A stretch of DNA of 64,000 nucleotides from Paenibacillus lactis. GTDB taxonomy: Bacteria; Bacillota; Bacilli; Paenibacillales; Paenibacillaceae. The position numbers and the translations under genes were made by a program. Location of the stretch: the NCBI RefSeq assembly GCF_017873605.1, contig NZ_JAGGKI010000002.1, positions 434,001 through 498,000 of the forward strand, written 5' to 3'. The notes under the pieces were generated by a model that was not told the origin of the DNA, ran no database searches, and saw nothing but the letters and a program-made list of their open reading frames with translations. Shown here one piece after another: positions 1 to 64,000 of this stretch (its first letter is position 1; every line of letters starts with the position of its first letter).

Positions 1-873
1 GGCGTCACGATTGTCGTCTTCCTGCTCATGCATCTCATTCCCGGGGACGCGGCACAGGTCATCATCGGGGAAGGCGCGCCGAGAGAGCAAGTCGAACAGA
101 TCCGGGAAAATCTCGGACTCAACGATCCGCTGCCGCTTCAGTATTGGAACTATGTCAGCGGGCTGCTTCAGGGGGATCTGGGCGACTCGATCCGCAGCAG
201 CCGGCCGATTGCCGATGAGATTTTCACCAGCCGGTTCTGGATTACGTTAGAGCTCGCCGTGTATAGTACGATTCTGGCCGTGTTTCTCGGCATCCTCGCC
301 GGCATCATCTCCGCCGTCAAGAAAAGCTCCCCCGCCGACATCGGGGTCATGTTCATCGCCCTGTTCGGGCTGTCGATGCCGAATTTCTGGCTCGGTCTGA
401 TGCTGATCCAATATTTTGCAGTGGATCTCGGCTGGTTCCGTCCCTCCGGCTGGGGCACCTGGTCGCAGACCGTCCTGCCCGTCATTACCCTTGGGACCGG
501 CGGTGCCGCGATCATTGCGCGGATGACCCGCTCCAGCATGCTGGAGGTGATCAGCCAGGACTATATCCGCACAGCGCGGGCGAAGGGCGTTCGGGAACGC
601 GTCATCATCTACCGGCACGCGCTGAAAAATGCAATGATTCCGGTCATCACCGTCATCGGGCTCGAATTCGGCGGACTGCTTGGCGGCGCCGTGCTAACCG
701 AATCCGTATTCGCGGTCAATGGCATGGGCCGTTATGTGGTCGATTCCATCAGGGGCAGGGATTTCCCGGTCGTGCAGGCTACGGTGCTGGTGCTCTCGGT
801 CATGTTCGTGCTCGTCAACCTGCTCGTGGACATCTCCTATCGGTATTTCAACAAACGCATTGATTTCGATTGA
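1..873 (+). CDS. Oligopeptide/dipeptide ABC transporter permease, OppB/DppB family (5' end outside window)
   Basis: Membrane permease of a peptide-type ABC importer. The reading frame is open from base 1 (GVTIVVFLLMHLIPGD...), so the true start lies upstream and the internal ATG at 28 is not the start. About 290 residues are present. They include the post-TM1 'LIPGD' region typical of OppB/DppB, several hydrophobic spans and the BPD_transp_1 coupling region (YIRTARAKGV...HALKNAMIPVI) that docks on the ATPase. The gene lies 33 bases before the OppD-type ATPase gene and clearly shares its operon. No OppC-type partner follows, so the second permease and the binding protein should lie upstream. 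Peptides are the usual substrate, but sugars or nickel also occur in this family. Confidence 0.93.
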   Translation, partial: GVTIVVFLLMHLIPGDAAQVIIGEGAPREQVEQIRENLGLNDPLPLQYWNYVSGLLQGDLGDSIRSSRPIADEIFTSRFWITLELAVYSTILAVFLGILAGIISAVKKSSPADIGVMFIALFGLSMPNFWLGLMLIQYFAVDLGWFRPSGWGTWSQTVLPVITLGTGGAAIIARMTRSSMLEVISQDYIRTARAKGVRERVIIYRHALKNAMIPVITVIGLEFGGLLGGAVLTESVFAVNGMGRYVVDSIRGRDFPVVQATVLVLSVMFVLVNLLVDISYRYFNKRIDFD

Positions 874-906
874 TCGACGAATTCGAAGAGAAGGGAGCGA
901 GGGTAG

Positions 907-1923
907 ATGAAGTCAGCATCAACGCTGCTGGACATTAAGGATTTGCGGACTTCTTTTTTCACGGAGCAGGGGGAGGGCAAGGCCGTGGACGGGGTCAGCC
1001 TGCATGTCCGCAAAGGAGCGACGCTTGGGATCGTAGGCGAATCAGGCTCGGGGAAGAGCATTCTGTCCTTGTCGATTCTCCGTCTCATCTTGAGTCCGGG
1101 CCGGATTGTAGGCGGTCAAATTCTATATAACGGCGAGAATCTGCTGGATAAAACGGACCGGCAGATGCGCAAGCTGCGGGGCAATCAAATTTCGATGATC
1201 TTTCAGGAGCCGATGACATCGCTGAACCCGGTCTTTACGATCGGTGATCAAATCGCCGAGGTTTATCGCATTCACGAGCAGCTGGGCAACAAACAAGCGC
1301 TGGAGAAAGCCGTGCACATGCTGCGGCTTGTCGGCATCCCCTCCCCGGAGAAGCGGATTTCGCAGTACCCGTTCCAGCTGTCCGGCGGGATGCGGCAGCG
1401 CGTCATGATTGCGATGGCGCTCGCCTGCAATCCCGACCTCCTGATCGCGGATGAGCCCACGACCGCGCTCGACGTGACGATTCAGGCGCAAATTCTGGAG
1501 CTGATGAAAGAGCTGCAGCAGAAGCTGCATATGTCGATTATTTTCATCACGCATGATTTGGGGATTGTCGCCGAAACCTGTGATGATGTGGCGGTGATGT
1601 ACTGCGGCAAGGTCGTGGAATATGCCGATGTCCGGTCCCTATTCAAGCATCCGAAGCATCCCTACACCATCGGATTGATGAATTCGCTGCCGCGCCATGA
1701 CGTCGACCAAGAAGCGCTGGAGCCGATCCGGGGCTCGGTGCCGAGCCCATTCGACCTGCAGAAAGGCTGCCGGTTTGCCCCGCGCTGCCCGGATGCCCGG
1801 AAGCTCTGCTATGATCAGCAGCCCGAGCTGTCGGCGCTGACGAACCGCCAGCAGGTCAGCTGCTGGAAGTATACCGATCAATGGGATGCCGTAAGCGAGG
1901 TGAATGATAACGATGAGCGATAA
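907..1923 (+). CDS. Peptide ABC transporter ATP-binding protein, OppD/DppD family
   Basis: Cytoplasmic ATPase subunit of the peptide importer, 338 residues, normal for OppD. Visible motifs are Walker A GESGSGKS at about residue 44, the Q-loop in [10 protein letters not shown], signature LSGGMRQR at about 158 and Walker [13 protein letters not shown] at about 178. The C-terminal oligopeptide-transporter extension with its cysteine cluster ([15 protein letters not shown], near 288) is also present. An AGGGAGCGAGGG ribosome binding site precedes the ATG. The 3' end overlaps the OppF-type gene, indicating translational coupling. OppD and OppF normally form a heterodimer beneath OppB/OppC. Confidence 0.95.
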
Positions 1924-2938
1924 TAGAACCGCAAAGGAATTATTGTCCGTTAAGCATCTGAAGCAGTATTTTCCGATCAAGGGCGGCATCTTTGGACGTA
2001 CCGTCAATGTCGTGAAGGCCGTAGACGACATTTCCTTCTCCGTTAACGAGGGGGAGACCGTCAGCCTCGTCGGCGAATCGGGATGCGGCAAATCGACGAC
2101 CGGACGGGCAATTCTGCGCCTGGATGAGCCCACCTCCGGTGAAGTCATGTTCGAGGGCACGAATCTTCTTGCCCTAAGCAAATCGCAGATGAATCGGAAG
2201 CGCAAGGACCTGCAGATGATTTTCCAGGACCCGTACGCTTCGTTGAACCCTCGCAAAACCGCGGTTCAAGTGCTGGAGGAAGCGATGGAAATCCAGAACA
2301 TCGTCCCGAAAAAGGAACGCCGGTCAAGGGCCATCGAGCTGCTCGAAACCGTTGGCCTCTCCGCCTATCAGGCCGATCGCTATCCCCACGAGTTCAGCGG
2401 CGGACAGCGGCAGCGGATCGGCATCGCCCGCGCGCTGTCGGTCAATCCCAAGCTCATTATCAGCGACGAGGCCGTGTCTGCCCTTGACGTCTCGATCCAG
2501 GCTCAAGTGCTGAACCTGATGAAATCGCTCCAGAAGGAATTCAAGCTGACGTATCTGTTCATCTCCCATGATCTTGGCGTCGTCCGCCACATCTCCGACC
2601 GGATCATCGTCATGTACCTTGGCACGATCGTTGAGATTGCGGACAAACAATCGCTGTTCCGGCGGCCGCAGCATCCCTACACCCGAGCGCTGCTGTCTGC
2701 GATCCCCACCCTCGATCCCGACCGCAAGAAGGAGCGGATTCTGCTGAAAGGGGACGTCCCTTCCCCGCTCAACCCGCCGTCCGGCTGCCGCTTCCATACC
2801 CGCTGTATGTACGCCACGGACCGCTGCAAATCCGAAGCCCCAGTCCTTCGGGAAGCAGGCATGGGCGGCGGCCATCAGGCAGCGTGCCATTACATCGAGG
2901 AAATTGCGGAAGGTGCGCTTTATTCTAGGCGGGAGTAA
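1913..2938 (+). CDS. Peptide ABC transporter ATP-binding protein, OppF/DppF family
   Basis: Second ATPase of the peptide importer, about 341 residues. It has Walker A GESGCGKST (about residue 54), signature FSGGQRQR (about 161), Walker B LIISDEAVSALD (about 181) and the C-terminal oligopeptide_ABC region with GCRFHTRCMYATDRC. I prefer the ATG at 1913 because the GAGG at 1897-1900 lies at usable spacing from it; the in-frame ATG at 1904 is too close. With this start the gene overlaps oppD by 11 bases. It is the last gene of the operon. Confidence 0.94.
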   Translation: MSDNRTAKELLSVKHLKQYFPIKGGIFGRTVNVVKAVDDISFSVNEGETVSLVGESGCGKSTTGRAILRLDEPTSGEVMFEGTNLLALSKSQMNRKRKDLQMIFQDPYASLNPRKTAVQVLEEAMEIQNIVPKKERRSRAIELLETVGLSAYQADRYPHEFSGGQRQRIGIARALSVNPKLIISDEAVSALDVSIQAQVLNLMKSLQKEFKLTYLFISHDLGVVRHISDRIIVMYLGTIVEIADKQSLFRRPQHPYTRALLSAIPTLDPDRKKERILLKGDVPSPLNPPSGCRFHTRCMYATDRCKSEAPVLREAGMGGGHQAACHYIEEIAEGALYSRRE

Positions 2939-3015
2939 TATACCGCAGGCCGGTAATACATCGCTATGCGGAGGAAAGAACCGGGTGCGAAATTATACGG
3001 GTGTGAGTGGACGCA

Positions 3016-3118
3016 GGTGCGGATAGAAACAGGTGCGTAAGAAACAGGTGTGATAGAAATGGTGCGGGTAGAAATGGTGCGGGTAGAAATGGTGCGGATA
3101 GAAGTGATGCAATAGAAA
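3016..3118. repeat. Seven tandem ~15-bp units, intergenic
   Basis: Seven consecutive degenerate copies of GGTGCGGGTAGAAAT. Unit lengths are 16, 15, 14, 15, 15, 15 and 13. The units at 3061-3075 and 3076-3090 are identical. The array lies between the end of the oppF gene and the hairpin at 3117. No reading frame or known element is associated; it looks like a slippage-generated minisatellite. Confidence 0.85.
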
Positions 3119-3145
3119 GACCGAGCGGCTGTGCCGCTCGGTCTT
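3117..3145. terminator. Hairpin terminator between convergent genes
   Basis: Perfect 12-bp stem AAGACCGAGCGG / CCGCTCGGTCTT with a 5-base loop. It lies between the 3' end of the peptide transporter operon and the 3' end of the convergent SEDS gene, so it can serve both strands. The U-tract is weak on each side. Confidence 0.6.
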
Positions 3146-3194
3146 AATCATGGGCTAGAGCAGAATCAACCGCTACGTGGTAGCTTGTTTTCGC

Positions 3195-4514
3195 TCACTT
3201 CACTCTAACCGCTTCGATTCCTCCGAGGTCGCTCGGAATCATATTTTTCCGCCGGTAAATCGACAGGATCAGGCCGACGACAGCCAAATCTATGAGCTGG
3301 TTCGTTCCGCCGTAGGAGATGAAGGGCGGGTCCAGAGAGACGAGCGGGGCAATCCCTATTCCCATAAGTAACGGCCATAACAGCCGGATTCCAAAGACGA
3401 CCATGATCATCGCTGCCATATGTCTGGCATAAAGATCCCGATGCGTTTTGGAAACTTTCCAGATTCTAATCAGGAATAATATCGTCAAGACTACAACGGC
3501 AATACCAAAAATCCAACCGAAGCAATATACGAGATAAGGAAATACGCTATCATTCAAGATATAAGGCAATTTGGGGGATTCTGCTCCGAATCCTTGCCCA
3601 AACCACCCGGCATTCTTAATCGCACTTATGCTGTTGCCAACATGCCAGTTATAGCCGGAAAGCGGGTTTAACATATCCCTCCACCGAATAAGCAAAAGCT
3701 CCATATGCGTAAAAAGAGAAATCGTTAAGCTCGCAAGTGGAAGCGTCATGATTAGGACAAATTGCCGCGGGTTTTTCTTCGTTCTCCAGGTCAAGACAAG
3801 GAATCCGGCCGCGTAAATAAGAGAATACATAACCGAGTTGCTCATGCTGTAAAGCACGATTGGCAGAACGCCCCGATACAGCAGATTCAGCACCATCTCC
3901 CATCGCCCCCACTCGAATGCAGGTTTCATTCCAGCCTGTGCAACAAGGAGCGGGAGCAAGGAAAAGGTAATCATATTGACCCCAATAAAGCCGATACCCA
4001 AATATCCTGTATTGTATCCATGCAGCTTACCGTAGACTAAAACATATCCAAGTAAGAATAAGACAGAGAAAAATACCATTCCCGCGAATCTTCTTAATTT
4101 TCGATAATCCGTAAAATAAAGAACGATAAGCAGGAAAATCCCTATTCCAAAAAACAGTATCTTCCTATCAGGGATTTGCATAAAGCGAATAACATCGGTA
4201 TAGTAAACGCTCATTGTCCCGAACAGTCCGATTACCGAGAACAATCCTACAATGACAAGCAGCTTCCAATCCAGCTGCGGCCGATGGGCCATGTGCAGAC
4301 TTCGCCCGATCTCCTCCGGCTCGCCCATCTGCCGTACCGCCTCCAGCACGGCCGGCTCCTCGGCATTCCCCTCCAGCATCAGCAGCTCTGCCCGCTCCTC
4401 GATATGGCTTAGCAGCTCTTCCCGGATCTCCGCATGCATGGGCTTTGCCCGAACCTGCTTGCACACGCGGTCCAGAAAATCCTGTACCGTCCTGTACTCT
4501 TCAATATACCGCAC
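3195..4514 (-). CDS. SEDS-family (FtsW/RodA/SpoVE) membrane protein with N-terminal HAAS-like domain
   Basis: Polytopic membrane protein of about 439 residues, related to the shape/elongation/division/sporulation glycosyltransferases. The first ~85 residues are soluble and resemble the HAAS/permease-prefix domain found in PadR-linked proteins (YIEEYRTVQDFLDRV...MHAEIREELLSHIEERAE...MGEPEEIG). The remainder has about ten hydrophobic spans and the SEDS signature PPFISYGGTN near the C-terminus. An Asp in LNDSVF (about residue 320) sits where the catalytic Asp of RodA/FtsW lies, but the following EELG-type segment is replaced. A GTG start at 4514 is chosen because GGGGAGGG lies just upstream and spans the end of padR; the longer open frame has no comparable site. 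It is co-transcribed with padR. Whether it polymerises glycans is unknown. Confidence 0.85.
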   Translation of the reverse strand: MRYIEEYRTVQDFLDRVCKQVRAKPMHAEIREELLSHIEERAELLMLEGNAEEPAVLEAVRQMGEPEEIGRSLHMAHRPQLDWKLLVIVGLFSVIGLFGTMSVYYTDVIRFMQIPDRKILFFGIGIFLLIVLYFTDYRKLRRFAGMVFFSVLFLLGYVLVYGKLHGYNTGYLGIGFIGVNMITFSLLPLLVAQAGMKPAFEWGRWEMVLNLLYRGVLPIVLYSMSNSVMYSLIYAAGFLVLTWRTKKNPRQFVLIMTLPLASLTISLFTHMELLLIRWRDMLNPLSGYNWHVGNSISAIKNAGWFGQGFGAESPKLPYILNDSVFPYLVYCFGWIFGIAVVVLTILFLIRIWKVSKTHRDLYARHMAAMIMVVFGIRLLWPLLMGIGIAPLVSLDPPFISYGGTNQLIDLAVVGLILSIYRRKNMIPSDLGGIEAVRVK

Positions 4515-4516
4515 GG

Positions 4517-4846
4517 TTAGCTTCCCTCCCCGATGACGGTATCTACAGCGGTGCGGAACGCAATCCATTCTTTGGTCTTCTCATGTAGCTGATCCTTCCC
4601 CCGCTCCGTGATCCGATAATACTTCCTCTTGCGTCCATCAACCTGACTCCAATAGGATTCAAGCCACCCTTCCGCCTCAAGCGTATGCAGGATCGGATAC
4701 AGCGTGCCTTCCTTCATAACGAATACGCCGTCCGAGCTTTGCTCGATCTCCTTGATCAGCTCATACCCGTACATCTCCCGCTTGTTCAAAACGGTCAGCA
4801 GTAAAATGACGGTGCTGCCCTTCAGCAGCTCTTTGTTGATGCCCAT
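4517..4846 (-). CDS. PadR-family transcriptional regulator
   Basis: Small winged-helix DNA-binding protein of 109 residues, the usual length for the short PadR subfamily (LmrR-like). It shows the motif LTVLNKREMYGYELIKEIEQSSDG, split by the helix-turn-helix, followed by MKEGTLYPILHTLEAEGWL and the wing RKRKYYRITERGKDQL. The stop codon lies two bases from the GTG of the SEDS gene, so the two form an operon. PadR/HAAS pairs are common, the regulator usually repressing the membrane partner. The inverted repeat at 4862-4897 is the likely autoregulatory operator. Confidence 0.93.
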   Translation of the reverse strand: MGINKELLKGSTVILLLTVLNKREMYGYELIKEIEQSSDGVFVMKEGTLYPILHTLEAEGWLESYWSQVDGRKRKYYRITERGKDQLHEKTKEWIAFRTAVDTVIGEGS

Positions 4847-4861
4847 CCTGCCCTCACCCCT

Positions 4862-4897
4862 ATACCTAGTAAATCTATGTATCGTAATCCTAGGTAT
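4862..4897. promoter_or_regulatory. Inverted repeat, probable PadR operator
   Basis: Perfect 8-bp inverted repeat ATACCTAG / CTAGGTAT separated by 20 bases, 15 bases upstream of the padR ATG. Its position over the expected padR promoter fits autorepression. That PadR binds here is inference. Confidence 0.55.
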
Positions 4898-5100
4898 GAG
4901 TATAAATCATCCTTCCCTGATTCGCAATCCTAAACAGGCTAAATTATCGCATGAAAACAACGCTAATTATGCGTGTATGAAGCGGCCGCCGTCCACGATA
5001 TGATAGAGTTGATTTCAATTCGGCTGCAACGATGGGAATTGCTCGGCTGTTACTGACAGCGTTTCCATTTCACAATCATGCTAAGAAATGAGGTTATATC

Positions 5101-7896
5101 ATGAATTATCCATTCCAAAATCCCGATCTTCCCTTGGAAGAACGGGTTAACGACCTGGTCTCAAGATTCACGCTGGAGGAGAAAATCGAGCTCATGTGCC
5201 AATACCAGGCAGAGATTCCCCGTCTTGGCGTGCAAAAATACAAACACGGCACCGAAGGTGCCCACGGCGTTGCATGGCTTGGCGAAGCGACGGTCTTTCC
5301 CCAAAATACCGGGCTTGCCTGCACCTGGAATCCCGAGCTGATGCGTCAGATCGGATCGGTTATCGCCGATGAGGCCCGCGTCTACTACCAGCGCGACAAG
5401 GCCGTCAACGGCCTGACCATCTGGGCGCCGACCGTCGATATGGAGCGCGATCCCCGCTGGGGACGCACCGAGGAAGCCTACGGCGAGGACCCCCATCTGA
5501 CCGGCGAGCTGTCCACCGGACTCGTTCAAGGCATGCAAGGCGACCATCCTTTCTACTACAAAACGGTCGCGACCCTTAAGCATTTCTACGGCAACAACAA
5601 CGAGGTTGACCGCGGCTGCGCTTCGGTAAGCATCGACCCGCGCAACAAGCGGGAGTACTATTTGAAGGCCTTCGAGTCGGCTTTCCGTAAAGGCGGCGCC
5701 AAGTCGATGATGACCGCTTATAACGGCATTAACGGTACGCCGTGCAATCTGAACGATGAGGTAAACCGGATCGTCAAACAGGAATGGGGCATGGACGGAT
5801 TTGTCGTCGGCGATGCCGGGGACGTGCTCGGCACCGTCATGGACCATCATTACGTCGATTCCTACGCCGAGGCTGTAGCCTGTTCCGTAAAGGCCGGAAT
5901 TGACAGCATTACCGATGACCAGGAGATCTCCTTCCGCGCCCTCCGCGATGCGCTGGAGCAGGGCCTGCTTACAGAGCAGGATCTCGATCACGCGCTCCGC
6001 AACACGTTTCGCGTGCGCTTCCGCCTCGGCGAATTCGATCCGGAGGACCGCAATCCATACAGCCACGTCCCGGAATCGAAGCTGTGCGCACCCGAGCATG
6101 CCGAGCTGTCCTTACGGGCAGCTCGTGAATCCGTAGTCCTGTTGAAGAACGACGGCCTGCTGCCGCTGAACAACAATATGCCGTCGGCAGCGGTGATCGG
6201 CCCGCTTGCGGATGAAGCCTTTACCGACTGGTACAGCGGCACGCCGCCATACCGGATCACGCCGCTCCAAGGCATTACGGAGAAAATGAACGGCCGCAAG
6301 GTGAACTTCCATACCGGGCTGGATCAAGTGCGCCTGCGCAGCGCGGCCAGCGGTCAGTACGTGACGTTGGCGGATGATAACAGGCTTCTCTTCGGAACGA
6401 ACGAGTCTTCGGAGGCTGCCCTCTTTGAACGCAACGATTGGGGTTGGGGATCCGTTACGCTCCGCCTTGTGAGCAGCGGCAAATTCGTGACGGAGACCGA
6501 GAACGGTCTTCAGGCGATCGCTGACGAAGCCCGCGGCTGGTTCGTGAAGGAAGCCTTTGGTCTCGAGACGCTTCCGGACGGTACAACGGTCATGACTTCA
6601 TGGGAAGGCAAGCCGGTCATTCTGGATGAACAAGGCCGGTTAACCATCGGTGCTGACGGTGCAGAGGCCGCACCGTTTATGGTGGAGACCGTTCAGGATG
6701 GCATCGAAGCAGCGGCTGCCGCGGCGAAAGCGGCCGAAACGGCCATCGTTTTTGTGGGCAACAGCCCGTTCATTAACGGCAAGGAAACCATCGACCGTCC
6801 TGACATCGTGCTCCCGCCATCCCAGCAGCAGCTGATTCAAGCAGTACATGCAGCGAATCCAAACACGGTTGTTGTCATTGTGGGCAGCTATCCGTTCGCC
6901 GTGAACTGGGAGCAGGAGCACGTGCCTTCCATCGTCTTCACGTCGCATGCCGGCCAGGAGCTCGGCCGTGCCGTAGCGGATGTCCTATACGGAGACTACA
7001 ATCCGGGCGGCCGATTGAACATGACCTGGTATAAATCGGTTGACCAGCTCCCGGACCTGATGGACTACGATATCATTAAAGGGAAGCGTACGTATCAATA
7101 TTTCGACGGGGATGTGCTTTACCCGTTCGGACATGGTCTTAGCTATACCCGCTTCGCTTACGGCCGGCTGTCCATCAGCGAACCCGTTATGAAAGCGGAC
7201 GGTCAGGTTACGGTCTCCGTTCAGGTGCGCAATGAAGGCGATCGCGCCGGCGACGAGGTCGTCCAGCTGTACGTCAGCGCGAACAACTCCCGCGTCGTGC
7301 GTCCGCTCAAAACGTTAAAGGGCTTCCGCCGGATTCACCTGGACCCGGGCGCCTCGGAAACGGTAAGCTTCGAGCTAGCCGCGGAGGAGCTGGCGTTCTG
7401 GGACGTCACGCGCGAGCGTTACTGCATCGAGAGCGGTGAATACAGCGTTATGGTCGGACCTTCCTCTTCACAGGCTGCCGAAACGGCTATCCTGCAAGTG
7501 GAAGGAGAAGTCATTCCGCCGCGTTCCTTATCCGGGCGTGTCCGTGCCGTCAATTACGACGATTACAGCGGGGTGTTCATCGACGAATGCCGCGAAGGCG
7601 GCGAAAGCATCCGTGTCGCCACGGAAAGCGGATGGATCGCCTTCCATGACGTTGAGTTCAGCGAACCTGTCTCTACGTTCGAGGCCAGAGTGTCCGGCCA
7701 TATCCGGGGCGGCGAGTTAGTTCTCGCAACAGGCAGCCCAGATGGCCCGATCATCGGAAGCTGCAAGGTGATCCCGACCGGCGGACGCCAAGCCTGGACG
7801 ACCGTCAAGGCGTCCGTAGAGGCCATATGCGGACGGCATGATGTGTTCCTTATCTTAAAAGGCGAAGTTCAAGTCAGCTGGCTGCGGATGGTTTAA
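5101..7896 (+). CDS. Glycoside hydrolase family 3 beta-glycosidase with beta-trefoil-like insertion and C-terminal CBM-like module
   Basis: Retaining exo-beta-glycosidase (beta-glucosidase/xylosidase type), 931 residues, with no signal peptide and so probably cytoplasmic. The GH3 N-terminal barrel shows KHGTEGAHGVAW, KHFYGNNNE and MMTAYNGINGTPCN. The nucleophile Asp is at about residue 238 in DGFVVGDAGD. The (alpha/beta)6 C-terminal domain (ESVVLLKNDGLLPL, VVIVGSYPF, HAGQELGRAVADVLYGDYNPGGRL) is interrupted between about residues 405 and 540 by a fascin-like segment (LRSAASGQYVTLADDN... SSGKFVTETENG). A fibronectin-III-like domain (GHGLSYTRFAYG onward) follows, then about 130 residues resembling a CBM6-type fold. 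The gene is monocistronic and is followed by a terminator at 7947. Substrate cannot be assigned. Confidence 0.9.
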   Translation: MNYPFQNPDLPLEERVNDLVSRFTLEEKIELMCQYQAEIPRLGVQKYKHGTEGAHGVAWLGEATVFPQNTGLACTWNPELMRQIGSVIADEARVYYQRDKAVNGLTIWAPTVDMERDPRWGRTEEAYGEDPHLTGELSTGLVQGMQGDHPFYYKTVATLKHFYGNNNEVDRGCASVSIDPRNKREYYLKAFESAFRKGGAKSMMTAYNGINGTPCNLNDEVNRIVKQEWGMDGFVVGDAGDVLGTVMDHHYVDSYAEAVACSVKAGIDSITDDQEISFRALRDALEQGLLTEQDLDHALRNTFRVRFRLGEFDPEDRNPYSHVPESKLCAPEHAELSLRAARESVVLLKNDGLLPLNNNMPSAAVIGPLADEAFTDWYSGTPPYRITPLQGITEKMNGRKVNFHTGLDQVRLRSAASGQYVTLADDNRLLFGTNESSEAALFERNDWGWGSVTLRLVSSGKFVTETENGLQAIADEARGWFVKEAFGLETLPDGTTVMTSWEGKPVILDEQGRLTIGADGAEAAPFMVETVQDGIEAAAAAAKAAETAIVFVGNSPFINGKETIDRPDIVLPPSQQQLIQAVHAANPNTVVVIVGSYPFAVNWEQEHVPSIVFTSHAGQELGRAVADVLYGDYNPGGRLNMTWYKSVDQLPDLMDYDIIKGKRTYQYFDGDVLYPFGHGLSYTRFAYGRLSISEPVMKADGQVTVSVQVRNEGDRAGDEVVQLYVSANNSRVVRPLKTLKGFRRIHLDPGASETVSFELAAEELAFWDVTRERYCIESGEYSVMVGPSSSQAAETAILQVEGEVIPPRSLSGRVRAVNYDDYSGVFIDECREGGESIRVATESGWIAFHDVEFSEPVSTFEARVSGHIRGGELVLATGSPDGPIIGSCKVIPTGGRQAWTTVKASVEAICGRHDVFLILKGEVQVSWLRMV

Positions 7897-7946
7897 TCGG
7901 CGAAACTGCTTATATTTTCGGCAATGCCTTCTCCCTATCAATTCCG

Positions 7947-7990
7947 AGAACATCTGCCCCTCTTTTTTTAGAGCGGGACAGATGTTCTTT
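7947..7990 (+). terminator. Rho-independent terminator after GH3 gene
   Basis: Long stem AGAACATCTG / CAGATGTTCT, extended by CCC/GGG pairs around a T-rich loop and followed by TTT. It lies 51 bases after the GH3 stop codon. Confidence 0.8.
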
Positions 7991-8112
7991 TGCTATCTTA
8001 GAGTCATAGCTTTAACGGATTGTTCTACCATACTTGGGGCTATTTCGGAAAATGAACCTTTTCCAAGGGTCATTTGTTTATATAGCATAACGCGAAGAAA
8101 GGAGTGCCATAA

Positions 8113-8646
8113 TTGACCGAACGTGAGCTGTTTGATTCGTACAACAAGGAAGTGTACCGGACTTGTTATTACATGCTCCGAAACGCGCAGGATGCGGAGG
8201 ATGTATGCCATGACGTATTCGTCACCGTATTTCGGCAGGACTGGAAGCGTATCGAGAATATCCGGGCATGGATTATGCGCATCACGATGAATCACTGCCT
8301 GAATCTGCTTAGGAAAAACCAGACGAAACGTGAGAAGCAGCCCCAGGTTCAGTGGCTCCATGAACACAAGGCCGCATCGATCAAATCGGTCGACGCAGTC
8401 GTGCTCGAGAGAGAGACCTCGGCCGAATGGGAGAAACTGCTGAAGCAGCTTCCCGATAAGCTGCTTGCGGTGGTAACCCTCCGCTTTATCGGCGAGCTGT
8501 CGGTGGCGGAAATCGCCGATACCTTGCATATTCCGCAAGGAACCGTGAAGTCAAGGCTCCATAAAGCATTGAAGCTGATGCGCAAGAAGCTGGAACAAAA
8601 TCATTCCGTATGGTTGAAGGGAGAGGAACGACTTGGAACGTCTTGA
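8113..8646 (+). CDS. ECF-type RNA polymerase sigma factor
   Basis: Extracytoplasmic-function sigma-70 factor of 177 residues. Region 2 is seen in NKEVYRTCYYMLRNAQDAEDVCHDVFVTVFR. Region 4 is seen in LPDKLLAVVTLRFIGELSVAEIADTLHI and GTVKSRLHKALKLMRKKL. The start is TTG at 8113, set by GAAAGGAGTG immediately upstream. The gene overlaps the following DUF4179 gene by 14 bases, the arrangement of a sigma factor with its membrane-bound anti-sigma partner. The signal it responds to is unknown. Confidence 0.92.
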   Translation: MTERELFDSYNKEVYRTCYYMLRNAQDAEDVCHDVFVTVFRQDWKRIENIRAWIMRITMNHCLNLLRKNQTKREKQPQVQWLHEHKAASIKSVDAVVLERETSAEWEKLLKQLPDKLLAVVTLRFIGELSVAEIADTLHIPQGTVKSRLHKALKLMRKKLEQNHSVWLKGEERLGTS

Positions 8647-10288
8647 GAATCAAATGAAAGACCAAATGAAACACTCGAACACGGTGCCTTATCCGGATTT
8701 CGACCGGATGTGGAGCAGCATCCAGCAGGGCGAGCTGCGGACAGCCGCCGGAGGAGAATTAGCAGCCCCCCGTTCGCGCAGCCGAAAGCGGACCGCAATT
8801 GCAGTCTCGTTGTCTGTCGCCCTTATGGCAACGCCCGTATACGCAGCAGTGACCTATGATTGGTCCAATCTTCTGTCCTTCAGAGCCGGTATTGAGACTG
8901 CCCTGGAGCAGGGGCTCGGCCAAACGATCGAGCAATCGGTCACCCGGGACGGCATCACGTTGACGCTGCATACCGCCTTTACGGATGAGAACCGCACCTT
9001 CCTCCTGTACAGCCTAGATCCCGGAGCTTCAGGGAAGGGGAAAAATATCGGGTTCCAGAACATAGGACTTCAGGATGCCGACGGCAAGTTAATTAAAGGC
9101 CACTACTATCACCAATGGAATGAGGAGCTTCAGGTCTTCCAGGGATATTTCGAAACCGATTGGGTGCTGAATGAGCGCCAAGCCGAGATGGAGTTTGTCG
9201 TGGAAAACATCCGTTTTATCGGAGACGGCAGCCAAACCATCGCTTTCCGTCCCGACCATCCGGAGACGCAAACATTCGAGATCCAGAAGGACGGGATCGG
9301 CACGGTTACGCTGCAATCCTTCGATCAGCCCGGAGACAAGGTTCTGCTGAATTCCGTCATTACCTTTACCGATCCGGCCGTTCAGTCTAACAGCTGGGTT
9401 CGGATCGAAGCAACGGATAAGGAAGGGGCAGGCATAAAGGAGACGGAAACTCCGGTATTCGGCGCACCAGGTGCATCCGGCAACTATACGAGCCAACAGG
9501 TGTTTTCCGCAGCCTCCTTAAGCGCCGAAGGAACGACGTTCCAGCTCAAATATGATCGCACGATCGGAAGGGCCGATGGAACTTGGAGCCTGGGCACCTC
9601 CCTTTCGAAGAAGCAGCTGGAGGACAGCTCGTTTAAGGAAGAGTTGAATATTCCATTCACCGAGGTACCAGGGGGAACGAAAATCGCAGAAATGATCGTC
9701 ACGCCAACTCAGGTTCGGCTCGTCTTGACCCATGAAGAGAAATTTACAAGGGCCCACTATATGAACTACAAGCTGGATGTGGGCGGCAAACTTCTCAATG
9801 GCAACGTGTGGACTGTGCCGAATCAATCAAACAAAACGGAGCTTCGGTTCGAAATGGCCGGCCTTACGCCTGAAAGCTTGGCCCAACAACCACTAACGCT
9901 GATTGCTAACCATCGGGTCGATGAGCACAAGGGCGATGATAATCCGGTGGTTCGGCTAACCGGGATCTCCACAGAGCGGCAAACGGTAAGCTCTAGCATT
10001 GGGGGTTATCCGGTCACCTGGACCTACTACATGAAGGACGGCAATCTGTACGTACAATCCAGCAGCACGGATTCTGCGTTCGGCGGAGTGAATCAAACCT
10101 ATTATCTGGACGGCAAGGATCGGGAATACGGAAGACCTGCCATCCTCGGGGTATTCGGAGACGGAAATAATCAGCATATGGACGTCTATGAGAACTATAC
10201 CGGAACCGAGCAAGAGCTGTATATCTATAACTATACGACCACCCAGCCTGATGACGAGCTTCGCGTTCCAATTAGACAGGGAAAATAA
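8633..10288 (+). CDS. DUF4179 membrane protein, probable anti-sigma factor
   Basis: Single-pass membrane protein of 551 residues. It has a short cytoplasmic N-terminus (residues 1 to ~53), one transmembrane helix (TAIAVSLSVALMATPVYAAV, about 54-73) and a large extracytoplasmic part that begins with the DUF4179 pattern (YDWSNLLSFRAGIETALEQGLGQ... VTRDGITLTL). The start is TTG at 8633, preceded by AAGGGAGAGG. Proteins of this layout next to ECF sigma genes in Bacillus and Paenibacillus are treated as anti-sigma factors; that role is inferred from the overlap with the sigma gene. No zinc-binding ZAS motif is seen at the N-terminus. Confidence 0.85.
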   Translation: MERLENQMKDQMKHSNTVPYPDFDRMWSSIQQGELRTAAGGELAAPRSRSRKRTAIAVSLSVALMATPVYAAVTYDWSNLLSFRAGIETALEQGLGQTIEQSVTRDGITLTLHTAFTDENRTFLLYSLDPGASGKGKNIGFQNIGLQDADGKLIKGHYYHQWNEELQVFQGYFETDWVLNERQAEMEFVVENIRFIGDGSQTIAFRPDHPETQTFEIQKDGIGTVTLQSFDQPGDKVLLNSVITFTDPAVQSNSWVRIEATDKEGAGIKETETPVFGAPGASGNYTSQQVFSAASLSAEGTTFQLKYDRTIGRADGTWSLGTSLSKKQLEDSSFKEELNIPFTEVPGGTKIAEMIVTPTQVRLVLTHEEKFTRAHYMNYKLDVGGKLLNGNVWTVPNQSNKTELRFEMAGLTPESLAQQPLTLIANHRVDEHKGDDNPVVRLTGISTERQTVSSSIGGYPVTWTYYMKDGNLYVQSSSTDSAFGGVNQTYYLDGKDREYGRPAILGVFGDGNNQHMDVYENYTGTEQELYIYNYTTTQPDDELRVPIRQGK

Positions 10289-10462
10289 GTCATGATGATA
10301 CCACCGGTGCGTTGCTTAGCGTCCACGCTGGTACGACAAGCCATTAACGCACGTCGCAGCCAATTCGTGTGCAGCCAACCATTTAGCAGCTGAGCGAAGC
10401 CCACAATCCGGCCGCTCCCTCATTTTTCACGGCTGACAGCCTAAGCGGGCTCTCTCGCCCAC

Positions 10463-10515
10463 AAAAACAGCAGCCCTTCCGGCAGAATCTCTGCCCAGGA
10501 GGGGCTGCTGTTTTT
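10463..10515. terminator. Rho-independent terminator
   Basis: Stem AAAAACAGCAGCCCCTCC-like: AAAAACAGCAGCCC pairs with GGGGCTGCTGTTTTT across a loop containing a second small GGCAGA/TCTGCC hairpin. An A-run on one side and a T-run on the other make it usable on both strands. Confidence 0.8.
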
Positions 10516-10679
10516 CACTGCCGATAATCCGGTTCTGTCGGATGGTTTTCCGAGCTGGCACAGCCAAGCCGCTGATATTATCCTAAACTGCCTTAGATAG
10601 GGTAGCGTCAGCTAAGGCCCACAACTCTAAGATCACTGGAAATTGCCGGATTTGCTTGGTCAAAACTTTTTCGGATGGA

Positions 10680-10706
10680 CGTCACAATTCCATGGACCCG
10701 GTTGTC
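10680..10706 (+). promoter_or_regulatory. ECF41-type promoter of the ahpD-like gene
   Basis: CGTCACA at 10680-10686, sixteen bases, then TGTC at 10703-10706; the ATG follows 46 bases later. The published ECF41 consensus is TGTCACA-N16-CGTC. The identical hexamer pair with the identical spacing lies upstream of the ECF41 sigma gene itself (12118-12144), which supports the assignment. Confidence 0.8.
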
Positions 10707-10751
10707 ATAAGGGTGAACACAAAATAAAACAACCGCAAAGGAGACCCTCCC

Positions 10752-11198
10752 ATGACCCTTAGAATGAATCACAGATCCGTCAATCCAAATGCCTTTAAGT
10801 CGCTGCTCGCCTTAGAGCAGTCCGCCAAAAACAGCGGCCTTGACCACAAGCTGTACGAACTGATCAAGCTTCGGGCATCCCAAGTCAACGGCTGCTCGTA
10901 TTGCGTCGATATGCACGCCAAGGACTTGCTGTCCATGGGGGAAAGCACCGATCGGCTGCTTCTCCTCCCAATGTGGCGGGAAGTACCGATCTATTCCGAG
11001 GCTGAGCGCGCCGTTCTGGAGCTGACCGAATGCGTGACGAAGCTCCATGAGGCCGGCGTTCCCGATGACGTCTATGCGCGCGTGCGGGAACATTTCGACG
11101 AGAAGGAATACGTCGATCTGATCCTGGCCATCAGCACGATCAATGCCTGGAACCGGATCGGCGTGTCTACCGGCATGTTCCCGGGCTGCTTTGATTAA
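10752..11198 (+). CDS. AhpD-like carboxymuconolactone decarboxylase family protein
   Basis: Small cytoplasmic protein of 148 residues. It has the AhpD-type redox motif C48-S-Y-C51 followed by H55 (NGCSYCVDMHAKD), which in AhpD acts as a thiol proton-relay site of an alkylhydroperoxidase. The ribosome binding site is AAAGGAG. Carboxymuconolactone-decarboxylase-family genes are the classical partner of ECF41 sigma factors, and the adjacent convergent gene encodes such a sigma factor. The last 32 bases overlap that gene. Role in oxidative or chemical stress is inferred; no substrate can be named. Confidence 0.92.
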   Translation: MTLRMNHRSVNPNAFKSLLALEQSAKNSGLDHKLYELIKLRASQVNGCSYCVDMHAKDLLSMGESTDRLLLLPMWREVPIYSEAERAVLELTECVTKLHEAGVPDDVYARVREHFDEKEYVDLILAISTINAWNRIGVSTGMFPGCFD

Positions 11199-12084
11199 AT
11201 CGGAGCAGTTTATCGGGATTTACCATAAGAAAGATCCGTCTGATGCGGGAGACGTCAGGCTCCCACTCTACGGTCAGCACCAGCGTAACCCGGCCGTTCT
11301 GTTTCAGCTGAAGCCCGGGCTCCCCATTCACCGCAACCGGCTCAAAGCCTTCACGAAATCTACCCTTTGCCGAAAGCCCCTCGAAAAAGGCGCGTACCCG
11401 ATCGACCCCCAGAATGGGCTTAAGCGCAGCTCTTGCCTTGCCCCCTCCATCCGAGATGAGCGTTACCTCATCCGTCAAAAATGCCAGCAGAGGTTTGAAA
11501 TTACCCTCATCGGAAGCTTTCAAGAATGCCTCGACAAAACGCTCCTGCGCTTCTATCCGGTGCTGCCGCGTGTCCGTATTCCATGAGATTCGGCCAATCT
11601 TCTGCTTGGCCCTGCTGAAGATTTTCCTGCAGCCGGGCTCCGTCTTGCCAAGCATCTCCGCCAGATCCTTGTATTCCAGCCCTAGCGTTTCCTTGCATAC
11701 GTACACTGCACGTTCCAGCGGCGTCAGCTGCTGAAGGAGCACCAGGTAAGCATAGCCTATATTTTCACGGCGCTCGGCGGGATCGGCCGGCATTACCGGC
11801 CCGTCAATCGGCAGCGGCTCCGGCAGCCAAGGTCCTGTATAAGTCTCGCGCTGACGGCGGGACGAGCGCAGGAGATTGATGCAGCGATTCGTGGTCATTT
11901 TTGCCAAGTACGCCTTTACATTCGATACCTCACCTTGGTCCATCGCAACAAATTGGGAAAAGACGTCCTGTACAATATCCTCCGCATCGGCGGCACTTCC
12001 CAGCATTCGGTATGCGAGGCTGAACAGAAGCGGTCGATAGGCGGTATAAATTTGTTCCAGCAGCATAAGCTCCCTCCTCGTCAC
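11167..12084 (-). CDS. ECF41/SigJ-family RNA polymerase sigma factor with SnoaL-like C-terminal domain
   Basis: Sigma factor of 305 residues, longer than ordinary ECF factors. Region 2 (YRPLLFSLAYRMLGSAADAEDIVQ) and region 4 (LTPLERAVYVCKETLGLEYKDLAEMLG, GCRKIFSRAKQKI) occupy the first ~170 residues. The remainder is a SnoaL/NTF2-like domain with the ECF41 hallmark DGGGK at about residue 212. In this group the fused domain replaces a separate anti-sigma factor and tunes activity. AAGGAGGGAGC-type ribosome binding (GAGGAGGGAGCTT) precedes the ATG. An autoregulatory promoter lies at 12118-12144. It converges on, and overlaps, the ahpD-like gene. Confidence 0.93.
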   Translation of the reverse strand: MTRRELMLLEQIYTAYRPLLFSLAYRMLGSAADAEDIVQDVFSQFVAMDQGEVSNVKAYLAKMTTNRCINLLRSSRRQRETYTGPWLPEPLPIDGPVMPADPAERRENIGYAYLVLLQQLTPLERAVYVCKETLGLEYKDLAEMLGKTEPGCRKIFSRAKQKIGRISWNTDTRQHRIEAQERFVEAFLKASDEGNFKPLLAFLTDEVTLISDGGGKARAALKPILGVDRVRAFFEGLSAKGRFREGFEPVAVNGEPGLQLKQNGRVTLVLTVEWEPDVSRIRRIFLMVNPDKLLRFNQSSPGTCR

Positions 12085-12117
12085 TTCTGCATTTCTCTAT
12101 CCTTACCTCATAATGAA

Positions 12118-12144
12118 GACAATTCAGCTGCCGCATTTGTGACG
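12118..12144 (-). promoter_or_regulatory. ECF41-type autoregulatory promoter of the sigma gene
   Basis: On the minus strand, CGTCACA (12144-12138), exactly sixteen bases, then TGTC (12121-12118), 34 bases before the sigma ATG. This duplicates the ahpD promoter in both elements and spacing. Confidence 0.8.
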
Positions 12145-12209
12145 TCACCTGCCGACTGTCATGATTAGGGTGTCCCGAAACTGCGAAATTGCGAAGCTGT
12201 GACCAGCTA

Positions 12210-13529
12210 TCACAACTTTGGGGCCTCCCCGTCTTCAGGGGCGGCTATAAAATCTGTGCCCTTCTTCCGTGCAAGCCAACCCGTGTGACGCTTTCTCCAA
12301 AACGCCGCAACGGCGACGACGGCAAGCGGATAGACGGCCGGCCATCCCAGGAATGGATAAAGAGCCACCGTCACGACAAGCGATACCCCGGAAGCCAGCC
12401 TTCCTATGCGATCGTCCCGCAGCAGCTTGAATCCGGCAAGGCAGCCGCCGACATATGTTGCTATAAATGTCGCATTGGGCAGCGCAATCAATTCGTTTAA
12501 CGTTACCACACCGCTCCCCAAGACGCACAAAGCGAGAATTCCGCCGGCTGCGATAAAACCAAGTCCGCCGACAGGCGTCCCGTATTTGCCGTTCAACGTA
12601 CCCATCCACCGCGGTGCGGCCCCTTCCCGAGCCAGCGTTAACGCAATGCGGGAGGCTGCGCTTGAATACGCATTATGTGCAGCGAAGCAAATAAAGAGCG
12701 CGGCCGCGGCAACAATCCACCCGCCTGCCGGGCCAAGCGTCAGCTGCACCATGGCGCTCAGGGAAGTTGCCGAGCCCACCTCTTGGCCGTAGCTTCGGGT
12801 TGCCACGTTCATGAATGCCACGGCAAAATATATGATCGCTACGATGCCGGCGCTCCATATCACACCGCGAAGAGCATTCCGCTTCGGGTCAACGAACTCG
12901 GCCGACAGGTGGGTCACCGCCTCCCAGCCGATAAAGCACCAGAACATTAAAGCAGCTGCCTGAAACACGCTCAGCCCGCCGTGCGGAAGAAAAGGCGTGA
13001 AATGAGCGGCGTCATAATGCGGAACCGACGTGCAGATTGCCAGCAGCAGGATGCCGAGGATTAAGGCTACGACGATCATTTGCACCCTCCCGGCTAATTT
13101 TAGCCCAAACCCGTTCATAACCAAAGGCAGGATGAATATGAGCAGGGCAAGGATATACGTCTCCATACTGCCCCACCCAAGCAAAACAGCCACGTACTGT
13201 GCTCCCGTTACCGCAAGGACCGGTCCCCCGATCGGCACCGACAATAGGAACAGCCAACCGACCAGATTGCCGTAATGGCGGCCAAAGGCCAGCCTGACAA
13301 AATGGGATACGCCGCCGGAACTCGGGTGCCTTGACGCCAACAGCCCCATTGTTACGGCCATCGGAACAACCAGGATGGACATGGCCAGCCAGGCTATGAG
13401 CGATGCGGGACCTGCCAGCTCTGCCGTTAAGCCGGGGATGAGCAGAATGCCGGACCCGATCACCGAACCGAGATATAACGCAATAATATGCGGAAGCCGA
13501 AGCACCTGGCGCAGCTCTTTTCTATCCAT
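12210..13529 (-). CDS. APC-superfamily amino acid permease
   Basis: Polytopic permease of 439 residues with about twelve hydrophobic spans. The N-terminal signature GSVIGSGILLIPG matches the unwound TM1 substrate site of amino acid/polyamine/organocation transporters. FWCFIGWEAVTHLSAEFVDPKR in the TM6 region and ALTLAREGAAPRW fit the YjeH-like branch. Substrate is probably a neutral amino acid, or export of one; this cannot be fixed from sequence. GAAAGGAAGG precedes the ATG. It is divergent from the NSS symporter gene at 13927. Confidence 0.9.
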   Translation of the reverse strand: MDRKELRQVLRLPHIIALYLGSVIGSGILLIPGLTAELAGPASLIAWLAMSILVVPMAVTMGLLASRHPSSGGVSHFVRLAFGRHYGNLVGWLFLLSVPIGGPVLAVTGAQYVAVLLGWGSMETYILALLIFILPLVMNGFGLKLAGRVQMIVVALILGILLLAICTSVPHYDAAHFTPFLPHGGLSVFQAAALMFWCFIGWEAVTHLSAEFVDPKRNALRGVIWSAGIVAIIYFAVAFMNVATRSYGQEVGSATSLSAMVQLTLGPAGGWIVAAAALFICFAAHNAYSSAASRIALTLAREGAAPRWMGTLNGKYGTPVGGLGFIAAGGILALCVLGSGVVTLNELIALPNATFIATYVGGCLAGFKLLRDDRIGRLASGVSLVVTVALYPFLGWPAVYPLAVVAVAAFWRKRHTGWLARKKGTDFIAAPEDGEAPKL

Positions 13530-13926
13530 TTTGCACCTTCCTTTCGTTCAGTGTGTTTTGTCTCCCCAAATTATCTCCTACTCTAGCTGAGGGCCCATCG
13601 CTTTTAAAGGGTCAGTTTTCAATGATTTTTAGCGGATAGTCTTGTAGGGCAATGGCCTGCTTGAAGACATTAGCCGCTCCAAAACCAATAAATCTATCGA
13701 CAATCAGGCAAATATTCAATAAGATATGGGTTGGCAGGCATGGAACAGGCGGCGCACATGGTACAAAACAAAGCCGTTTCGGGTAACGCGGAGTTGTGAC
13801 GAAACTCCCAATTTAGCGGCCGTGGCCTGCGCACTCGGACGTATTAGGAAAATTTACTTATGCCTTATAAGCAAACTTGAAATATAATAGAGAAACTTAA
13901 ATAAAAATTCTACTGGGGGAACATCT
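13530..13926. other. Divergent intergenic region between two transporter genes
   Basis: 397 bases without a gene, carrying the promoters of both divergent transporter genes. A consensus -10 TATAAT lies at 13883-13888, 39 bases before the NSS start, but no good -35 was found at normal spacing. A GGGGGA ribosome binding site lies at 13915-13920. No riboswitch or T-box structure was recognised. Confidence 0.5.
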
Positions 13927-15279
13927 ATGAAAAAACAGCTAAACGACCCAGCTGCATCCGGAAAACAGGATCGTTTTTCTTCAGCGGGTTTCATACTGGC
14001 GGCCATCGGAAGCTCCGTCGGACTCGGCAACATGTGGAAGTTTCCGTATATTACGGGTGAGCATGGCGGCGCCGCATTCTTCTTGCTCTTTATCATCTGT
14101 CTCATCCTGATCGGTTTGCCGGTCCTGCTCGCTGAACTCGCCATTGGACGAGCCGGCCGCGGCAGTGCGGCCACTTCCTTCGTGAAAGCTGGAGGAGCCA
14201 AAATATTCGGCCATCTCGGATTGCTGCAGGTCATCGCTCCATTCCTGATTCTGACGTTCTATGTCATTGTGGCGGGCTGGACGCTCCATTATGCGGTCAT
14301 GTCCTTTAGCGGTGCACTGTATGAGAGCACCGATTTTACCGGACAGTTCGGCTCCTTCACGGCAGGCTATATGCCGATTGTATGGCAGGTCGTTGCGATT
14401 GCACTCACCGGATGGGTTGTCGCCAAAGGCGTCTCCGGCGGAATTGAGAAATTCAATAAAATTCTGATTCCGGGTCTCGTCATCCTGCTGATCGTATTGA
14501 TGATACGGGCGGTCACGCTTCCGGGATCCGGCGCGGGGGTATCCTTCTTCCTGAACCCGGACTTCTCGAAGCTGAGTGCAGAGGCTGCACTGGTCGCTCT
14601 CGGCCATGCCTTTTTCTCCTTGTCGCTTGGAATGGGAATATTGCTGACTTATGGGGCCTATGTGGACAAGCGGCAGTCGCTTGGACAAGCTACCCTTGCC
14701 ATTGGCGCCGGGGACCTGATCTATGCGTTTATCGCCGGCCTGATTATTTTTCCAACGACCGCGTCCTTCGGAATCGCACCGGATGCCGGTCCGTCGCTCG
14801 TATTTATTGCACTGCCGGCTGCCTTCTCGGCAATGCCGCTCGGCGCATTCTTCGGCGGATTGTTCTTCATCCTTCTTGCTATCGCCGCATTGACCTCGGC
14901 CGTCTCCTTGCTCGAGGTGCCCGTGTCGTATGTCATGGACCGCTGGCATTGGGGGCGGACGAAAGCCGTTGCTATCGTAGGCTCGCTAGTGCTGCTGCTG
15001 GGCCTTCCATCCGCATTGTCCTTCGGGATCGTACCCGGCCTTGAAGACATCGGCGGCAAAAATTTCTTTGACTGGCTTGATTTCATTACGTCCAATATCC
15101 TGCTTCCGGTAGGCGGCTTGATTACAACCTTGTTTGCAGGCTACTTCTGGAAAAAAGCAGCCGATGCCGCCGGCCTCAAAGCAAGATGGTTCCGCGTGTG
15201 GCTGTTCATGCTCAGATACATTGCACCGATTCTGGTTGTCCTCGTTCTGCTGCATACGACAGGTGTAATTAAAGTCTAA
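13927..15279 (+). CDS. Neurotransmitter:sodium symporter (NSS/SNF) family transporter
   Basis: Sodium-coupled amino acid transporter of 450 residues, the length of bacterial NSS proteins such as MhsT and LeuT. TM1 carries the diagnostic FILAAIGSSVGLGNMWKFPY-type sodium and substrate site (AAIGSSVGLGNMWKFPY), followed by GGAAFFLLFIICLILIGLP. TM6 (LGHAFFSLSLGMGILLTYG) and TM8 (AIAALTSAVSLLEV) regions are conserved. The gene stands alone, with a terminator at 15308. Substrate is probably a hydrophobic or aromatic amino acid by family analogy only. Confidence 0.93.
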   Translation: MKKQLNDPAASGKQDRFSSAGFILAAIGSSVGLGNMWKFPYITGEHGGAAFFLLFIICLILIGLPVLLAELAIGRAGRGSAATSFVKAGGAKIFGHLGLLQVIAPFLILTFYVIVAGWTLHYAVMSFSGALYESTDFTGQFGSFTAGYMPIVWQVVAIALTGWVVAKGVSGGIEKFNKILIPGLVILLIVLMIRAVTLPGSGAGVSFFLNPDFSKLSAEAALVALGHAFFSLSLGMGILLTYGAYVDKRQSLGQATLAIGAGDLIYAFIAGLIIFPTTASFGIAPDAGPSLVFIALPAAFSAMPLGAFFGGLFFILLAIAALTSAVSLLEVPVSYVMDRWHWGRTKAVAIVGSLVLLLGLPSALSFGIVPGLEDIGGKNFFDWLDFITSNILLPVGGLITTLFAGYFWKKAADAAGLKARWFRVWLFMLRYIAPILVVLVLLHTTGVIKV

Positions 15280-15307
15280 TAAGAAGACTTAAAGCAAGAC
15301 AACTTAA

Positions 15308-15345
15308 GGCAACCTGACCCGTCACCGGGGTTAGGTTGCCTTTTT
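15308..15345 (+). terminator. Rho-independent terminator after NSS gene
   Basis: Stem GGCAACCTGACCC / GGGGTTAGGTTGCC, followed by TTTTT, 28 bases after the stop codon. Confidence 0.88.
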
Positions 15346-15530
15346 CATGGATTGGGACTAAGCAAGAATTTCCGCGCTATTGCTACGCTCGACAAGCTGA
15401 GCATACGAAACCAAGCGCCTTGCCACTCAAAACATGCATGATCGATGATCTTAATGCTCATATATAAGGCCGAAACGGTTGCGGAGTTCCAGCAGTTATT
15501 CGATGGGCCGATATCGCCTATTTTGTATGA

Positions 15531-15563
15531 CGAATAGAAACGGACACCCCAAAGGGTGCCCGT
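15531..15563 (-). terminator. Terminator after pullulanase gene
   Basis: Minus-strand stem ACGGGCACCC / GGGTGTCCGT with one G-U pair and a short loop, followed by TTTCTATT, about 100 bases after the stop codon. Confidence 0.7.
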
Positions 15564-15662
15564 TGTTCGTTATTCGCCAGTCTTATTATTACGTCCCCGT
15601 GGTCATCGCCAACGCTCCCCTGCATGAGCAGGATTGCTTGAATTCCCCAATTCCAATTCTGC

Positions 15663-18600
15663 TTATTGCCGTTTGCTCAGCAGGTTCAAGATCGCCTGAG
15701 CGCTCTCCGCCCGGGTCGTTGCATCCTTCGGTGCGAAGCTGCCGTCCGTGCGGCCCTTCATCAGGCCGTGCGCCAGCGCCTCTTCCACCATCTCTGCTGC
15801 CCACGCCGAGATTTGCTCCTGATCCTTTGGAGCCGGCGCTTTAGGAGCTGTTCCGTTCGCTTCGTAAGCACGCAGGAGCATGGCCGCCATTTCTTGACGG
15901 GTCACCGCCGCGTGAGGCGCAAACATCCCGCTGCCCTTGCCATTCACTAGTCCATGCTGGCTCGCGGCGGCGACGGCGGAAGCATACCACGCCGAGCTGT
16001 CGACGTCACGGAAGACAACCTCGGTTTGATCGGCTTCCAAATGCAATGCACGTACGAGCATAGCCGCGAATTCCGCCCGTGTCAGCTGCTGCTGCGGGCT
16101 GAATGTCGATTCGCTGGTGCCGTTCACGATATGCTTGGCCGCCAGCTCCTTAACCGCCTGCTCCGCCCAGTGGCCGGCAAGGTCGGCAAACGACTTATCG
16201 TACTCCCAAGCGGCGAATATGCCAGGTTGATTAAGCTGCGCGGTCAAATAGCCATCACCCGACTTGCCGCCGATATACGTCAAACCTCCATCGGTTGCAA
16301 TACGGTAGATTCCTGCCCACTTGGCATTGATCCCCGCTTCCAGGGCCAACCCGAACGTAATCGGCGAAGCGAACGCTTCCGGCTTGTATTCCGTGCCGTC
16401 GGACAGCTTAACGGCAAGCTGAACGTCGTACATCTTGCCGCCGCGCTTGATCTTGGCCTTCACGGACGATGCCGCCTTAGTCGTCATTGCATCCGCGTTC
16501 TGCTGCGCGATCTCCTCCAGCGTGAAGGAGATCACGGCATTCTTCCCCTGGCCTGCCGGTACCAGCTTCTGCAGCGAACTTAGCAGTGAGGCAGGAAGTC
16601 GTACCACCAAGCCTTCCCGTTTGAGCTCCAGTGCCTTCGTGCCCAGCAAATCGCCTGCCTGAAGCGGCAGCAGGATCTCCTTGTCCCCTGCTTGCAGTCC
16701 GATCGTTACGCTGCCCTGTCCGCTCTTCAGCATGTCCTCGGTAAGGATTCGCTGACCGGTCTCCGGTTGCTGCGGCTTCGCCGGATTCGTCGGCGGAGCA
16801 ATGCCACCGGCACCTCCATCTCCGTTGCCTGAACCGCCGCCGGAGCCTGCGCCAGGGCTGCCGCCGTCGTTGCCTCCTGGGTTCGTGGCAGGGTTCATCT
16901 TAATAACGACCGCGGTCAACGGCTCCAGCGCAATGGAGCCGGATGTCAGCGTGAAGCCCGACTTCGTTGTGACCCCGCTCGTGCCGGCTTCATCGTCGTC
17001 CACGAGCACTTGCCCGGAGGTCAAGTCCTCGCTCAGCGTCAGCGAACGCTCCCTATTGTCGGCATTCACGAACACATAATAGGATCCGGTGCCGTCCGTT
17101 GCCTTATTTTTGTACGCGATCACCAAGTCCTGCGCCTTTACTTCCGGAATCTGCAGCAGCGTCACATTGGAATCCACCAAGCCGCGATCGCCGAGCCGGA
17201 ATGCGTCGGTTGATTTCCGAAGCTCAATCAGGCCTGTGGTATACTCCCGCGTCTTGTTGTTCTCCGGAAACTGGACTTCATCCGTCGCCTTCGCCCAGTC
17301 GAACATATTGATCGCATCCGAGGAATCGTAGGAGTCATGAATAAAATAGCCGAAGCTCCTGCCGTTCTCATCAAACAATTCGTGATATTTCTGCTCCGGA
17401 ATCCCCTGCCCCTTCCATTGCTTGGTGCGGCCGTATTCCTGCCCGGCATGGAGGAACGCCGTTCCCTGGGATGTTAACGTGATCAGGTTGCCAAGCCGGA
17501 TCCGCTTATGGATCTCCAGATCATTCGACGGATCGGAAGGATCCTTCCTGATAGACTGCGCGATGATGTCATATAACGGCAGATTATCATGAGCTTCGAT
17601 ATACTGCACGATATCGCCCGGATCGTCTTCTTTCGTATTGCTTGGCTGTGCCTTGATATTGTTAAAAATCGTCTGAATGTCGCGTGCCCCGCCTGTAATG
17701 AATCTAGGCTCCCCTTCATGGCCGAAGCCCGATTTCAGCTCATTGCGGAACTCATCGGAAAATACACCGACATCATCCGTTTTATCCATCCAATTCTGGT
17801 CTGCGCCTTTGCCTGCCAGAGATGGATCGGATAGATGCCCGCTGAATGTCACCCAGCCTTCGCCGATGAACAGCGCGTTCGGATTGATTGCAGCTGCAGC
17901 GTCATACGCATTCTGGACAGCCTCATATGTGGCATCACCCATCATGTCCCAGCGCATGCCGTCGATTTTGTATTCCTTAAACCAGTATTTCACCGAATCC
18001 ACCATCAGCTTCTCGGCCATTTTGCGGTTGGTGGCCAGGTTATTGCCGAACCCGCCGATGAAATTGCCGTTGGCATCCTGGAAGGCATAATAATTCGGCA
18101 CGATATCGTTCAGGAAATCGGCCTTGGCCATATGCGTGTACACGACGTCGAGAACGACGCCCATGTCCGCTTCATGGATCGCATGAATCATCGCTTTCAG
18201 CTCTTTGATCCGTAGCTCCGGATCGGCCGGATTCTCCGAGTAAGCGCCGTCCGGCGAGAAATAGCTGTGCGGGTCATAGCCCCAGTTGTATTCGTTGTCC
18301 TTCGCGGAGTATTCCAGCTCCCGGTTCTTCATGGCGGCCTCGTCGCCGTAATACCATGCCATGACGGGCAGAAGCTGAACATGCGTCACGCCGAGGGATT
18401 TAATGTACTCAAGCTTCTCTTTGAAGGCATCGTAGGACCCCCATGTCGCATGGTTCAGATCGTGCTCGATCGAAGGATCTGACGTGAAATCCCGGACATG
18501 GATTTCCCAAATAATCGCATCTTCGCGCTGCTGATACCCCGGGATATTCGCGAAGTCGAAGCCGGCCGGGTCTGTCCCGCTCAAGTCCACTATCGCAGCC

Positions 18601-20657
18601 TTGCCGACGGTGTCGCCGTCCGGTCCTGCTTCGCCCTTCGTGTTGACCCGAAACTCTGCCATCGATTTGGCGTAAGGATCCAGCACCTTCTTCGTAACGC
18701 CTTGGTTGGTCACTTCATACTGGTAGTAATAGCCTCTAAAGTCGGCAATCCCGAGGTCTCCCGGCTTCAGCTCCACCGACCATACGCCGCGATCGCCCTT
18801 ATGCAGCGGGACGTTTCCAATCAACTTTGTCGCGTCGCCTTTATCGTACACATTCACCGTCACATTATCTGCCGTCGGCGCCCACAGCTTCAGTACAGCA
18901 CCTCCGCCTTGATAGGTCGCGCCGAGATCATCGCCTTCGTAGGCGTACATCTCGTCCAGCATGCGCCAGCCGGTGGAGGCCGATACGGTCTTCCCGGCAT
19001 AGGTGACCTGAAGCGGCACCTGGTCCAGCGTAAAATCAGCCTCTACTTCCACCGTCGTGCCATCAAGGATGCTCACCTTGCCGACATTGACCGTGCTGCC
19101 GTCTTTGTCGCGGATCTGCAGCTCGGTTTGGACAGCGCCGGCTTCCAGCCCGTCCGTCATTGTAAAGCCAAGACGCAGCTTGCCTGGAGCCAGCACTTCG
19201 GCCGAGACCAGCCCGGTTGCAACCTCTCCGTAAGGAGATACATACACCGTATTGTCTCCCTCTTTCAAGAACAGATGCTGGTAACGATCGACTAAAGCAA
19301 AGCCGCGATCGCCTCCGTCCTTGCCTGCATCCCCCTTCGACGGATCCAGCACGATCAAGTTAATCTTCTGCGCATCGGCCTTCATCGGAATGTCGACGTA
19401 AGCCCCGTAACGGTCTGTCTGACCCGCAGGGAACATGGTTGCGCCGGTAGGCCAGTTCTCCGAAGGCGCGGCCACATCTCCCCACAGCCATAGGCCGTAT
19501 GAAGAATAGTTACCGTCCTGTCTTTGATAATGAACCCGTACGGTGTCCGCTGGCAGATCCACCGGCTCGAAGAGGTATACCGTATCGGAGCCTTCCTTGA
19601 GCCATACCTCGTTCATCTCCGGAGACGTAACGGCGAAGTTTTTGTCCCCGCCGTCCTTGTTGCCGCTGACCCGGTCAACGACCACGATGCCGGCCTTCTT
19701 GGCGTCCGCTTTCAGCGGAATGTCCACGAAGGCGCCGTATTCGTCGACTTGCCCGTCAGGAAATGGTGTCGCACCTGCCGGCCAATTTGCAGACGGTGAC
19801 GCGACATCGCCAAAAATCCACAGCCCCATATTGCGGTAATTGCCGTCCATCCGTTGGTAATGAACCCGAACATGATCGACCGGGATCGGATCCGCCGGGT
19901 TGGCCGGCTGCTGCGGAATTTGATAGGTTGCGGATACACTGTGATCCAGCGCGTTGTAAGCAAAGGTGACCGCAGCGTCCTCTGGCAGCTTGAGCGTTTC
20001 TTTGCTTGCCGGATAGACCTCGGCGGCTGAATCCGCCCCGAGCGCGATCTGGTATTCATGATCGCCGCCGTAAACATCTGCCGTCACGGTATAAACATCG
20101 TCATAATCCGTATCCTGCAGCAAGAGCCGCGAATCTGAAGCAGACCAATCGGCGGCTTCACCAATGCCAGTCTGGAAGCTGCCAATGACCCGCGGAAGCT
20201 TGTCCGCGGCAAGCGGCTTGTAATATGTAGAATCGGCAATCCGATGTGTACCGTGATGATAGTAGAAGGTTACCTCGGTCTCCTTATCGAGTGTAATCTC
20301 AATGTTATCGCCCTTCTTGACACCATTGCGGTTCGAGTAATTGTCGAATCCGTAGCTTTCGTTCCAATCGCCATTAATCGCGATTTTGTACTCATACGTT
20401 CCTGCCGGCAGTACCCCCGTCAGACGGTATTCGCCGTCAGCGGTAGCGGTCATTTCGGTAACCGCCGCCGCAGGGTCCCAATCCTTGTCATGGCCCAGCT
20501 TGGTTTGCAGGCTGCCGACGAAGACAACCTTGCTTGGCGCCTGGTTCGCATGTACCGTTGCAGGAGAGATGCCCAGCATGGACAGCACCAAGGATAGAAT
20601 CACCAGGATGGACCATGCTCGCTTCATTGCCGGATTCATTACGGCCCTACTCATCAT
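15663..20657 (-). CDS. pulA: SLH-anchored type I pullulanase (GH13) with X25, CBM41 and SLH modules
   Basis: Secreted, S-layer-attached debranching enzyme that hydrolyses alpha-1,6 links of pullulan and starch; 1664 residues. I start it at the ATG at 20657 (MMSRAV...), after AAGGAGG with 6-base spacing; a signal peptide follows (ISPATVHA cleavage region). Modules in order are two X25-type units (~40-125, ~155-240), two CBM41-like starch-binding units (~255-355, ~365-460), a CBM48-like region, then the GH13 barrel. Pullulanase motif YNWGYDP is near 792, nucleophile Asp in GMRWDMMG near 903, acid/base Glu in IGEGW near 932 and transition-state Asp in EAHDN near 1022. A Gly/Ser-rich linker, an uncharacterised segment and three SLH repeats (TRAEFAA, TRQEMAA, TRAESAQ) end the protein. 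Three cre/LacI-type sites lie upstream. Confidence 0.95.
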   Translation of the reverse strand: MMSRAVMNPAMKRAWSILVILSLVLSMLGISPATVHANQAPSKVVFVGSLQTKLGHDKDWDPAAAVTEMTATADGEYRLTGVLPAGTYEYKIAINGDWNESYGFDNYSNRNGVKKGDNIEITLDKETEVTFYYHHGTHRIADSTYYKPLAADKLPRVIGSFQTGIGEAADWSASDSRLLLQDTDYDDVYTVTADVYGGDHEYQIALGADSAAEVYPASKETLKLPEDAAVTFAYNALDHSVSATYQIPQQPANPADPIPVDHVRVHYQRMDGNYRNMGLWIFGDVASPSANWPAGATPFPDGQVDEYGAFVDIPLKADAKKAGIVVVDRVSGNKDGGDKNFAVTSPEMNEVWLKEGSDTVYLFEPVDLPADTVRVHYQRQDGNYSSYGLWLWGDVAAPSENWPTGATMFPAGQTDRYGAYVDIPMKADAQKINLIVLDPSKGDAGKDGGDRGFALVDRYQHLFLKEGDNTVYVSPYGEVATGLVSAEVLAPGKLRLGFTMTDGLEAGAVQTELQIRDKDGSTVNVGKVSILDGTTVEVEADFTLDQVPLQVTYAGKTVSASTGWRMLDEMYAYEGDDLGATYQGGGAVLKLWAPTADNVTVNVYDKGDATKLIGNVPLHKGDRGVWSVELKPGDLGIADFRGYYYQYEVTNQGVTKKVLDPYAKSMAEFRVNTKGEAGPDGDTVGKAAIVDLSGTDPAGFDFANIPGYQQREDAIIWEIHVRDFTSDPSIEHDLNHATWGSYDAFKEKLEYIKSLGVTHVQLLPVMAWYYGDEAAMKNRELEYSAKDNEYNWGYDPHSYFSPDGAYSENPADPELRIKELKAMIHAIHEADMGVVLDVVYTHMAKADFLNDIVPNYYAFQDANGNFIGGFGNNLATNRKMAEKLMVDSVKYWFKEYKIDGMRWDMMGDATYEAVQNAYDAAAAINPNALFIGEGWVTFSGHLSDPSLAGKGADQNWMDKTDDVGVFSDEFRNELKSGFGHEGEPRFITGGARDIQTIFNNIKAQPSNTKEDDPGDIVQYIEAHDNLPLYDIIAQSIRKDPSDPSNDLEIHKRIRLGNLITLTSQGTAFLHAGQEYGRTKQWKGQGIPEQKYHELFDENGRSFGYFIHDSYDSSDAINMFDWAKATDEVQFPENNKTREYTTGLIELRKSTDAFRLGDRGLVDSNVTLLQIPEVKAQDLVIAYKNKATDGTGSYYVFVNADNRERSLTLSEDLTSGQVLVDDDEAGTSGVTTKSGFTLTSGSIALEPLTAVVIKMNPATNPGGNDGGSPGAGSGGGSGNGDGGAGGIAPPTNPAKPQQPETGQRILTEDMLKSGQGSVTIGLQAGDKEILLPLQAGDLLGTKALELKREGLVVRLPASLLSSLQKLVPAGQGKNAVISFTLEEIAQQNADAMTTKAASSVKAKIKRGGKMYDVQLAVKLSDGTEYKPEAFASPITFGLALEAGINAKWAGIYRIATDGGLTYIGGKSGDGYLTAQLNQPGIFAAWEYDKSFADLAGHWAEQAVKELAAKHIVNGTSESTFSPQQQLTRAEFAAMLVRALHLEADQTEVVFRDVDSSAWYASAVAAASQHGLVNGKGSGMFAPHAAVTRQEMAAMLLRAYEANGTAPKAPAPKDQEQISAWAAEMVEEALAHGLMKGRTDGSFAPKDATTRAESAQAILNLLSKRQ

Positions 20658-20706
20658 CAAAAGCCTCCTTTTTTCGTTAAATGTACAATACTGATTGAGT
20701 GCTATC

Positions 20707-20725
20707 GTTTGCGCAAACGCTTGCA
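20707..20725. promoter_or_regulatory. LacI/CcpA-type operator near the pulA promoter
   Basis: Perfect palindrome GTTTGCGCAAAC (20707-20718) overlapping CGCAAACGCTTGCA (20712-20725). The second resembles MalR operators (CGCAAACGTTTGCG) and CcpA cre sites. It sits about 50 bases before the pulA start, over the probable -35, so repressor binding would block transcription. Confidence 0.65.
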
Positions 20726-20828
20726 TAAATGGGTAAGGGCTTTCAATTCTTCGAAACTGACGACATTCCCCGACAAAGTCTGGTGAAAGATGCTGAACCT
20801 TCAGATGCGTTGTCATAGGCTAATTAAC

Positions 20829-20857
20829 CGAAAGCGATTACAATGTAAACGTTTGCA
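20829..20857. promoter_or_regulatory. Tandem cre-like operators upstream of pulA
   Basis: Two adjacent sites: CGAAAGCGATTACA (20829-20842) and TGTAAACGTTTGCA (20844-20857). Each differs from the CcpA cre consensus TGWAANCGNTNNCA by at most one base. They lie about 130 bases upstream of the promoter-proximal operator, which would allow looping or combined CcpA and MalR control. Confidence 0.65.
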
Positions 20858-20982
20858 TTCTCTATTGTAGTATCGCTCCAAGTTAACGTCAACCACCCTT
20901 TTTCCTTCATTTCTCCCTTCTCTTGACTTCATCAACAAAATGTGAGGAGTGCTGGTTTCGTTGGCAGCCTATAACACTTCAT

Positions 20983-21022
20983 AAAAAAGGGAGATCCCGC
21001 GACGATAGCGGACCTCTCCCTT
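20983..21022 (-). terminator. Terminator at the end of the 21-38 kb carbohydrate operon
   Basis: Minus-strand hairpin AAGGGAGAGGTCCGC / GCGGGATCTCCCTT with one mismatch, followed by TTTTTT, about 150 bases after the stop codon of the last GH78-like gene. Confidence 0.82.
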
Positions 21023-21170
21023 CAATTTCCCGTTCCATTCCGGCGTTTAGCCGCTACACCATTTCTGCCGTATTCCAGCGTTTCATGATTTCTCGGTTAC
21101 CTTATGTCCGAAATCCTACTTTCCGCTTCGCCGTCCAGAGCGTACTCTCTTGGAAAATCGCCAAAAATCG

Positions 21171-23867
21171 CTACAAGCCCTCACCGGCATATCGAATCAT
21201 CAGCTCATAGTCCCCCGACAGAAGCTCCAATTCCAGCCGCGTTCCGTAAAGCCGGCACCCCGCGATCCCCGGAACGTCCCGAAGGATGGCCCCATCCTCC
21301 CAGACCGGCTCATCCCGGTCCGCTATGCTTGCTATGGGACGATCAGGCCGCGAATCAAGGACAACAAGCCCCTTCATCGTGCAGGGCAGTGTAACTCGCA
21401 GCCGAATCCCGCCGCGCAGAACCCGCTCCCAGCGCACATTGATGCTTCCCCTCACAGTTGGCACCGCAGCCTCGGCGAACTCAAGCTCATCCGGGAAAAA
21501 GGGACGGATTCGAGCCTCCGCAAATCCCGGCTTGCCGCTCTGGATACCGCATATATATTCTTGCAGCAGTCTGGCGGGATACCCGTTCCACGCATGGCAG
21601 TGGGACTCGATGTCGTCCCAGCCCTCCCACAGCGTCTCTGCGCCTTGGGCAATCATATACCCCCAACCTGGGTTATCGGATTTACTAAGCAGCTGATAAG
21701 CCAATTCAGACCGTCCTTCCTCAAACAACAAGCGCACCAGCGGCAGCGAAAGCACGGTTCTGCTCTCCCATGGCATACCCGCAACGGCTTCCACCGCAGC
21801 TTCCCGGTCCTCCTCCGGCAGCAGTCCGGCATAGATCGCCAATGCATTCACGCCTTGGTGGAAGGCCTGCGAGCCGGAGCTGTCGCGAAGCAGCTTTCGG
21901 AACGGATCGTACAGTAAAGTCAGAATACCTGAGCGCAATGCCGCAGCCTGTCGTTCATACATTTCCTGGTCCTCCGCCTTGCCCAGCACATCCGCCGCTT
22001 CCGCCGCAATCCGGAGCGCCTGCCAAGCTTTAATCTGCTGCACCGTCAGAAACTCGCCCTCATGCTCAACCGTTGGATATGGCCAATCGCTGATATGCCA
22101 GCCATCTCCGACCGGTATTAAGCGGGTCTCCGGCGACGCCCCGGAGATGTAGGCGTCAATCATTTGCCGCATCGGCCCGTAATGGCGGAGAAGCAGCTGC
22201 CGATCCCCGGTAAAACGGTACAGCTTCCAAAGCAGCGTCGCATAATGCAAATCCCACTCCGGAATACGAAGATTAAAGTCCGGATGCAAGTAGTTCGACG
22301 GGAACACGAACGGAAAGGTGCCATCCGGAAGCTGCCCGTCCGCGAAATCCCCCAGCGTTTTGTCCAGCACCGGAACCGCTTCGAAATTATACAGCAAGGC
22401 CTCGGCCTGCAGATCGGTATCGGCCAAATACTGCGCCTGCTCGCGATGCGGGCAGTCCACGACCTGGCCCAGCACGTTGTTGCGCTGGGTTTGCATGCAA
22501 ACGTCATACAGCTTGTTGATGAAAGCGGAGGAACAGCGGAAATGTCCCGTTCGCTCCATGTCCGTTCCCGCTGCGCAGATGGTCAGCTGCCCCTTCTCCA
22601 GAGGAGCTGGATATCCGCTCACCTCGACATAGCGAAAGGCCTTGTAGCTGAAATCCGGCTGCCAGCACTCGGGACCTCCCCGGCCGTGCATCGTATAACG
22701 GTCGAAATAGCTATGCGAGATTTCATTGCAGACCTGATGCGGCACCCGGCCGTCCGGGTCCAGCGATTCCGCGTAACGCAGCTGCACCGTCACCCCGGCC
22801 TTGCCGGGAAGCGTGATCCGCGGCCAACCGGAGACGATTTTCCCCGCATCGAACACCTGAACCCAGCCTTCTGCCCCCTTCCTCGGCTGCCCTGCGGCGG
22901 TCGGCTGGATTAGCTCCAGCTCCGCGCCTTCCGGAAGCCGCTGCCACATCAGCGGCCACGCTCGGCAATCCGGGCTGGCCGCCACGGCAGGATCGCATAA
23001 TGAATCGTCGTAAGCCGGAGTAAGCCACCTCGGATCCAGCTGGCCCCCGTCGTAATCCTCCACGGCGGACAGACGGCGGTTCTGTTGATAAGAAGTCCCG
23101 ATCCGATGCGGGATGCGCCGAAGCGTCCGCCAGCTCCGATCGGAGGCGACGAGCGACTCGCTGCCGTCCGCATGCTCCGCATGAAGCTGCAGCAGAAGTC
23201 CCGGGGAGCCGTCGACATAGTTCTGGCCGCTGCCCCCCAGATAATGGACGCATGCCCCGATACAATTGGCGCCATGGGACAACAAGGAGGTGACGTCATA
23301 CGCCAGGTAAAACTTGCGGCGGGGAACTCCCGTCGGCGCAGGCGACCCGAAGCCGCTTACCCGCTGCCCATTTACATACAACTGCACAATATGATGAGCC
23401 GAGACGAATAATTTTGCGCGAACGACCGGTGCGCCAAGCTCGAAGGTTTTGCGGAAATAGACGAAATCATTGATCACAATGTCGCCTGCTCGCCAGATCC
23501 ACTCCGCCTGCCAGTCGCCAGAGAATAGTCCCGTCTCCCACCAGGCAGGTTCCATCGCATAACGGCTCCCGTCGCAGTCCCACACCTCGGCCTGCCACCA
23601 ATAGCGCCGGTTTCCGCGAAGCGCGGGTCCTTCATAAGACAGGGACAGCTCATGACCGCAGCGCTTCCCGCTATCCCATAAGACTTCCCCATCCTCGCTG
23701 CGAAGACCCGCCTTCGTTGAGGCTACCTTCACCCGGCAGGCAGCCGGCTCCTCTCCCCGCCTAGTGCCGGTCAACTGCCAGGAGAATACAGGAACCCGCT
23801 CATCCAGCCCCGGCGGCGCATTGAGCCCGTTGACCCTTGGATTTTGTATCCTAAGCATGTCGTCCAT
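21171..23867 (-). CDS. GH78-family alpha-L-rhamnosidase-like protein
   Basis: Large (alpha/alpha)6-barrel glycosidase of 898 residues with no signal peptide, so cytoplasmic. N-terminal beta-sandwich modules (NGLNAPPGLDERVPVFSW, WWQAEVWD, YVNGQRVSGFG...PRRKFYLAYDVT) match bacterial rhamnosidase N-terminal domains. The barrel contains VDCPHREQAQYLADTDLQ at about 465-480, corresponding to the CPxRxExxxxxxD region that holds the general acid of GH78, and EGWDDIESHCHAWNGYP near the C-terminus. It should remove terminal alpha-L-rhamnose from imported oligosaccharides. The ATG at 23858 (MLRIQNP) has better spacing from AGGGG than the one at 23867. Last gene of the operon, 36 bases after the DUF5722 gene. 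Confidence 0.88.
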   Translation of the reverse strand: MDDMLRIQNPRVNGLNAPPGLDERVPVFSWQLTGTRRGEEPAACRVKVASTKAGLRSEDGEVLWDSGKRCGHELSLSYEGPALRGNRRYWWQAEVWDCDGSRYAMEPAWWETGLFSGDWQAEWIWRAGDIVINDFVYFRKTFELGAPVVRAKLFVSAHHIVQLYVNGQRVSGFGSPAPTGVPRRKFYLAYDVTSLLSHGANCIGACVHYLGGSGQNYVDGSPGLLLQLHAEHADGSESLVASDRSWRTLRRIPHRIGTSYQQNRRLSAVEDYDGGQLDPRWLTPAYDDSLCDPAVAASPDCRAWPLMWQRLPEGAELELIQPTAAGQPRKGAEGWVQVFDAGKIVSGWPRITLPGKAGVTVQLRYAESLDPDGRVPHQVCNEISHSYFDRYTMHGRGGPECWQPDFSYKAFRYVEVSGYPAPLEKGQLTICAAGTDMERTGHFRCSSAFINKLYDVCMQTQRNNVLGQVVDCPHREQAQYLADTDLQAEALLYNFEAVPVLDKTLGDFADGQLPDGTFPFVFPSNYLHPDFNLRIPEWDLHYATLLWKLYRFTGDRQLLLRHYGPMRQMIDAYISGASPETRLIPVGDGWHISDWPYPTVEHEGEFLTVQQIKAWQALRIAAEAADVLGKAEDQEMYERQAAALRSGILTLLYDPFRKLLRDSSGSQAFHQGVNALAIYAGLLPEEDREAAVEAVAGMPWESRTVLSLPLVRLLFEEGRSELAYQLLSKSDNPGWGYMIAQGAETLWEGWDDIESHCHAWNGYPARLLQEYICGIQSGKPGFAEARIRPFFPDELEFAEAAVPTVRGSINVRWERVLRGGIRLRVTLPCTMKGLVVLDSRPDRPIASIADRDEPVWEDGAILRDVPGIAGCRLYGTRLELELLSGDYELMIRYAGEGL

Positions 23868-23903
23868 CCCCTATTCATTCGACCTCTGCCAAACCACTCT
23901 CTT

Positions 23904-26900
23904 TCATCTTGGGACCTGTACTTCAGCCGTGACCACCGTCTCATTGCCTGCCTGATCGGTAACGGTATACGTTATCGTGTAGATTCGGCCGGAGCCCTGG
24001 CCTGACCTTGCTGCCCGCAGCAGGAAGGCGGTATCGGGCGTGCCGTAGTCCGCATCCTGAATATCCTCAGGCTGCAGTTCTTCATTGCTCGTAATCGACG
24101 TGAGAACAACCGAGTCGATATCCGAAGCTTCGTCGCTTGCTTCCACGACCACATTCACCTGCGCGAGCTTCTGATTCGGCGGCCACAGCACCGCTTGATC
24201 AAGCGTAACATTCACGCTCGGCGCAGTCCGGTCGATCGGAATGGCCAGCAATGTGGACTTTCCAGTTTCACCCGAAGTATGGACGGCGCGGTATTCGACC
24301 GTATTGACACCGTCCGTATCGATCGTAAATGCGGCGTCGTAAGCCTGCCACTCTCCGCCGTTGACGCGATATTGAATGCTCAAGCCTTCAGGTACGCCGC
24401 CTTCCGCCTCGATGGACACGTTCACCGGCTGAAGGTACCAGTCCCCGCGTCCATCCGGCTGCTCGGGCGATACAGCTGCGGCAAGCTTCACCCGTTCGAT
24501 GCTGTCCGCAAGACCGATGCCGTCGACATGGAAGGAACCGCCAGACCAAGGAATCCGGTTCTCCGGGGCAATCCAGATTTTAATTTTCGTTATGCGGTCC
24601 TTATGCGCCCATTCTCCAAGATCGACTGCCACTTGGGTCCACTGCTTCGCCGGGACATTCTCTTCCGCTTCAAGTATATGCTGATCGCTGTAGATCTTCA
24701 CCCGTACAGTATAAGCTTCGGCCGACGCCGGACCTTGCGAAGGATGAATGCCGAAGAACAGGTACCGCTTGCCTTCGGCGCTCCATGGCTGATCGAACGT
24801 CTTGGCAATCCCTTTGCTGTCGCCCAGCTGTGCTCTCCCCATCACGGATGCCTTCAGTGACCGGCTGCCGCTGGCGGCGATGGAATCATCCATTCCGACC
24901 TGGGAGACGTATTCCGCTTTGGTCCAGCCTTGATCGTCTTGTTCGAAATCAAACCTGACCTCGGCCCCTTCCAGCTGGCCGACCTGAATCGCCTCGGCCT
25001 GGGCTGCATCCGGCATTTCCCGCCGCGCGAGCTTGCTGGCATCAAAAGCCGGCGCGATCTCCGTCCAATCGCCGATGCCGATGATCGGTTTTGCGAATTC
25101 CGTCACCTCGAGCGAGCGCTCGGTATCGATATATTTGAACACATCGTATACGAGCTTGTGCTCGTCAGGGATGTTTAAGCCTTTACTCGTGTCTGGATCA
25201 TGCGTCCACAGACCGAGGTTCAAGCCGTATTCTCCGGCATGATCCACATGCCTGTGCAAGATGAAGGAGTCAATCCCGTCCAGAAAATCGGTAATGTAAT
25301 AGGCATACGCATAAGCGGCCGCCTGCACCCGCTGGCTCTCCGGCGAATTGTCGCCGCTATGAAAGCCCTGCTCCGAAAGGATGATCCGGCGCGCCTCATC
25401 ACCGTACAGGAACTTCGGCTGGTTCATGTATTCTACAAGGACGTGCAGGTTCTTGAACGTGATTTTTGGCGTATCGAATTGCTCCAGCGACTGGGGTGCA
25501 ATCCATGCCCGCGGATCGAACAGGTTCTCCGGGTATGGGTGATAAGCGATATGCCATGGAATATCGCCTTCCGCAGCAATCTCCGCCTGCAGCGTGTCGA
25601 TAATCGAGCGGCCGTCAAACGAGCCGATCTGTGTCGGCGGCAGCTGCTGGTCCCAGTTATGCGTGAGCGAGATGTATACCCTGGCGTTGCTGTAGTAGCT
25701 TTTTACGATCGTATTCGTCAGACGCACCGTCCGGGCATAGTCCGATACGAACTCTCGCACCGTCTTGTCATTGCCCATGTTGTACCATGTCTCGCCCGCG
25801 TCCACCTCGTTGCCGACGATGTAGTTCACGGCCCTTCCGTATTTCTCGTCCTCGCGCGTGTAGCGTTCCGCCAGGAAGGCGGTAATCGCTTTATAGTACT
25901 TCATGCCGAGCTCATCCGTTGTATTGAAGGCATACACAATGCCGTCGGTCGCATCCGGATGGAGGAGATACCGGTTTGGCGTTGTGGCGTCCATCCCGGT
26001 CTTATACATCAACAGGATCAGGGATACCGTCACCCCGTTATCCGACAAGCTCTTAATGGAATTATCCCTCTCTTCGATCCAATCCTTCTTGAAGTAAAAG
26101 GTCTCTCCCTCATGCACGTACTCGAACGTATTGGCCGGGTTAACCGTGCCATCGATATATAAGGCGTTATTGTAGTCCACGTTCAGCGCCGCGTGACTGA
26201 TGCCCAAATCCTCCGCATCGCCCACCATTTGCACCTGGAGCCCCTTTTTGCTCTTCGCAACCGGGAACGGATAAGTTCCGAGCGCGAGCGCATCCGGATT
26301 GCTCACATACTTGGCTCGGTCTACAAGGTCGATCGTCCCGTCCTGCCGGACGATGGCAACGGCGAATTTGGAATATATCCGGGTATGGCCCGCGTCGTCC
26401 GCCAAGCCGATGTCGAACGTGAATCTTTCGGACAAATCCTGCTCGGCTAACGGCGCCCGGTTCTGCAGGTCTCGATCCGATTCGTAAGGCTGGAGCTGAA
26501 ACAATTGTAGCTTTGCGCTCTCATAGGAATCGACCGTTTCCGGGTCGAGCACTCCTTCGATGATGATCCGGTCGAGAGAGGAGGCGATCTCATGCCTGGT
26601 CAGCTCTCCCGGGAAACGCTCGATCGGCGCCAGCTGCTTGAACCGGATCTGATCGATGCCGATCTGTCCCCCGCTTGCTCCGTCCTCGCTTATGAACGAC
26701 AGCCTGAACTGTTTTAAGGTACCGGTCCAGTCGGGACTCAGCGACAGATTGAACTCATACTCGGCGGACGAGGCGTGATTAGCCGCAATATCGAATTCCT
26801 CCGATTTGGCGGTGTCCCAGGCCGGGCTCTCCTCCGTCACCCATTCGACCCTTACTTTATGGAACGAAGCATCATTCCGAAGCTTTACGCTGAGCGTATT

Positions 26901-27728
26901 GTAATGCTCGATGTCCTGAATGATCATGGGAGACTGCAGCACCGGAGCAGCATCCGACACATCCAGCAGCAGCTCGCCGCCGGCCGCGCTCACGGCCGCC
27001 CCCTGCGCGGTAAATCCTTCCGTTTCACCGTCGATGCTGAAGTCCATGCCGATCGCGTTCGACCCGCTGAGATAATCGATTTGATAATTGCCTCCCCAAT
27101 ATTCATAGCCGGGATCTCCTGGCTTCAAGCCGCCGTGGTCAAAATTGAGCATGAACGCGAATTCGATCTTCGTGATCGCATCCCGATGCGCCCAATCCTC
27201 GATGGATACCGCGATTTTGTTCCAGCTGTTCGGGTTGATCTTGGCAATGCTCTCGTAGGCTTCGTCTCCGTTAAACAACGTCGCCTTAATGAGATAATCC
27301 TCCGTCTGCCAGCCATAGCTGTTTGCCGCAAACGTTAAATAGTTTACTCCCGATAAGTCAATGGGCTGTTCAAACTCCTTGGATACGGTTCTCCATTCAT
27401 AGGCTTTGACTTGGTCCGACCAAATCTCCAGCGTATGGCTTCCCTCATAAGGCGTATTCGGGCCGTTCGCATACCGGTCGGCATAGGTAACGTTCTCCGC
27501 ACCGGCTCCCGCGCTCCATTTCCCCGGCTGGTTCACCTCGTCAGGCTGATTAAAATCATCGATGATGATGGACGGCGTGTAACCCGAGACGCTTCTGACA
27601 TGGGCAGATGCTGTCAGGTCAGGGTCATACGTACCTGCAAGGGCAATCCCCGCAGGGAATGATTGCAGGGCAATCGCCGCCATGGCGGCAACGAGCAGCG
27701 GTTTCATGAACCTCTTCAGCTTATTCAC
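23904..27728 (-). CDS. Secreted multidomain DUF5722 protein, putative glycoside hydrolase
   Basis: Exported protein of about 1274 residues. The GTG start at 27728 is set by GAGGAGG with 7-base spacing and is followed at once by a signal peptide (KLKRFMKPLLVAAMAAIALQ... ending near IALA). Two CBM-like beta-sandwich regions come first (WSAGAGAENVTYADRY; later a GQIGIDQIRFK unit). A DUF5722 domain follows at about 440-930, then another carbohydrate-binding-like sandwich (VRFDFEQDDQGWTKAEY) and two Ig-like C-terminal units (IDRTAPSVNVTL, ...YTITYTVTDQAGNETVV). In DUF5722, YIVGNEVDAG (~638) and RIILSEQGFHSG (~784) look like the acid/base and nucleophile strands of a clan GH-A TIM barrel. It lacks SLH repeats and is probably released. 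The substrate is unknown; the operon suggests a rhamnose-containing polymer. Confidence 0.8.
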   Translation of the reverse strand: MNKLKRFMKPLLVAAMAAIALQSFPAGIALAGTYDPDLTASAHVRSVSGYTPSIIIDDFNQPDEVNQPGKWSAGAGAENVTYADRYANGPNTPYEGSHTLEIWSDQVKAYEWRTVSKEFEQPIDLSGVNYLTFAANSYGWQTEDYLIKATLFNGDEAYESIAKINPNSWNKIAVSIEDWAHRDAITKIEFAFMLNFDHGGLKPGDPGYEYWGGNYQIDYLSGSNAIGMDFSIDGETEGFTAQGAAVSAAGGELLLDVSDAAPVLQSPMIIQDIEHYNTLSVKLRNDASFHKVRVEWVTEESPAWDTAKSEEFDIAANHASSAEYEFNLSLSPDWTGTLKQFRLSFISEDGASGGQIGIDQIRFKQLAPIERFPGELTRHEIASSLDRIIIEGVLDPETVDSYESAKLQLFQLQPYESDRDLQNRAPLAEQDLSERFTFDIGLADDAGHTRIYSKFAVAIVRQDGTIDLVDRAKYVSNPDALALGTYPFPVAKSKKGLQVQMVGDAEDLGISHAALNVDYNNALYIDGTVNPANTFEYVHEGETFYFKKDWIEERDNSIKSLSDNGVTVSLILLMYKTGMDATTPNRYLLHPDATDGIVYAFNTTDELGMKYYKAITAFLAERYTREDEKYGRAVNYIVGNEVDAGETWYNMGNDKTVREFVSDYARTVRLTNTIVKSYYSNARVYISLTHNWDQQLPPTQIGSFDGRSIIDTLQAEIAAEGDIPWHIAYHPYPENLFDPRAWIAPQSLEQFDTPKITFKNLHVLVEYMNQPKFLYGDEARRIILSEQGFHSGDNSPESQRVQAAAYAYAYYITDFLDGIDSFILHRHVDHAGEYGLNLGLWTHDPDTSKGLNIPDEHKLVYDVFKYIDTERSLEVTEFAKPIIGIGDWTEIAPAFDASKLARREMPDAAQAEAIQVGQLEGAEVRFDFEQDDQGWTKAEYVSQVGMDDSIAASGSRSLKASVMGRAQLGDSKGIAKTFDQPWSAEGKRYLFFGIHPSQGPASAEAYTVRVKIYSDQHILEAEENVPAKQWTQVAVDLGEWAHKDRITKIKIWIAPENRIPWSGGSFHVDGIGLADSIERVKLAAAVSPEQPDGRGDWYLQPVNVSIEAEGGVPEGLSIQYRVNGGEWQAYDAAFTIDTDGVNTVEYRAVHTSGETGKSTLLAIPIDRTAPSVNVTLDQAVLWPPNQKLAQVNVVVEASDEASDIDSVVLTSITSNEELQPEDIQDADYGTPDTAFLLRAARSGQGSGRIYTITYTVTDQAGNETVVTAEVQVPR

Positions 27729-27831
27729 GTTCAATCCTCCTCGCATGGCTATGAATATGTTCACACACGGATATTACTGCTGCTTCACCATTCACCCCCT
27801 TTCCGCTCTCCTCCGCATTGTTCCGGATCCG

Positions 27832-30192
27832 TTACACAATCATCCCTTCTCGTGTGCTCACAACAAGCTCCGTTCCTTGCTCAGCCTTCACCGTCAGGCA
27901 TTGCGGAATCGTCAGCTCATAGCGCAAACCTCCCCCTTCCTTTCGATTCCAGCGGGCTTCAATCAGCCCGTAACGGGTTGGCACTGCTCCTTCCGCCTCG
28001 GACAAATCACCCGGATCGAATTCAATTCGCACCTCCCGATCGCCAAGCCGTCTCAAATCCAATCCCAGCACATATTGGGTCAAAATATAGCTGGGCGACG
28101 CCCCCCAACCATGGCTGAAGCTCACAGGGATATGATCGATCAGATAGGTCGGCGTGTGTCCCTGATACGGACTCGGCACCGTGCTGAACGGCAGGGCTGG
28201 ATCGAACGTCTCCCACCAGGTCGTCGCTCCGCGGTCCAGCATTCCGCCCCAGTATTCGCGAATAAGGTCCAGCGCGCGCCGGGTTCTCCCTTTGCCGATT
28301 AGCGTTTCAAGGACCACATGATAGAAGAAAGCGCCCTTTAAAGGAGGAAGCTTCCCGGCCTCATACCATTCATCCAGAAACCGATCGGCTTCCTGCGGAT
28401 CCATAACGCCCGACCAGACGGCAGCAAAATTGGTCTGAGCCGTGATCTGAGCCGACAACCCTTCCGGACCGATGCAATCAGCGAATACGATATCGCCGGG
28501 CTTCCGCATCTGCCCCCGGATCGCCGTCCTCAGCCGGGCCGCATGCTCCCGCCACTGCCTTGCCAAATCGTGGAGATCCATCTCGGCAGCCAGATCCGCC
28601 GCCAATCCCAGCGCCTTGTAATAGAAGCAGGAAACGGCCGTCACCCGGTCCCGCCGATCGATGTAATCGGCCCAGTCGATAAAGCACCACCAGCCTGGCC
28701 TGTCGGCCCGTGCAAACAAGCCGCTGGAATCCTCCTGGTCCCGGAACCACGCCATGAGCCGCTCGACCGCTGGCCAGATTTCGCCGAGAAACCCGCGGTC
28801 CTTCGTGTAGAGCCAATGGGCGTGCACGCCGAACAGCCAGTGCGCGCAGAAATCCGGCAGCAGGAACGAATTTCGCTCCGGTCCCGTACCCGGAATGGAG
28901 CCGTCCGGATTCTGAATGCGCGCTCCTTGCAGCAAGCATTTACGAAGCAGCCGTTCGTCGCCGAAAGCATGGTAAATCACTTTGCCCATTACCACGGCAT
29001 CCGCTACCCATAGCGCCTCCTCCCGCAGCGGGCAATCCAGCAGATGATCCTGGCTGTTGACGAGGGTCGTGTAGACGCCGACCTCCCAGATCCGGTTGAG
29101 CCGCTCATCACTGCTTCGGAAATAACCGGACCGGTCAAACGGATAATGCACGGATTCGACGGCAAAATTCGCCACCTTCAACGGAACCGGCGTCGCCTGG
29201 CACGACACCTGCAGAAACCGGAATGCCCGCCGACCGAACGGCTTAAGCCGGTTCATCCCTGGACGCAGAATAAACGTATCGTACAGCTGCAGCTCCAGCG
29301 ATTCCCCATACGACAGCTGGATGACGCCGCCTTCCGGGGCATGAACCTCCAGCTCGGGGTACCCTACCGTTTCCTTGCCGAAGTCGAACACCACCCCGGG
29401 GAGCGATCCGGGGGCGCTTGCATCCAGCGTCCAGCTATCCCAGCCGCTGCCGCCGGCTCCGGCCGATGCTTGCGCTGCTTCGGCCAGCATTCGGCATTCT
29501 CCGGCGCTGACCCCGAAATTGGAGTCCGTCCGGACGATCGCAGCCGGCTTCGCCAATACCCGTTCCAGCGGCGGAATCTCCCGGGGAAGCAGCCGCGGCC
29601 AAGGGGAGTCCGGATCCAGCGCAGCGGCGACTACGGATGCTCCGGCCCATGAAGCATCGTGATAATCGGGCTCCTCCCAGCCATCCTCTTTCTCCGCCAA
29701 GTAAATTTCGCGGAAACCGTTCCACAAATGCTGCCTGGAGACCTGGGCCATCCACCTTGGCGAACGGCGGACCTTCCAGTCGGTATCCGTTGCAATAACA
29801 GCCAGTGTCCCGTCGCCCATCTCTATTTCCAGCTCAGCGATGAGGCCGCCCGGACCCTGCATCTGTCCTGTCACGATATCGGAGGTTCCGAAGTTGTAGG
29901 CGACGATCGCGAGCGCATTCCTTCCTGAGCGGATCAGGCCGGTTACGTCGATTTCGTCGTAATATTTCCACTGAAGGTCAGCGGGAGACGGGCCTCTTCC
30001 CGCAAAGCTTCCGTTGAGGTACACCTGATATTTTTGATTCGCCGACACGAACAGCCGGGCTCGGGAAGCTGATTTTTCAAGATCAAAGCTCTTTCGAGCC
30101 TCCAGGTAAACATTCGGCGTATTGGGGGGAATGTCTCCCCAGATCCAGCTCGCCTGCCATGACGCCTTCTTTTTGTGCAATTCAGCTTTCAT
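27832..30192 (-). CDS. GH78-like alpha-L-rhamnosidase family protein
   Basis: Cytoplasmic (alpha/alpha)6-barrel glycosidase of about 786 residues. The ATG at 30192 is chosen because GGGAGG lies 5 bases upstream and it overlaps the previous stop by 4 bases (ATGA), a coupled start. The N-terminal part (ASWIWGDIPPNTPNVYLEARK... YQVYLNGSFAGRGP) is the ligand-binding sandwich common to these enzymes. The barrel holds LLDCPLREEALWVAD at about 385, the equivalent of the GH78 general-acid segment, and later FSHGWGASPSY. Divergent in sequence from the other two GH78-like proteins of the operon, so probably different linkage specificity. Confidence 0.86.
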   Translation of the reverse strand: MKAELHKKKASWQASWIWGDIPPNTPNVYLEARKSFDLEKSASRARLFVSANQKYQVYLNGSFAGRGPSPADLQWKYYDEIDVTGLIRSGRNALAIVAYNFGTSDIVTGQMQGPGGLIAELEIEMGDGTLAVIATDTDWKVRRSPRWMAQVSRQHLWNGFREIYLAEKEDGWEEPDYHDASWAGASVVAAALDPDSPWPRLLPREIPPLERVLAKPAAIVRTDSNFGVSAGECRMLAEAAQASAGAGGSGWDSWTLDASAPGSLPGVVFDFGKETVGYPELEVHAPEGGVIQLSYGESLELQLYDTFILRPGMNRLKPFGRRAFRFLQVSCQATPVPLKVANFAVESVHYPFDRSGYFRSSDERLNRIWEVGVYTTLVNSQDHLLDCPLREEALWVADAVVMGKVIYHAFGDERLLRKCLLQGARIQNPDGSIPGTGPERNSFLLPDFCAHWLFGVHAHWLYTKDRGFLGEIWPAVERLMAWFRDQEDSSGLFARADRPGWWCFIDWADYIDRRDRVTAVSCFYYKALGLAADLAAEMDLHDLARQWREHAARLRTAIRGQMRKPGDIVFADCIGPEGLSAQITAQTNFAAVWSGVMDPQEADRFLDEWYEAGKLPPLKGAFFYHVVLETLIGKGRTRRALDLIREYWGGMLDRGATTWWETFDPALPFSTVPSPYQGHTPTYLIDHIPVSFSHGWGASPSYILTQYVLGLDLRRLGDREVRIEFDPGDLSEAEGAVPTRYGLIEARWNRKEGGGLRYELTIPQCLTVKAEQGTELVVSTREGMIV

Positions 30193-32336
30193 CCCAGCCT
30201 CCCTGCCAGCTCCGCCCCTCGGATGCGGGCCGATTTGATCATACGACCGTCCTTCTCCAATCTCCACTCCACCGAAATGGGTCCCCGCGGGCTCGGGATC
30301 ACGCCGCTTGCCGCCGTTAGCCCTCCGATGGCATGAGGTTCAAACGCAATGCGTTCATATCCGGGAGAAAGCGCCCGAATGCCGAGCACATACTTGGCGA
30401 TCCACACGACCGGCGTACTGGACCAGCTATGGCACAGACTCATCCTGTAGGAGCTGTACGCGGTATATGTGGTCAGCGCGTGGTGAATATCGCTGCTCGG
30501 CGTCAGCCTCACGCCTTCCCAAAAGGTCGTTGCTCCCGCATCCAGCATCGTCCCCCACACGGTGGCAATCACTTCCCACGCCCGCTCGTGCATTCCATGC
30601 TCCGAATAGCACTCGGCCAGCCAATAAGCCGAAAGCGGGGTGAGCGGGTCCCTCAGCCGATAGCCAAGCAGAAACCGGCGTGCATGCTCTTTACCGACAT
30701 ACCCGCTCTTAATGCCGATGACCGAAGTCAGCAACGCGTAGGAGGAGCCGATGAATCGGCTCTCGTCAAGCTCCGCGCGCGGCTCACCCCACTGAATGCC
30801 AAGCTCCGGTATATCCCCTGCCAGCTGCTGCATTTGGCTCTTCGTCATGCTATAAATCGCATTCAAGCACGCCCAGGACTCGGACTCGGCCATCGGCGAC
30901 CATTCGATGAAGGAGTAAGTCCCCTCGGCCTCCGGCATGAACACCCCGGTGCCGGCATCCGCATTCGCCCTTACCCAGGCGATATGCCGCAGCAGCTCCT
31001 CCCGGAGCTCCAGCACAAACGCACGGTCGCCCGTCTCAAAGTAGTACTCCCAAATGCTGCTGAGCCACCACAGCGTATAGGAGGGCAGATTGTTCATCCA
31101 ATAGCCGTAAGGCGTCCGGCCCAGCTCGCGAAGCGACCGTTTCAGGACGGAGTAATCGTCCCACAGCGAATATTCGGTTTTGGCTGCCAAATAAATATCG
31201 TACGCCCAATTCAGACGGTCCCGCTTGATGCCGTCCCACAGCCCGATTTGGTGGCATACCCGGCTTGTATGGACCGATACATCATAGATTCGCCGCATCA
31301 ACGGCTGATCGACCTGCAATTGCCCGACCTGGTTCAGTGCAACGCCGGCAGCCTCCAGCCGAATCTCGGCTTGGAAGGGCGCTCCGCAATCCCCGCTCAC
31401 GTACATCCTGACGTAGCGCATGCCTTGGGGATTGGTTGCGACGGCGCTCCCCGCAGGCACGGTCAGCCATTCGGTCATGCATCCGTCGTAATGCAGCAGC
31501 TCTTGCAAAGATTCCGCGCCGTTCCATAACAGACCGATCTCCGTATCCCCCCTGTTCTCGACCCAAAACCGCACGTTCAGCTCCTGAGGCAGTTCAAGCA
31601 GCAGCTGCGGCACCCGGCTTAAATCCAGCTGGCGCTGCTGCGTCCGGCGTTCCTTCCACTCGCCCTGCTTCAGGAGATGGTAGAAAATATGCCGCTCGTT
31701 CCGGGCCTTTACCTCCCCCAGGAGGATCGGTCCGGTTGTAGTCCCTTGTAGAAGAAAGGCGCCATCCTGATCAGAGTCCGCCACCATGCCGTTAACCGAC
31801 ATAACGTTCACGCCATGGATCGGCTCGGTAGCGATATCGCCGTAACCGCCGGCAATGAACCAGCCGGGAGCCCCGTCCAGATCACCGAAGGGCTCCTCGC
31901 CCCATACGCACACCACTTCGGCGGGGGAATCGCCAGCGCTCCAGGTCTCGTCCGTGGCCAGCCACAATCCTTCACTTCCGCTTATATACGCGATACAGCC
32001 GACCGAGCGGTCGTGCAGATGCATGTTGATCGGATGCATGGGCATCGATACCGTGTTGCGGATTTCCAAACGAATCGTGTACGCCCCCGGCTCCAGCCGG
32101 TCCGGCAATCCTTCTACCTTGAAGAATGCCGACGTATGCCTGGCGTGCTCCGCAACGCGACCAACGGGCGCTCCGTTCAGCATGATTTCCACTTCTCCCG
32201 TGCAGGCAAGCTTCATCTCTATCCGCTCCGCCTCTTGCAGAACAAAGGATCTCTCCAGCACGATCCGTCGTCTGCCTTCCCGTTCCGGGTGCCAGATCCA
32301 GCTGGGAATCTTCTCCGCTTGTCTGTGTATATTCAT
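30189..32336 (-). CDS. GH78-like glycosidase, DGIKRDRLNW type
   Basis: Cytoplasmic (alpha/alpha)6-barrel protein of about 715 residues. The ATG at 32336 follows GGAG with 8-base spacing; the longer open frame upstream has no ribosome binding site and would run into the permease gene. The N-terminus (IPSWIWHPEREGRRRIVLERSF) starts a beta-sandwich, and the barrel motif LWDGIKRDRLNWAYD at about 370 is the signature region of rhamnosidase-related enzymes. LCHSWSSTPVVWIAKYVLG near the C-terminus is also typical. It lies 26 bases after the MalG-type permease gene. Exact glycosidic specificity cannot be read from sequence. Confidence 0.84.
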   Translation of the reverse strand: MNIHRQAEKIPSWIWHPEREGRRRIVLERSFVLQEAERIEMKLACTGEVEIMLNGAPVGRVAEHARHTSAFFKVEGLPDRLEPGAYTIRLEIRNTVSMPMHPINMHLHDRSVGCIAYISGSEGLWLATDETWSAGDSPAEVVCVWGEEPFGDLDGAPGWFIAGGYGDIATEPIHGVNVMSVNGMVADSDQDGAFLLQGTTTGPILLGEVKARNERHIFYHLLKQGEWKERRTQQRQLDLSRVPQLLLELPQELNVRFWVENRGDTEIGLLWNGAESLQELLHYDGCMTEWLTVPAGSAVATNPQGMRYVRMYVSGDCGAPFQAEIRLEAAGVALNQVGQLQVDQPLMRRIYDVSVHTSRVCHQIGLWDGIKRDRLNWAYDIYLAAKTEYSLWDDYSVLKRSLRELGRTPYGYWMNNLPSYTLWWLSSIWEYYFETGDRAFVLELREELLRHIAWVRANADAGTGVFMPEAEGTYSFIEWSPMAESESWACLNAIYSMTKSQMQQLAGDIPELGIQWGEPRAELDESRFIGSSYALLTSVIGIKSGYVGKEHARRFLLGYRLRDPLTPLSAYWLAECYSEHGMHERAWEVIATVWGTMLDAGATTFWEGVRLTPSSDIHHALTTYTAYSSYRMSLCHSWSSTPVVWIAKYVLGIRALSPGYERIAFEPHAIGGLTAASGVIPSPRGPISVEWRLEKDGRMIKSARIRGAELAGRLG

Positions 32337-32362
32337 CCATCTCTCTCCATTTGGTCCGTCGT

Positions 32363-33193
32363 TTATATTTTCAAGGCACCCTGCGTAACCCCTTGAATGT
32401 AGTACTTCATCCCGAAGCTGAACAGCAGCACGAGCGGAATCGCCGAAATGATATAAGCTGCGAATTCCACGCCCATGTTGGATATGCCGAACTGGTTCGT
32501 AAACTGCGTAAGACCGACGCCAATCATCTGAATGCTGTTCGATTTGATCGTGAGCAGCGGCCAAATATAGTCGTTGTAAATACCGACCGATTGCATGATC
32601 ATCAGGGTCATGAGAACCGGAACCGACAACGGCAGCACCATTCTCGTAAAAACGACGAATTCGCCTGCGCCGTCGATTTTGGCCGCATCAAACAGCTCAT
32701 TGGAAATCCCCGCCATGAAGCTTCTGCACAGAAACGTGCCGAAGATTTGTCCTCCAGCCGCGGCGCTGATAATAATAACCCAGGGCGTATTGACCAGGCC
32801 CAGGTTCGCATACAGCACGTACGACGGGATAAGGGTCATCACGCCCGGGATCATCATGATCGCGAGCATCATCATGAAGAGCAACTCCTTGCCGAGGAAT
32901 TCCTTCTTGGCAAAGGTGTAGCCCGCCACAGCGGACAAGGCCACCACGAGCGTGCCTCCCACCGCCGCATACAGCACGGTGTTCAAGGTGTAGCGCCAAA
33001 TGGCCGCGAACGCTTCCGCATAATTGCCGATTTGCGCCGGGACGGGCAGCGTCCAGATGCCTCCTAGAATCTGGGCGTTATTTTTGAAGGATGAGATCAG
33101 CGTAAAGACGATCGGGGCGAGGGTTAATCCTACAAAAACCGTAATCAGCACATAAAGCGCCGACTGCTGAACAAGCCTTGCCTTGGTATTCAT
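32363..33193 (-). CDS. Carbohydrate ABC transporter permease, MalG family
   Basis: Inner-membrane permease of 276 residues with six hydrophobic spans. The cytoplasmic EAA loop NELFDAAKIDGAGEFVVF...LPLS docks on the ATPase, and the C-terminus MKYYIQGVTQGALKI is the standard MalG-type ending. It pairs with the propeller-fused MalF-type permease encoded 12 bases upstream. No ATPase gene occurs in the operon, as is usual for CUT1 importers of Bacillota that share an MsmX/MsmK-type ATPase. Confidence 0.95.
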   Translation of the reverse strand: MNTKARLVQQSALYVLITVFVGLTLAPIVFTLISSFKNNAQILGGIWTLPVPAQIGNYAEAFAAIWRYTLNTVLYAAVGGTLVVALSAVAGYTFAKKEFLGKELLFMMMLAIMMIPGVMTLIPSYVLYANLGLVNTPWVIIISAAAGGQIFGTFLCRSFMAGISNELFDAAKIDGAGEFVVFTRMVLPLSVPVLMTLMIMQSVGIYNDYIWPLLTIKSNSIQMIGVGLTQFTNQFGISNMGVEFAAYIISAIPLVLLFSFGMKYYIQGVTQGALKI

Positions 33194-33205
33194 GCCGCTC
33201 CCCTC

Positions 33206-35116
33206 CTAGTCCGTATTCGTTTTGATAAATTTCATATTGATGACCGTAATGATCATTATGATGGCAAACATGCTGACGCCGAGCGCCGAGGCATACCCCA
33301 GATCATTGAATTTCGTAGCGGCAAAATACATCTGCAGCGCCGGTACGTAGGTTGAATCCGCCGGCCCGCCCCCCGTTACGATCAGAATCGAGCCGAAGTC
33401 CTGGATGATGCCGATCAGCCCGAGCACGATCAGCAGCTTGAATTGCCCGGCCAGCAGCGGCAGATGGATGGTGCGGATAATCCGGAAGGATTTGGCCCCG
33501 TCGATCCTGGCCGCTTCAATGACCTCGTCCGGAATGGCGATCAGCCCCGAGTAGAGCACCAGCAGCTGAAGAATGCCGACGAACGGGAAGCCCATCATGA
33601 TGATAGCCCACAGCGCGGTATTCGGGTCTCCCAGCCATGCATGGCTAAGCGATCCGAGCCCGATCATCCGCAGAACCTGATTCACGAGACCGATGTTCGG
33701 ATCATACATATCCTGCCAGACCAGCAGCATGCCGACGGATGGAATGACCATGGAAATAACAAAGAACGTACGGAATACGTATTGTGATCTCTTGCTTCTC
33801 AGATGGTAGATCAGCTCCGCTACAATCAGCGGAGGGATGAGAGCCTTAATCAGCCCGGTCACGATCAGGATCAGAAGATTGCCCACGCCTTTAGTGACGT
33901 ACGGATCATTCAGCATGCGCCTGAAATTGTCCAGGCCGATGAATTCGCTCCTGGCCCCCGGATTCCAGTCATATAAGGAATGAATCAAGCCGGAGAAAGC
34001 CGGGATATACAGGAATATGATCAGAAGCGTGAAGCTCGGCAGAAGCATGGCATAGGCCAGCTTGCTCCTCCACAATCGCTGAAGGATGTGGGGCTTCTTG
34101 CGCCAAAGCCACAGGAACAACAGTGCGATCAGCACGATGGAGACCACGACCGCCCCGATTTGAAGCATCTTCTGAGTCATCGCCGCTTGTTTGCCTTGCG
34201 CAAGCACGGCTCCGACTTCATATTGGAAAACGGCTCCTTGATCCGATCCTGCAAAGAGCCTCGTGCCGTCAGCGCTGAATCGGATTTGCTGGCCGGCACC
34301 AACCTCCTTCGTGCTCCACAGCAGAGAGCCGCCCTCGTCCGCCACGTAATAATTGCCGGAATAATCAGCGACCGCAACAAATGCTCCGTCATTGGTGATA
34401 TGGACAGATGTGACCTTGTCCTTGGTCACCAGTTCGCCAAGGCTGTCGCCTTCGGACGAGTAGATGACCGCTTTATTGTTGGACGATCCTACGACCAGCG
34501 TGCCATTGTCGCCGACGGCCACATGCTGGATATCACCGTCTAGGGGGATCTGAAATAGCTGCTCTCCGGAAGGGCCGAACATATAAGCATACTGATTGGC
34601 CGCACCCGCTGCCAGCCATTGCCCATTCGGCGATAAGGCTGCTGTCTTCACGGCGATGCCCACAGGGATCTCTTGCAGCACCTCTCCCTGTTCGTCCAGC
34701 AAACGAATCACGCTTTCGTTGTGGAGCGTTATGATCACTCGTTTGCCGTCCGGTGTTGCCGATAAATTCTTGATCATTTTTCGGAAATCCCTGCTCCAGA
34801 TCTCCTCGCCCTTCGCATCAAGCTTATACAGATGCCGGTCGTCGGAGGAGACCAGCATCTGTCCGTCATTCAGAAGCGCGACACCGGTAACGACGTTTTT
34901 TGCCGCAAATTCGAACTGCTGCGTGCCATCTTGCTGAAGCAATATTGCGGTTGCATTCTGCGTGCCGACCGCCACCTGCTCGCCGTCTTCGGAGATGGAC
35001 ATCGCTTTGATCGTCAGCCCCTGCTCCATGGTCCAGATCGGCACGGAGGCATAAATCGGCGGGATCCACAGACATAGCAGCAGCAGTACTAATAGGATGG
35101 ATTTGATTGCCCGCAT
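33206..35116 (-). CDS. Fusion of extracytoplasmic beta-propeller domain with MalF-type ABC permease
   Basis: Protein of 636 residues, about twice the length of a normal MalF permease. Residues ~1-24 form a signal-like first helix (SILLVLLLLCLWIPPIYA). Residues ~25-305 are seven or so repeated beta-blade units of WD40/PQQ type (MSISEDGEQVAVGTQNATAILL, LSATPDGKRVIITLHNESVIRLL, LSPNGQWLAAGAAN, ITNDGAFVAVADYSGNYYVA, FSADGTRLFAGSDQG). A helix at ~318-340 crosses the membrane, and ~350-636 is a complete CUT1 permease (LLPSFTLLIIFLYIPAFSG; EAA loop DEVIEAARIDGAKSFRII). The propeller should face outward, next to the binding protein. One continuous frame, no frameshift. Function of the propeller is unknown: it may sense ligand, gate transport or bind polymer. 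Confidence 0.93.
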   Translation of the reverse strand: MRAIKSILLVLLLLCLWIPPIYASVPIWTMEQGLTIKAMSISEDGEQVAVGTQNATAILLQQDGTQQFEFAAKNVVTGVALLNDGQMLVSSDDRHLYKLDAKGEEIWSRDFRKMIKNLSATPDGKRVIITLHNESVIRLLDEQGEVLQEIPVGIAVKTAALSPNGQWLAAGAANQYAYMFGPSGEQLFQIPLDGDIQHVAVGDNGTLVVGSSNNKAVIYSSEGDSLGELVTKDKVTSVHITNDGAFVAVADYSGNYYVADEGGSLLWSTKEVGAGQQIRFSADGTRLFAGSDQGAVFQYEVGAVLAQGKQAAMTQKMLQIGAVVVSIVLIALLFLWLWRKKPHILQRLWRSKLAYAMLLPSFTLLIIFLYIPAFSGLIHSLYDWNPGARSEFIGLDNFRRMLNDPYVTKGVGNLLILIVTGLIKALIPPLIVAELIYHLRSKRSQYVFRTFFVISMVIPSVGMLLVWQDMYDPNIGLVNQVLRMIGLGSLSHAWLGDPNTALWAIIMMGFPFVGILQLLVLYSGLIAIPDEVIEAARIDGAKSFRIIRTIHLPLLAGQFKLLIVLGLIGIIQDFGSILIVTGGGPADSTYVPALQMYFAATKFNDLGYASALGVSMFAIIMIITVINMKFIKTNTD

Positions 35117-35223
35117 AACCTTATGTTCACACTCCCTTCCATGCCAAGTGGAAACGCAGGACCGTTCGATACGAGTACCCCTTTTTGTTTAAAACGGTAC
35201 CCTGCGCTTCACGATTTCGCATG

Positions 35224-36897
35224 CTACTGCCTAACCGGCGGCTGCCGCTCCGGATGCTCAAGGTCGGAGAGCTCCTTCTTGCGTTCCTTCAGCATAGCCT
35301 CAAACTTGGCATCAATGTCGGCCTGGTACTGCTTCAGCAATTGGTCCACATCGATTTCATCGTTGAAATATTTGGAGATGAGGCCGATGTAGCTCTGCAC
35401 GGACGGCTGATAGTCGTGGAGACCGCGCGCCAGCACATTGCCCGGGCTGTTCAGTCCTTCCGTGTTTCCGATCGCGTCGAACGACTCGAATGTCTTCTTC
35501 ATTTCCTCCGGCAGCTCGATATCGTTTAACAGCGGAGCGCCGCTTAAGGAAGCATCCTTGGAGTTTTGAACAGCCTCAAGGTATACCTTGTATCCTTCCG
35601 GACTGGTCAGATACATCATGAAATCAATGTTCAGTGCGGTCTGCTCCGCATTCTTTTTGACAAAGCCGTAAAAACCGGTATAGATATGGATCGTTCTAGC
35701 AGGCGCCTGCACCAGCTCCCCTTCCATGGAAGGCATGTTGAAGAATCCGAAATCGAATGATTTTACGCCTCCGCTCTCGCCCGTCTTCTCCGCATCGGCA
35801 AAATCCTTCGGAAGCTGCCAATAAGAGGACGGCAGCGCAACCATGGTTGCGGCCTTGCCGGTTAGGAACAGCTTGTAGGCCTGCTCCTCCGACATGCCCA
35901 TGAATCCCTCGGGTGCGTAGCTGAACAAGGTCTTCAGATTGGTCAACACCTCGCGCCAAGCAGGATTGCCCTCGACTTTGTATGGACCGACCTTGTCTTT
36001 GATTGCCTTATACATCCGCAGCTCATTCGTCGACACATTGGAACGGGAATCGTTGTACGGATCGTTTAGATCGAACTTCCAGTTATCGTCGATGCTCGGC
36101 ATATAGGTATAATCTTCCGGCTTGGACCGGATCAGCTCCACATAGTCGCGGAAATACTGGTCCGGATAAATGCGCATCAGCCAACCTGCCTGACCGCTCC
36201 ATAAGGAGAGCGCATTGCCGCCGATCGTAAACGGGATGTACCCTGCTGCCTTCAGCTTGTCAAAAGCCGCGGTCAGCTCGTTAAAGGTTTTCGGGGTGTC
36301 TGTGATGCCGGCCTTCTCAAACATCTCTTTGTTGTACATCCACAAAATTTGCACCGATTCGAAGTTCAGCGCTTGCAGCGTTTGCAGGTTAGGATCATCC
36401 AAATTGACGCCCATGCCGTCAAGATTGAAGCTTTCCTTCCAGAGCTTCCCCGTATAGGGGTTCTCCGTCTCCAGCCAAGGCTTGAAATCGACGAATTTCT
36501 GGTCTTCATTCAGATCGCTGTTCTCATTCGTGTTCACAAAATCGGCCTCCGGTTCCCCGGCGGCAAACTGGGCCTGCAACCAATCCCGGTACCCCTCGGC
36601 CGGCTTGATATCCACGACGACTTTAACGTCAGGATGCTTCGCCATATAGGCTTCGGCTACCTTGCCCCATACTTCAGCGGAGGCTCCGCGCAAGGAGATC
36701 TGGATGGTGCCGCTTTTTGATGGTGCTGCCGGCTGGCCGGTAGCAGGTTCTGCGGGTGTCGTATTGTCGTTATTGTCGTTACTAACGGGAGTCGGTGCCG
36801 GTTCGGCACGGTTGGCGCTGCCGCCGGAACAAGCGGCGAGCAGCGTAATGAGCGAGGTGATCAGGATGAGGCTAACGAATCTTCGAAATGGAAACAT
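35224..36897 (-). CDS. Extracellular solute-binding lipoprotein, carbohydrate ABC transporter
   Basis: Membrane-anchored substrate-binding protein of about 557 residues, large for family 1. The ATG at 36897 is chosen for GGGGGAG 8 bases upstream and because the lipoprotein signal starts there: FRRFVSLILITSLITLLAAC with lipobox LAAC, lipidated Cys23. A Ser/Pro/Asn linker follows, then the SBP_bac_1 fold (IQISLRGASAEVWGKVAEAYMAKHPDVKVVVDI, split by turns; FNELTAAFDKLKAAGYIPFTIGG; GKAATMVALPSSYWQL). First gene of the transport operon; a palindromic LacI-type operator lies about 100 bases upstream. Confidence 0.94.
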   Translation of the reverse strand: MFPFRRFVSLILITSLITLLAACSGGSANRAEPAPTPVSNDNNDNTTPAEPATGQPAAPSKSGTIQISLRGASAEVWGKVAEAYMAKHPDVKVVVDIKPAEGYRDWLQAQFAAGEPEADFVNTNENSDLNEDQKFVDFKPWLETENPYTGKLWKESFNLDGMGVNLDDPNLQTLQALNFESVQILWMYNKEMFEKAGITDTPKTFNELTAAFDKLKAAGYIPFTIGGNALSLWSGQAGWLMRIYPDQYFRDYVELIRSKPEDYTYMPSIDDNWKFDLNDPYNDSRSNVSTNELRMYKAIKDKVGPYKVEGNPAWREVLTNLKTLFSYAPEGFMGMSEEQAYKLFLTGKAATMVALPSSYWQLPKDFADAEKTGESGGVKSFDFGFFNMPSMEGELVQAPARTIHIYTGFYGFVKKNAEQTALNIDFMMYLTSPEGYKVYLEAVQNSKDASLSGAPLLNDIELPEEMKKTFESFDAIGNTEGLNSPGNVLARGLHDYQPSVQSYIGLISKYFNDEIDVDQLLKQYQADIDAKFEAMLKERKKELSDLEHPERQPPVRQ

Positions 36898-36997
36898 GAC
36901 TTTCACTCCCCCTAAGCGTTCAATGTATTCGCTTACATTTATGTGAAGTCTAAGCTGATCAAGTTGACCTGCATCACTCCCTTCAATGACGATGGGG

Positions 36998-37015
36998 TAC
37001 AAAAACGTTTTTGTA
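36998..37015. promoter_or_regulatory. Palindromic LacI-type operator upstream of the solute-binding protein gene
   Basis: Perfect 18-base palindrome TACAAAAACGTTTTTGTA with the central CG step typical of LacI-family operators. It lies between lacI and the binding-protein gene, about 100 bases upstream of the latter. Related sites occur at 38161-38190 upstream of lacI, so the adjacent regulator is the obvious ligand. Confidence 0.8.
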
Positions 37016-37055
37016 TGGCTTAAAAAAAGAACCGTCCAACGAAATCTATTCGTTA

Positions 37056-38069
37056 TCAGGTCGATTCTCTTTCGCACACGGTGCAAGGCAGTACAATGGT
37101 CTGGATATCATCAAAGCCGATCTCGCCGTCGATCAGCTTCATCAGCAGCTTCGCCGCTTCGAGTCCCATCTGTCGCATCGGCAGCTCGATCGAGGTGATG
37201 GACGGACGGGCCAGCTGGGATACGACGGTATTGTCGAAGCCGATGACCGCTACGTCGTCCGGCACTGCATAGCCGAGCTCCTGCGCCCGCTCCACAACGC
37301 GGGAGGCAATGACGTCCCGGCCTGCGATAATAGCGGTTGGGCGGTCCTTCAGGCTCAGCAGCTTCTCGGTTTCCGCATATCCGCTGTCCTGCTCGAACGA
37401 ACCGATGGCAACCAGCTGCTCGTCGAACCGGCCCACGAATTCCTCCATCGCCAGACGATACCCGTTATACCGGTCAAGCGAGGCATCCACCTCCAGCGTG
37501 CATGGCGTAATAAGCGCAATGCGGCGGTGGCCCTTGCCGACTAAATACTTCACCGCTTCGTATGCCCCTTGTTCGTTATCCGCGTTAACGCTGTGGCATA
37601 GACCCGGGATGGCGGGCCTTCCAAGCAGCACGAACGGGAAGCGGTTCTTGATCAATTCATCGAATGGCTGATTGATGGCTGCCCCCATCAAAATCAGGCC
37701 GTCGGCCGACTGCTTCCGGTACACGTCGAGCAGATGATCCGCAAGCTTGCTTGTGCTGGGCTTCTGGAAGGAGAGCAGCAGATCGTAATTATTATCTCCC
37801 GTCGCCTGCCCGAGACCCTTGATCACGTCAAGAAGAATGCTGTTCTCCAGCCCGTCTACGGTGTCCTCGACGACCAAGCCGATGTTGTTCGTCTTCTTGG
37901 TCACTAATCCGCGCGCCGATTGATTCGGCCGGTAATTCAGCTTCTCGATTGCTTCAAAAATGCGTTTCTTCGTCGCTTCGGCCACATGGGCCGATCCATT
38001 CATCGCGAAGGATACGGTACATACTGCCACTCCCGCTTCGCGGGCGACGTCTCTAATGGTTGCTGCCAT
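37056..38069 (-). CDS. LacI-family transcriptional regulator
   Basis: DNA-binding regulator of about 337 residues. The ATG at 38069 follows AAGGAG and opens directly on the helix-turn-helix (ATIRDVAREAGVAVCTVSFAMNG, residues ~3-25) and hinge (LNYRPNQSARGLVT). The rest is a periplasmic-binding-protein-like effector domain (NNIGLVVEDT, LLGRPAIPGLCHSVNADNE, DDVAVIGFDNTVVSQL). The longer open frame at the 5' end has no ribosome binding site and covers the operators. It should repress the downstream uptake/hydrolysis operon and itself through TACAAAAACGTTTTTGTA-type sites, released by an oligosaccharide or monosaccharide that is not known. Confidence 0.95.
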   Translation of the reverse strand: MAATIRDVAREAGVAVCTVSFAMNGSAHVAEATKKRIFEAIEKLNYRPNQSARGLVTKKTNNIGLVVEDTVDGLENSILLDVIKGLGQATGDNNYDLLLSFQKPSTSKLADHLLDVYRKQSADGLILMGAAINQPFDELIKNRFPFVLLGRPAIPGLCHSVNADNEQGAYEAVKYLVGKGHRRIALITPCTLEVDASLDRYNGYRLAMEEFVGRFDEQLVAIGSFEQDSGYAETEKLLSLKDRPTAIIAGRDVIASRVVERAQELGYAVPDDVAVIGFDNTVVSQLARPSITSIELPMRQMGLEAAKLLMKLIDGEIGFDDIQTIVLPCTVCEREST

Positions 38070-38160
38070 GGTTATCTCCTTATCTCGAATGAAATCATAT
38101 GTAATCCGTGTAAGCGATATCATAATAACATAAACGATCGATTGGGGTAGTAGCTTGGTA

Positions 38161-38190
38161 TGCAAAACGTTTTTGCAAAAACGATTTGTA
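38161..38190. promoter_or_regulatory. Two overlapping LacI-type half-palindromic sites
   Basis: TGCAAAACGTTTTTGCA (38161-38177) and TGCAAAAACGATTTGTA (38174-38190) overlap by four bases. Both resemble the perfect operator at 36998-37015. They lie about 100 bases upstream of lacI and about 170 bases upstream of the GH20 gene core promoter. Confidence 0.65.
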
Positions 38191-38356
38191 TCTAAAATAC
38201 ACCCGTAATTTACCAGTGTCAACAGAATTTTTTCCTCGATTCGATACCGCGGATTTGGAATGAGTTACAGATTGCTGTTAAGAAACCGGTTCAGCCCGGC
38301 TTGATAAAATCCTTATTGCTTTCCGCCCACGATTGCAATACCATTAAACATTATAA

Positions 38357-38365
38357 TGATATAAT
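38357..38365 (+). promoter_or_regulatory. Extended -10 promoter of the GH20 gene
   Basis: TGATATAAT is a perfect extended -10, 39 bases upstream of the ATG. A second TATAAT at 38352-38357 overlaps. TTGCAA at 38333-38338 is a possible -35 but at non-standard spacing. Confidence 0.55.
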
Positions 38366-38404
38366 GTTGTGACGTAAAAATCGTGAAACAGGGGGATTAT
38401 CTCG

Positions 38405-40321
38405 ATGAAATTACGTTTCGAGGGCCTAACCGCGGATATTGAATCCGGTGCCCGGATATTGTTGCATGAGCTTGGCGTGGAGATGAGTGAGGACGGATTT
38501 CCTGTCCGCATCGGACAGTCGGAGGGCGAACTCGTGGTCGGCCGCGAAGCGGACCATGCCTACATCCGCTATGGGGCGAAGCATCAATTCTTCCGTGGAT
38601 TGGGCCTGCTCGTTCAGCACAGCCGCCAGCGCGAAGCCTTCCATATTCGGGAACAACAACAATTCGACCAGATCGGGCCTATGCTCGACCTGTCCCGCAA
38701 TGCAGTGCTCACGGTAGAGAGCTTCAAGCTGATGCTGAATAAACTCGCCTTAATGGGCATGAATACCGTCATGCTGTATATGGAGGATACGTACGAGATC
38801 GATGATGAGCCCTATTTTGGATATATGCGGGGCCGCTATACGCAGGAGGAGCTGCGGGAAATCGACGACTATGCCGATCAATTCGGCATTGAGGCGTTCC
38901 CGAGCATCCAGACCTTGGCACATCTGGAGGAATTCCTGAAGTGGGAGCCGATCAAGCATTACCGCGATACGAAGGGAGCGCTGCTCGTTGGCAGCGAGCG
39001 AACCGATTCCCTTATTGAACGGATGATCGAAGCAGCCACCGCCCCGTTCCGCAGCAAGAAAATCCACATCGGCATGGACGAGGCGGAGGAGCTCGGCCGC
39101 GGCAAATATTTGGACCTGAACGGATATGAGAGCCGCTTCGACATCATGCTCGCGCACCTGGACAAAGTGCTGGCTGCCGTCCGCAAGCGCGGACTCAAGC
39201 CGATGATGTGGAGCGACATGTTCCTCAAGCTCGCTTCAGGCGGAGGCGGCGATGCGGCATATTACGCTAAGGACACCTCGATCCCGGAAGAGATGGCCCG
39301 CCGCATCCCGAAGGACGTGGACATGGTGTACTGGGACTATACCCACATGGAGCCGGGGGACTATGAGAAGTTGATCGCAAATCACCGTCCTCTCGGCTGC
39401 AACCTCGTCTTTGCCGGCGCGGTTTGGATTTTCAATACGTTCGGCGTCAATTACGGGCTCTCCCTTAACGCATCCGATGTCGCATTGCAGATGTGTAAGC
39501 AGGAGGGCATCCGCGAGGTATACGCAACCATGTGGGGAGACGACGGAAATGAGGGCAATCCGTTCGCGGCCCTGCTGGGCCTTCAGTTATACGCAGAGCA
39601 TGCCTACTCGGAGCAAAAACCCTCCTGGGCCCACTTGGCCGAACGGGTAAAATTCTGCACGGGCATCGAGATGGACACCTTTCTGCTGCTCAAAGATCTG
39701 GACGAAATTCCGGGCCAGGAGCCGAACAATGCGAAGCAAAGTAATCCATCTAAATTTCTGCTGTACCAGGATGTGCTTCTCGGTTTATTCGACAAGCAGA
39801 TTGAGGGCTTGGACCTCGCGAACCATTACGCGGAGCTGGAGCAGCGCATTCGCGACAAGCGCTGCCCGGATGCCGGGCTGGATTATCTGTTCGACATGCC
39901 GGAAAAGCTGAGCGCCGTATTGAAGCGCAAAAGCGAAATCGGCATTACGTTGAAGCATGCCTATGATGCCAAGGATCACGAGTCGCTGCGGCAAATCGCC
40001 AAAAGCGTGCTTCCTGCCATCGCGGATGCCGTCCGTGACCTGCGCGCCTCGCACCGCATCCAGTGGCACCGGATGTTCAAGCCTTTCGGCTGGGAGGTCA
40101 TCGATATCCGCTACGGCGGCGTCCTCACCCGCCTGGACACCGCATCGCTCCGCATTCTTGATTATGTGGACGGACGAATCCCGCGGCTCGAGGAGCTGGA
40201 GCAGGAGCGGCTCGTGTTCAGCACCACCAACCGCTTCAACCACAAAGGCGTCGGCTGGTGCAGCCACTATTACCGGATGGCGTCGCCAAACGTATTCTAT
40301 CATGTGCTGAATCCGTTCTGA
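38405..40321 (+). CDS. Glycoside hydrolase family 20 beta-N-acetylhexosaminidase
   Basis: Exo-acting enzyme that removes terminal beta-GlcNAc/GalNAc, 638 residues, the length of the Paenibacillus Hex1-type subfamily. No signal peptide is seen, so it is probably cytoplasmic. The N-terminal GH20b-like domain covers residues 1 to ~95. The barrel follows (GPMLDLSRNAVLTVESFKLMLNKLALMGMNTVMLY, split by a turn). The catalytic Asp225-Glu226 pair lies in IHIGMDEAEELG; the Asp orients the substrate N-acetyl group and the Glu is the acid. WSDMF and VYWDYTHMEP line the site. AGGGGGA precedes the ATG. Divergent from lacI, so it may share regulation with the neighbouring operon. Confidence 0.92.
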   Translation: MKLRFEGLTADIESGARILLHELGVEMSEDGFPVRIGQSEGELVVGREADHAYIRYGAKHQFFRGLGLLVQHSRQREAFHIREQQQFDQIGPMLDLSRNAVLTVESFKLMLNKLALMGMNTVMLYMEDTYEIDDEPYFGYMRGRYTQEELREIDDYADQFGIEAFPSIQTLAHLEEFLKWEPIKHYRDTKGALLVGSERTDSLIERMIEAATAPFRSKKIHIGMDEAEELGRGKYLDLNGYESRFDIMLAHLDKVLAAVRKRGLKPMMWSDMFLKLASGGGGDAAYYAKDTSIPEEMARRIPKDVDMVYWDYTHMEPGDYEKLIANHRPLGCNLVFAGAVWIFNTFGVNYGLSLNASDVALQMCKQEGIREVYATMWGDDGNEGNPFAALLGLQLYAEHAYSEQKPSWAHLAERVKFCTGIEMDTFLLLKDLDEIPGQEPNNAKQSNPSKFLLYQDVLLGLFDKQIEGLDLANHYAELEQRIRDKRCPDAGLDYLFDMPEKLSAVLKRKSEIGITLKHAYDAKDHESLRQIAKSVLPAIADAVRDLRASHRIQWHRMFKPFGWEVIDIRYGGVLTRLDTASLRILDYVDGRIPRLEELEQERLVFSTTNRFNHKGVGWCSHYYRMASPNVFYHVLNPF

Positions 40322-40441
40322 TCCGGCAAACTCCGAATGGACCCGAAGGCCGAAGGCCCTCGGGTTACCAGGTCGTACCTCTCGTCCATGTCGCAGCAAT
40401 GAGCCAACATCATCGAACAAACAATGGGCCAACCACCAAGC

Positions 40442-40507
40442 CAACATGGAATCGACATTGGATCAACATTGAACCAACATTGGACCAACATTGGACCAAC
40501 ATGGAAT
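40442..40507. repeat. Six tandem 11-bp repeats
   Basis: Six contiguous 11-base units of consensus CAACATTGGAC. Units four and five are identical, and the first and last are both CAACATGGAAT. The period matches about one DNA helical turn. It lies downstream of the GH20 stop and upstream of the shared terminator, with no coding function visible. Confidence 0.88.
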
Positions 40508-40614
40508 CACCTCGAATCAAAGTTAAACCGGCTTCATCCGTTGAACCCAGCGTCTCATCCGCGGTAACTCAACCCATTTGCATCAGCTCGGCTGGCTCAT
40601 CCAACGAGTGACCC

Positions 40615-40648
40615 AAAAAAAGAGCGGCCCCAAGGGTCGCTCTTTTTT
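40615..40648. terminator. Bidirectional terminator
   Basis: Stem AGAGCGGCCC / GGGTCGCTCT with one G-T pair and a 3-base loop, flanked by an A-run on the left and a T-run on the right, between convergent genes. Confidence 0.88.
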
Positions 40649-40691
40649 CATAAAGTCAACGTTTCCTATAATCAAAGGCACTCCATTTATG

Positions 40692-41708
40692 CTACTCCAT
40701 GCGATCCCATAGCGCGCCGAAGGCCTCGGCATCCATTTCGAAAAACACCTGCGCATGGCTGTATTTTGCATAAGGCCCGCTTTTGAACAGCCGCAGCTCT
40801 ACCTTGGTTCCATCCTCCAGATTCAGATATAAGAATTTCTGTTCACCCGAACCGGCATCGTATATTCCGGCTTCCATCAGCTGGTTCTCCGCAACCGGCT
40901 TTGCCTCATATAACGCCTTGATGAAAGCGTCCAGTGAAGCATCCGCGGGCAGCTCCTCGAGACGGGTCTCCCCCATATTCCAGCTGTCAAAGTCCTGCCA
41001 CTGCGCTGAGGCGATCCGGCCGTCAAGCTTAAGCTTGCCCGCGATATCCTCACCCCGCATAACGGTAATGCCATTCAAATGCTCATATAACTCGGCAAAG
41101 ACCTGACCGTCGTGCTCTTCATAGGACATGATCCGAAACGTCTCATCGTACCCCTGTACCGCGTAAATATCCGCCTCGCCGATGGTGGAGGCAAGCTCCG
41201 TATAATCCGCCTGCGTGCTCCATTCCGTAATGCCCGCCGTCGTCCTGCCGAGCTTCTCTCCGCGCAGCTCCTTGGCCGTCTCGGCCGTGATCTGCGTCCC
41301 TGTCTGGGTGTAAATGTTGCCTTTATAGACGACCAGGCCGATCATATCCATCATGACGCCGTCGTCTTTCGGAAGCTCGATCGCAGGAAGCTCCACCTTC
41401 TCGTGCCCGGCTTCGGCCGGATCCCGAGGACCCTCCATCCCGGGCAGTGCGTCCTGGCCATCGCTCACGGTCGGCGTCACAGCAGGCGCTTCCGCTATAG
41501 GCGTATTCTCTGTCTGCCAGATGATCGATATCACCAGCACCACGCCTAGCATAACGGCAGCGCCAACGCCAGCCATGCCGATCCGGCTTCTCCTTATCGG
41601 CGGATGTTTCTCTTGCTCTTTTTCTCGGATTCCATTCATGAGACGTTCCTCCAATCCTTGATCAGGTTCTATACGATTTATCAATTTCTTGTAATCATTC
41701 CGGTTCAT
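40692..41708 (-). CDS. Membrane-anchored probable anti-sigma factor
   Basis: Single-pass protein of 338 residues. A ~45-residue cytoplasmic N-terminus (NRNDYKKLINRIEPDQGLEERLMNGI) is followed by one transmembrane helix (GMAGVGAAVMLGVVLVISIIW, about 44-64 in two halves), a Pro/Thr-rich stretch and an extracytoplasmic domain with no family I can name. Its start overlaps the stop of the ECF sigma gene by 4 bases (ATGA), so it is almost certainly the partner of that sigma factor. Anti-sigma function is inferred from the operon and topology. Confidence 0.78.
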   Translation of the reverse strand: MNRNDYKKLINRIEPDQGLEERLMNGIREKEQEKHPPIRRSRIGMAGVGAAVMLGVVLVISIIWQTENTPIAEAPAVTPTVSDGQDALPGMEGPRDPAEAGHEKVELPAIELPKDDGVMMDMIGLVVYKGNIYTQTGTQITAETAKELRGEKLGRTTAGITEWSTQADYTELASTIGEADIYAVQGYDETFRIMSYEEHDGQVFAELYEHLNGITVMRGEDIAGKLKLDGRIASAQWQDFDSWNMGETRLEELPADASLDAFIKALYEAKPVAENQLMEAGIYDAGSGEQKFLYLNLEDGTKVELRLFKSGPYAKYSHAQVFFEMDAEAFGALWDRME

Positions 41709-42196
41709 GGGCGCTCCTCCCCTTCCAGGTCCATTCGCAGCAGCTTTCTGCCGCGCTGAAGACGCATCTTGACGGCAGATTCGCTGATCTGGAGAATGCC
41801 GGCGATTTGCCGCACCGAATAATCCTCGTAATAAAACAGATGAATAACCGACTTGTATTTAAAAGGCAGGCCCATCACATGATCCATAAGCAGACGTTCC
41901 GACGGCTCCTCGAAGTAATCGTCCATATGCTCCATTCGGGTCACCCGTTTGCGCCACAAACTGGACAGCATGTTTTTGCACTGGTTTGTAATCACCCGGA
42001 TCAGCCAGGCTTTCTCGTGCTCCCTGTCTGTGAACACAGGTGCTTTGTTCATCAGCTTGATGAACGTTTCCTGCATGGCTTCCTCGGCATCCTGCTTGTT
42101 TCCAAGGTATACCATCGCAATTTTGAACAGCATGCCGCCGTAAAGTTCATAGGCTTCCGCAATATCCCCGCCCGGCCGGAGCGAATATGTCTGCAT
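41705..42196 (-). CDS. ECF-type RNA polymerase sigma factor
   Basis: Short sigma-70 factor of 163 residues. Region 2 is seen in YELYGGMLFKIAMVYLGNKQDAEEAMQETFIKLM and AWLIRVITNQCKNML. Region 4 is seen in LPFKYKSVIHLFYYEDYSVRQIAGIL and ESAVKMRLQRGRKLLRMDL. AAAAGGAGGTC precedes the ATG. The gene is coupled to the downstream membrane anti-sigma gene. The regulon and signal are unknown; the promoter region is only about 60 bases because the next operon's terminator lies at 42261-42299. Confidence 0.92.
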   Translation of the reverse strand: MQTYSLRPGGDIAEAYELYGGMLFKIAMVYLGNKQDAEEAMQETFIKLMNKAPVFTDREHEKAWLIRVITNQCKNMLSSLWRKRVTRMEHMDDYFEEPSERLLMDHVMGLPFKYKSVIHLFYYEDYSVRQIAGILQISESAVKMRLQRGRKLLRMDLEGEERP

Positions 42197-42260
42197 GGTG
42201 TTTCAGACCTCCTTTTACCCTTAACACAGTTATGGACGCAGATGGGTCACATTTGGGTAC

Positions 42261-42299
42261 AAAAAAAAAAGAGCCGTTCCCACAGGGAACAGCTCTTTT
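42261..42299 (-). terminator. Terminator after the nuclease/5'-nucleotidase gene
   Basis: Minus-strand stem AAAAGAGCTGTTCCC / GGGAACGGCTCTTTT followed by ten T residues, about 65 bases after the stop codon. Confidence 0.9.
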
Positions 42300-42363
42300 G
42301 CGGTCAATCCTCACAGCAGCGCGACACGCTGCCGTACATTTCGCACGATGATGTGCGCCCATG

Positions 42364-45300
42364 TTACTTCGCAAAGGTCAGCTTGCCCAGCATCCGGTTC
42401 AGCACCGCGGCGCTCTCGCCTCGCGTTGCATGGGACTTCGGCGCAAACCGCTGTCGGTTATCGCCGTTCAGAATATCAAGCTCGCCTAAAACTTGCACCG
42501 CTTCCTCGGCCCAAGCACCGATATGAGCCTCATCAGCGAAGCGGATTGGCACATCGCCGCCTTGCTCGTACCCGGCGTATTCCAGCGCCTTATGCGCCAT
42601 AGCCGCCATCTCTTCGCGCGTAATCGTCCGGTCCGGCCGGAATGTGCCGTCCGAATAACCATTGACGATGCCCGCTCCCACAGCCGCCCGGATCGAACCG
42701 GCATGCCAATCGTATACCGATATATCCTCGAAGGAATCCGGTCCCGCAGCAGCACTCAGACCGAGCGCCCTTACAATCAGCGCTGCAAACTCCGCCCGCG
42801 TGATCGGAGCATCCGGCACGAAGGCTTGCTCCGAACGTCCGGTTACAATCATCTTGGCAGCGAGTGATTCAACGTCCCCCTTCGACCAGTGGGAACCGAT
42901 GTCTGGGAACGTGGCCGTATTCCGGAGAACCAGATAAGTTCCGCTCTCCCGGCTGTAGATATCGACCTGCTGCGCGTTCACTTTGAACGGCACCGGTGTG
43001 TAGCGTCCCTCGTTCAGACGCACCACCGCCAGCGAATTGGCCGGTCCGGTCTGATCCACCACGACCGAACGTTTCACGTAAGAGGCAAATTCATTCAACT
43101 GTGCGGTTTTGCCGCTGGAGGCATGCGCCTCTACAGCGTAGTTCACCGCTTGCAGCGGGCGATAGCCCTGGGCTGCAGCTGCCTTCAGCGCGTCGGTATC
43201 CTTGGCCACCCGGACAACCAGGCGAATCCCCGCGGTATCCGTCCCAATCTGCTTCGCCAAGCCTTGAAGGTCAATCTCCTTCTTCGGCAGATCCAAGCTT
43301 CCGAAAGGCGTTACGACGCTCAGCACCTGGACGCCTGCTTGGGCAAGCCAAGCTTGCAACGCTTCGTTATCCACCGTAATCGAGGCGGATTGGAAAGGCT
43401 GCGTGCTTACGGCCTCGACCGTTACTTTTCCGCCAGTCGGCTGCTTCAACGCATCCTTCAAGGCAGACCCGGTCACCGTGCCGGAAGCTTCTCCATCCTT
43501 CACTTGAGCCTGCACCTTGACTTTGCCCGGCTCTGCAGGCGATGGCGTGCCGGTACCCGGCGGGTTCACCGGAGGGGTTGCCGGTCCAGGGGAACCCGGT
43601 GTGCCTGGATTTCCCGGCTGGCCAGGCTGCCCTGGCTGTCCTGGCTGCCCTGGATCCGGTCCTCCAGGAAGCGGTGCTCCCTTCAAGTCAACGATCCGGC
43701 CTTCGACTGCCGAGGTTTTGTCCGTAATCGTGCCTACCTTTTTCACATAACCCGAGAAAACCTCATAGTCCGGAAGATAAAGCAGCTTTACGCGCCCTTC
43801 CTGATAGGCCTTCTCTAGCGATGCGTAGAAATCGCCGCCCTTGGCGGTAAACGCGTTCGTAGCAACCTCGTACGATTGCTTCGGATCGATCAGCTCATAG
43901 CCGTTCTTGCCCTTCACTTCCATGCGGAGCACACGCTCACCGGCCGGTTTCGTGGAATCATAGTAGAACCTCATGCCGGCAATATGCGGGAACCGTCCGT
44001 CCTGGGCAGGGATTTTGGACACTCCGTTTTCCAGCGCCTCTTTAATTTCCTGACCGGTCAGGGTGATGGTAACCAGATCGTTGTTGAACGGCAGGACCGT
44101 CATGATGTCGCCCATCGTAACCTTGCCGGCTTCGATCGACTCCCGGATGCCTCCGCCGTTCTGCAGCGCGATCACCGCATTCGTTCCCGCTGCCCGCGCC
44201 GCATCCAGCATGCCGTCGGCAATCAGGTTTCCAAGATTCGTCTCCTTCGTCCGCACATCGGCCCGGACACCGTTTAATTTAACCTCCGTATAGCCGACCT
44301 CCGTCTGCTTCAGTTCCTCTACGCCCGGCTTATATTTCGTATTCAGAAGGTTGAGCGCCTCGGCATCCGGCTGGATCACGTACTGGCCGCTGCTATCCTT
44401 TTCATCAACCGAGATCAAGCGGCTGTTCCAATCCTGCAGAGCACCCTCGTCGTCGAACACGACTTCCAGCCTGCCTAGGAATTGACCCTTCTCGCCGGTC
44501 TGTACGATCAGCTTTGGCTCGCTGTCCGTACGATCCACGACGGCTTGATCCAGCTTGGTGTGGCTGTGCCCGCCCACGATAATATCGATGCCTTCCACGG
44601 CCTTGGCCAGGTTTACGTCGACGTCGTAGCCCAAGTGCGACAGCACGACGATTTTGTTAATGCCTTCCTGCTGAAGCATCGCGACGGTATCCTTAGCCTT
44701 CTGTACGGCATCGTCAAACGTGACCGGCCCCGGAGAGGCAATGTTCGCCGTGTCTTCGGTGGTCAGGCCGATCAGGCCGACCTCCTGGCCGTCCACTTCC
44801 ATGATGACCGCCGGATAAATGTTGGCGGCTTTGGCATCCCGCGTGACGCCATCGTTGAATTTCTCCCGAAGCACAGGATCTGCCGAGAAGTTCACATTCG
44901 AAGACACAAACGGGAATTTTGCGTTCTCGATGAATGCGTTCAACACCTCGGATCCTTTGTCGAATTCATGGTTTCCGAAGGTCATCGCATCGTATTGAAC
45001 CAGATTCATGAACGCCAGATCGGCTTGTCCTTCATATTGATTAAAATAGAGCGTCCCGGAGAATACATCCCCCGCATCCACAAGCAGCGGATTCACCGCT
45101 GAAGCCTTCGCTTCTTTAATGGCCGTCACCCGGCGCGCGATGTTGTCGGGCGAGCTGACGGTATCCAGATTCGCGTGCGTATCGTTCGTATGCAGAATCG
45201 TCAGCGGGAAGCCCGAAGCGGCCTCGCCCGTCAGGTCCAGCTGCGCGACCACCGGATCATGGTCGGACACGCGGCCTTTGGAGGCCGGGAAATCGGCGTT

Positions 45301-48300
45301 AAGATGGACAACGTCAACCTCAGCCGACTTCGTCAGATTCTTGCTGACCAGAATATGGTCAAGCACCTGCGAGTTGCCATCGTACGTATACGTATACCGC
45401 TCTCCCGGCGGCAGAATGTCGATCAGATTGTCGAGCTCATTGCCTTTCAGAATCGTTCCGGTCTGCGTGAACTGGAAATCATTCAAATCGCCCAGAACGA
45501 TGATATTCGCGTCAGGATTGCCCTGCAGCACATCTGTGACGAAGCCGTTCACGACAGCCGCAATCTGATGGCGCTGAGCCTCACTGGATAGCAGTGGCGG
45601 CTGCGTGCTGCCAAAAGGCCCTTGGTCTCCCGATTTCGAATTGAAGTGATTCGCTACGACGATCACTTTTTCGCCGCGGAATTCGAACTGGGCGGCCAGC
45701 GGCTTGCGGGATGCATGGAACGCGCTGTTCTCCGGTTCGATCCGGCCCGGATTGTAGGTAAGCTGATCCGTGGCCGCATCATAGGCAACCGCATCCGTCG
45801 AGGAGCCTTTCTTGCCGTTCACGCTCTCCGACAGCTTGACGCGGTCGGCGTTATAGAGGAAGCCAACCCGGATATTCGCACCCGGTGCACCGCCATCTTT
45901 GTTGTTGACCGGATCGATGTCCGTGAAGCTGTACTCCGGTCCGCCGGCCGCTTTGATCGCTTCGATCAGCGCCCGATAGCTTTGATCCGCCGCGGTCGTG
46001 CCGTCATTCTTCTCCCCGTTGTTGTCCTGAACTTCGACCAGTCCAATGATGTCCGGGGATTTCAAATGACTCACGATGGAATCCGCAAGCTTGTTGATCT
46101 TGGCGGAGCCCACGCCAGGGTAAAAGTTCTCGATATTATAGGTCGCCACGCGAAGCTGGTCATCCTTCACGTCGATCGTGGATACCTCTTGTTCAAAGGA
46201 ACCGCCTTCGATCGCAGGCAGCCCGTCTTTTGGAGGAATGACCTTGAAATTGCCGCTGTTGTATCCGATCACGCCGATGACATCCTCGGCAAACGTATCG
46301 CCCGTGCTCACTTCCTGCCCCGGATTCCCGTAAGCGATGATCAGGCGCTGCGGGTTGAAGTTGCCTTGCTCCTTCAGCACCAGACCGCCTGCCGGCGTAA
46401 TGACGTCCGGAACGTTATTTTCGACACGGGTCGGAATGTTGTAGGTGCCGCTGCTCGTCCAATACGGACTAATAATCGTCGGCTCCGGCAGTCTGACCCG
46501 CATCCCTTCAAGCGATTCGTAGAAATCGATAGCGTCTTCTTCCGGATCGAACACCTGGAATCCGTCATTATCGATGATCGATGCCGGGATCGGCCGCCCG
46601 CCCTTGCCCAGCGTAACCGGCTCCGGCAGCGGCTGATTTTCCGAGATTACGGTGAGCGATTGCAGCTCGATCTGGGTTGAGGTCAGATTGGACGAGCTTC
46701 CTTCGTTATATTCCGCCACTTTGCCGGTAACGGACACAAGGTCGCCTACATCCGGCAGGTTAGTACTGCCCGTCCCAAACACGAAAATCGCATCGGAGGT
46801 GTTCGGATTATTATCCGGCTCTGCATCCTGGATATAGAAGCCCTTGATGCTGCCATTGGAGAAGGTATAGCCGTATTGCGTAACGATACCCTCAATGCCC
46901 TTTACGGTTTGCCCATTATACGGCGAGGCGTGTCCTTCGCCTTGAATGTCCGCAATGCGCGGCTGCTGTGTCGCCTTGTAAGCAAACTCATACACTTTGC
47001 TCACATTCGTGCCAGAGACCACGATGGCCTTGATGGTCATGTCGCGGTCCACTTGAATCGGCTTGGTGTACAGCGTGCTTGCCGTCGTCGGAGTCGTTCC
47101 GTCCACCGTATAATAGATGCTGGCTCCAGTCGTCGGACTCGACAGCTCTACCGTGCTTCCGATCATGATCGGGCCTGGCCCCGGGCTTGCGATCACGGAG
47201 AACAAGTCTTCAATCAAGGCATCATTGCTTAGCGGGATCAGCTCGTAGATATTGTCGTACTGCTTCACCACGCCCGTTACCCGGCTGAAGGTTTTACCCG
47301 GAGCAAGCTTCGACAGACCGGAATAAATGATGAATTCGTGCCCGCCTTGCTCGGCCGTAAACTCGCCCGCCCGATTCTCGGACTTAATGGACACATCCTC
47401 CAAATAAACCAGCCTTGCCTCGTAAGCTTCCCCTTTGTCTGCAGCAAGATCCGCTCCGCTAATCCGTACCGCCTGCGGCGGTCCGACGTTGCTGTCCGTC
47501 ACGTTATACGGCAGCAGCGCATGCGGCTTGATCTCTTGCAAATTGTTGTAGATTTCCATCACGCCGGCCACGCTGACCCGATCACCCACTCCTGCGCCAA
47601 TCGGATAATCGTAGAGCACGATGCCGGCCGTATCGTCCTGGATATAAGTTTCTCTGCCTTCGATATGCGTGATGATGCCTTCCGTCCAGACGTGTTCGCC
47701 TTTAGACTTGGTTCTCGCTTCCGCAACCGATGTTTGCTTCAAAATATCATATTGGAACGACGTTACCGGCCCATCCGGAACGCCTTCCATAGCGGCAAAC
47801 GCATCGATTCGGGTCGGCTCGTTGATGACGATCGGACCGTCTACGAGCTCAAACCCTCTGCCGGCGTTACCCGAAACGTACACATCCGCATAGACCGAGG
47901 CGCCTACCGTAGGCGGGGCCAGCTTAATCTCTGTCCCTGCCGGCCAGGCATTCGGTTCCGGGGAGGCCGTTACCCTGCCTAAGCCGCTGCCGGGATTTCC
48001 GGGCGTAGCCTGATATGATTTGTTTCGAGGGTCCGGTGAACCAACGTAGAAATCTTCTGCATTGTTGTCCGTATCCAAACCGCGATTCCCTGGCTGACCT
48101 GCGGTCAATTCTTTCCGAATCGCCGCCGTGCCGGCGGATAACGCAGCCGTCGGCTTGGTTTCCGAATCGCTTGCGGAGCCGTAGCCGATCAGATCGACGC
48201 GCTCCCCTGCTGCGTTCACCAGGTCTACCTTGCCGTTACTGGCGGCTAGGGCCAAGTTCCCTGTCAGATCGGGTGTTGGAAGAGGCAGACCTGTGTTGCC

Positions 48301-48636
48301 CCCGCTTTGCTGAATTAATAGATATTGGTAAGGCTCGATGCTACCTGTTAAAGAGGTTGTGTTATTAAAATCACCTGCTGCACTTGCATAACGTACCTTC
48401 CAGCCTGTAAGGTCCACGGCCTGTCCCGTAGGGTTGAACAACTCGATGAAATCGTTGGCATAGACCGCCCCGTTGCCCCCGCCGCCCCCATAAACCTGGC
48501 TGATGACCACTTGATCATTCCGAGGCGAAGCTTCCGCTACCTGCACGGATCCGAAAGGAACAAGAATACTTACCAGCATAGCAATAGCAAGAAGTACACT
48601 AAGTGGTTTTCGGCCCTTCTGGAATCGAATGCGCAT
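42364..48636 (-). CDS. SLH-anchored multidomain extracellular nuclease / 5'-nucleotidase
   Basis: Exported protein of 2090 residues with a signal peptide at 1-36 (ending VAEAS). In order: lamin-tail domain (~38-150, VISQVYGGGGGNGAVYANDFIELFN split); two chitobiase-C-like units (~220-290, ~480-555); OB-fold regions (~295-385, ~560-680); an endonuclease/exonuclease/phosphatase domain (~825-1140: VATYNIENF, ANHFNSKSG, LGDLNDF, SDHDPVVAQL); a UshA-type 5'-nucleotidase (~1155-1640: LHTNDTHAN, VDAGDVFSG, FGNHEFDKG, GGHSHTKL, NGGGIRESI); a collagen-like PGQ-repeat linker (~1660-1710); and three SLH repeats near the end (TRAEFAA, TREEMAA, TRGESAA). It should degrade nucleic acids to nucleotides and then nucleosides at the cell surface. 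B. subtilis YhcR is a smaller relative. The NupNOPQ-like importer lies next to it. Confidence 0.94.
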   Translation of the reverse strand: MRIRFQKGRKPLSVLLAIAMLVSILVPFGSVQVAEASPRNDQVVISQVYGGGGGNGAVYANDFIELFNPTGQAVDLTGWKVRYASAAGDFNNTTSLTGSIEPYQYLLIQQSGGNTGLPLPTPDLTGNLALAASNGKVDLVNAAGERVDLIGYGSASDSETKPTAALSAGTAAIRKELTAGQPGNRGLDTDNNAEDFYVGSPDPRNKSYQATPGNPGSGLGRVTASPEPNAWPAGTEIKLAPPTVGASVYADVYVSGNAGRGFELVDGPIVINEPTRIDAFAAMEGVPDGPVTSFQYDILKQTSVAEARTKSKGEHVWTEGIITHIEGRETYIQDDTAGIVLYDYPIGAGVGDRVSVAGVMEIYNNLQEIKPHALLPYNVTDSNVGPPQAVRISGADLAADKGEAYEARLVYLEDVSIKSENRAGEFTAEQGGHEFIIYSGLSKLAPGKTFSRVTGVVKQYDNIYELIPLSNDALIEDLFSVIASPGPGPIMIGSTVELSSPTTGASIYYTVDGTTPTTASTLYTKPIQVDRDMTIKAIVVSGTNVSKVYEFAYKATQQPRIADIQGEGHASPYNGQTVKGIEGIVTQYGYTFSNGSIKGFYIQDAEPDNNPNTSDAIFVFGTGSTNLPDVGDLVSVTGKVAEYNEGSSSNLTSTQIELQSLTVISENQPLPEPVTLGKGGRPIPASIIDNDGFQVFDPEEDAIDFYESLEGMRVRLPEPTIISPYWTSSGTYNIPTRVENNVPDVITPAGGLVLKEQGNFNPQRLIIAYGNPGQEVSTGDTFAEDVIGVIGYNSGNFKVIPPKDGLPAIEGGSFEQEVSTIDVKDDQLRVATYNIENFYPGVGSAKINKLADSIVSHLKSPDIIGLVEVQDNNGEKNDGTTAADQSYRALIEAIKAAGGPEYSFTDIDPVNNKDGGAPGANIRVGFLYNADRVKLSESVNGKKGSSTDAVAYDAATDQLTYNPGRIEPENSAFHASRKPLAAQFEFRGEKVIVVANHFNSKSGDQGPFGSTQPPLLSSEAQRHQIAAVVNGFVTDVLQGNPDANIIVLGDLNDFQFTQTGTILKGNELDNLIDILPPGERYTYTYDGNSQVLDHILVSKNLTKSAEVDVVHLNADFPASKGRVSDHDPVVAQLDLTGEAASGFPLTILHTNDTHANLDTVSSPDNIARRVTAIKEAKASAVNPLLVDAGDVFSGTLYFNQYEGQADLAFMNLVQYDAMTFGNHEFDKGSEVLNAFIENAKFPFVSSNVNFSADPVLREKFNDGVTRDAKAANIYPAVIMEVDGQEVGLIGLTTEDTANIASPGPVTFDDAVQKAKDTVAMLQQEGINKIVVLSHLGYDVDVNLAKAVEGIDIIVGGHSHTKLDQAVVDRTDSEPKLIVQTGEKGQFLGRLEVVFDDEGALQDWNSRLISVDEKDSSGQYVIQPDAEALNLLNTKYKPGVEELKQTEVGYTEVKLNGVRADVRTKETNLGNLIADGMLDAARAAGTNAVIALQNGGGIRESIEAGKVTMGDIMTVLPFNNDLVTITLTGQEIKEALENGVSKIPAQDGRFPHIAGMRFYYDSTKPAGERVLRMEVKGKNGYELIDPKQSYEVATNAFTAKGGDFYASLEKAYQEGRVKLLYLPDYEVFSGYVKKVGTITDKTSAVEGRIVDLKGAPLPGGPDPGQPGQPGQPGQPGNPGTPGSPGPATPPVNPPGTGTPSPAEPGKVKVQAQVKDGEASGTVTGSALKDALKQPTGGKVTVEAVSTQPFQSASITVDNEALQAWLAQAGVQVLSVVTPFGSLDLPKKEIDLQGLAKQIGTDTAGIRLVVRVAKDTDALKAAAAQGYRPLQAVNYAVEAHASSGKTAQLNEFASYVKRSVVVDQTGPANSLAVVRLNEGRYTPVPFKVNAQQVDIYSRESGTYLVLRNTATFPDIGSHWSKGDVESLAAKMIVTGRSEQAFVPDAPITRAEFAALIVRALGLSAAAGPDSFEDISVYDWHAGSIRAAVGAGIVNGYSDGTFRPDRTITREEMAAMAHKALEYAGYEQGGDVPIRFADEAHIGAWAEEAVQVLGELDILNGDNRQRFAPKSHATRGESAAVLNRMLGKLTFAK

Positions 48637-48732
48637 TCAGGTATTCACTCCTCAACTCTATTAGATTTTCAGCCTTATTTACTATATATACCAGAATTGT
48701 TTTGGCCGATCTAATAGAAAGTGAATCCTATG

Positions 48733-48791
48733 TAAAAAAACCTCCGTTAGACCCAGCCTTCCAGGCGGAGGTCCTATCGGAGGTTTCTTTT
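48733..48791 (-). terminator. Terminator after the nucleoside transporter operon
   Basis: Minus-strand AAACCTCCG pairs with CGGAGGTTT across a loop that itself contains a further CCTCCG copy, giving two alternative stems. A T-run follows. It lies 13 bases after the permease stop codon. Confidence 0.78.
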
Positions 48792-48803
48792 TTCGTCAAA
48801 ATC

Positions 48804-49757
48804 CTATCGCTTGCCTGAGTCGAACGGCTCCCCGACGGCCTTAGGCGCATTGGAGGACTTCGAGAAAATGACCAATGCGATCAAGGTGACCACGTAAGGG
48901 AAAATCTTCAGGATCACCGGCGGGATCACGGCCAGCTGCGGAATAACCTGCGAGACGTTCGCCACGGTGCTCGCAAATCCGAAGAAGAACGTTGCCGCCA
49001 GAATGCCGAACGGCTTCCATTGGCCGAAGATGAGCGAGGCCAGGGCGAGGAAGCCCAAACCTGCGACGTTGCCGGTAAATTCGCCGGAATAGGTCATCAG
49101 GATAACGGCACCGCCAAGCCCGGCGAAAGCGCCGGAAATCATGACGCCGACATACCGCATGGCGCGTACCCGAATTCCGGCAGCCTCCGCTGCGTGCGGA
49201 TGCTCGCCGCAAGCTCTTAGGCGCAGACCGAACGGCGTCTTGTACAGGATAAACGCGCTCACCAATAGCAGGATCAGCACGAGCCACGTCGTAATGTAAG
49301 TGTTCGTAAAGAACAGATCTCCGATGATCGGAATATCCGACAAAATCGGAAAATCAAACGGTCTAAAGCCGCTCGTAATGCGGATGTTGCCGCTCCCCGT
49401 AATATTCCGGGCCAGGAAGATCGTCAGGGCGCCCGCAATCATATTGATTGCCGTACCGCTGATGATCTGGTTGGCGCTAAGATTAATGCTCGCAAAGGCG
49501 TGAAGGAGCGAGAACAGGGCGCTTGCCGCCGCTGCGGCCAGAAGTCCGACCCACAGCACCCACCAGCTTCCCCCGAACTGCGCCTGCATTTTGGATACGA
49601 CAAAGGCTCCAATAAAGGAACCGACGATCATCAGTCCATCGAGGCCGATATTCACGACCCCGCTTCGTTCACTGAACAGCGCGCCCAAGGCGGTTATCAA
49701 CAGCGGGATGGTGAAGACGATGGCATACGGAAAAATCTGTTCAAGCGTTGTCCACAT
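48804..49757 (-). CDS. nupQ: Nucleoside ABC transporter permease, NupQ/YufQ-like
   Basis: Membrane permease of 317 residues of the BPD_transp_2 type (LivH/RbsC-like). It shows about ten hydrophobic spans and the typical GLDGLMIVGSFIGA, NQIISGTAINMIAGALTIFLAR (split by a turn), LRACGEHPHAAEAAGI and SGAFAGLGGAVI motifs. The start overlaps the preceding permease gene by 17 bases, so the two are translated together. Together with the other permease it forms the channel of a BmpA-type purine nucleoside importer. Confidence 0.94.
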   Translation of the reverse strand: MWTTLEQIFPYAIVFTIPLLITALGALFSERSGVVNIGLDGLMIVGSFIGAFVVSKMQAQFGGSWWVLWVGLLAAAAASALFSLLHAFASINLSANQIISGTAINMIAGALTIFLARNITGSGNIRITSGFRPFDFPILSDIPIIGDLFFTNTYITTWLVLILLLVSAFILYKTPFGLRLRACGEHPHAAEAAGIRVRAMRYVGVMISGAFAGLGGAVILMTYSGEFTGNVAGLGFLALASLIFGQWKPFGILAATFFFGFASTVANVSQVIPQLAVIPPVILKIFPYVVTLIALVIFSKSSNAPKAVGEPFDSGKR

Positions 49758-50835
49758 GTTCTCGTTCCCCCTGCTTTTTATTTGCCGCGCTGTGCGGTGC
49801 TCGTGACTTGCGCACTTTCCACTTGCGGAACAGGCGCTCGATCAGAATGCTTGTCGCCGCAAAGTAGATGATGATGGCAATAATCGAATCGGCGATCTCC
49901 GGCGGAATTTCCGTCATCGCATTCATGAATCCCCGGCCCGAGTACAGCACGCCGAAGAAGAGCGCGGAGACCATCACGCCAAGCGGCGCGTTCGCCCCGA
50001 GCAGCGCAACGGCAATGCCGTCAAAGCCCTGGCTCGGCAAGACGCCGATCTGAAGGCTCGACGCATTCCCGGCGTACTGCGCCACGCCCGCAAGGCCGGC
50101 AATGCCGCCGGCGATGAACATCGACAGCACGATGCTGCGCTTCACCGCAATCCCTGCGTATTCGGCCGAGTGGCGGTTGAATCCGACCGCCTTCAGCTCA
50201 TAGCCGAGCGTCGTTTTATTGATCAGGAAGGCGACGACCAGAACGGCCACCACCCCGATAAAAAAGCCGAGATTGATGTACGAGCCCTGGAACATATCGC
50301 TCAGCCAGGACGCGTGAAGCATCGCCTCCGGCGGGAGCTGACGGGATTCCGTCTCCAGGCTTTCCCCTTTAAAATATCCCGGAATGACGTAATACACGGT
50401 CCAATACGCCGTCCAGTTCATCATGATGGTCGATACGACCTCATGCACGTTGTAACGGGCCTTCAAAATGCCGGGGATCAGCGCCCACAAAGCGCCGCCG
50501 ATGAATCCGGCCAGCACCATCAGCGTCAGCAGCAAGGCCCGCGGCAGATCCACCGACAGGCCGACTGCCGTCGCGCAGAAGCCGCCGAACAGCATCTGGC
50601 CTGCGGCCCCGATGTTGAACAGCCCCGTCCGGAAGGCAAAAGCAACCGACAAGCCCGTCAAGATAAGCGGGGTTGCCGTCGCCAGCGTGTTGCCGATCCT
50701 CTCTGGGCTCTTCAGCCCGCCCTGGATCAGGAATTTGTAGCCTTCCACCGGATTGTGGCCGGTCACCGCCATCAGCAGCGCCCCAGCCAGGAGGCCGAAG
50801 AGGACGGCCAGCAGTGATTTTATGCTGTTATTCAT
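49741..50835 (-). CDS. nupP: Nucleoside ABC transporter permease, NupP/YufP-like
   Basis: Membrane permease of 364 residues. It has the conserved NTLATATPLILTGLSVAFAFRTGLFNIGAAGQ core (split around TGL), LKAVGFNRHSAEYAGI and SQGFDGIAVALLG motifs of the BmpA-type transporter family. The start overlaps the ATPase gene stop by 4 bases (ATGA). The C-terminal tail is basic and cytoplasmic. It pairs with the NupQ-like permease. Confidence 0.94.
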   Translation of the reverse strand: MNNSIKSLLAVLFGLLAGALLMAVTGHNPVEGYKFLIQGGLKSPERIGNTLATATPLILTGLSVAFAFRTGLFNIGAAGQMLFGGFCATAVGLSVDLPRALLLTLMVLAGFIGGALWALIPGILKARYNVHEVVSTIMMNWTAYWTVYYVIPGYFKGESLETESRQLPPEAMLHASWLSDMFQGSYINLGFFIGVVAVLVVAFLINKTTLGYELKAVGFNRHSAEYAGIAVKRSIVLSMFIAGGIAGLAGVAQYAGNASSLQIGVLPSQGFDGIAVALLGANAPLGVMVSALFFGVLYSGRGFMNAMTEIPPEIADSIIAIIIYFAATSILIERLFRKWKVRKSRAPHSAANKKQGEREHVDNA

Positions 50836-52358
50836 GCGCTGCCCTCCTCTTTATGATACCCGGCCATCATGAGGCCCAGCTCTTGTTCGTTCGTTTCGGA
50901 AGCGTTGACCACGCCGACCAGCTCGCCGTTGTTGATGACTGCGATGCGGTCGGACAGGTTCAGCACCTCATCGAGCTCCAAGGATACGAGCAGCACCGCT
51001 TTTCCTTTGTCCCGCTGCTCCACAAGACGTCTGTGAATATATTCGATCGAGCCGACATCCAAACCGCGCGTCGGCTGAACCGCGATCAGCAGATCCGGAT
51101 CCCGCTCGACCTCGCGGCCGATGATCGCCTTCTGCTGGTTCCCCCCGGACATGGAGCGAACGATGGAGCGGCCGGCCTCCCCGGAACGGACATCGAAGCT
51201 CTGAATGATATGCTCCGCATGCTTGCGGATGGCCGCTCGCTGCAATAGCCCGTTCTTGGAGTACGGGGGCCGCTTGTAGATTTCCAGAATCAAATTCTCT
51301 TCCAGCGTATAGTCCAGTACAAGCCCGCGCTTCTGACGGTCCTCGGGGATATGCCCGATGCCGCTCTCATTGCGCTGACGCACGGACAGCCCGGTAATAT
51401 CCTTTCCATTCAGGATCACGCTGCCGCTCTCTGCCTGCCGCAGACCCGTGATAGCCTCTATCAGCTCGGTTTGCCCGTTACCGTCCACCCCGGCAATGCC
51501 GACGATCTCGCCGGCACGCAGCTCAAGCGAGAAGGCTTTAAGCGCATCGACCTTCTTGCTGTTCTTCACGGTCAGCGAGCGAATTTCGAGCACCGTCTCT
51601 CCAGGTCGACTCTCCTGCTTGTCGACCTTAAAGGAAACGCTGCGGCCGACCATCATCTCGGCCATCGTCTCCCGGCTCGTATCAGCCACGTCGACGGTGC
51701 CGATCGTCCGGCCACGCCGGATGACGGTGCAGCGGTCAGCCACCGCCTTGATCTCCTTCAGCTTATGGGTGATCAGGATGATCGATTTGCCCTCTTGAAC
51801 CAAATTTTTCATAATGCCCTGCAAATCCTCGATTTCCTGCGGCGTCAGCACCGCGGTCGGTTCGTCGAAGATCAGCACCTCCGCATCGCGGTACAGCATT
51901 TTGAGAATTTCCACGCGCTGCTGCATGCCAACCGAGATGTCCTCGATTTTGGCGTGCGGGTCCACGTTCAGACCGTACTGCTTGGACAACGCCTCCACTC
52001 GGTTGGCAGCGGTCCTGATATCTAGCATCCCCACTCGACGCGTCTCGCTGCCCAGTATAATGTTCTCCGTCACGGTGAACGCCTCAACAAGCTTAAAGTG
52101 CTGGTGCACCATCCCGATGCCGAGCCTGTTCGCCACGTTCGGATTCGAAATCCGCACTTCCCGGCCGTTGACCTTAATGACTCCGCGGTCGGGCTGGTAC
52201 ATGCCGAACAGAATGCTCATCAGGGTTGATTTCCCCGCGCCGTTCTCGCCGAGCAGCGCATGGATCTCCCCTCTCTTCAACTGAAGCGTGATGTCGTCAT
52301 TGGCCACGATGCCCGGAAATTCCTTGCGGATGCCCACCATCTCGACAACATAGTCCAT
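50832..52358 (-). CDS. nupO: Nucleoside ABC transporter ATP-binding protein, NupO/YufO-like
   Basis: Tandem ATPase of 508 residues with two ABC domains. The first has Walker A GENGAGKST and ISVGMQQRVEIL, then VLIFDEPTAVLTPQE. The second has a degenerate Walker A (GVDGNGQTE), signature MSGGNQQKAIIGRE and DLLIAVQPTRGLD, as is normal for the RbsA-like subunits of BmpA systems. It energises import by the two downstream permeases. A strong terminator-like hairpin (52428-52460) lies between bmpA and this gene. Confidence 0.94.
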   Translation of the reverse strand: MDYVVEMVGIRKEFPGIVANDDITLQLKRGEIHALLGENGAGKSTLMSILFGMYQPDRGVIKVNGREVRISNPNVANRLGIGMVHQHFKLVEAFTVTENIILGSETRRVGMLDIRTAANRVEALSKQYGLNVDPHAKIEDISVGMQQRVEILKMLYRDAEVLIFDEPTAVLTPQEIEDLQGIMKNLVQEGKSIILITHKLKEIKAVADRCTVIRRGRTIGTVDVADTSRETMAEMMVGRSVSFKVDKQESRPGETVLEIRSLTVKNSKKVDALKAFSLELRAGEIVGIAGVDGNGQTELIEAITGLRQAESGSVILNGKDITGLSVRQRNESGIGHIPEDRQKRGLVLDYTLEENLILEIYKRPPYSKNGLLQRAAIRKHAEHIIQSFDVRSGEAGRSIVRSMSGGNQQKAIIGREVERDPDLLIAVQPTRGLDVGSIEYIHRRLVEQRDKGKAVLLVSLELDEVLNLSDRIAVINNGELVGVVNASETNEQELGLMMAGYHKEEGSA

Positions 52359-52427
52359 GGTTTAGCGTCCTCTCCTTCATATTTGGTAGATGCCGTCTGT
52401 TGTTCCAATCCTATTCCCACTTACCTT

Positions 52428-52460
52428 AAAAAAAGACGGAGGGAAGTCCGTCTTTTTTTT
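52428..52460 (-). terminator. Attenuating terminator between the BMP lipoprotein and ATPase genes
   Basis: Stem AAAAAAAGACGGA / TCCGTCTTTTTTT with a 6-base loop, within the 162 bases between nupN and nupO. Partial read-through would give more binding protein than transporter, as is common in such operons. Confidence 0.85.
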
Positions 52461-52520
52461 AACGCATTGCGGTTATCCATTCAAATGTGCCCGGCAACCC
52501 CGAGCAGGGCGCTCCCTTGA

Positions 52521-53630
52521 CTATTCGATCAGGTCGCCTTGCTCTGCCGCCACCGTAATTTCGCCGGCTTTGATCTTATTGAACACTTCATCCACTTGCT
52601 TGAGAATGTCCTCGCTCAAGTTTGGATTTTCAGCCGGAAGGCCGACGCCGTCATTCTTCGCATCCAGCGTGATCGTCTGTCCGCCAGGGAACTTGCCTTC
52701 GGTTTCGGCTTTGATCATGTCATAAGCCGCTTGGTCGATCTTCTTCACTGCGGAAGTCAGGATCACGGATTTGTCGCCTTCATACACGCCGTCTTGATAC
52801 TGGTCGACGTCTACGCCGACAACCCATACGTCATTGCCGTTCTGCACACGCGTCTTGGCTTCGTTGATCGCCCCAACGCCAACGCCGCCTGCGGCAGCGA
52901 AGATGACATTCACGCCGCGGTCGTACATTTGGGCGGCCAGCTGGCTGCCTGCGGCAACATCATCAAAGGTACCCTGATACACGACATTTTCCTTGTTGAT
53001 CGTCACTTTCGTCCCCAGGCTCTCATTCGCGTATTTCACGCCCTGCTGGAAGCCCCAGTTGAACTTCTGCACCGGAGGAATTTTCATGCCGCCGATAAAG
53101 CCGGCCTGTCCGTCCTTCACGTGAAGGGCTGTCGCAACGCCCGCCAGGAAGCCGGACTCCTGCTCGGCGAAGTAGATGGCTACGGTGTTCTCTTTAAGTT
53201 CTGGATCCGCATCCGGATTAGGACGAGGAGATCCGTCGATCAGGACGAATTTTGCGTCCTTATACTTCTCTTGTGCCTTATGCACAGCCGTCTCGAACTT
53301 GAAGCCAGGCGTTACGATGAATTTGAATCCGGCATCGTACAGGTTGCCGATCTCCTTGGAATAGTCAGCTTCCGTTGTTCCAGCCGGCTTCAGGTATTTA
53401 TACTCCATATTAAAATCCTTGTTCGCCTTGACAATACCTTCATACGTCCCTTGGTTGAACGACTTGTCGTCAATGGTGCCTGCGTCGGTAACCATTCCGA
53501 CCTTGAAGTTTGCCTTCGGTGCGTCCGAGCCTGCACCCCCGGTTGGCTCAGATGCTGGCTTGCCGCCGCAGCCCGCGAGCATGGTGACCGATAACGCCAA
53601 ACTGATTAATGATAAGACCCCTTTTTTCAT
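52521..53630 (-). CDS. nupN: BMP-family nucleoside-binding lipoprotein, NupN/YufN-like
   Basis: Substrate-binding lipoprotein of 369 residues. The signal SLISLALSVTMLAGC ends in a lipobox with Cys21. The Bmp fold follows: KVGMVTDAGTIDDKSFNQGTYEG (split at DDKS), YIKPAG-like YLKPAGTTEADY, FAEQESGFLAGVATAL, GFIGGMKIPPVQKFNWGFQQG and VIFAAAGGVGVGAI. It delivers purine nucleosides, probably guanosine, to the NupOPQ-like permease complex. AGGAGGGTC precedes the ATG, and a consensus promoter lies at 53685-53713. Confidence 0.94.
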   Translation of the reverse strand: MKKGVLSLISLALSVTMLAGCGGKPASEPTGGAGSDAPKANFKVGMVTDAGTIDDKSFNQGTYEGIVKANKDFNMEYKYLKPAGTTEADYSKEIGNLYDAGFKFIVTPGFKFETAVHKAQEKYKDAKFVLIDGSPRPNPDADPELKENTVAIYFAEQESGFLAGVATALHVKDGQAGFIGGMKIPPVQKFNWGFQQGVKYANESLGTKVTINKENVVYQGTFDDVAAGSQLAAQMYDRGVNVIFAAAGGVGVGAINEAKTRVQNGNDVWVVGVDVDQYQDGVYEGDKSVILTSAVKKIDQAAYDMIKAETEGKFPGGQTITLDAKNDGVGLPAENPNLSEDILKQVDEVFNKIKAGEITVAAEQGDLIE

Positions 53631-53684
53631 TAAGGTTGACCCTCCTAGGTTTATATGCCCGAATGGTAGATTCGCGCTATTTAC

Positions 53685-53713
53685 AATATATTAATAATAT
53701 AGACCGTTTTCAA
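53685..53713 (-). promoter_or_regulatory. Sigma-A promoter of nupN
   Basis: Minus strand TTGAAA (53713-53708), 17 bases, TATATT (53690-53685), about 55 bases before the nupN start. Confidence 0.7.
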
Positions 53714-53873
53714 CAAAAATTTGGGTGTTTTTGCCAAAGTACATCTGTAAAGCGGTGAATGGCTTAAGCCTTGGTATATAGCCATTTCATGCGCATTTTA
53801 GAGCTCCTAAACAGAAAGAAGGCAATAGATCCGCATTTATAGATAACATAGGGATTACAGGAGGTGTGATGCA

Positions 53874-53969
53874 GTGGTTGAAGCAACGAATTTTATAGAG
53901 AAAGAAAAAAATAGAGTTGATCCTCTCATTCCAGTAGCATGCGCCTATTCCGTTCATTTGAAAGCATAA
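53874..53969 (+). CDS. Possible 31-residue small protein, unknown
   Basis: GTG-initiated frame of 31 codons (VVEATNFIEKEKNRVDP...) preceded by AGGAGG with 8-base spacing, in an otherwise empty AT-rich region. The composition is protein-like and charged, but there is no family match I can name. A 9-codon ATG frame starts in the same site in another phase. It could be a small gene, a remnant or chance. Confidence 0.25.
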   Translation: MVEATNFIEKEKNRVDPLIPVACAYSVHLKA

Positions 53970-53991
53970 AAGAGCACCCCCCGAGGTGCTC
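53968..53991 (-). terminator. Terminator after the small membrane protein gene
   Basis: Minus-strand stem GAGCACC / GGTGCTC with a CG-rich loop followed by TTTT, about 60 bases after the stop codon of the gene at 54053. Confidence 0.7.
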
Positions 53992-54052
53992 ATTCAGTAT
54001 ATATAATGATGCATTCTGTATATGTACGTTTACGGCTCACAGCTGAACCTTC

Positions 54053-54244
54053 TTACTTCCTACGCTGATGCTTCGTCATTCGGCTGTACGTGATGAACGC
54101 AGCAGCAATCATCGCGATGAACCCCAAATTACTCGCCGACTCCGGCGTCATGCCAAACAAAACGCATAAATTGGTTACCAAGCTTCTAGTCAGCAGCGCC
54201 GCCGCAATCAAGATCAACGGCCGCCACACATTATATCCTCTCAT
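54053..54244 (-). CDS. Small membrane protein, hypothetical
   Basis: 63-residue protein with two predicted transmembrane helices (PLILIAAALLTRSLVTNL and LGFIAMIAAAFITY) and a basic C-terminal tail (SRMTKHQRRK). A GGAG ribosome binding site lies about 10 bases before the ATG, and a terminator follows. I recognise no family. It is transcribed in the same direction as the Psp operon but is separated from it by a terminator at 54428-54478. Confidence 0.6.
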   Translation of the reverse strand: MRGYNVWRPLILIAAALLTRSLVTNLCVLFGMTPESASNLGFIAMIAAAFITYSRMTKHQRRK

Positions 54245-54427
54245 CCCCGCAACACTCCTGCTCCCAAGGTCTATTGACGCATCCTGCTCCCAGCATTATC
54301 ATCTTTCATAAAAACATTATACCATGAATAAGTATGCGCATACATTTTATAAAATGGTTAGAAAGCAGCTCCAATGTAGAATCTACAATGAGATTCAAGC
54401 AACTATATTAGATAGCGGTATCCTGAT

Positions 54428-54478
54428 AAAAACAGCCATAAGTTGGCCGCTTATCAAAAGCCCCCAGCTTATGGCTGT
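54428..54478 (-). terminator. Terminator after the Psp operon
   Basis: Perfect 11-bp minus-strand stem ACAGCCATAAG / CTTATGGCTGT around a 25-base loop, followed by TTTTT, 26 bases after the ydjI stop codon. Confidence 0.85.
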
Positions 54479-54503
54479 ACTTTACGCCAGGCTCTGCCTG
54501 AAT

Positions 54504-55553
54504 CTATCCCAGCTTATGTCCGCAGTTCGGACAAAAGTTCGAGCCCTCGTTCTTCGCTCCGCAGTTGGGACAGAAGTTCGGTTTGCTCTTGCCCTCGGAG
54601 GGTGAGGACGCCGGCGGCGATTGGGATTCTCCTCCTGCATGCTGCTTGTCGTTCCGGGCTTGGTCTTGCCCCTCCGCCCTCTCGGGGTCACGTTGGTCCC
54701 GAGTTGGACTGGCATTCATGTTTCGCATCATCTCATTGACCATATTCATCCCCATCATCATGCCGGCCATATCCGAAGCAGCGCCTCCGCCCTTTATTTT
54801 ACCTGAAGCGATGCCGTCCGTTATGCTGACCTGCTGGTATTTCTGCAGGTTGCCGATCATTTCATGGGATGCCGTCTTCGTGATCATCTCTTGGATTTCC
54901 GCCGGATAATTGAAGCTCATGACCTGGAAGCCGGTGATAGAGATTCCATTGTCCATCACTTCCATATCCAGGTCCTCCCGGATGCCTTTGGCGATCTCGG
55001 AGGCATTCGCCTGTAGATTGAACATGTTCTTGCCTTCACGGCTGATCCATTTCATCAGGAGCTGATCCAAAACGGACGTAATGCGGATTTTGACATCCTC
55101 CACCAGATAGCTCTCCCGCATGCCCGCAATCTTGTCGATCAACGTCACATAATCGGTGACTTTGAAATTGAAGGTGCCGTTAGCCCGGATCGGCATGCCG
55201 CCCGGAAGCTGGGGCGTCGGAATCAGAATCGGATTTTGCGTTCCCCACCGGACGGTAAACTCCTTCGTGTTGACGAACAGAACCTCTACCCGCATACCGC
55301 TGTTGAACCCGAACCGAAAGCCCTTCAGCGTGGACAGAAACGGAATGATGTCCGAATCGATACTGTACTCGCCCTCATCTTCAAAGATCCCTTCAATCTT
55401 GCCGTTGTTCACAAAGATGGCGTCTTGGCCGGCGCGAATGATCAGCCTGCTGCCTTTCTTGATCTCCCGGTTGCTCCACTTCCAAAAAATCATATCGTCT
55501 CTAAACTCTTCCCATTCCACCACGTTGGAGAATTGATTTCTGAAAAATCCCAT
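54504..55553 (-). CDS. ydjI: SPFH-domain protein with C-terminal zinc ribbon, YdjI-like
   Basis: Membrane-stress-associated protein of 349 residues. The SPFH/band-7-like core (LIIRAGQDAIFVNNGKI, MPIRANGTFNFKVTDY, SITGFQVMSFNYPAEIQEMI) covers residues ~30-230. A Gly/Met-rich stretch and a Pro/Ser-rich linker follow. The C-terminus is a zinc ribbon with two CPNCG knuckles. It is the fourth gene of a pspA-ydjG-ydjH-ydjI operon like that of B. subtilis, where the products act with PspA in envelope stress. Confidence 0.92.
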   Translation of the reverse strand: MGFFRNQFSNVVEWEEFRDDMIFWKWSNREIKKGSRLIIRAGQDAIFVNNGKIEGIFEDEGEYSIDSDIIPFLSTLKGFRFGFNSGMRVEVLFVNTKEFTVRWGTQNPILIPTPQLPGGMPIRANGTFNFKVTDYVTLIDKIAGMRESYLVEDVKIRITSVLDQLLMKWISREGKNMFNLQANASEIAKGIREDLDMEVMDNGISITGFQVMSFNYPAEIQEMITKTASHEMIGNLQKYQQVSITDGIASGKIKGGGAASDMAGMMMGMNMVNEMMRNMNASPTRDQRDPERAEGQDQARNDKQHAGGESQSPPASSPSEGKSKPNFCPNCGAKNEGSNFCPNCGHKLG

Positions 55554-55574
55554 GCTACGATTCCATCCCTTCCT

Positions 55575-56360
55575 TTAGAATTTCCCACGGCTGCTGCTAT
55601 GCGAATGGCCACCGCTCGTTACGCCTCCGCCGGAGCTGCCTCCATCATTTTTGGGTATCTCCCGTCTTGTTGTCGTCGTTCGAATGTACCGATCTTCCTG
55701 ATCAATAATGCCCGAGGTGCTCGCATCCTCATAAGTCCGGCGATTGACCGTCACCCGGCCGCCGGCGCGGTACGTCATCAGGCCGACGGCCAATCCGCCG
55801 ATCAGGACAGCACCGCCGAGCTGAACCCATATATTGAACAGCGGATTATCGGGATTGAATCCCGGCTCATAGCCCATATATTCATGCGCGGATATAATGT
55901 AGGCTTCGAATGCCTTCTTATACTCCCCATCCGATAAGTCGCCCGTGATCTTGCGGCGGATTTTATCCAGCCGGTTACGGTCGAGGTATTCCTCGGCTTT
56001 GTAATATCCTTGCAATTCCACATCGCGGTTGCGCATATCCAGCCCCAAAATGACGGCGTTGCCGTGTGGCCTGTCATACCCGGGCGCATACGCATCATAA
56101 AAATCCTCAATCAATATCTCGATATCCACATTGTCCGGATTGTCCGTAGTAATTATGATAAAGTCCGTCTCCCGTTCGGCTCCGTACTCGCGGGCCAAGG
56201 CGCTTAGCTCCTCATACTCCTGCGCACTCAAAAGCCCGGCGTCATCAAAGATGAGCGGCTTGGCCTCGGCAGCAGCGGCTGTGGTTCGAAGCGGCATCAT
56301 AAGGAATACCGCCAGCATCATAATCCATCCTAACCTTAGCAACGACCGTCGTCTTCTCAC
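55575..56360 (-). CDS. ydjH: TPM-domain membrane protein, YdjH-like
   Basis: Exported/membrane protein of about 261 residues. The GTG start at 56360 overlaps the ydjG stop (GTGA) and lies 9 bases after GGGAGG; the longer ATG frame is a shadow of ydjG. A signal helix (LGWIMMLAVFLMMPLRT) precedes a TPM domain (FDDAGLLSAQEYEELSALA, DFIIITTDNPDN, GNAVILGLDMRNRDVEL). A second helix (WVQLGGAVLIGGLAVGLMTY) and a Ser/Gly/His-rich tail (GGSSGGGVTSGGHSHSSS) follow. The tail resembles those of other TPM proteins. Confidence 0.9.
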   Translation of the reverse strand: MRRRRSLLRLGWIMMLAVFLMMPLRTTAAAAEAKPLIFDDAGLLSAQEYEELSALAREYGAERETDFIIITTDNPDNVDIEILIEDFYDAYAPGYDRPHGNAVILGLDMRNRDVELQGYYKAEEYLDRNRLDKIRRKITGDLSDGEYKKAFEAYIISAHEYMGYEPGFNPDNPLFNIWVQLGGAVLIGGLAVGLMTYRAGGRVTVNRRTYEDASTSGIIDQEDRYIRTTTTRREIPKNDGGSSGGGVTSGGHSHSSSRGKF

Positions 56361-57388
56361 CAGAACCCACCTCCCATCATCCAGGCGATCAGCTTCAAGG
56401 ACAAGAAGGACACGCCGGATATCCCGGCGAACCACGCGGCGATCTTCGCCTTGCTGAGCGGCGGCCTGCCCACCACCTTGCCCGTTTGACCGTTCATGGC
56501 GAACGTGTATACGGTTTTGTTGTAGTCGTAATGCACCATCCATACCGGAAGAAGGACGTAATCCGCTTTTTTCATCGTTGTATCAATCTGCTTATTAGTG
56601 TAATTAACCGTTGTATACCCGGCGACTGCAGACGAAATAGCCGCATCGATGTAGCTGCGAACCTTCTCTTTCGCCCGAGGGAGAAGCTCCTGGTCGTTGT
56701 AGCTGTATTTTTCCGCCAAATATCCGGCAAGATACGGGGTTTTGAATTCCTTCAGCTGCTCGTAAGGAAAAGGCTCCAGCTTATCCATCAGCTCATCGTC
56801 CATTTTCGCCGATGCATCAAGCGGAAGCTTCGTGTAATTCAAGCGCATCTTACGGTAGATCTCGTAGTGCTGCGTTTCGGTATATTCGTAGTCACCTTGC
56901 GTGTATGTTCTTACCTTCGTTGCGTGACCGTGTACCTCCACCCGGTTATGCAGCTCATATAACCAGAACGGCACATACATGCCGGTTAAGCTCTTGATCC
57001 GGTTGGCGTTCATGAACCCCCGCGGCGTGAGAAGGCCGTTTCTGCACCATTTTCGAAAAGCCTTAATCGCTTCCTCCTTGCTAATGGAAAAAGGAATGAC
57101 CATCGCCGGAGCAAGCTCTCCGGTCAGCCGATCAGCGAGCACTACCGCGGAACCGCAATAACTGCAGCTCGTTGCGCTGGTCTCCGCATCCGTCATGATC
57201 ACGGCCCCGCAGCTGCCGCAGTGGTATTCCTTGACTTCACCCTCCGTAAACACCTGCTGCTTCATCGGATCGGGGAGCTGATCAATATGTTCTTGGTTTC
57301 CGCAGCCCGGGCAAGACAGCGTTCCCGTCGCCGCATCAAAGCTCATCCCGCTGCCGCAGTACGGACATTTGTATTCAATTACCGGCAT
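56357..57388 (-). CDS. ydjG: Zinc-ribbon membrane protein, YdjG-like
   Basis: Protein of 343 residues. The N-terminus holds two C4 zinc ribbons (CPYCGSGMSFDAATGTLSCPGCG split around GTL; then CGSCGAVIM...SCSYCG). A middle domain containing FSISKEEAIKAFRKWC and GMYVPFWLYEL follows, then a C-terminal hydrophobic helix (AAWFAGISGVSFLSLKLIAW). In B. subtilis YdjG and YdjH recruit PspA to the membrane. It lies 27 bases after pspA and overlaps ydjH by 4 bases. Confidence 0.92.
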   Translation of the reverse strand: MPVIEYKCPYCGSGMSFDAATGTLSCPGCGNQEHIDQLPDPMKQQVFTEGEVKEYHCGSCGAVIMTDAETSATSCSYCGSAVVLADRLTGELAPAMVIPFSISKEEAIKAFRKWCRNGLLTPRGFMNANRIKSLTGMYVPFWLYELHNRVEVHGHATKVRTYTQGDYEYTETQHYEIYRKMRLNYTKLPLDASAKMDDELMDKLEPFPYEQLKEFKTPYLAGYLAEKYSYNDQELLPRAKEKVRSYIDAAISSAVAGYTTVNYTNKQIDTTMKKADYVLLPVWMVHYDYNKTVYTFAMNGQTGKVVGRPPLSKAKIAAWFAGISGVSFLSLKLIAWMMGGGFW

Positions 57389-57415
57389 CGGATCACCTCA
57401 ATTCCCATCAGACCA

Positions 57416-58120
57416 TTACTCCTTCTGTTTCGATTCGCCGCTGCGATCATCCGGGGCTGCTTCCGGACTCGCTGCCGTATGGCTATCATCGCTGCGTCGC
57501 TTCATCTGTTCCTCAAGCTCCGCCATCAGCACGTCCAAATCGTCTTCCTTCGATCCGGCCCGTAGCTCCGCGAGCGCCAGCGCTTCGTCCAGGGTCCGGT
57601 TCGCCTTCTCCTCCATCGATTGGAACGCCCCAGCAACGTCGCCACGGGAGGAGCCGCTCTCGTTTAAGCGCTGCTGATGCCTCGCCTCGGCCATTTTCCC
57701 TTTGAGCTCCAACCGTCTTGCTTCGAGCCGCTCCATATCCGCGACTAGCTTATCCTGCATCTGCTTCATGCTCACCGCATCGGAAGCGGCCTGCTCATAT
57801 GCCTGCTGCAAGTCATCGAGCTTCACGGCCGTCTCCGCCTTACGCTCCAGGAATTTGCGGGCATCGACTTCATTTCCTGCTTCCGCCGCCTTCTCGGCAT
57901 ACCGCTGCAGCTTGGCGACCTCCGTAATGCACTCATCCAGCGTCCGTTTGGCCCGCCGCTCCTCCGCAAGCAGTGAGGCCGTCTCCGCCTTCACCTGGCC
58001 CAAGTCGCTGTGCAGGCTGCGCATATATTCATCAATCGTCTTCTCCGGATCATCCGACCGATCCAGCAAAGCGTTCACATTCGCTCGCATAATATCGGTA
58101 AATCTCGACAGCATTCCCAT
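57416..58120 (-). CDS. pspA: PspA/IM30 family protein
   Basis: ESCRT-III-like membrane-remodelling protein of about 234 residues. The ATG at 58120 (MGMLSRFTDIMRANVNALLD) lies 9 bases after AAGGAGG; the earlier ATGs are too near the site or upstream of it. An amphipathic N-terminal helix and long coiled coil (EKTIDEYMRSLHSDLGQVKA, AEERRAKRTLDECITEVAKL) match PspA/Vipp1. The acidic, low-complexity C-terminus is unstructured. It leads the ydjGHI operon and is driven by a SigW-like promoter at 58159-58185, consistent with envelope-stress induction. Confidence 0.94.
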   Translation of the reverse strand: MGMLSRFTDIMRANVNALLDRSDDPEKTIDEYMRSLHSDLGQVKAETASLLAEERRAKRTLDECITEVAKLQRYAEKAAEAGNEVDARKFLERKAETAVKLDDLQQAYEQAASDAVSMKQMQDKLVADMERLEARRLELKGKMAEARHQQRLNESGSSRGDVAGAFQSMEEKANRTLDEALALAELRAGSKEDDLDVLMAELEEQMKRRSDDSHTAASPEAAPDDRSGESKQKE

Positions 58121-58158
58121 GGACATGTTCCTCCTTGGCAACTTTGTTTATCTAATAA

Positions 58159-58185
58159 TACCGGAATTCATCCGGAGAGGTTTCA
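58159..58185 (-). promoter_or_regulatory. SigW-like promoter of the Psp operon
   Basis: Minus strand TGAAAC (58185-58180), sixteen bases, CGGTA (58163-58159), about 40 bases before the pspA start. The SigW consensus is TGAAAC-N16-CGTA; the -10 here has one extra G. The B. subtilis pspA-ydjGHI operon is SigW-dependent, which agrees. Confidence 0.65.
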
Positions 58186-58242
58186 TTTCTCGATATTTCA
58201 TGGCATGTTTTCCGAAAATTTACATTAGGTAGCGAGAGGTAG

Positions 58243-58416
58243 TTAGGCGGGGCTTCATTAGTGGTTGATCGTAACGGGGAAACCATTGTCTATCCTGGTC
58301 GAATGTTGAGTATTTCTGGGAAATATGACGAGGAATTGTTGTTAAGGCAAATTGGACAAAAGGTTATCAAAGCGTCTAGCTTTAAGGATTTTTACTGGTT
58401 GAAGGAGGAGTTTTAG
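58243..58416 (+). pseudogene. Short orphan frame, probable 3' remnant of a lost gene
   Basis: A frame opens after the stop at 58240 and reads LGGASLVVDRNGETIVYPGR, then MLSISGKYDEELLLRQIGQK and a 17-residue end before TAG. From the GTG at 58261 it would give 51 residues. The residues look like genuine protein rather than an antisense shadow, but there is no ribosome binding site and no family I can name. It is most easily explained as the C-terminal scrap of a decayed gene. Confidence 0.35.
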
Positions 58417-58438
58417 GCCTTGTGCGTAGATTCTTCAT

Positions 58439-58963
58439 TCAGGCTTCCCCATTAAAAATAAGTCTATATTGAATTCGTTCGCTCCTCATCCCTTGATATT
58501 CTTCACTGCCTATTCGACTTATTTCTTTGAACCCTAAGTTCTCAAGCATTTTTCTTGAACGAGCGTTGGCCTCGTGAGTTTCAGCGTTAAAAAATGAAAT
58601 TCCTAACTTCTTCGATGCATATTCCATCATACACTTTGCCGAAGCAGATCCGATCCCCTGCCCCCACAGCCTGCTCTCACCAATTGCAATGCCCAGTTCA
58701 GCCGTATTACCTTTCATGCAGGCCATATCTGCATATCCAATTAATTTCCCGTTCAACGTAATTCCCATTCGAATAAAATCTTCGGCAGGATGATTTACGC
58801 AATTGCGCCACCATTTATATAATTCTTCAGAGCTTCTGTTGATTTCCCATCCATTCGCTTCACAGAAGGAGTCATCCTTGCTCCATGCCAAGACATTTTC
58901 AAAATCATCCAGGGTAATCGGCCGTATGTGAATCCACTGTGAAAGGTTGCTTTGGCCATCCAT
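58439..58963 (-). CDS. GNAT-family N-acetyltransferase, RimJ/RimL type
   Basis: Acetyl-CoA-dependent transferase of 174 residues. The RimJ/RimL-like start (IHIRPITLDDFENVLAWSKD), the central GKLIGYADMACMKGNTAELGIAIG region (split after GYAD), the acetyl-CoA loop SRLWGQGIGSASAK and the C-terminal NARSRKMLENLGFKEI are clear. GGAAAGTG-type ribosome binding is weak (GGGGGAAAGTG). The gene is AT-richer than its neighbours and stands alone next to a gene remnant, suggesting later arrival. The substrate (protein N-terminus, antibiotic or amine) is unknown. Confidence 0.9.
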   Translation of the reverse strand: MDGQSNLSQWIHIRPITLDDFENVLAWSKDDSFCEANGWEINRSSEELYKWWRNCVNHPAEDFIRMGITLNGKLIGYADMACMKGNTAELGIAIGESRLWGQGIGSASAKCMMEYASKKLGISFFNAETHEANARSRKMLENLGFKEISRIGSEEYQGMRSERIQYRLIFNGEA

Positions 58964-59075
58964 TCACTTTCCCCCTCTACATATAAAGATTGAACATTGG
59001 CCGATAAACACCGGCCATCGTTAGTACAAATGATAATAGGAATTCGGGTGAGTGCCAACACCGCAAACTAAAAAC

Positions 59076-59112
59076 AAAAAAACAGCCGCCCCTCAACGAG
59101 GGACGGCTGTTG
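59076..59112 (-). terminator. Terminator after the lasso-type export operon
   Basis: Minus-strand stem AACAGCCGTCCCTC / GAGGGGCGGCTGTT with a short loop and one G-T/bulge, followed by TTTTTTGTTTTT, 9 bases after the ABC exporter stop codon. Confidence 0.9.
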
Positions 59113-59120
59113 AACACTGT

Positions 59121-60926
59121 TTACATCTGGGCGCCTGTTTGGTAACTGAGAAGCTGCCGGAAGGTGCCCTTCTGATCCTGAGACAGCTGCTGATAGCCTC
59201 CTTGCTGGATAATCCGCCCTTGCTCCATCACGATGACCTGATCGGCATGGCGGATCGTGGACAGCCGATGGGCGATCACGATAATGGTCATGCTTCCCTT
59301 CAGCTGCTCCAGCGCCTCCTGGATCTGCCGCTCATTCTCGCTGTCCAGCGCGCTTGTCGCTTCATCCAGCACAAGAATCGAGGGCCGCTTCAAGATGGCT
59401 CTTGCCAGGACGATCCGCTGTCGCTCACCGCCGGACAAGCGCACGCCGCGGTCGCCAATGACCGTGTCAAGCCCCTGCGGAAGCCTTCGCACGAATTCGT
59501 CCGACGCCGAAAACCTCAACGCTTCCCACAGCTCATCATCCGATGTCTCGGGAGCGGCCAGCTTCAGGTTATCCCGGATGCTCTCATTGAAGAGAAAAGG
59601 GTCCTGCGCCACATAACCGATGCTCCCCCGGAGCGACAGAAGCTGACGTTCATCCTGGATAGACACGCCGTCCGCCAGAACCTGCCCGCTCTCCGGCTGG
59701 ATCAGTCCCATGAGCAGATCGATCAGGGTGCTCTTGCCCGCGCCGGATTTGCCGACGATGGCCGTCATGCGGCGGGCCGGAATATGTAAGTTAATGCCCC
59801 GCAAAGCGTAGGTCGGAGAAGAAGCGTCATATCGGTAGTCCACATCACTGCAAGTAATACCCTGCTGCAGATGCAGTCGCTCGCCATCCGGGACTCCAGC
59901 CGTTCCGGCAAGCTCCCGGTCTGCCTCGTATTCCGCTTGCAGCTCGCGTATTGCCCGAAACGCCGGGAAATTCGAAGCAAGCTGCTCGGTACTGGTTTGA
60001 ATACTGATAAATCTTGGCCATAACCGTGAGAAAATAAGCACAATCATCAGCAGCTGCTCAGCCGGGGTGCGAAGCACCTCAAGAGCAAGGTATACGAACC
60101 CGGCAACGAGGATGACGGACGAGAGCCGGTAAATGAGCTGGGACAGGGAGTTCACTTTATTGAATTGGATGAAGTTCCGCTCCATTTTTCGCGACAGCCT
60201 GTCAAACCAATCCATATGGGACGGCTCCAGCCGGTTGCTCTTGATGTCCTTGATGCCGCTGAAATGCTCGCTGATGCCGGCAAAATAATATTTTGAAAGC
60301 TCGGTCGTCTGCTCGCCGATCCGCTTCGAGCTGCGGATGAACTTGCGCCCGAACAAGGCGAGGACCCCTCCGCTGACCAGCACGATGAGGGTTAACAACG
60401 GAGCCAGCCATAAGGCAAGGCCAATCTGAATGATCGTGAACAACAACGACGAGATCATTTGGAAGAACAGAAAGGTGCCTTGGTTCACGCGCCCAAGCTC
60501 ATTGGTCATGACATGATTGAAATCCGATTTGCGGTGGCGGAGAAAAAACTCCCATTTCGCATGCAGTAATCCCTGGTACGTCTCCATGCGCAGCTTGCGG
60601 ATAAATCGCTGCAGGATCTTGGCGTTTAGCAAGGTCTGGCTTCGCTGCAGCAGGGCCTGCCCGCCCACAATCACGACATAGATGGCCAGCACCACCGGCA
60701 AATTGAGCTGCAGGGACCACGAATCCGCAAGATCCATCAAGGTCGAGACGAGCGGGACTCCGCTCAGATCGGTCTGAAATACGCCGATCACGCCGAGAAG
60801 CGGGACGATCAGGTAGATGCCGATACCGTCCAGGATGCTGATGACCAGGATCATGCACATATTAAGGTAGAGCTTGAACCCGGCCATCCCGTGCATTTTT
60901 CGGATAAAATAAATGAGATCCTTCAA
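59121..60926 (-). CDS. ABC exporter (fused membrane and ATPase domains), lasso-peptide D type
   Basis: Half-transporter of 601 residues with six transmembrane helices (first ~330 residues) and a C-terminal ATPase. Walker A is GKSGAGKST, signature LSGGERQR, Walker B ILVLDEATSALD and H-loop IVIAHRLSTI. No N-terminal C39 peptidase is present, as expected when a separate B2 protease removes the leader. Its start overlaps the stop of the B2 gene by 4 bases. It would export and give immunity to the mature lasso peptide; a different cargo is possible because no precursor gene is visible here. Confidence 0.9.
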   Translation of the reverse strand: MKDLIYFIRKMHGMAGFKLYLNMCMILVISILDGIGIYLIVPLLGVIGVFQTDLSGVPLVSTLMDLADSWSLQLNLPVVLAIYVVIVGGQALLQRSQTLLNAKILQRFIRKLRMETYQGLLHAKWEFFLRHRKSDFNHVMTNELGRVNQGTFLFFQMISSLLFTIIQIGLALWLAPLLTLIVLVSGGVLALFGRKFIRSSKRIGEQTTELSKYYFAGISEHFSGIKDIKSNRLEPSHMDWFDRLSRKMERNFIQFNKVNSLSQLIYRLSSVILVAGFVYLALEVLRTPAEQLLMIVLIFSRLWPRFISIQTSTEQLASNFPAFRAIRELQAEYEADRELAGTAGVPDGERLHLQQGITCSDVDYRYDASSPTYALRGINLHIPARRMTAIVGKSGAGKSTLIDLLMGLIQPESGQVLADGVSIQDERQLLSLRGSIGYVAQDPFLFNESIRDNLKLAAPETSDDELWEALRFSASDEFVRRLPQGLDTVIGDRGVRLSGGERQRIVLARAILKRPSILVLDEATSALDSENERQIQEALEQLKGSMTIIVIAHRLSTIRHADQVIVMEQGRIIQQGGYQQLSQDQKGTFRQLLSYQTGAQM

Positions 60927-61423
60927 CGTAAAAACTCCTTACCGGATGACCGATTAAAGTTCAGCTCCTCCGCCCGCATATCCTTGCCGAATATTCCGAC
61001 GATCGCATATTTCTCATGCCCTTCCTTGCCCGTAACAATGTAAGAACCGCTGCGGAGCCAGGCGTGAGCCACCATTTGTCCTTGGTCATCCCGCCCGCTT
61101 CCTAAATACAGTGTATAGGGAATGCTTCTTCGCTCCAGCATTTTCTTGGCGGCAACGGCTTTGACCAGGCACTGGCTTTCCCACCAGGTAACTCGGCTCA
61201 TCGCATGTACGGCTCTGGAGATTTGGCGAAGCTGCTTCAGCTCCTCCTCCGAGCAGGTATACGGCGTTTCCTTCATAAAATCGCCCAAGGAGGGCGCCAC
61301 CTTCGCGAAAGGCAGCTGCTTGAACACTCTCCCCCAAGCCAAGTAAACATAAGCTTCGATGAACATCAGCTTCATCGCAACGGGAAAAGACATATACGTC
61401 CTTGCTTTCCGGTATAGACTCAT
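60923..61423 (-). CDS. Lasso peptide B2 leader protease, transglutaminase-like
   Basis: Cysteine protease of 166 residues of the Transglut_core3 family. The catalytic Cys85 lies in WWESQCLVKAVAAKKML and His120 in MVAHAWLRSG. The third (Asp) residue of the triad is not obvious at the position used by McjB. Normally this protein removes the leader bound by B1. Its ATG overlaps the B1 stop (TAATG) and its stop overlaps the exporter start, so B1, B2 and D are one translational unit. Confidence 0.92.
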   Translation of the reverse strand: MSLYRKARTYMSFPVAMKLMFIEAYVYLAWGRVFKQLPFAKVAPSLGDFMKETPYTCSEEELKQLRQISRAVHAMSRVTWWESQCLVKAVAAKKMLERRSIPYTLYLGSGRDDQGQMVAHAWLRSGSYIVTGKEGHEKYAIVGIFGKDMRAEELNFNRSSGKEFLR

Positions 61424-61716
61424 TAGGCCTTCTTCACCTGCACAAGCCCTTCATCGGCAAGCTGCCGCAGGAACCGCTGTACCTGCTGCTCGCACGCATC
61501 CGGTTCGATATCGTATTCCTCAACGAGCCTCTCCACCATACCGCCGACCGTAATCGGCGTAGACGCCAGCTCCCAGATCCGGCCGCCAATCCGGCCCAGA
61601 TTGTAATACTTTCCATTATCGATACTCAGCATAACCTTCTCGCCGTCCATATCACTGACCAGAAAGCCTTCGGACTGCATGATCAGTACCTCATCCGTAA
61701 TGAATTCCGTGCTCAT
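61423..61716 (-). CDS. PqqD-family protein, lasso peptide B1 (RiPP recognition element)
   Basis: Small winged-helix leader-binding protein of 97 residues. The ATG at 61716 is set by GGAGG 8 bases upstream; the ATG at 61740 has none. The PqqD fold is recognisable in MLSIDNGKYYNLGRIGGRIWEL, split at NLG, and in VERLVEEYDIEPDACEQQVQRFLRQLADEGLV (split at PDAC). It delivers the precursor leader to B2 and to the cyclase. One-base overlap with B2. Confidence 0.92.
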   Translation of the reverse strand: MSTEFITDEVLIMQSEGFLVSDMDGEKVMLSIDNGKYYNLGRIGGRIWELASTPITVGGMVERLVEEYDIEPDACEQQVQRFLRQLADEGLVQVKKA

Positions 61717-61759
61717 GGGCTCATCCTCCGTTCGTTTCACATCGTAACCGTTACTCCCG

Positions 61760-62962
61760 TCACACCGACGGCTGCTTCATCCGCCTCCAAAACCAAAGGA
61801 AGGGCCGAAGCGGAACATATAAAAAATAAAGCGGTTTAGGCAAAGGCAGCTGAAGGGCATCCCGCGAGCTTGGAAGCAGCTTATTAAACACGTAGGCGAT
61901 TCTCTGTTTGCCGGACATCAGCGAAAAAAGATAACGGTTATAATGACGGGCTACGCTTTTTTCCGGTACCGGATTCAGCTGCACGATTCTTTGGATGTAA
62001 TAAAGAGACTTCTCCGCCAGTCGGTACGATTTAGCGCCAACTGTTGCCGCCTCCAAGTCATGAGGAACCTTAGCCGAAAGGAGCAGCGACGATAAAATAA
62101 AGGCCTGCCCTGCATACATCTCGCCTCCGTACCGCTCCAGATGCTGGTTTAATCGGCTGTTGTCAAGCAGAGGCAGCAAACGGACAATATCCGCTAACCA
62201 ACGTAATCGGAACCAGCCATGCCTGGCTCCATGGTCCGTCAGGTAACACAGCAGATCCTCGTTACCAAGGCAGAAATAGGTCTGGCTGGACAGCCTGACC
62301 TCTCTTCGCCGCTGCCACAGCTGCTCAAACGAGAAGGACCTGCTATAATGGGGATTTAATCGCCAATGAATCTCCACCTGAGCGAAATGCTCCCGATGCT
62401 CGAACGAGCGATGATGGCTTTTCTTCTTCCAATTGCCCAGCACGATCTCTTCCTCGGCCTCATATCCGAGCTGTGTCAGCACTTGCTCCGCCTTCTCCAC
62501 ATCTTCTGCATCGACTAGGATATCCAGATCCTTCGACGTTCGGTGAGCCACGTCCCCGTATAGGTGCAGGGCCAGAAGCGGCCCCTTCAGCCAAAGACTC
62601 CTAATCCTAGCCTCTGCGAATACGTCGCATATTCGGCTCATCTCTCTGCTTAAGTGAAGCATCTTGATCGTGTTGTTATGATAATGCCGCTGCAGCGACT
62701 GCATGACATAAGCCGGGATCAGCGAGGTATCGCTCCCTTTCAAAGCCAAGTAAACCAGCGGATAGACTCGGTGATGCACAGCCAGCTTCATGAACAGATT
62801 CCAATCCATGTCGGCGGCCTCCTGCGGAAGAATGGCCTGATCCTGATCCCGATTCCGTAAAATCGACAGCAGGAACGACAGCTCCTTCGGCGCATCGCGC
62901 ATTTCAAGCGTCAAGGCGTCCTCCATAATCAATCCAACCACCCCAAATGTTTGCTTTGTCAT
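61760..62962 (-). CDS. Lasso-cluster nucleotidyltransferase family protein (NTP_transf_5)
   Basis: Protein of 400 residues with the nucleotidyltransferase motif LYGDVAHRTSKDLDILVDAED at about 135-155 (GD...R...DLDILV), plus KGPLLALHLYG before it and VEIHWRLNP after it. Homologues sit in Firmicute lasso clusters of the paeninodin/pseudomycoidin type, where one was reported to attach sugars to the phosphorylated C-terminus of the peptide. Its start overlaps the UDP-glucose dehydrogenase stop by 4 bases, linking it to nucleotide-sugar supply. The role as a peptide-tailoring glycosyl or nucleotidyl transferase is inferred. Confidence 0.87.
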   Translation of the reverse strand: MTKQTFGVVGLIMEDALTLEMRDAPKELSFLLSILRNRDQDQAILPQEAADMDWNLFMKLAVHHRVYPLVYLALKGSDTSLIPAYVMQSLQRHYHNNTIKMLHLSREMSRICDVFAEARIRSLWLKGPLLALHLYGDVAHRTSKDLDILVDAEDVEKAEQVLTQLGYEAEEEIVLGNWKKKSHHRSFEHREHFAQVEIHWRLNPHYSRSFSFEQLWQRRREVRLSSQTYFCLGNEDLLCYLTDHGARHGWFRLRWLADIVRLLPLLDNSRLNQHLERYGGEMYAGQAFILSSLLLSAKVPHDLEAATVGAKSYRLAEKSLYYIQRIVQLNPVPEKSVARHYNRYLFSLMSGKQRIAYVFNKLLPSSRDALQLPLPKPLYFLYVPLRPFLWFWRRMKQPSV

Positions 62963-64000
62963 AGCAAAATATACGGTGCAGGTTCCTTCACACCCCGATT
63001 CATCCCCGGACGGCCTACGGAATAGTACACTAGCTGCGTATTGGCCAGCTGCTCTTCCTTATAGATATTGCGGCCATCGATCAAATACGGGGACTTCAGC
63101 CAACTCTCGATCTCGGAAAGCGGAATGTGCTGAAACTCCTTCCATTCCGTGAGGACACATAGCGCATCCGCCTGCCAAGCGGCTTCGCGGGCAGTGTCGC
63201 AGTAGATTAGACTGTCGACATCGCAGTTTCTTCTGAAGTTCTCGGCAGCAATTGGGTCGTAAGCCTTCACCTTGGCCCCCATCTCGGTTAAAGCTGCAAT
63301 GATTTCGAAAGCAGGGGAATCACGCACGTCGTCCGTCTCCGGCTTAAACGCCAGACCCCATATGCCAATCGTCTTCCCGGCGAGATGGCCCATCAAGGAT
63401 TCCAGCTTGCGGATCACATTAAACCGCTGCTCCCGGTTCACCTCGACGACCGATTTCAACAGCTTGAAATCATAATCCATCTGTCCAGCGATTTGGATCA
63501 GGGCTTGGGTATCTTTCGGGAAGCAGGAGCCGCCGTATCCGATCCCCGCCTTTAAGAACGAAGCACCGATGCGCTGGTCAAATCCCATTCCATAGGCGAC
63601 CTTCGTTACATCCGCTCCTACCTTCTCGCAAATATTCGCAATCTCGTTGATAAATGAAATTTTGGTTGCCAGGAATGCATTGGAGGCATATTTGATCATC
63701 TCCGCGCTGCGGATGTCCGTAACGATAATATTGGAGGTCAGGCTCCGATGGAGTTCGGTTAGCCGCTCCCGCACCACTTCGCTGTCCGTACCGATAATGA
63801 TACGGTCAGGGTTCATCGTGTCCGAAACCGCCGTTCCCTCTCGCAGAAACTCCGGCACAGAAGCAATATCGAAAGGCTCCTTCGAATGCTGCGCGATAAT
63901 GTCCCGGATACGCTCGTTCGTCCCTACCGGCACGGTACTCTTGGTGACTATGATTTTATAGCCGTTCATTGCCTGACCTATCTCGCTCGCCGCTTGTTCA
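62959..64000 (-). CDS. UDP-glucose 6-dehydrogenase (5' end outside window)
   Basis: NAD-dependent oxidation of UDP-glucose to UDP-glucuronate. The frame stays open to the end of the window (EQAASEIGQAMNGYKIIVTK...), so the ATG at 63969 is internal and the N-terminal Rossmann half lies outside. Present are TKSTVPVGT, the central helix with EMIKYASNAFLATKISFINE, the catalytic cysteine motif GYGGSCFPKD and the C-terminal NAD/UDP domain (GIWGLAFKPETDDVRDSPA). Its stop overlaps the nucleotidyltransferase start by 4 bases, an unusual partner for a lasso-type operon. Confidence 0.95.
   Translation of the reverse strand, partial: EQAASEIGQAMNGYKIIVTKSTVPVGTNERIRDIIAQHSKEPFDIASVPEFLREGTAVSDTMNPDRIIIGTDSEVVRERLTELHRSLTSNIIVTDIRSAEMIKYASNAFLATKISFINEIANICEKVGADVTKVAYGMGFDQRIGASFLKAGIGYGGSCFPKDTQALIQIAGQMDYDFKLLKSVVEVNREQRFNVIRKLESLMGHLAGKTIGIWGLAFKPETDDVRDSPAFEIIAALTEMGAKVKAYDPIAAENFRRNCDVDSLIYCDTAREAAWQADALCVLTEWKEFQHIPLSEIESWLKSPYLIDGRNIYKEEQLANTQLVYYSVGRPGMNRGVKEPAPYILL

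Follow-up and report, generated by a model that had tools for sequence, protein, structure and literature searches.

A predicted extracytoplasmic beta-propeller fused to a MalF-type permease in Paenibacillus and Cohnella, and its possible role as a docking platform

CUT1 importers are a main route by which oligosaccharides enter numerous soil-dwelling Gram-positive bacteria, and the permeases of these importers are commonly regarded as bare channels. In the permeases of the OpuA and GlnPQ type, substrate-binding domains are fused to the transmembrane subunit, and E. coli MalF, a MalF-type CUT1 permease that pairs with a MalG-type subunit and a solute-binding protein (SBP), carries a large extracytoplasmic domain, P2, between TM3 and TM4. 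Contacts between P2 (residues 91-271) and the binding protein MalE have been described (PMC3150292). A beta-propeller that cooperates with an ABC importer's SBP is AztD, a zinc-binding protein of the periplasm or cell surface, which is described as a separate protein that transfers zinc and has two conserved high-affinity zinc sites (PMC6689063). In the system analysed here, the propeller is instead fused to a permease of the sugar type. Among the matches listed in the open-licence literature, judged from titles and abstract openings, no description of such a fusion was found, in agreement with the preliminary description, which had regarded it as a candidate for an undescribed mechanism; it might be described elsewhere.

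The fusion is located in a 64,000-nucleotide stretch of Paenibacillus lactis DNA (the window), in which positions 33206..35116 of the minus strand form a single stop-free frame of 636 aa, the uninterrupted frame that the preliminary description had claimed. On the same strand, the gene encodes, in order, a signal-peptide-like hydrophobic segment (residues 1-24; 35045..35116), a seven-bladed beta-propeller assigned from Pfam, AlphaFold2 and structure matches (residues 28-300; 34217..35035), a TM helix assigned by hydropathy and followed by a basic segment of the inside type (residues 317-335; 34112..34168), and a MalF-type CUT1 permease core (residues 350-636; 33209..34069) that contains the EAA loop (residues 531-554; 33455..33526). 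The fused protein thus resembles MalF in its permease type, its large extracytoplasmic domain and its partners, but P2 is inserted in a later loop within the core and is not a propeller, whereas the propeller precedes the core. With the OpuA/GlnPQ type it shares an extracytoplasmic domain fused to a transmembrane subunit; however, the domain fused there is the SBP, while here it is a propeller and the SBP is encoded by a separate lipoprotein gene.

The N-terminal domain is predicted with high confidence to be a seven-bladed WD40-like propeller. In Pfam searches, this part exceeded the cut-offs of PQQ_2 (49.1 bits) and of WD40 (44.4 bits), and AlphaFold2, run with 21 aligned sequences (the window and 20 named loci, the broken L092 being left out), predicted 28 strands that form seven four-stranded blades at residues 28-300, with a block pLDDT of mostly 86-94, followed by a long helix. 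According to the blade assignment read from the predicted strand list, the N-terminal strand 28-31 closes blade 7. The solved structures matched with Foldseek and VIA-align were WD40 proteins with seven blades, the highest VIA Z being 37.6 over 277 residues; WD repeat-containing protein 61 (3ow8; Z 37.3 over 275 residues) and the WD40 domain of 5yzv (Z 36.4 over 276 residues) have the same fold at 18-19% identity, and neither is, to our knowledge, a part of a transporter. A sequence search against solved structures retrieved propellers with the first half of the protein, and MalF and AlgM1 with the second half, the MalF chains matching the permease core over profile positions 390-634. The beta-propeller of the preliminary description was therefore recovered in the whole-protein model as well as by Pfam. 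The permease half of the model was poor (most blocks of residues 341-636 had a pLDDT of 31-64), and thus no orientation of propeller and permease relative to one another is claimed.

The permease half, described earlier as a full MalF-type permease with its EAA loop, matched BPD_transp_1 at residues 439-626 with 55.6 bits against a cut-off of 26.4. The segment at residues 531-554, read directly in the translation, is what we take to be the EAA coupling-loop motif with its conserved G, and G540, I550 and P553 are invariant in 24/24 rows of the alignment A2. The matches to the NCBIfam permease equivalogs UgpA, GlcT and MalF were all below the curated cut-offs, so that none of these named subfamilies fits the fused permease. 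Judged by its domain, its EAA loop and its MalG and SBP neighbours, the protein is the MalF-type permease of a CUT1 ABC importer, the transport itself being predicted.

It should be noted that the fusion is a real and conserved single gene and no sequencing accident. The full-length architecture is common to 39 distinct sequences, the window's included, so that chance is not in question. Two separate genes, the finding that the preliminary description had named as contradicting it, or a frame error are ruled out by the single frame present in all 39 proteins. Two broken copies were encountered, in Paenibacillus sp. CC-CFT747 (L092) and in the stop-containing G278 (L063); the pieces of fusion and MalG have the same lengths in one copy as in the other, MalG being split too, and in L092 both GH78a and GH78b are also in pieces. 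This looks like assembly frame errors or decay.

Conservation of the architecture extends to a number of relatives within Paenibacillus and Cohnella. Among the 109 permease-type matches obtained in the own genome, where 150 of 205 candidates were scored, one extends into the propeller, and none of the remainder begins before query residue 336. The preliminary description had called such a domain unusual for a CUT1 permease, which holds within this genome; nevertheless, the fusion is no lone curiosity. The profile search across propeller and junction that had been proposed, performed with a profile that also included the first permease helices, gave matches at 1e-30 in at least 25 of the 392 genomes sampled from the order, or about 6%, 24 of them intact and G278 interrupted by a stop. 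Full-length relatives were present in at least 11 of 100 genomes of the genus, own genome included. At 1e-40, the fusion was found in at least one of 398 sampled genomes of the class (the own genome) and in at least two of 398 of the phylum, namely, the own genome and the distant, divergent G1085, in whose order at least one of four genomes has it. All genome counts are lower bounds, mostly the best few candidates per genome having been scored. The named genomes, which overlap with the sampled ones, contributed 21 loci, 12 from Paenibacillus and nine from Cohnella, and 20 of these have an intact fusion. Two groups were distinguished: group A with 32 distinct rows including the window, 17 of which are aligned with the window in A2 and are 48-84% identical to it, and group B with seven rows (L064-L067, L070, L071 and L074), of which the six in A2 are 27-30% identical to the window, and L074, outside A2, is 29% identical. 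As a side observation, the permease half of the query has 109 matches in this 6.7-Mb genome, which represents a very large importer complement.

The predicted membrane placement follows from the charge pattern. The segment after the post-propeller helix contains 5-8 basic and 0-2 acidic residues in 39/39 distinct fused proteins, which, by the positive-inside rule, places it inside and the propeller outside. We infer that the propeller is extracytoplasmic, as the preliminary description had assumed, and is anchored to the membrane surface through the helix leading into the permease core. By standard propeller geometry rather than from coordinates, the bottom (tethered) face would be directed toward the membrane and the top face outward. 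The signal-like N-terminal helix of the preliminary description was retained as a hydrophobic segment, but a strict AxA cleavage site is absent in the window's copy, and its cleavage is uncertain. A simple hydropathy and motif script, and no trained predictor, underlies these topology calls, according to which the N-terminus is signal-peptide-like in group A, with a strict AxA site in 20/32 rows, and resembles an uncleaved anchor in group B (0/7).

Just upstream of the fusion, the window contains the gene of the solute-binding lipoprotein that the preliminary description had placed there (35224..36900, minus strand, about 558 aa with the start placed by comparison with relatives); it matches SBP_bac_1 at E 1.2e-20 (Pfam), and its lipobox cysteine is invariant in 22/22 aligned group A rows, while in group B the lipobox pattern is present in six of the seven rows and absent in L102. 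By its model, the SBP comes closest to proteins that bind chitin oligosaccharides, raffinose and xylo-oligosaccharides (15-18% identity), and therefore the cargo is probably an oligosaccharide. The minus strand also encodes the MalG-type partner permease (32363..33193, 276 aa), a GH78-like protein, GH78a (30189..32336, start inferred from relatives, many aligning from ORF residue 77), an alpha-L-rhamnosidase-type GH78 protein, GH78b (27832..30192, start inferred), a DUF5722 protein that, on reading, has a signal-peptide-like N-terminus (23904..27764) and a regulator of the LacI family (37056..38069, start inferred). The GH78 neighbours suggest a rhamnose-containing cargo in the window's lineage; the term DUF5722 was absent from the literature matches listed.

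The order SBP-fusion-MalG, with the genes adjacent, was found in all 21 named loci (in L092 in pieces), and the three genes are likewise adjacent in 7/7 group B loci. LacI-type matches are present in 21/21 named loci and GH78b-type genes in 20/21, L078 being weak at 26%. GH78a with at least 46% identity was found in eight of the 21, a total of 18 being reached when weak matches of 25-29% are included, several of which are at the GH78b position, and it was detected in none of the seven group B loci. DUF5722 matches are within the fetched stretch of 12/21 named loci and in none of the fetched 20-kb stretches of the seven group B loci; with flanks that end at about 10 kb, its apparent absence from these seven and from nine of the 21 group A loci is provisional. 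The group B neighbours include a sulfatase (L097), a GHL6 protein (L099) and an SLH/DUF4838 protein (L096) in three loci, several other neighbours being without a Pfam match and others outside the search. The protein in L096 (392-7711, minus strand), beside the group B fusion, is 2440 aa long and has three S-layer homology stretches in addition to DUF4838.

A maximum-likelihood tree was calculated for the permease domains of 39 distinct fused proteins (from 50 fused sequences) and 41 unfused ones; L039 of the 42 unfused loci failed the length/coverage filter, manual exclusions comprised the second L081 permease and the fragments of L061, L063, L092 and L095, and L130 (G190), found later, is outside both the tree and the neighbourhood counts. 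All fused sequences are on one side of a branch with support 88/95, and three unfused sequences adjoin them in a joint clade with support 99/92, the unfused rows being the best matches to the window, so that sister groups may be missing. A single origin of the fusion is the simplest reading, with which the tree is compatible without being proof. In the three unfused sisters (L103-L105), the permease frame is 287-295 aa long and the operon also encodes an SBP and a MalG, and in 3/3 loci a neighbour is 44-47% identical to the window's GH78a. A 24-row propeller profile detected the propeller in 7/7 group B loci and none in the sister loci, which span 12.8-19.9 kb each; six of the seven group B loci were training rows of the profile, while L102, outside the training set, matched at 3.3e-33. 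This makes an independent acquisition of the propeller in group B less likely, bearing in mind that any seven-bladed propellers might cross-match somewhat. No recent copy of another propeller of the own genome was found at 1e-5 in a single-sequence search, which is insensitive and failed to detect the propeller that G262, of group B, carries. Since the sisters have GH78a without a propeller (3/3), and group B has the propeller without GH78a (7/7), the propeller does not track that enzyme and is an optional module independent of it. Its retention in differing enzyme contexts indicates a role that seems to concern the translocator in general rather than any one substrate.

Across seven locus pairs, dN/dS was 0.067-0.156 for the propeller, 0.025-0.047 for the permease and 0.015-0.060 for the SBP, and for MalG, which gave a value in six pairs, it was 0.020-0.094; several dS values are saturated, and these ratios serve for ranking only. 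The propeller values are 1.8-5.4 times those of the permease and 2.6-8.9 times those of the SBP, and the linker-helix stretch at residues 301-349 is the loosest in most pairs (0.083-0.606, six pairs with a value). A dN/dS well below 1 means that the propeller is selected for: it is under purifying selection, yet less constrained than its partners. Over 20 loci, the mean pairwise identity is 50% in the propeller, compared with 73% in the SBP, 76% in MalG and 80% in the permease. In the covariation set, from which L095 (MalG start unsure) and the broken L092 were omitted, the distances of propeller and SBP gave a non-significant partial r of 0.19 (permutation p 0.083, 20 loci), while the residual covariation of the propeller with its own permease was stronger (0.53). 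With loop faces assigned from the canonical strand order and not from coordinates, conservation of the top and bottom faces did not differ significantly (permutation p 0.28 for 21 named-set rows, 0.27 for 18 group A rows and 0.52 for all 24); without glycines, the top means exceeded the bottom means in the same three sets (0.673 versus 0.588, 0.644 versus 0.565 and 0.525 versus 0.476; no permutation test). Among the polar residues of the top face in group A, N74, D92, D93 and Q175 are present in 18/18 rows and D233 in 94%, but only D93 is invariant across the 24 rows of A2. No feature of the SBP was seen to track the propeller, the SBPs of the unfused sisters being equally large with a comparable C-terminal end. 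The C-terminal tail of the SBP was considered as a propeller ligand and rejected, the PERxPPxR-like end in group A having a comparable DLDPKTNP-like counterpart in the unfused sisters; the tail was modelled at a pLDDT of about 88 and not as a loose end (coordinates not inspected).

The reading that we favour, tentatively and with a probability of roughly 0.4, is that the propeller might serve outside the cell as a platform on which the binding protein docks, in function similar to P2 of MalF. The protein is the MalF-type subunit of a CUT1 oligosaccharide ABC importer, extended at the N-terminus by a propeller that is predicted to be extracytoplasmic. As an accessory platform where the translocator opens to the outside, the propeller would keep the lipoprotein binding protein close and oriented through the transport cycle, much as periplasmic P2 does for MalE. 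Energy for the importer would come from a shared MsmX-type ATPase, because no ATPase is among the eight operon-side proteins that were searched. Docking is proposed because the propeller is predicted to be outside, is attached to the translocator, is general to the operon type and does not depend on one set of enzymes, and because of the analogy to MalF-P2. Several observations count against it: both the covariation with the SBP and the conservation of the outer face are non-significant, the faster evolution of the propeller is not as expected of a tight obligate interface with the SBP, and P2 is elsewhere in MalF and no propeller. It is improbable that these proteins represent a class of importers in which the permease-tethered propeller is a second, non-SBP receptor that relays ligand or the loaded SBP to the translocator, and we know of no type I importer with a relay step of that kind.

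Docking has to be weighed against other roles, among them those suggested in the preliminary description (binding of polymer, gating of the channel, reporting of occupancy and scaffolding of the secreted enzyme), all of which would be conjectural here. The propeller could bind glycan directly, capturing oligosaccharide or polymer near the channel and feeding the SBP, which would suit an operon that encodes glycan-degrading enzymes, the conserved polar residues in the top-face loops of group A and a faster evolution, as under exposure to changing ligands. However, the propeller does not follow the enzymes, neither in the sisters that keep GH78a nor in group B without it, D93 is the only one of these polar residues that is invariant over the 24 rows, and no glycan-binding propeller family was above the Pfam cut-off in the fused protein, so that this role, although possible, is unlikely. 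Slightly less likely again is a structural or assembly module without a ligand of its own, serving stability, subunit pairing or spacing from the cell wall. It would explain why the propeller evolves faster than permease, SBP and MalG, has no significantly conserved face and is absent from the nearest sister clade, but it fits less well with long retention across diverged lineages at a dN/dS well below 1. A scaffolding role, in which the propeller would keep a secreted enzyme encoded in the operon close to the importer, would be compatible with the DUF5722 protein with its signal-like N-terminus in the same stretch and similar sequences in 12 of the 21 named loci. The lack of a DUF5722 match in the fetched 20-kb stretches of all seven group B loci, with their flanks of about 10 kb, counts against this role, which we regard as very improbable. 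A propeller that reports occupancy of the transporter or senses ligand, and thereby regulates expression or uptake, has just the predicted outside location and the tether to the permease in its favour and is the least probable. Against it, no signalling domain was found in the protein among the 25 of 26 Pfam families listed, and the adjoining regulator is of the LacI type, matches of which occur in 21/21 named loci.

Irrespective of its role, a conserved and selected outside domain on a permease indicates that some translocators carry an extra accessory part. The related systems that lack the propeller beside the same type of enzyme offer a natural comparison with and without it, which is directly testable.

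Additional proteins were observed in the vicinity. A family of 570-590 aa (L075:2380-4149 and relatives) occurs near the fusion in 11/21 named loci and was not found near the seven group B or the three unfused sister loci; Pfam gave no match at 1e-5 for the L075 copy, and the ten other members are 59-88% identical to it. In the window, a GH20-type protein with a Glyco_H_20C_C domain is encoded at 38405-40321 on the plus strand, divergently from the transporter operon, and among the 21 named loci (tblastn, 1e-15) it has a relative only in Paenibacillus lautus (86%). A 2090-aa frame at 42364-48636 on the minus strand has a signal-like start and, on reading, resembles a secreted multi-domain nuclease/phosphatase with an S-layer-like C-terminus.
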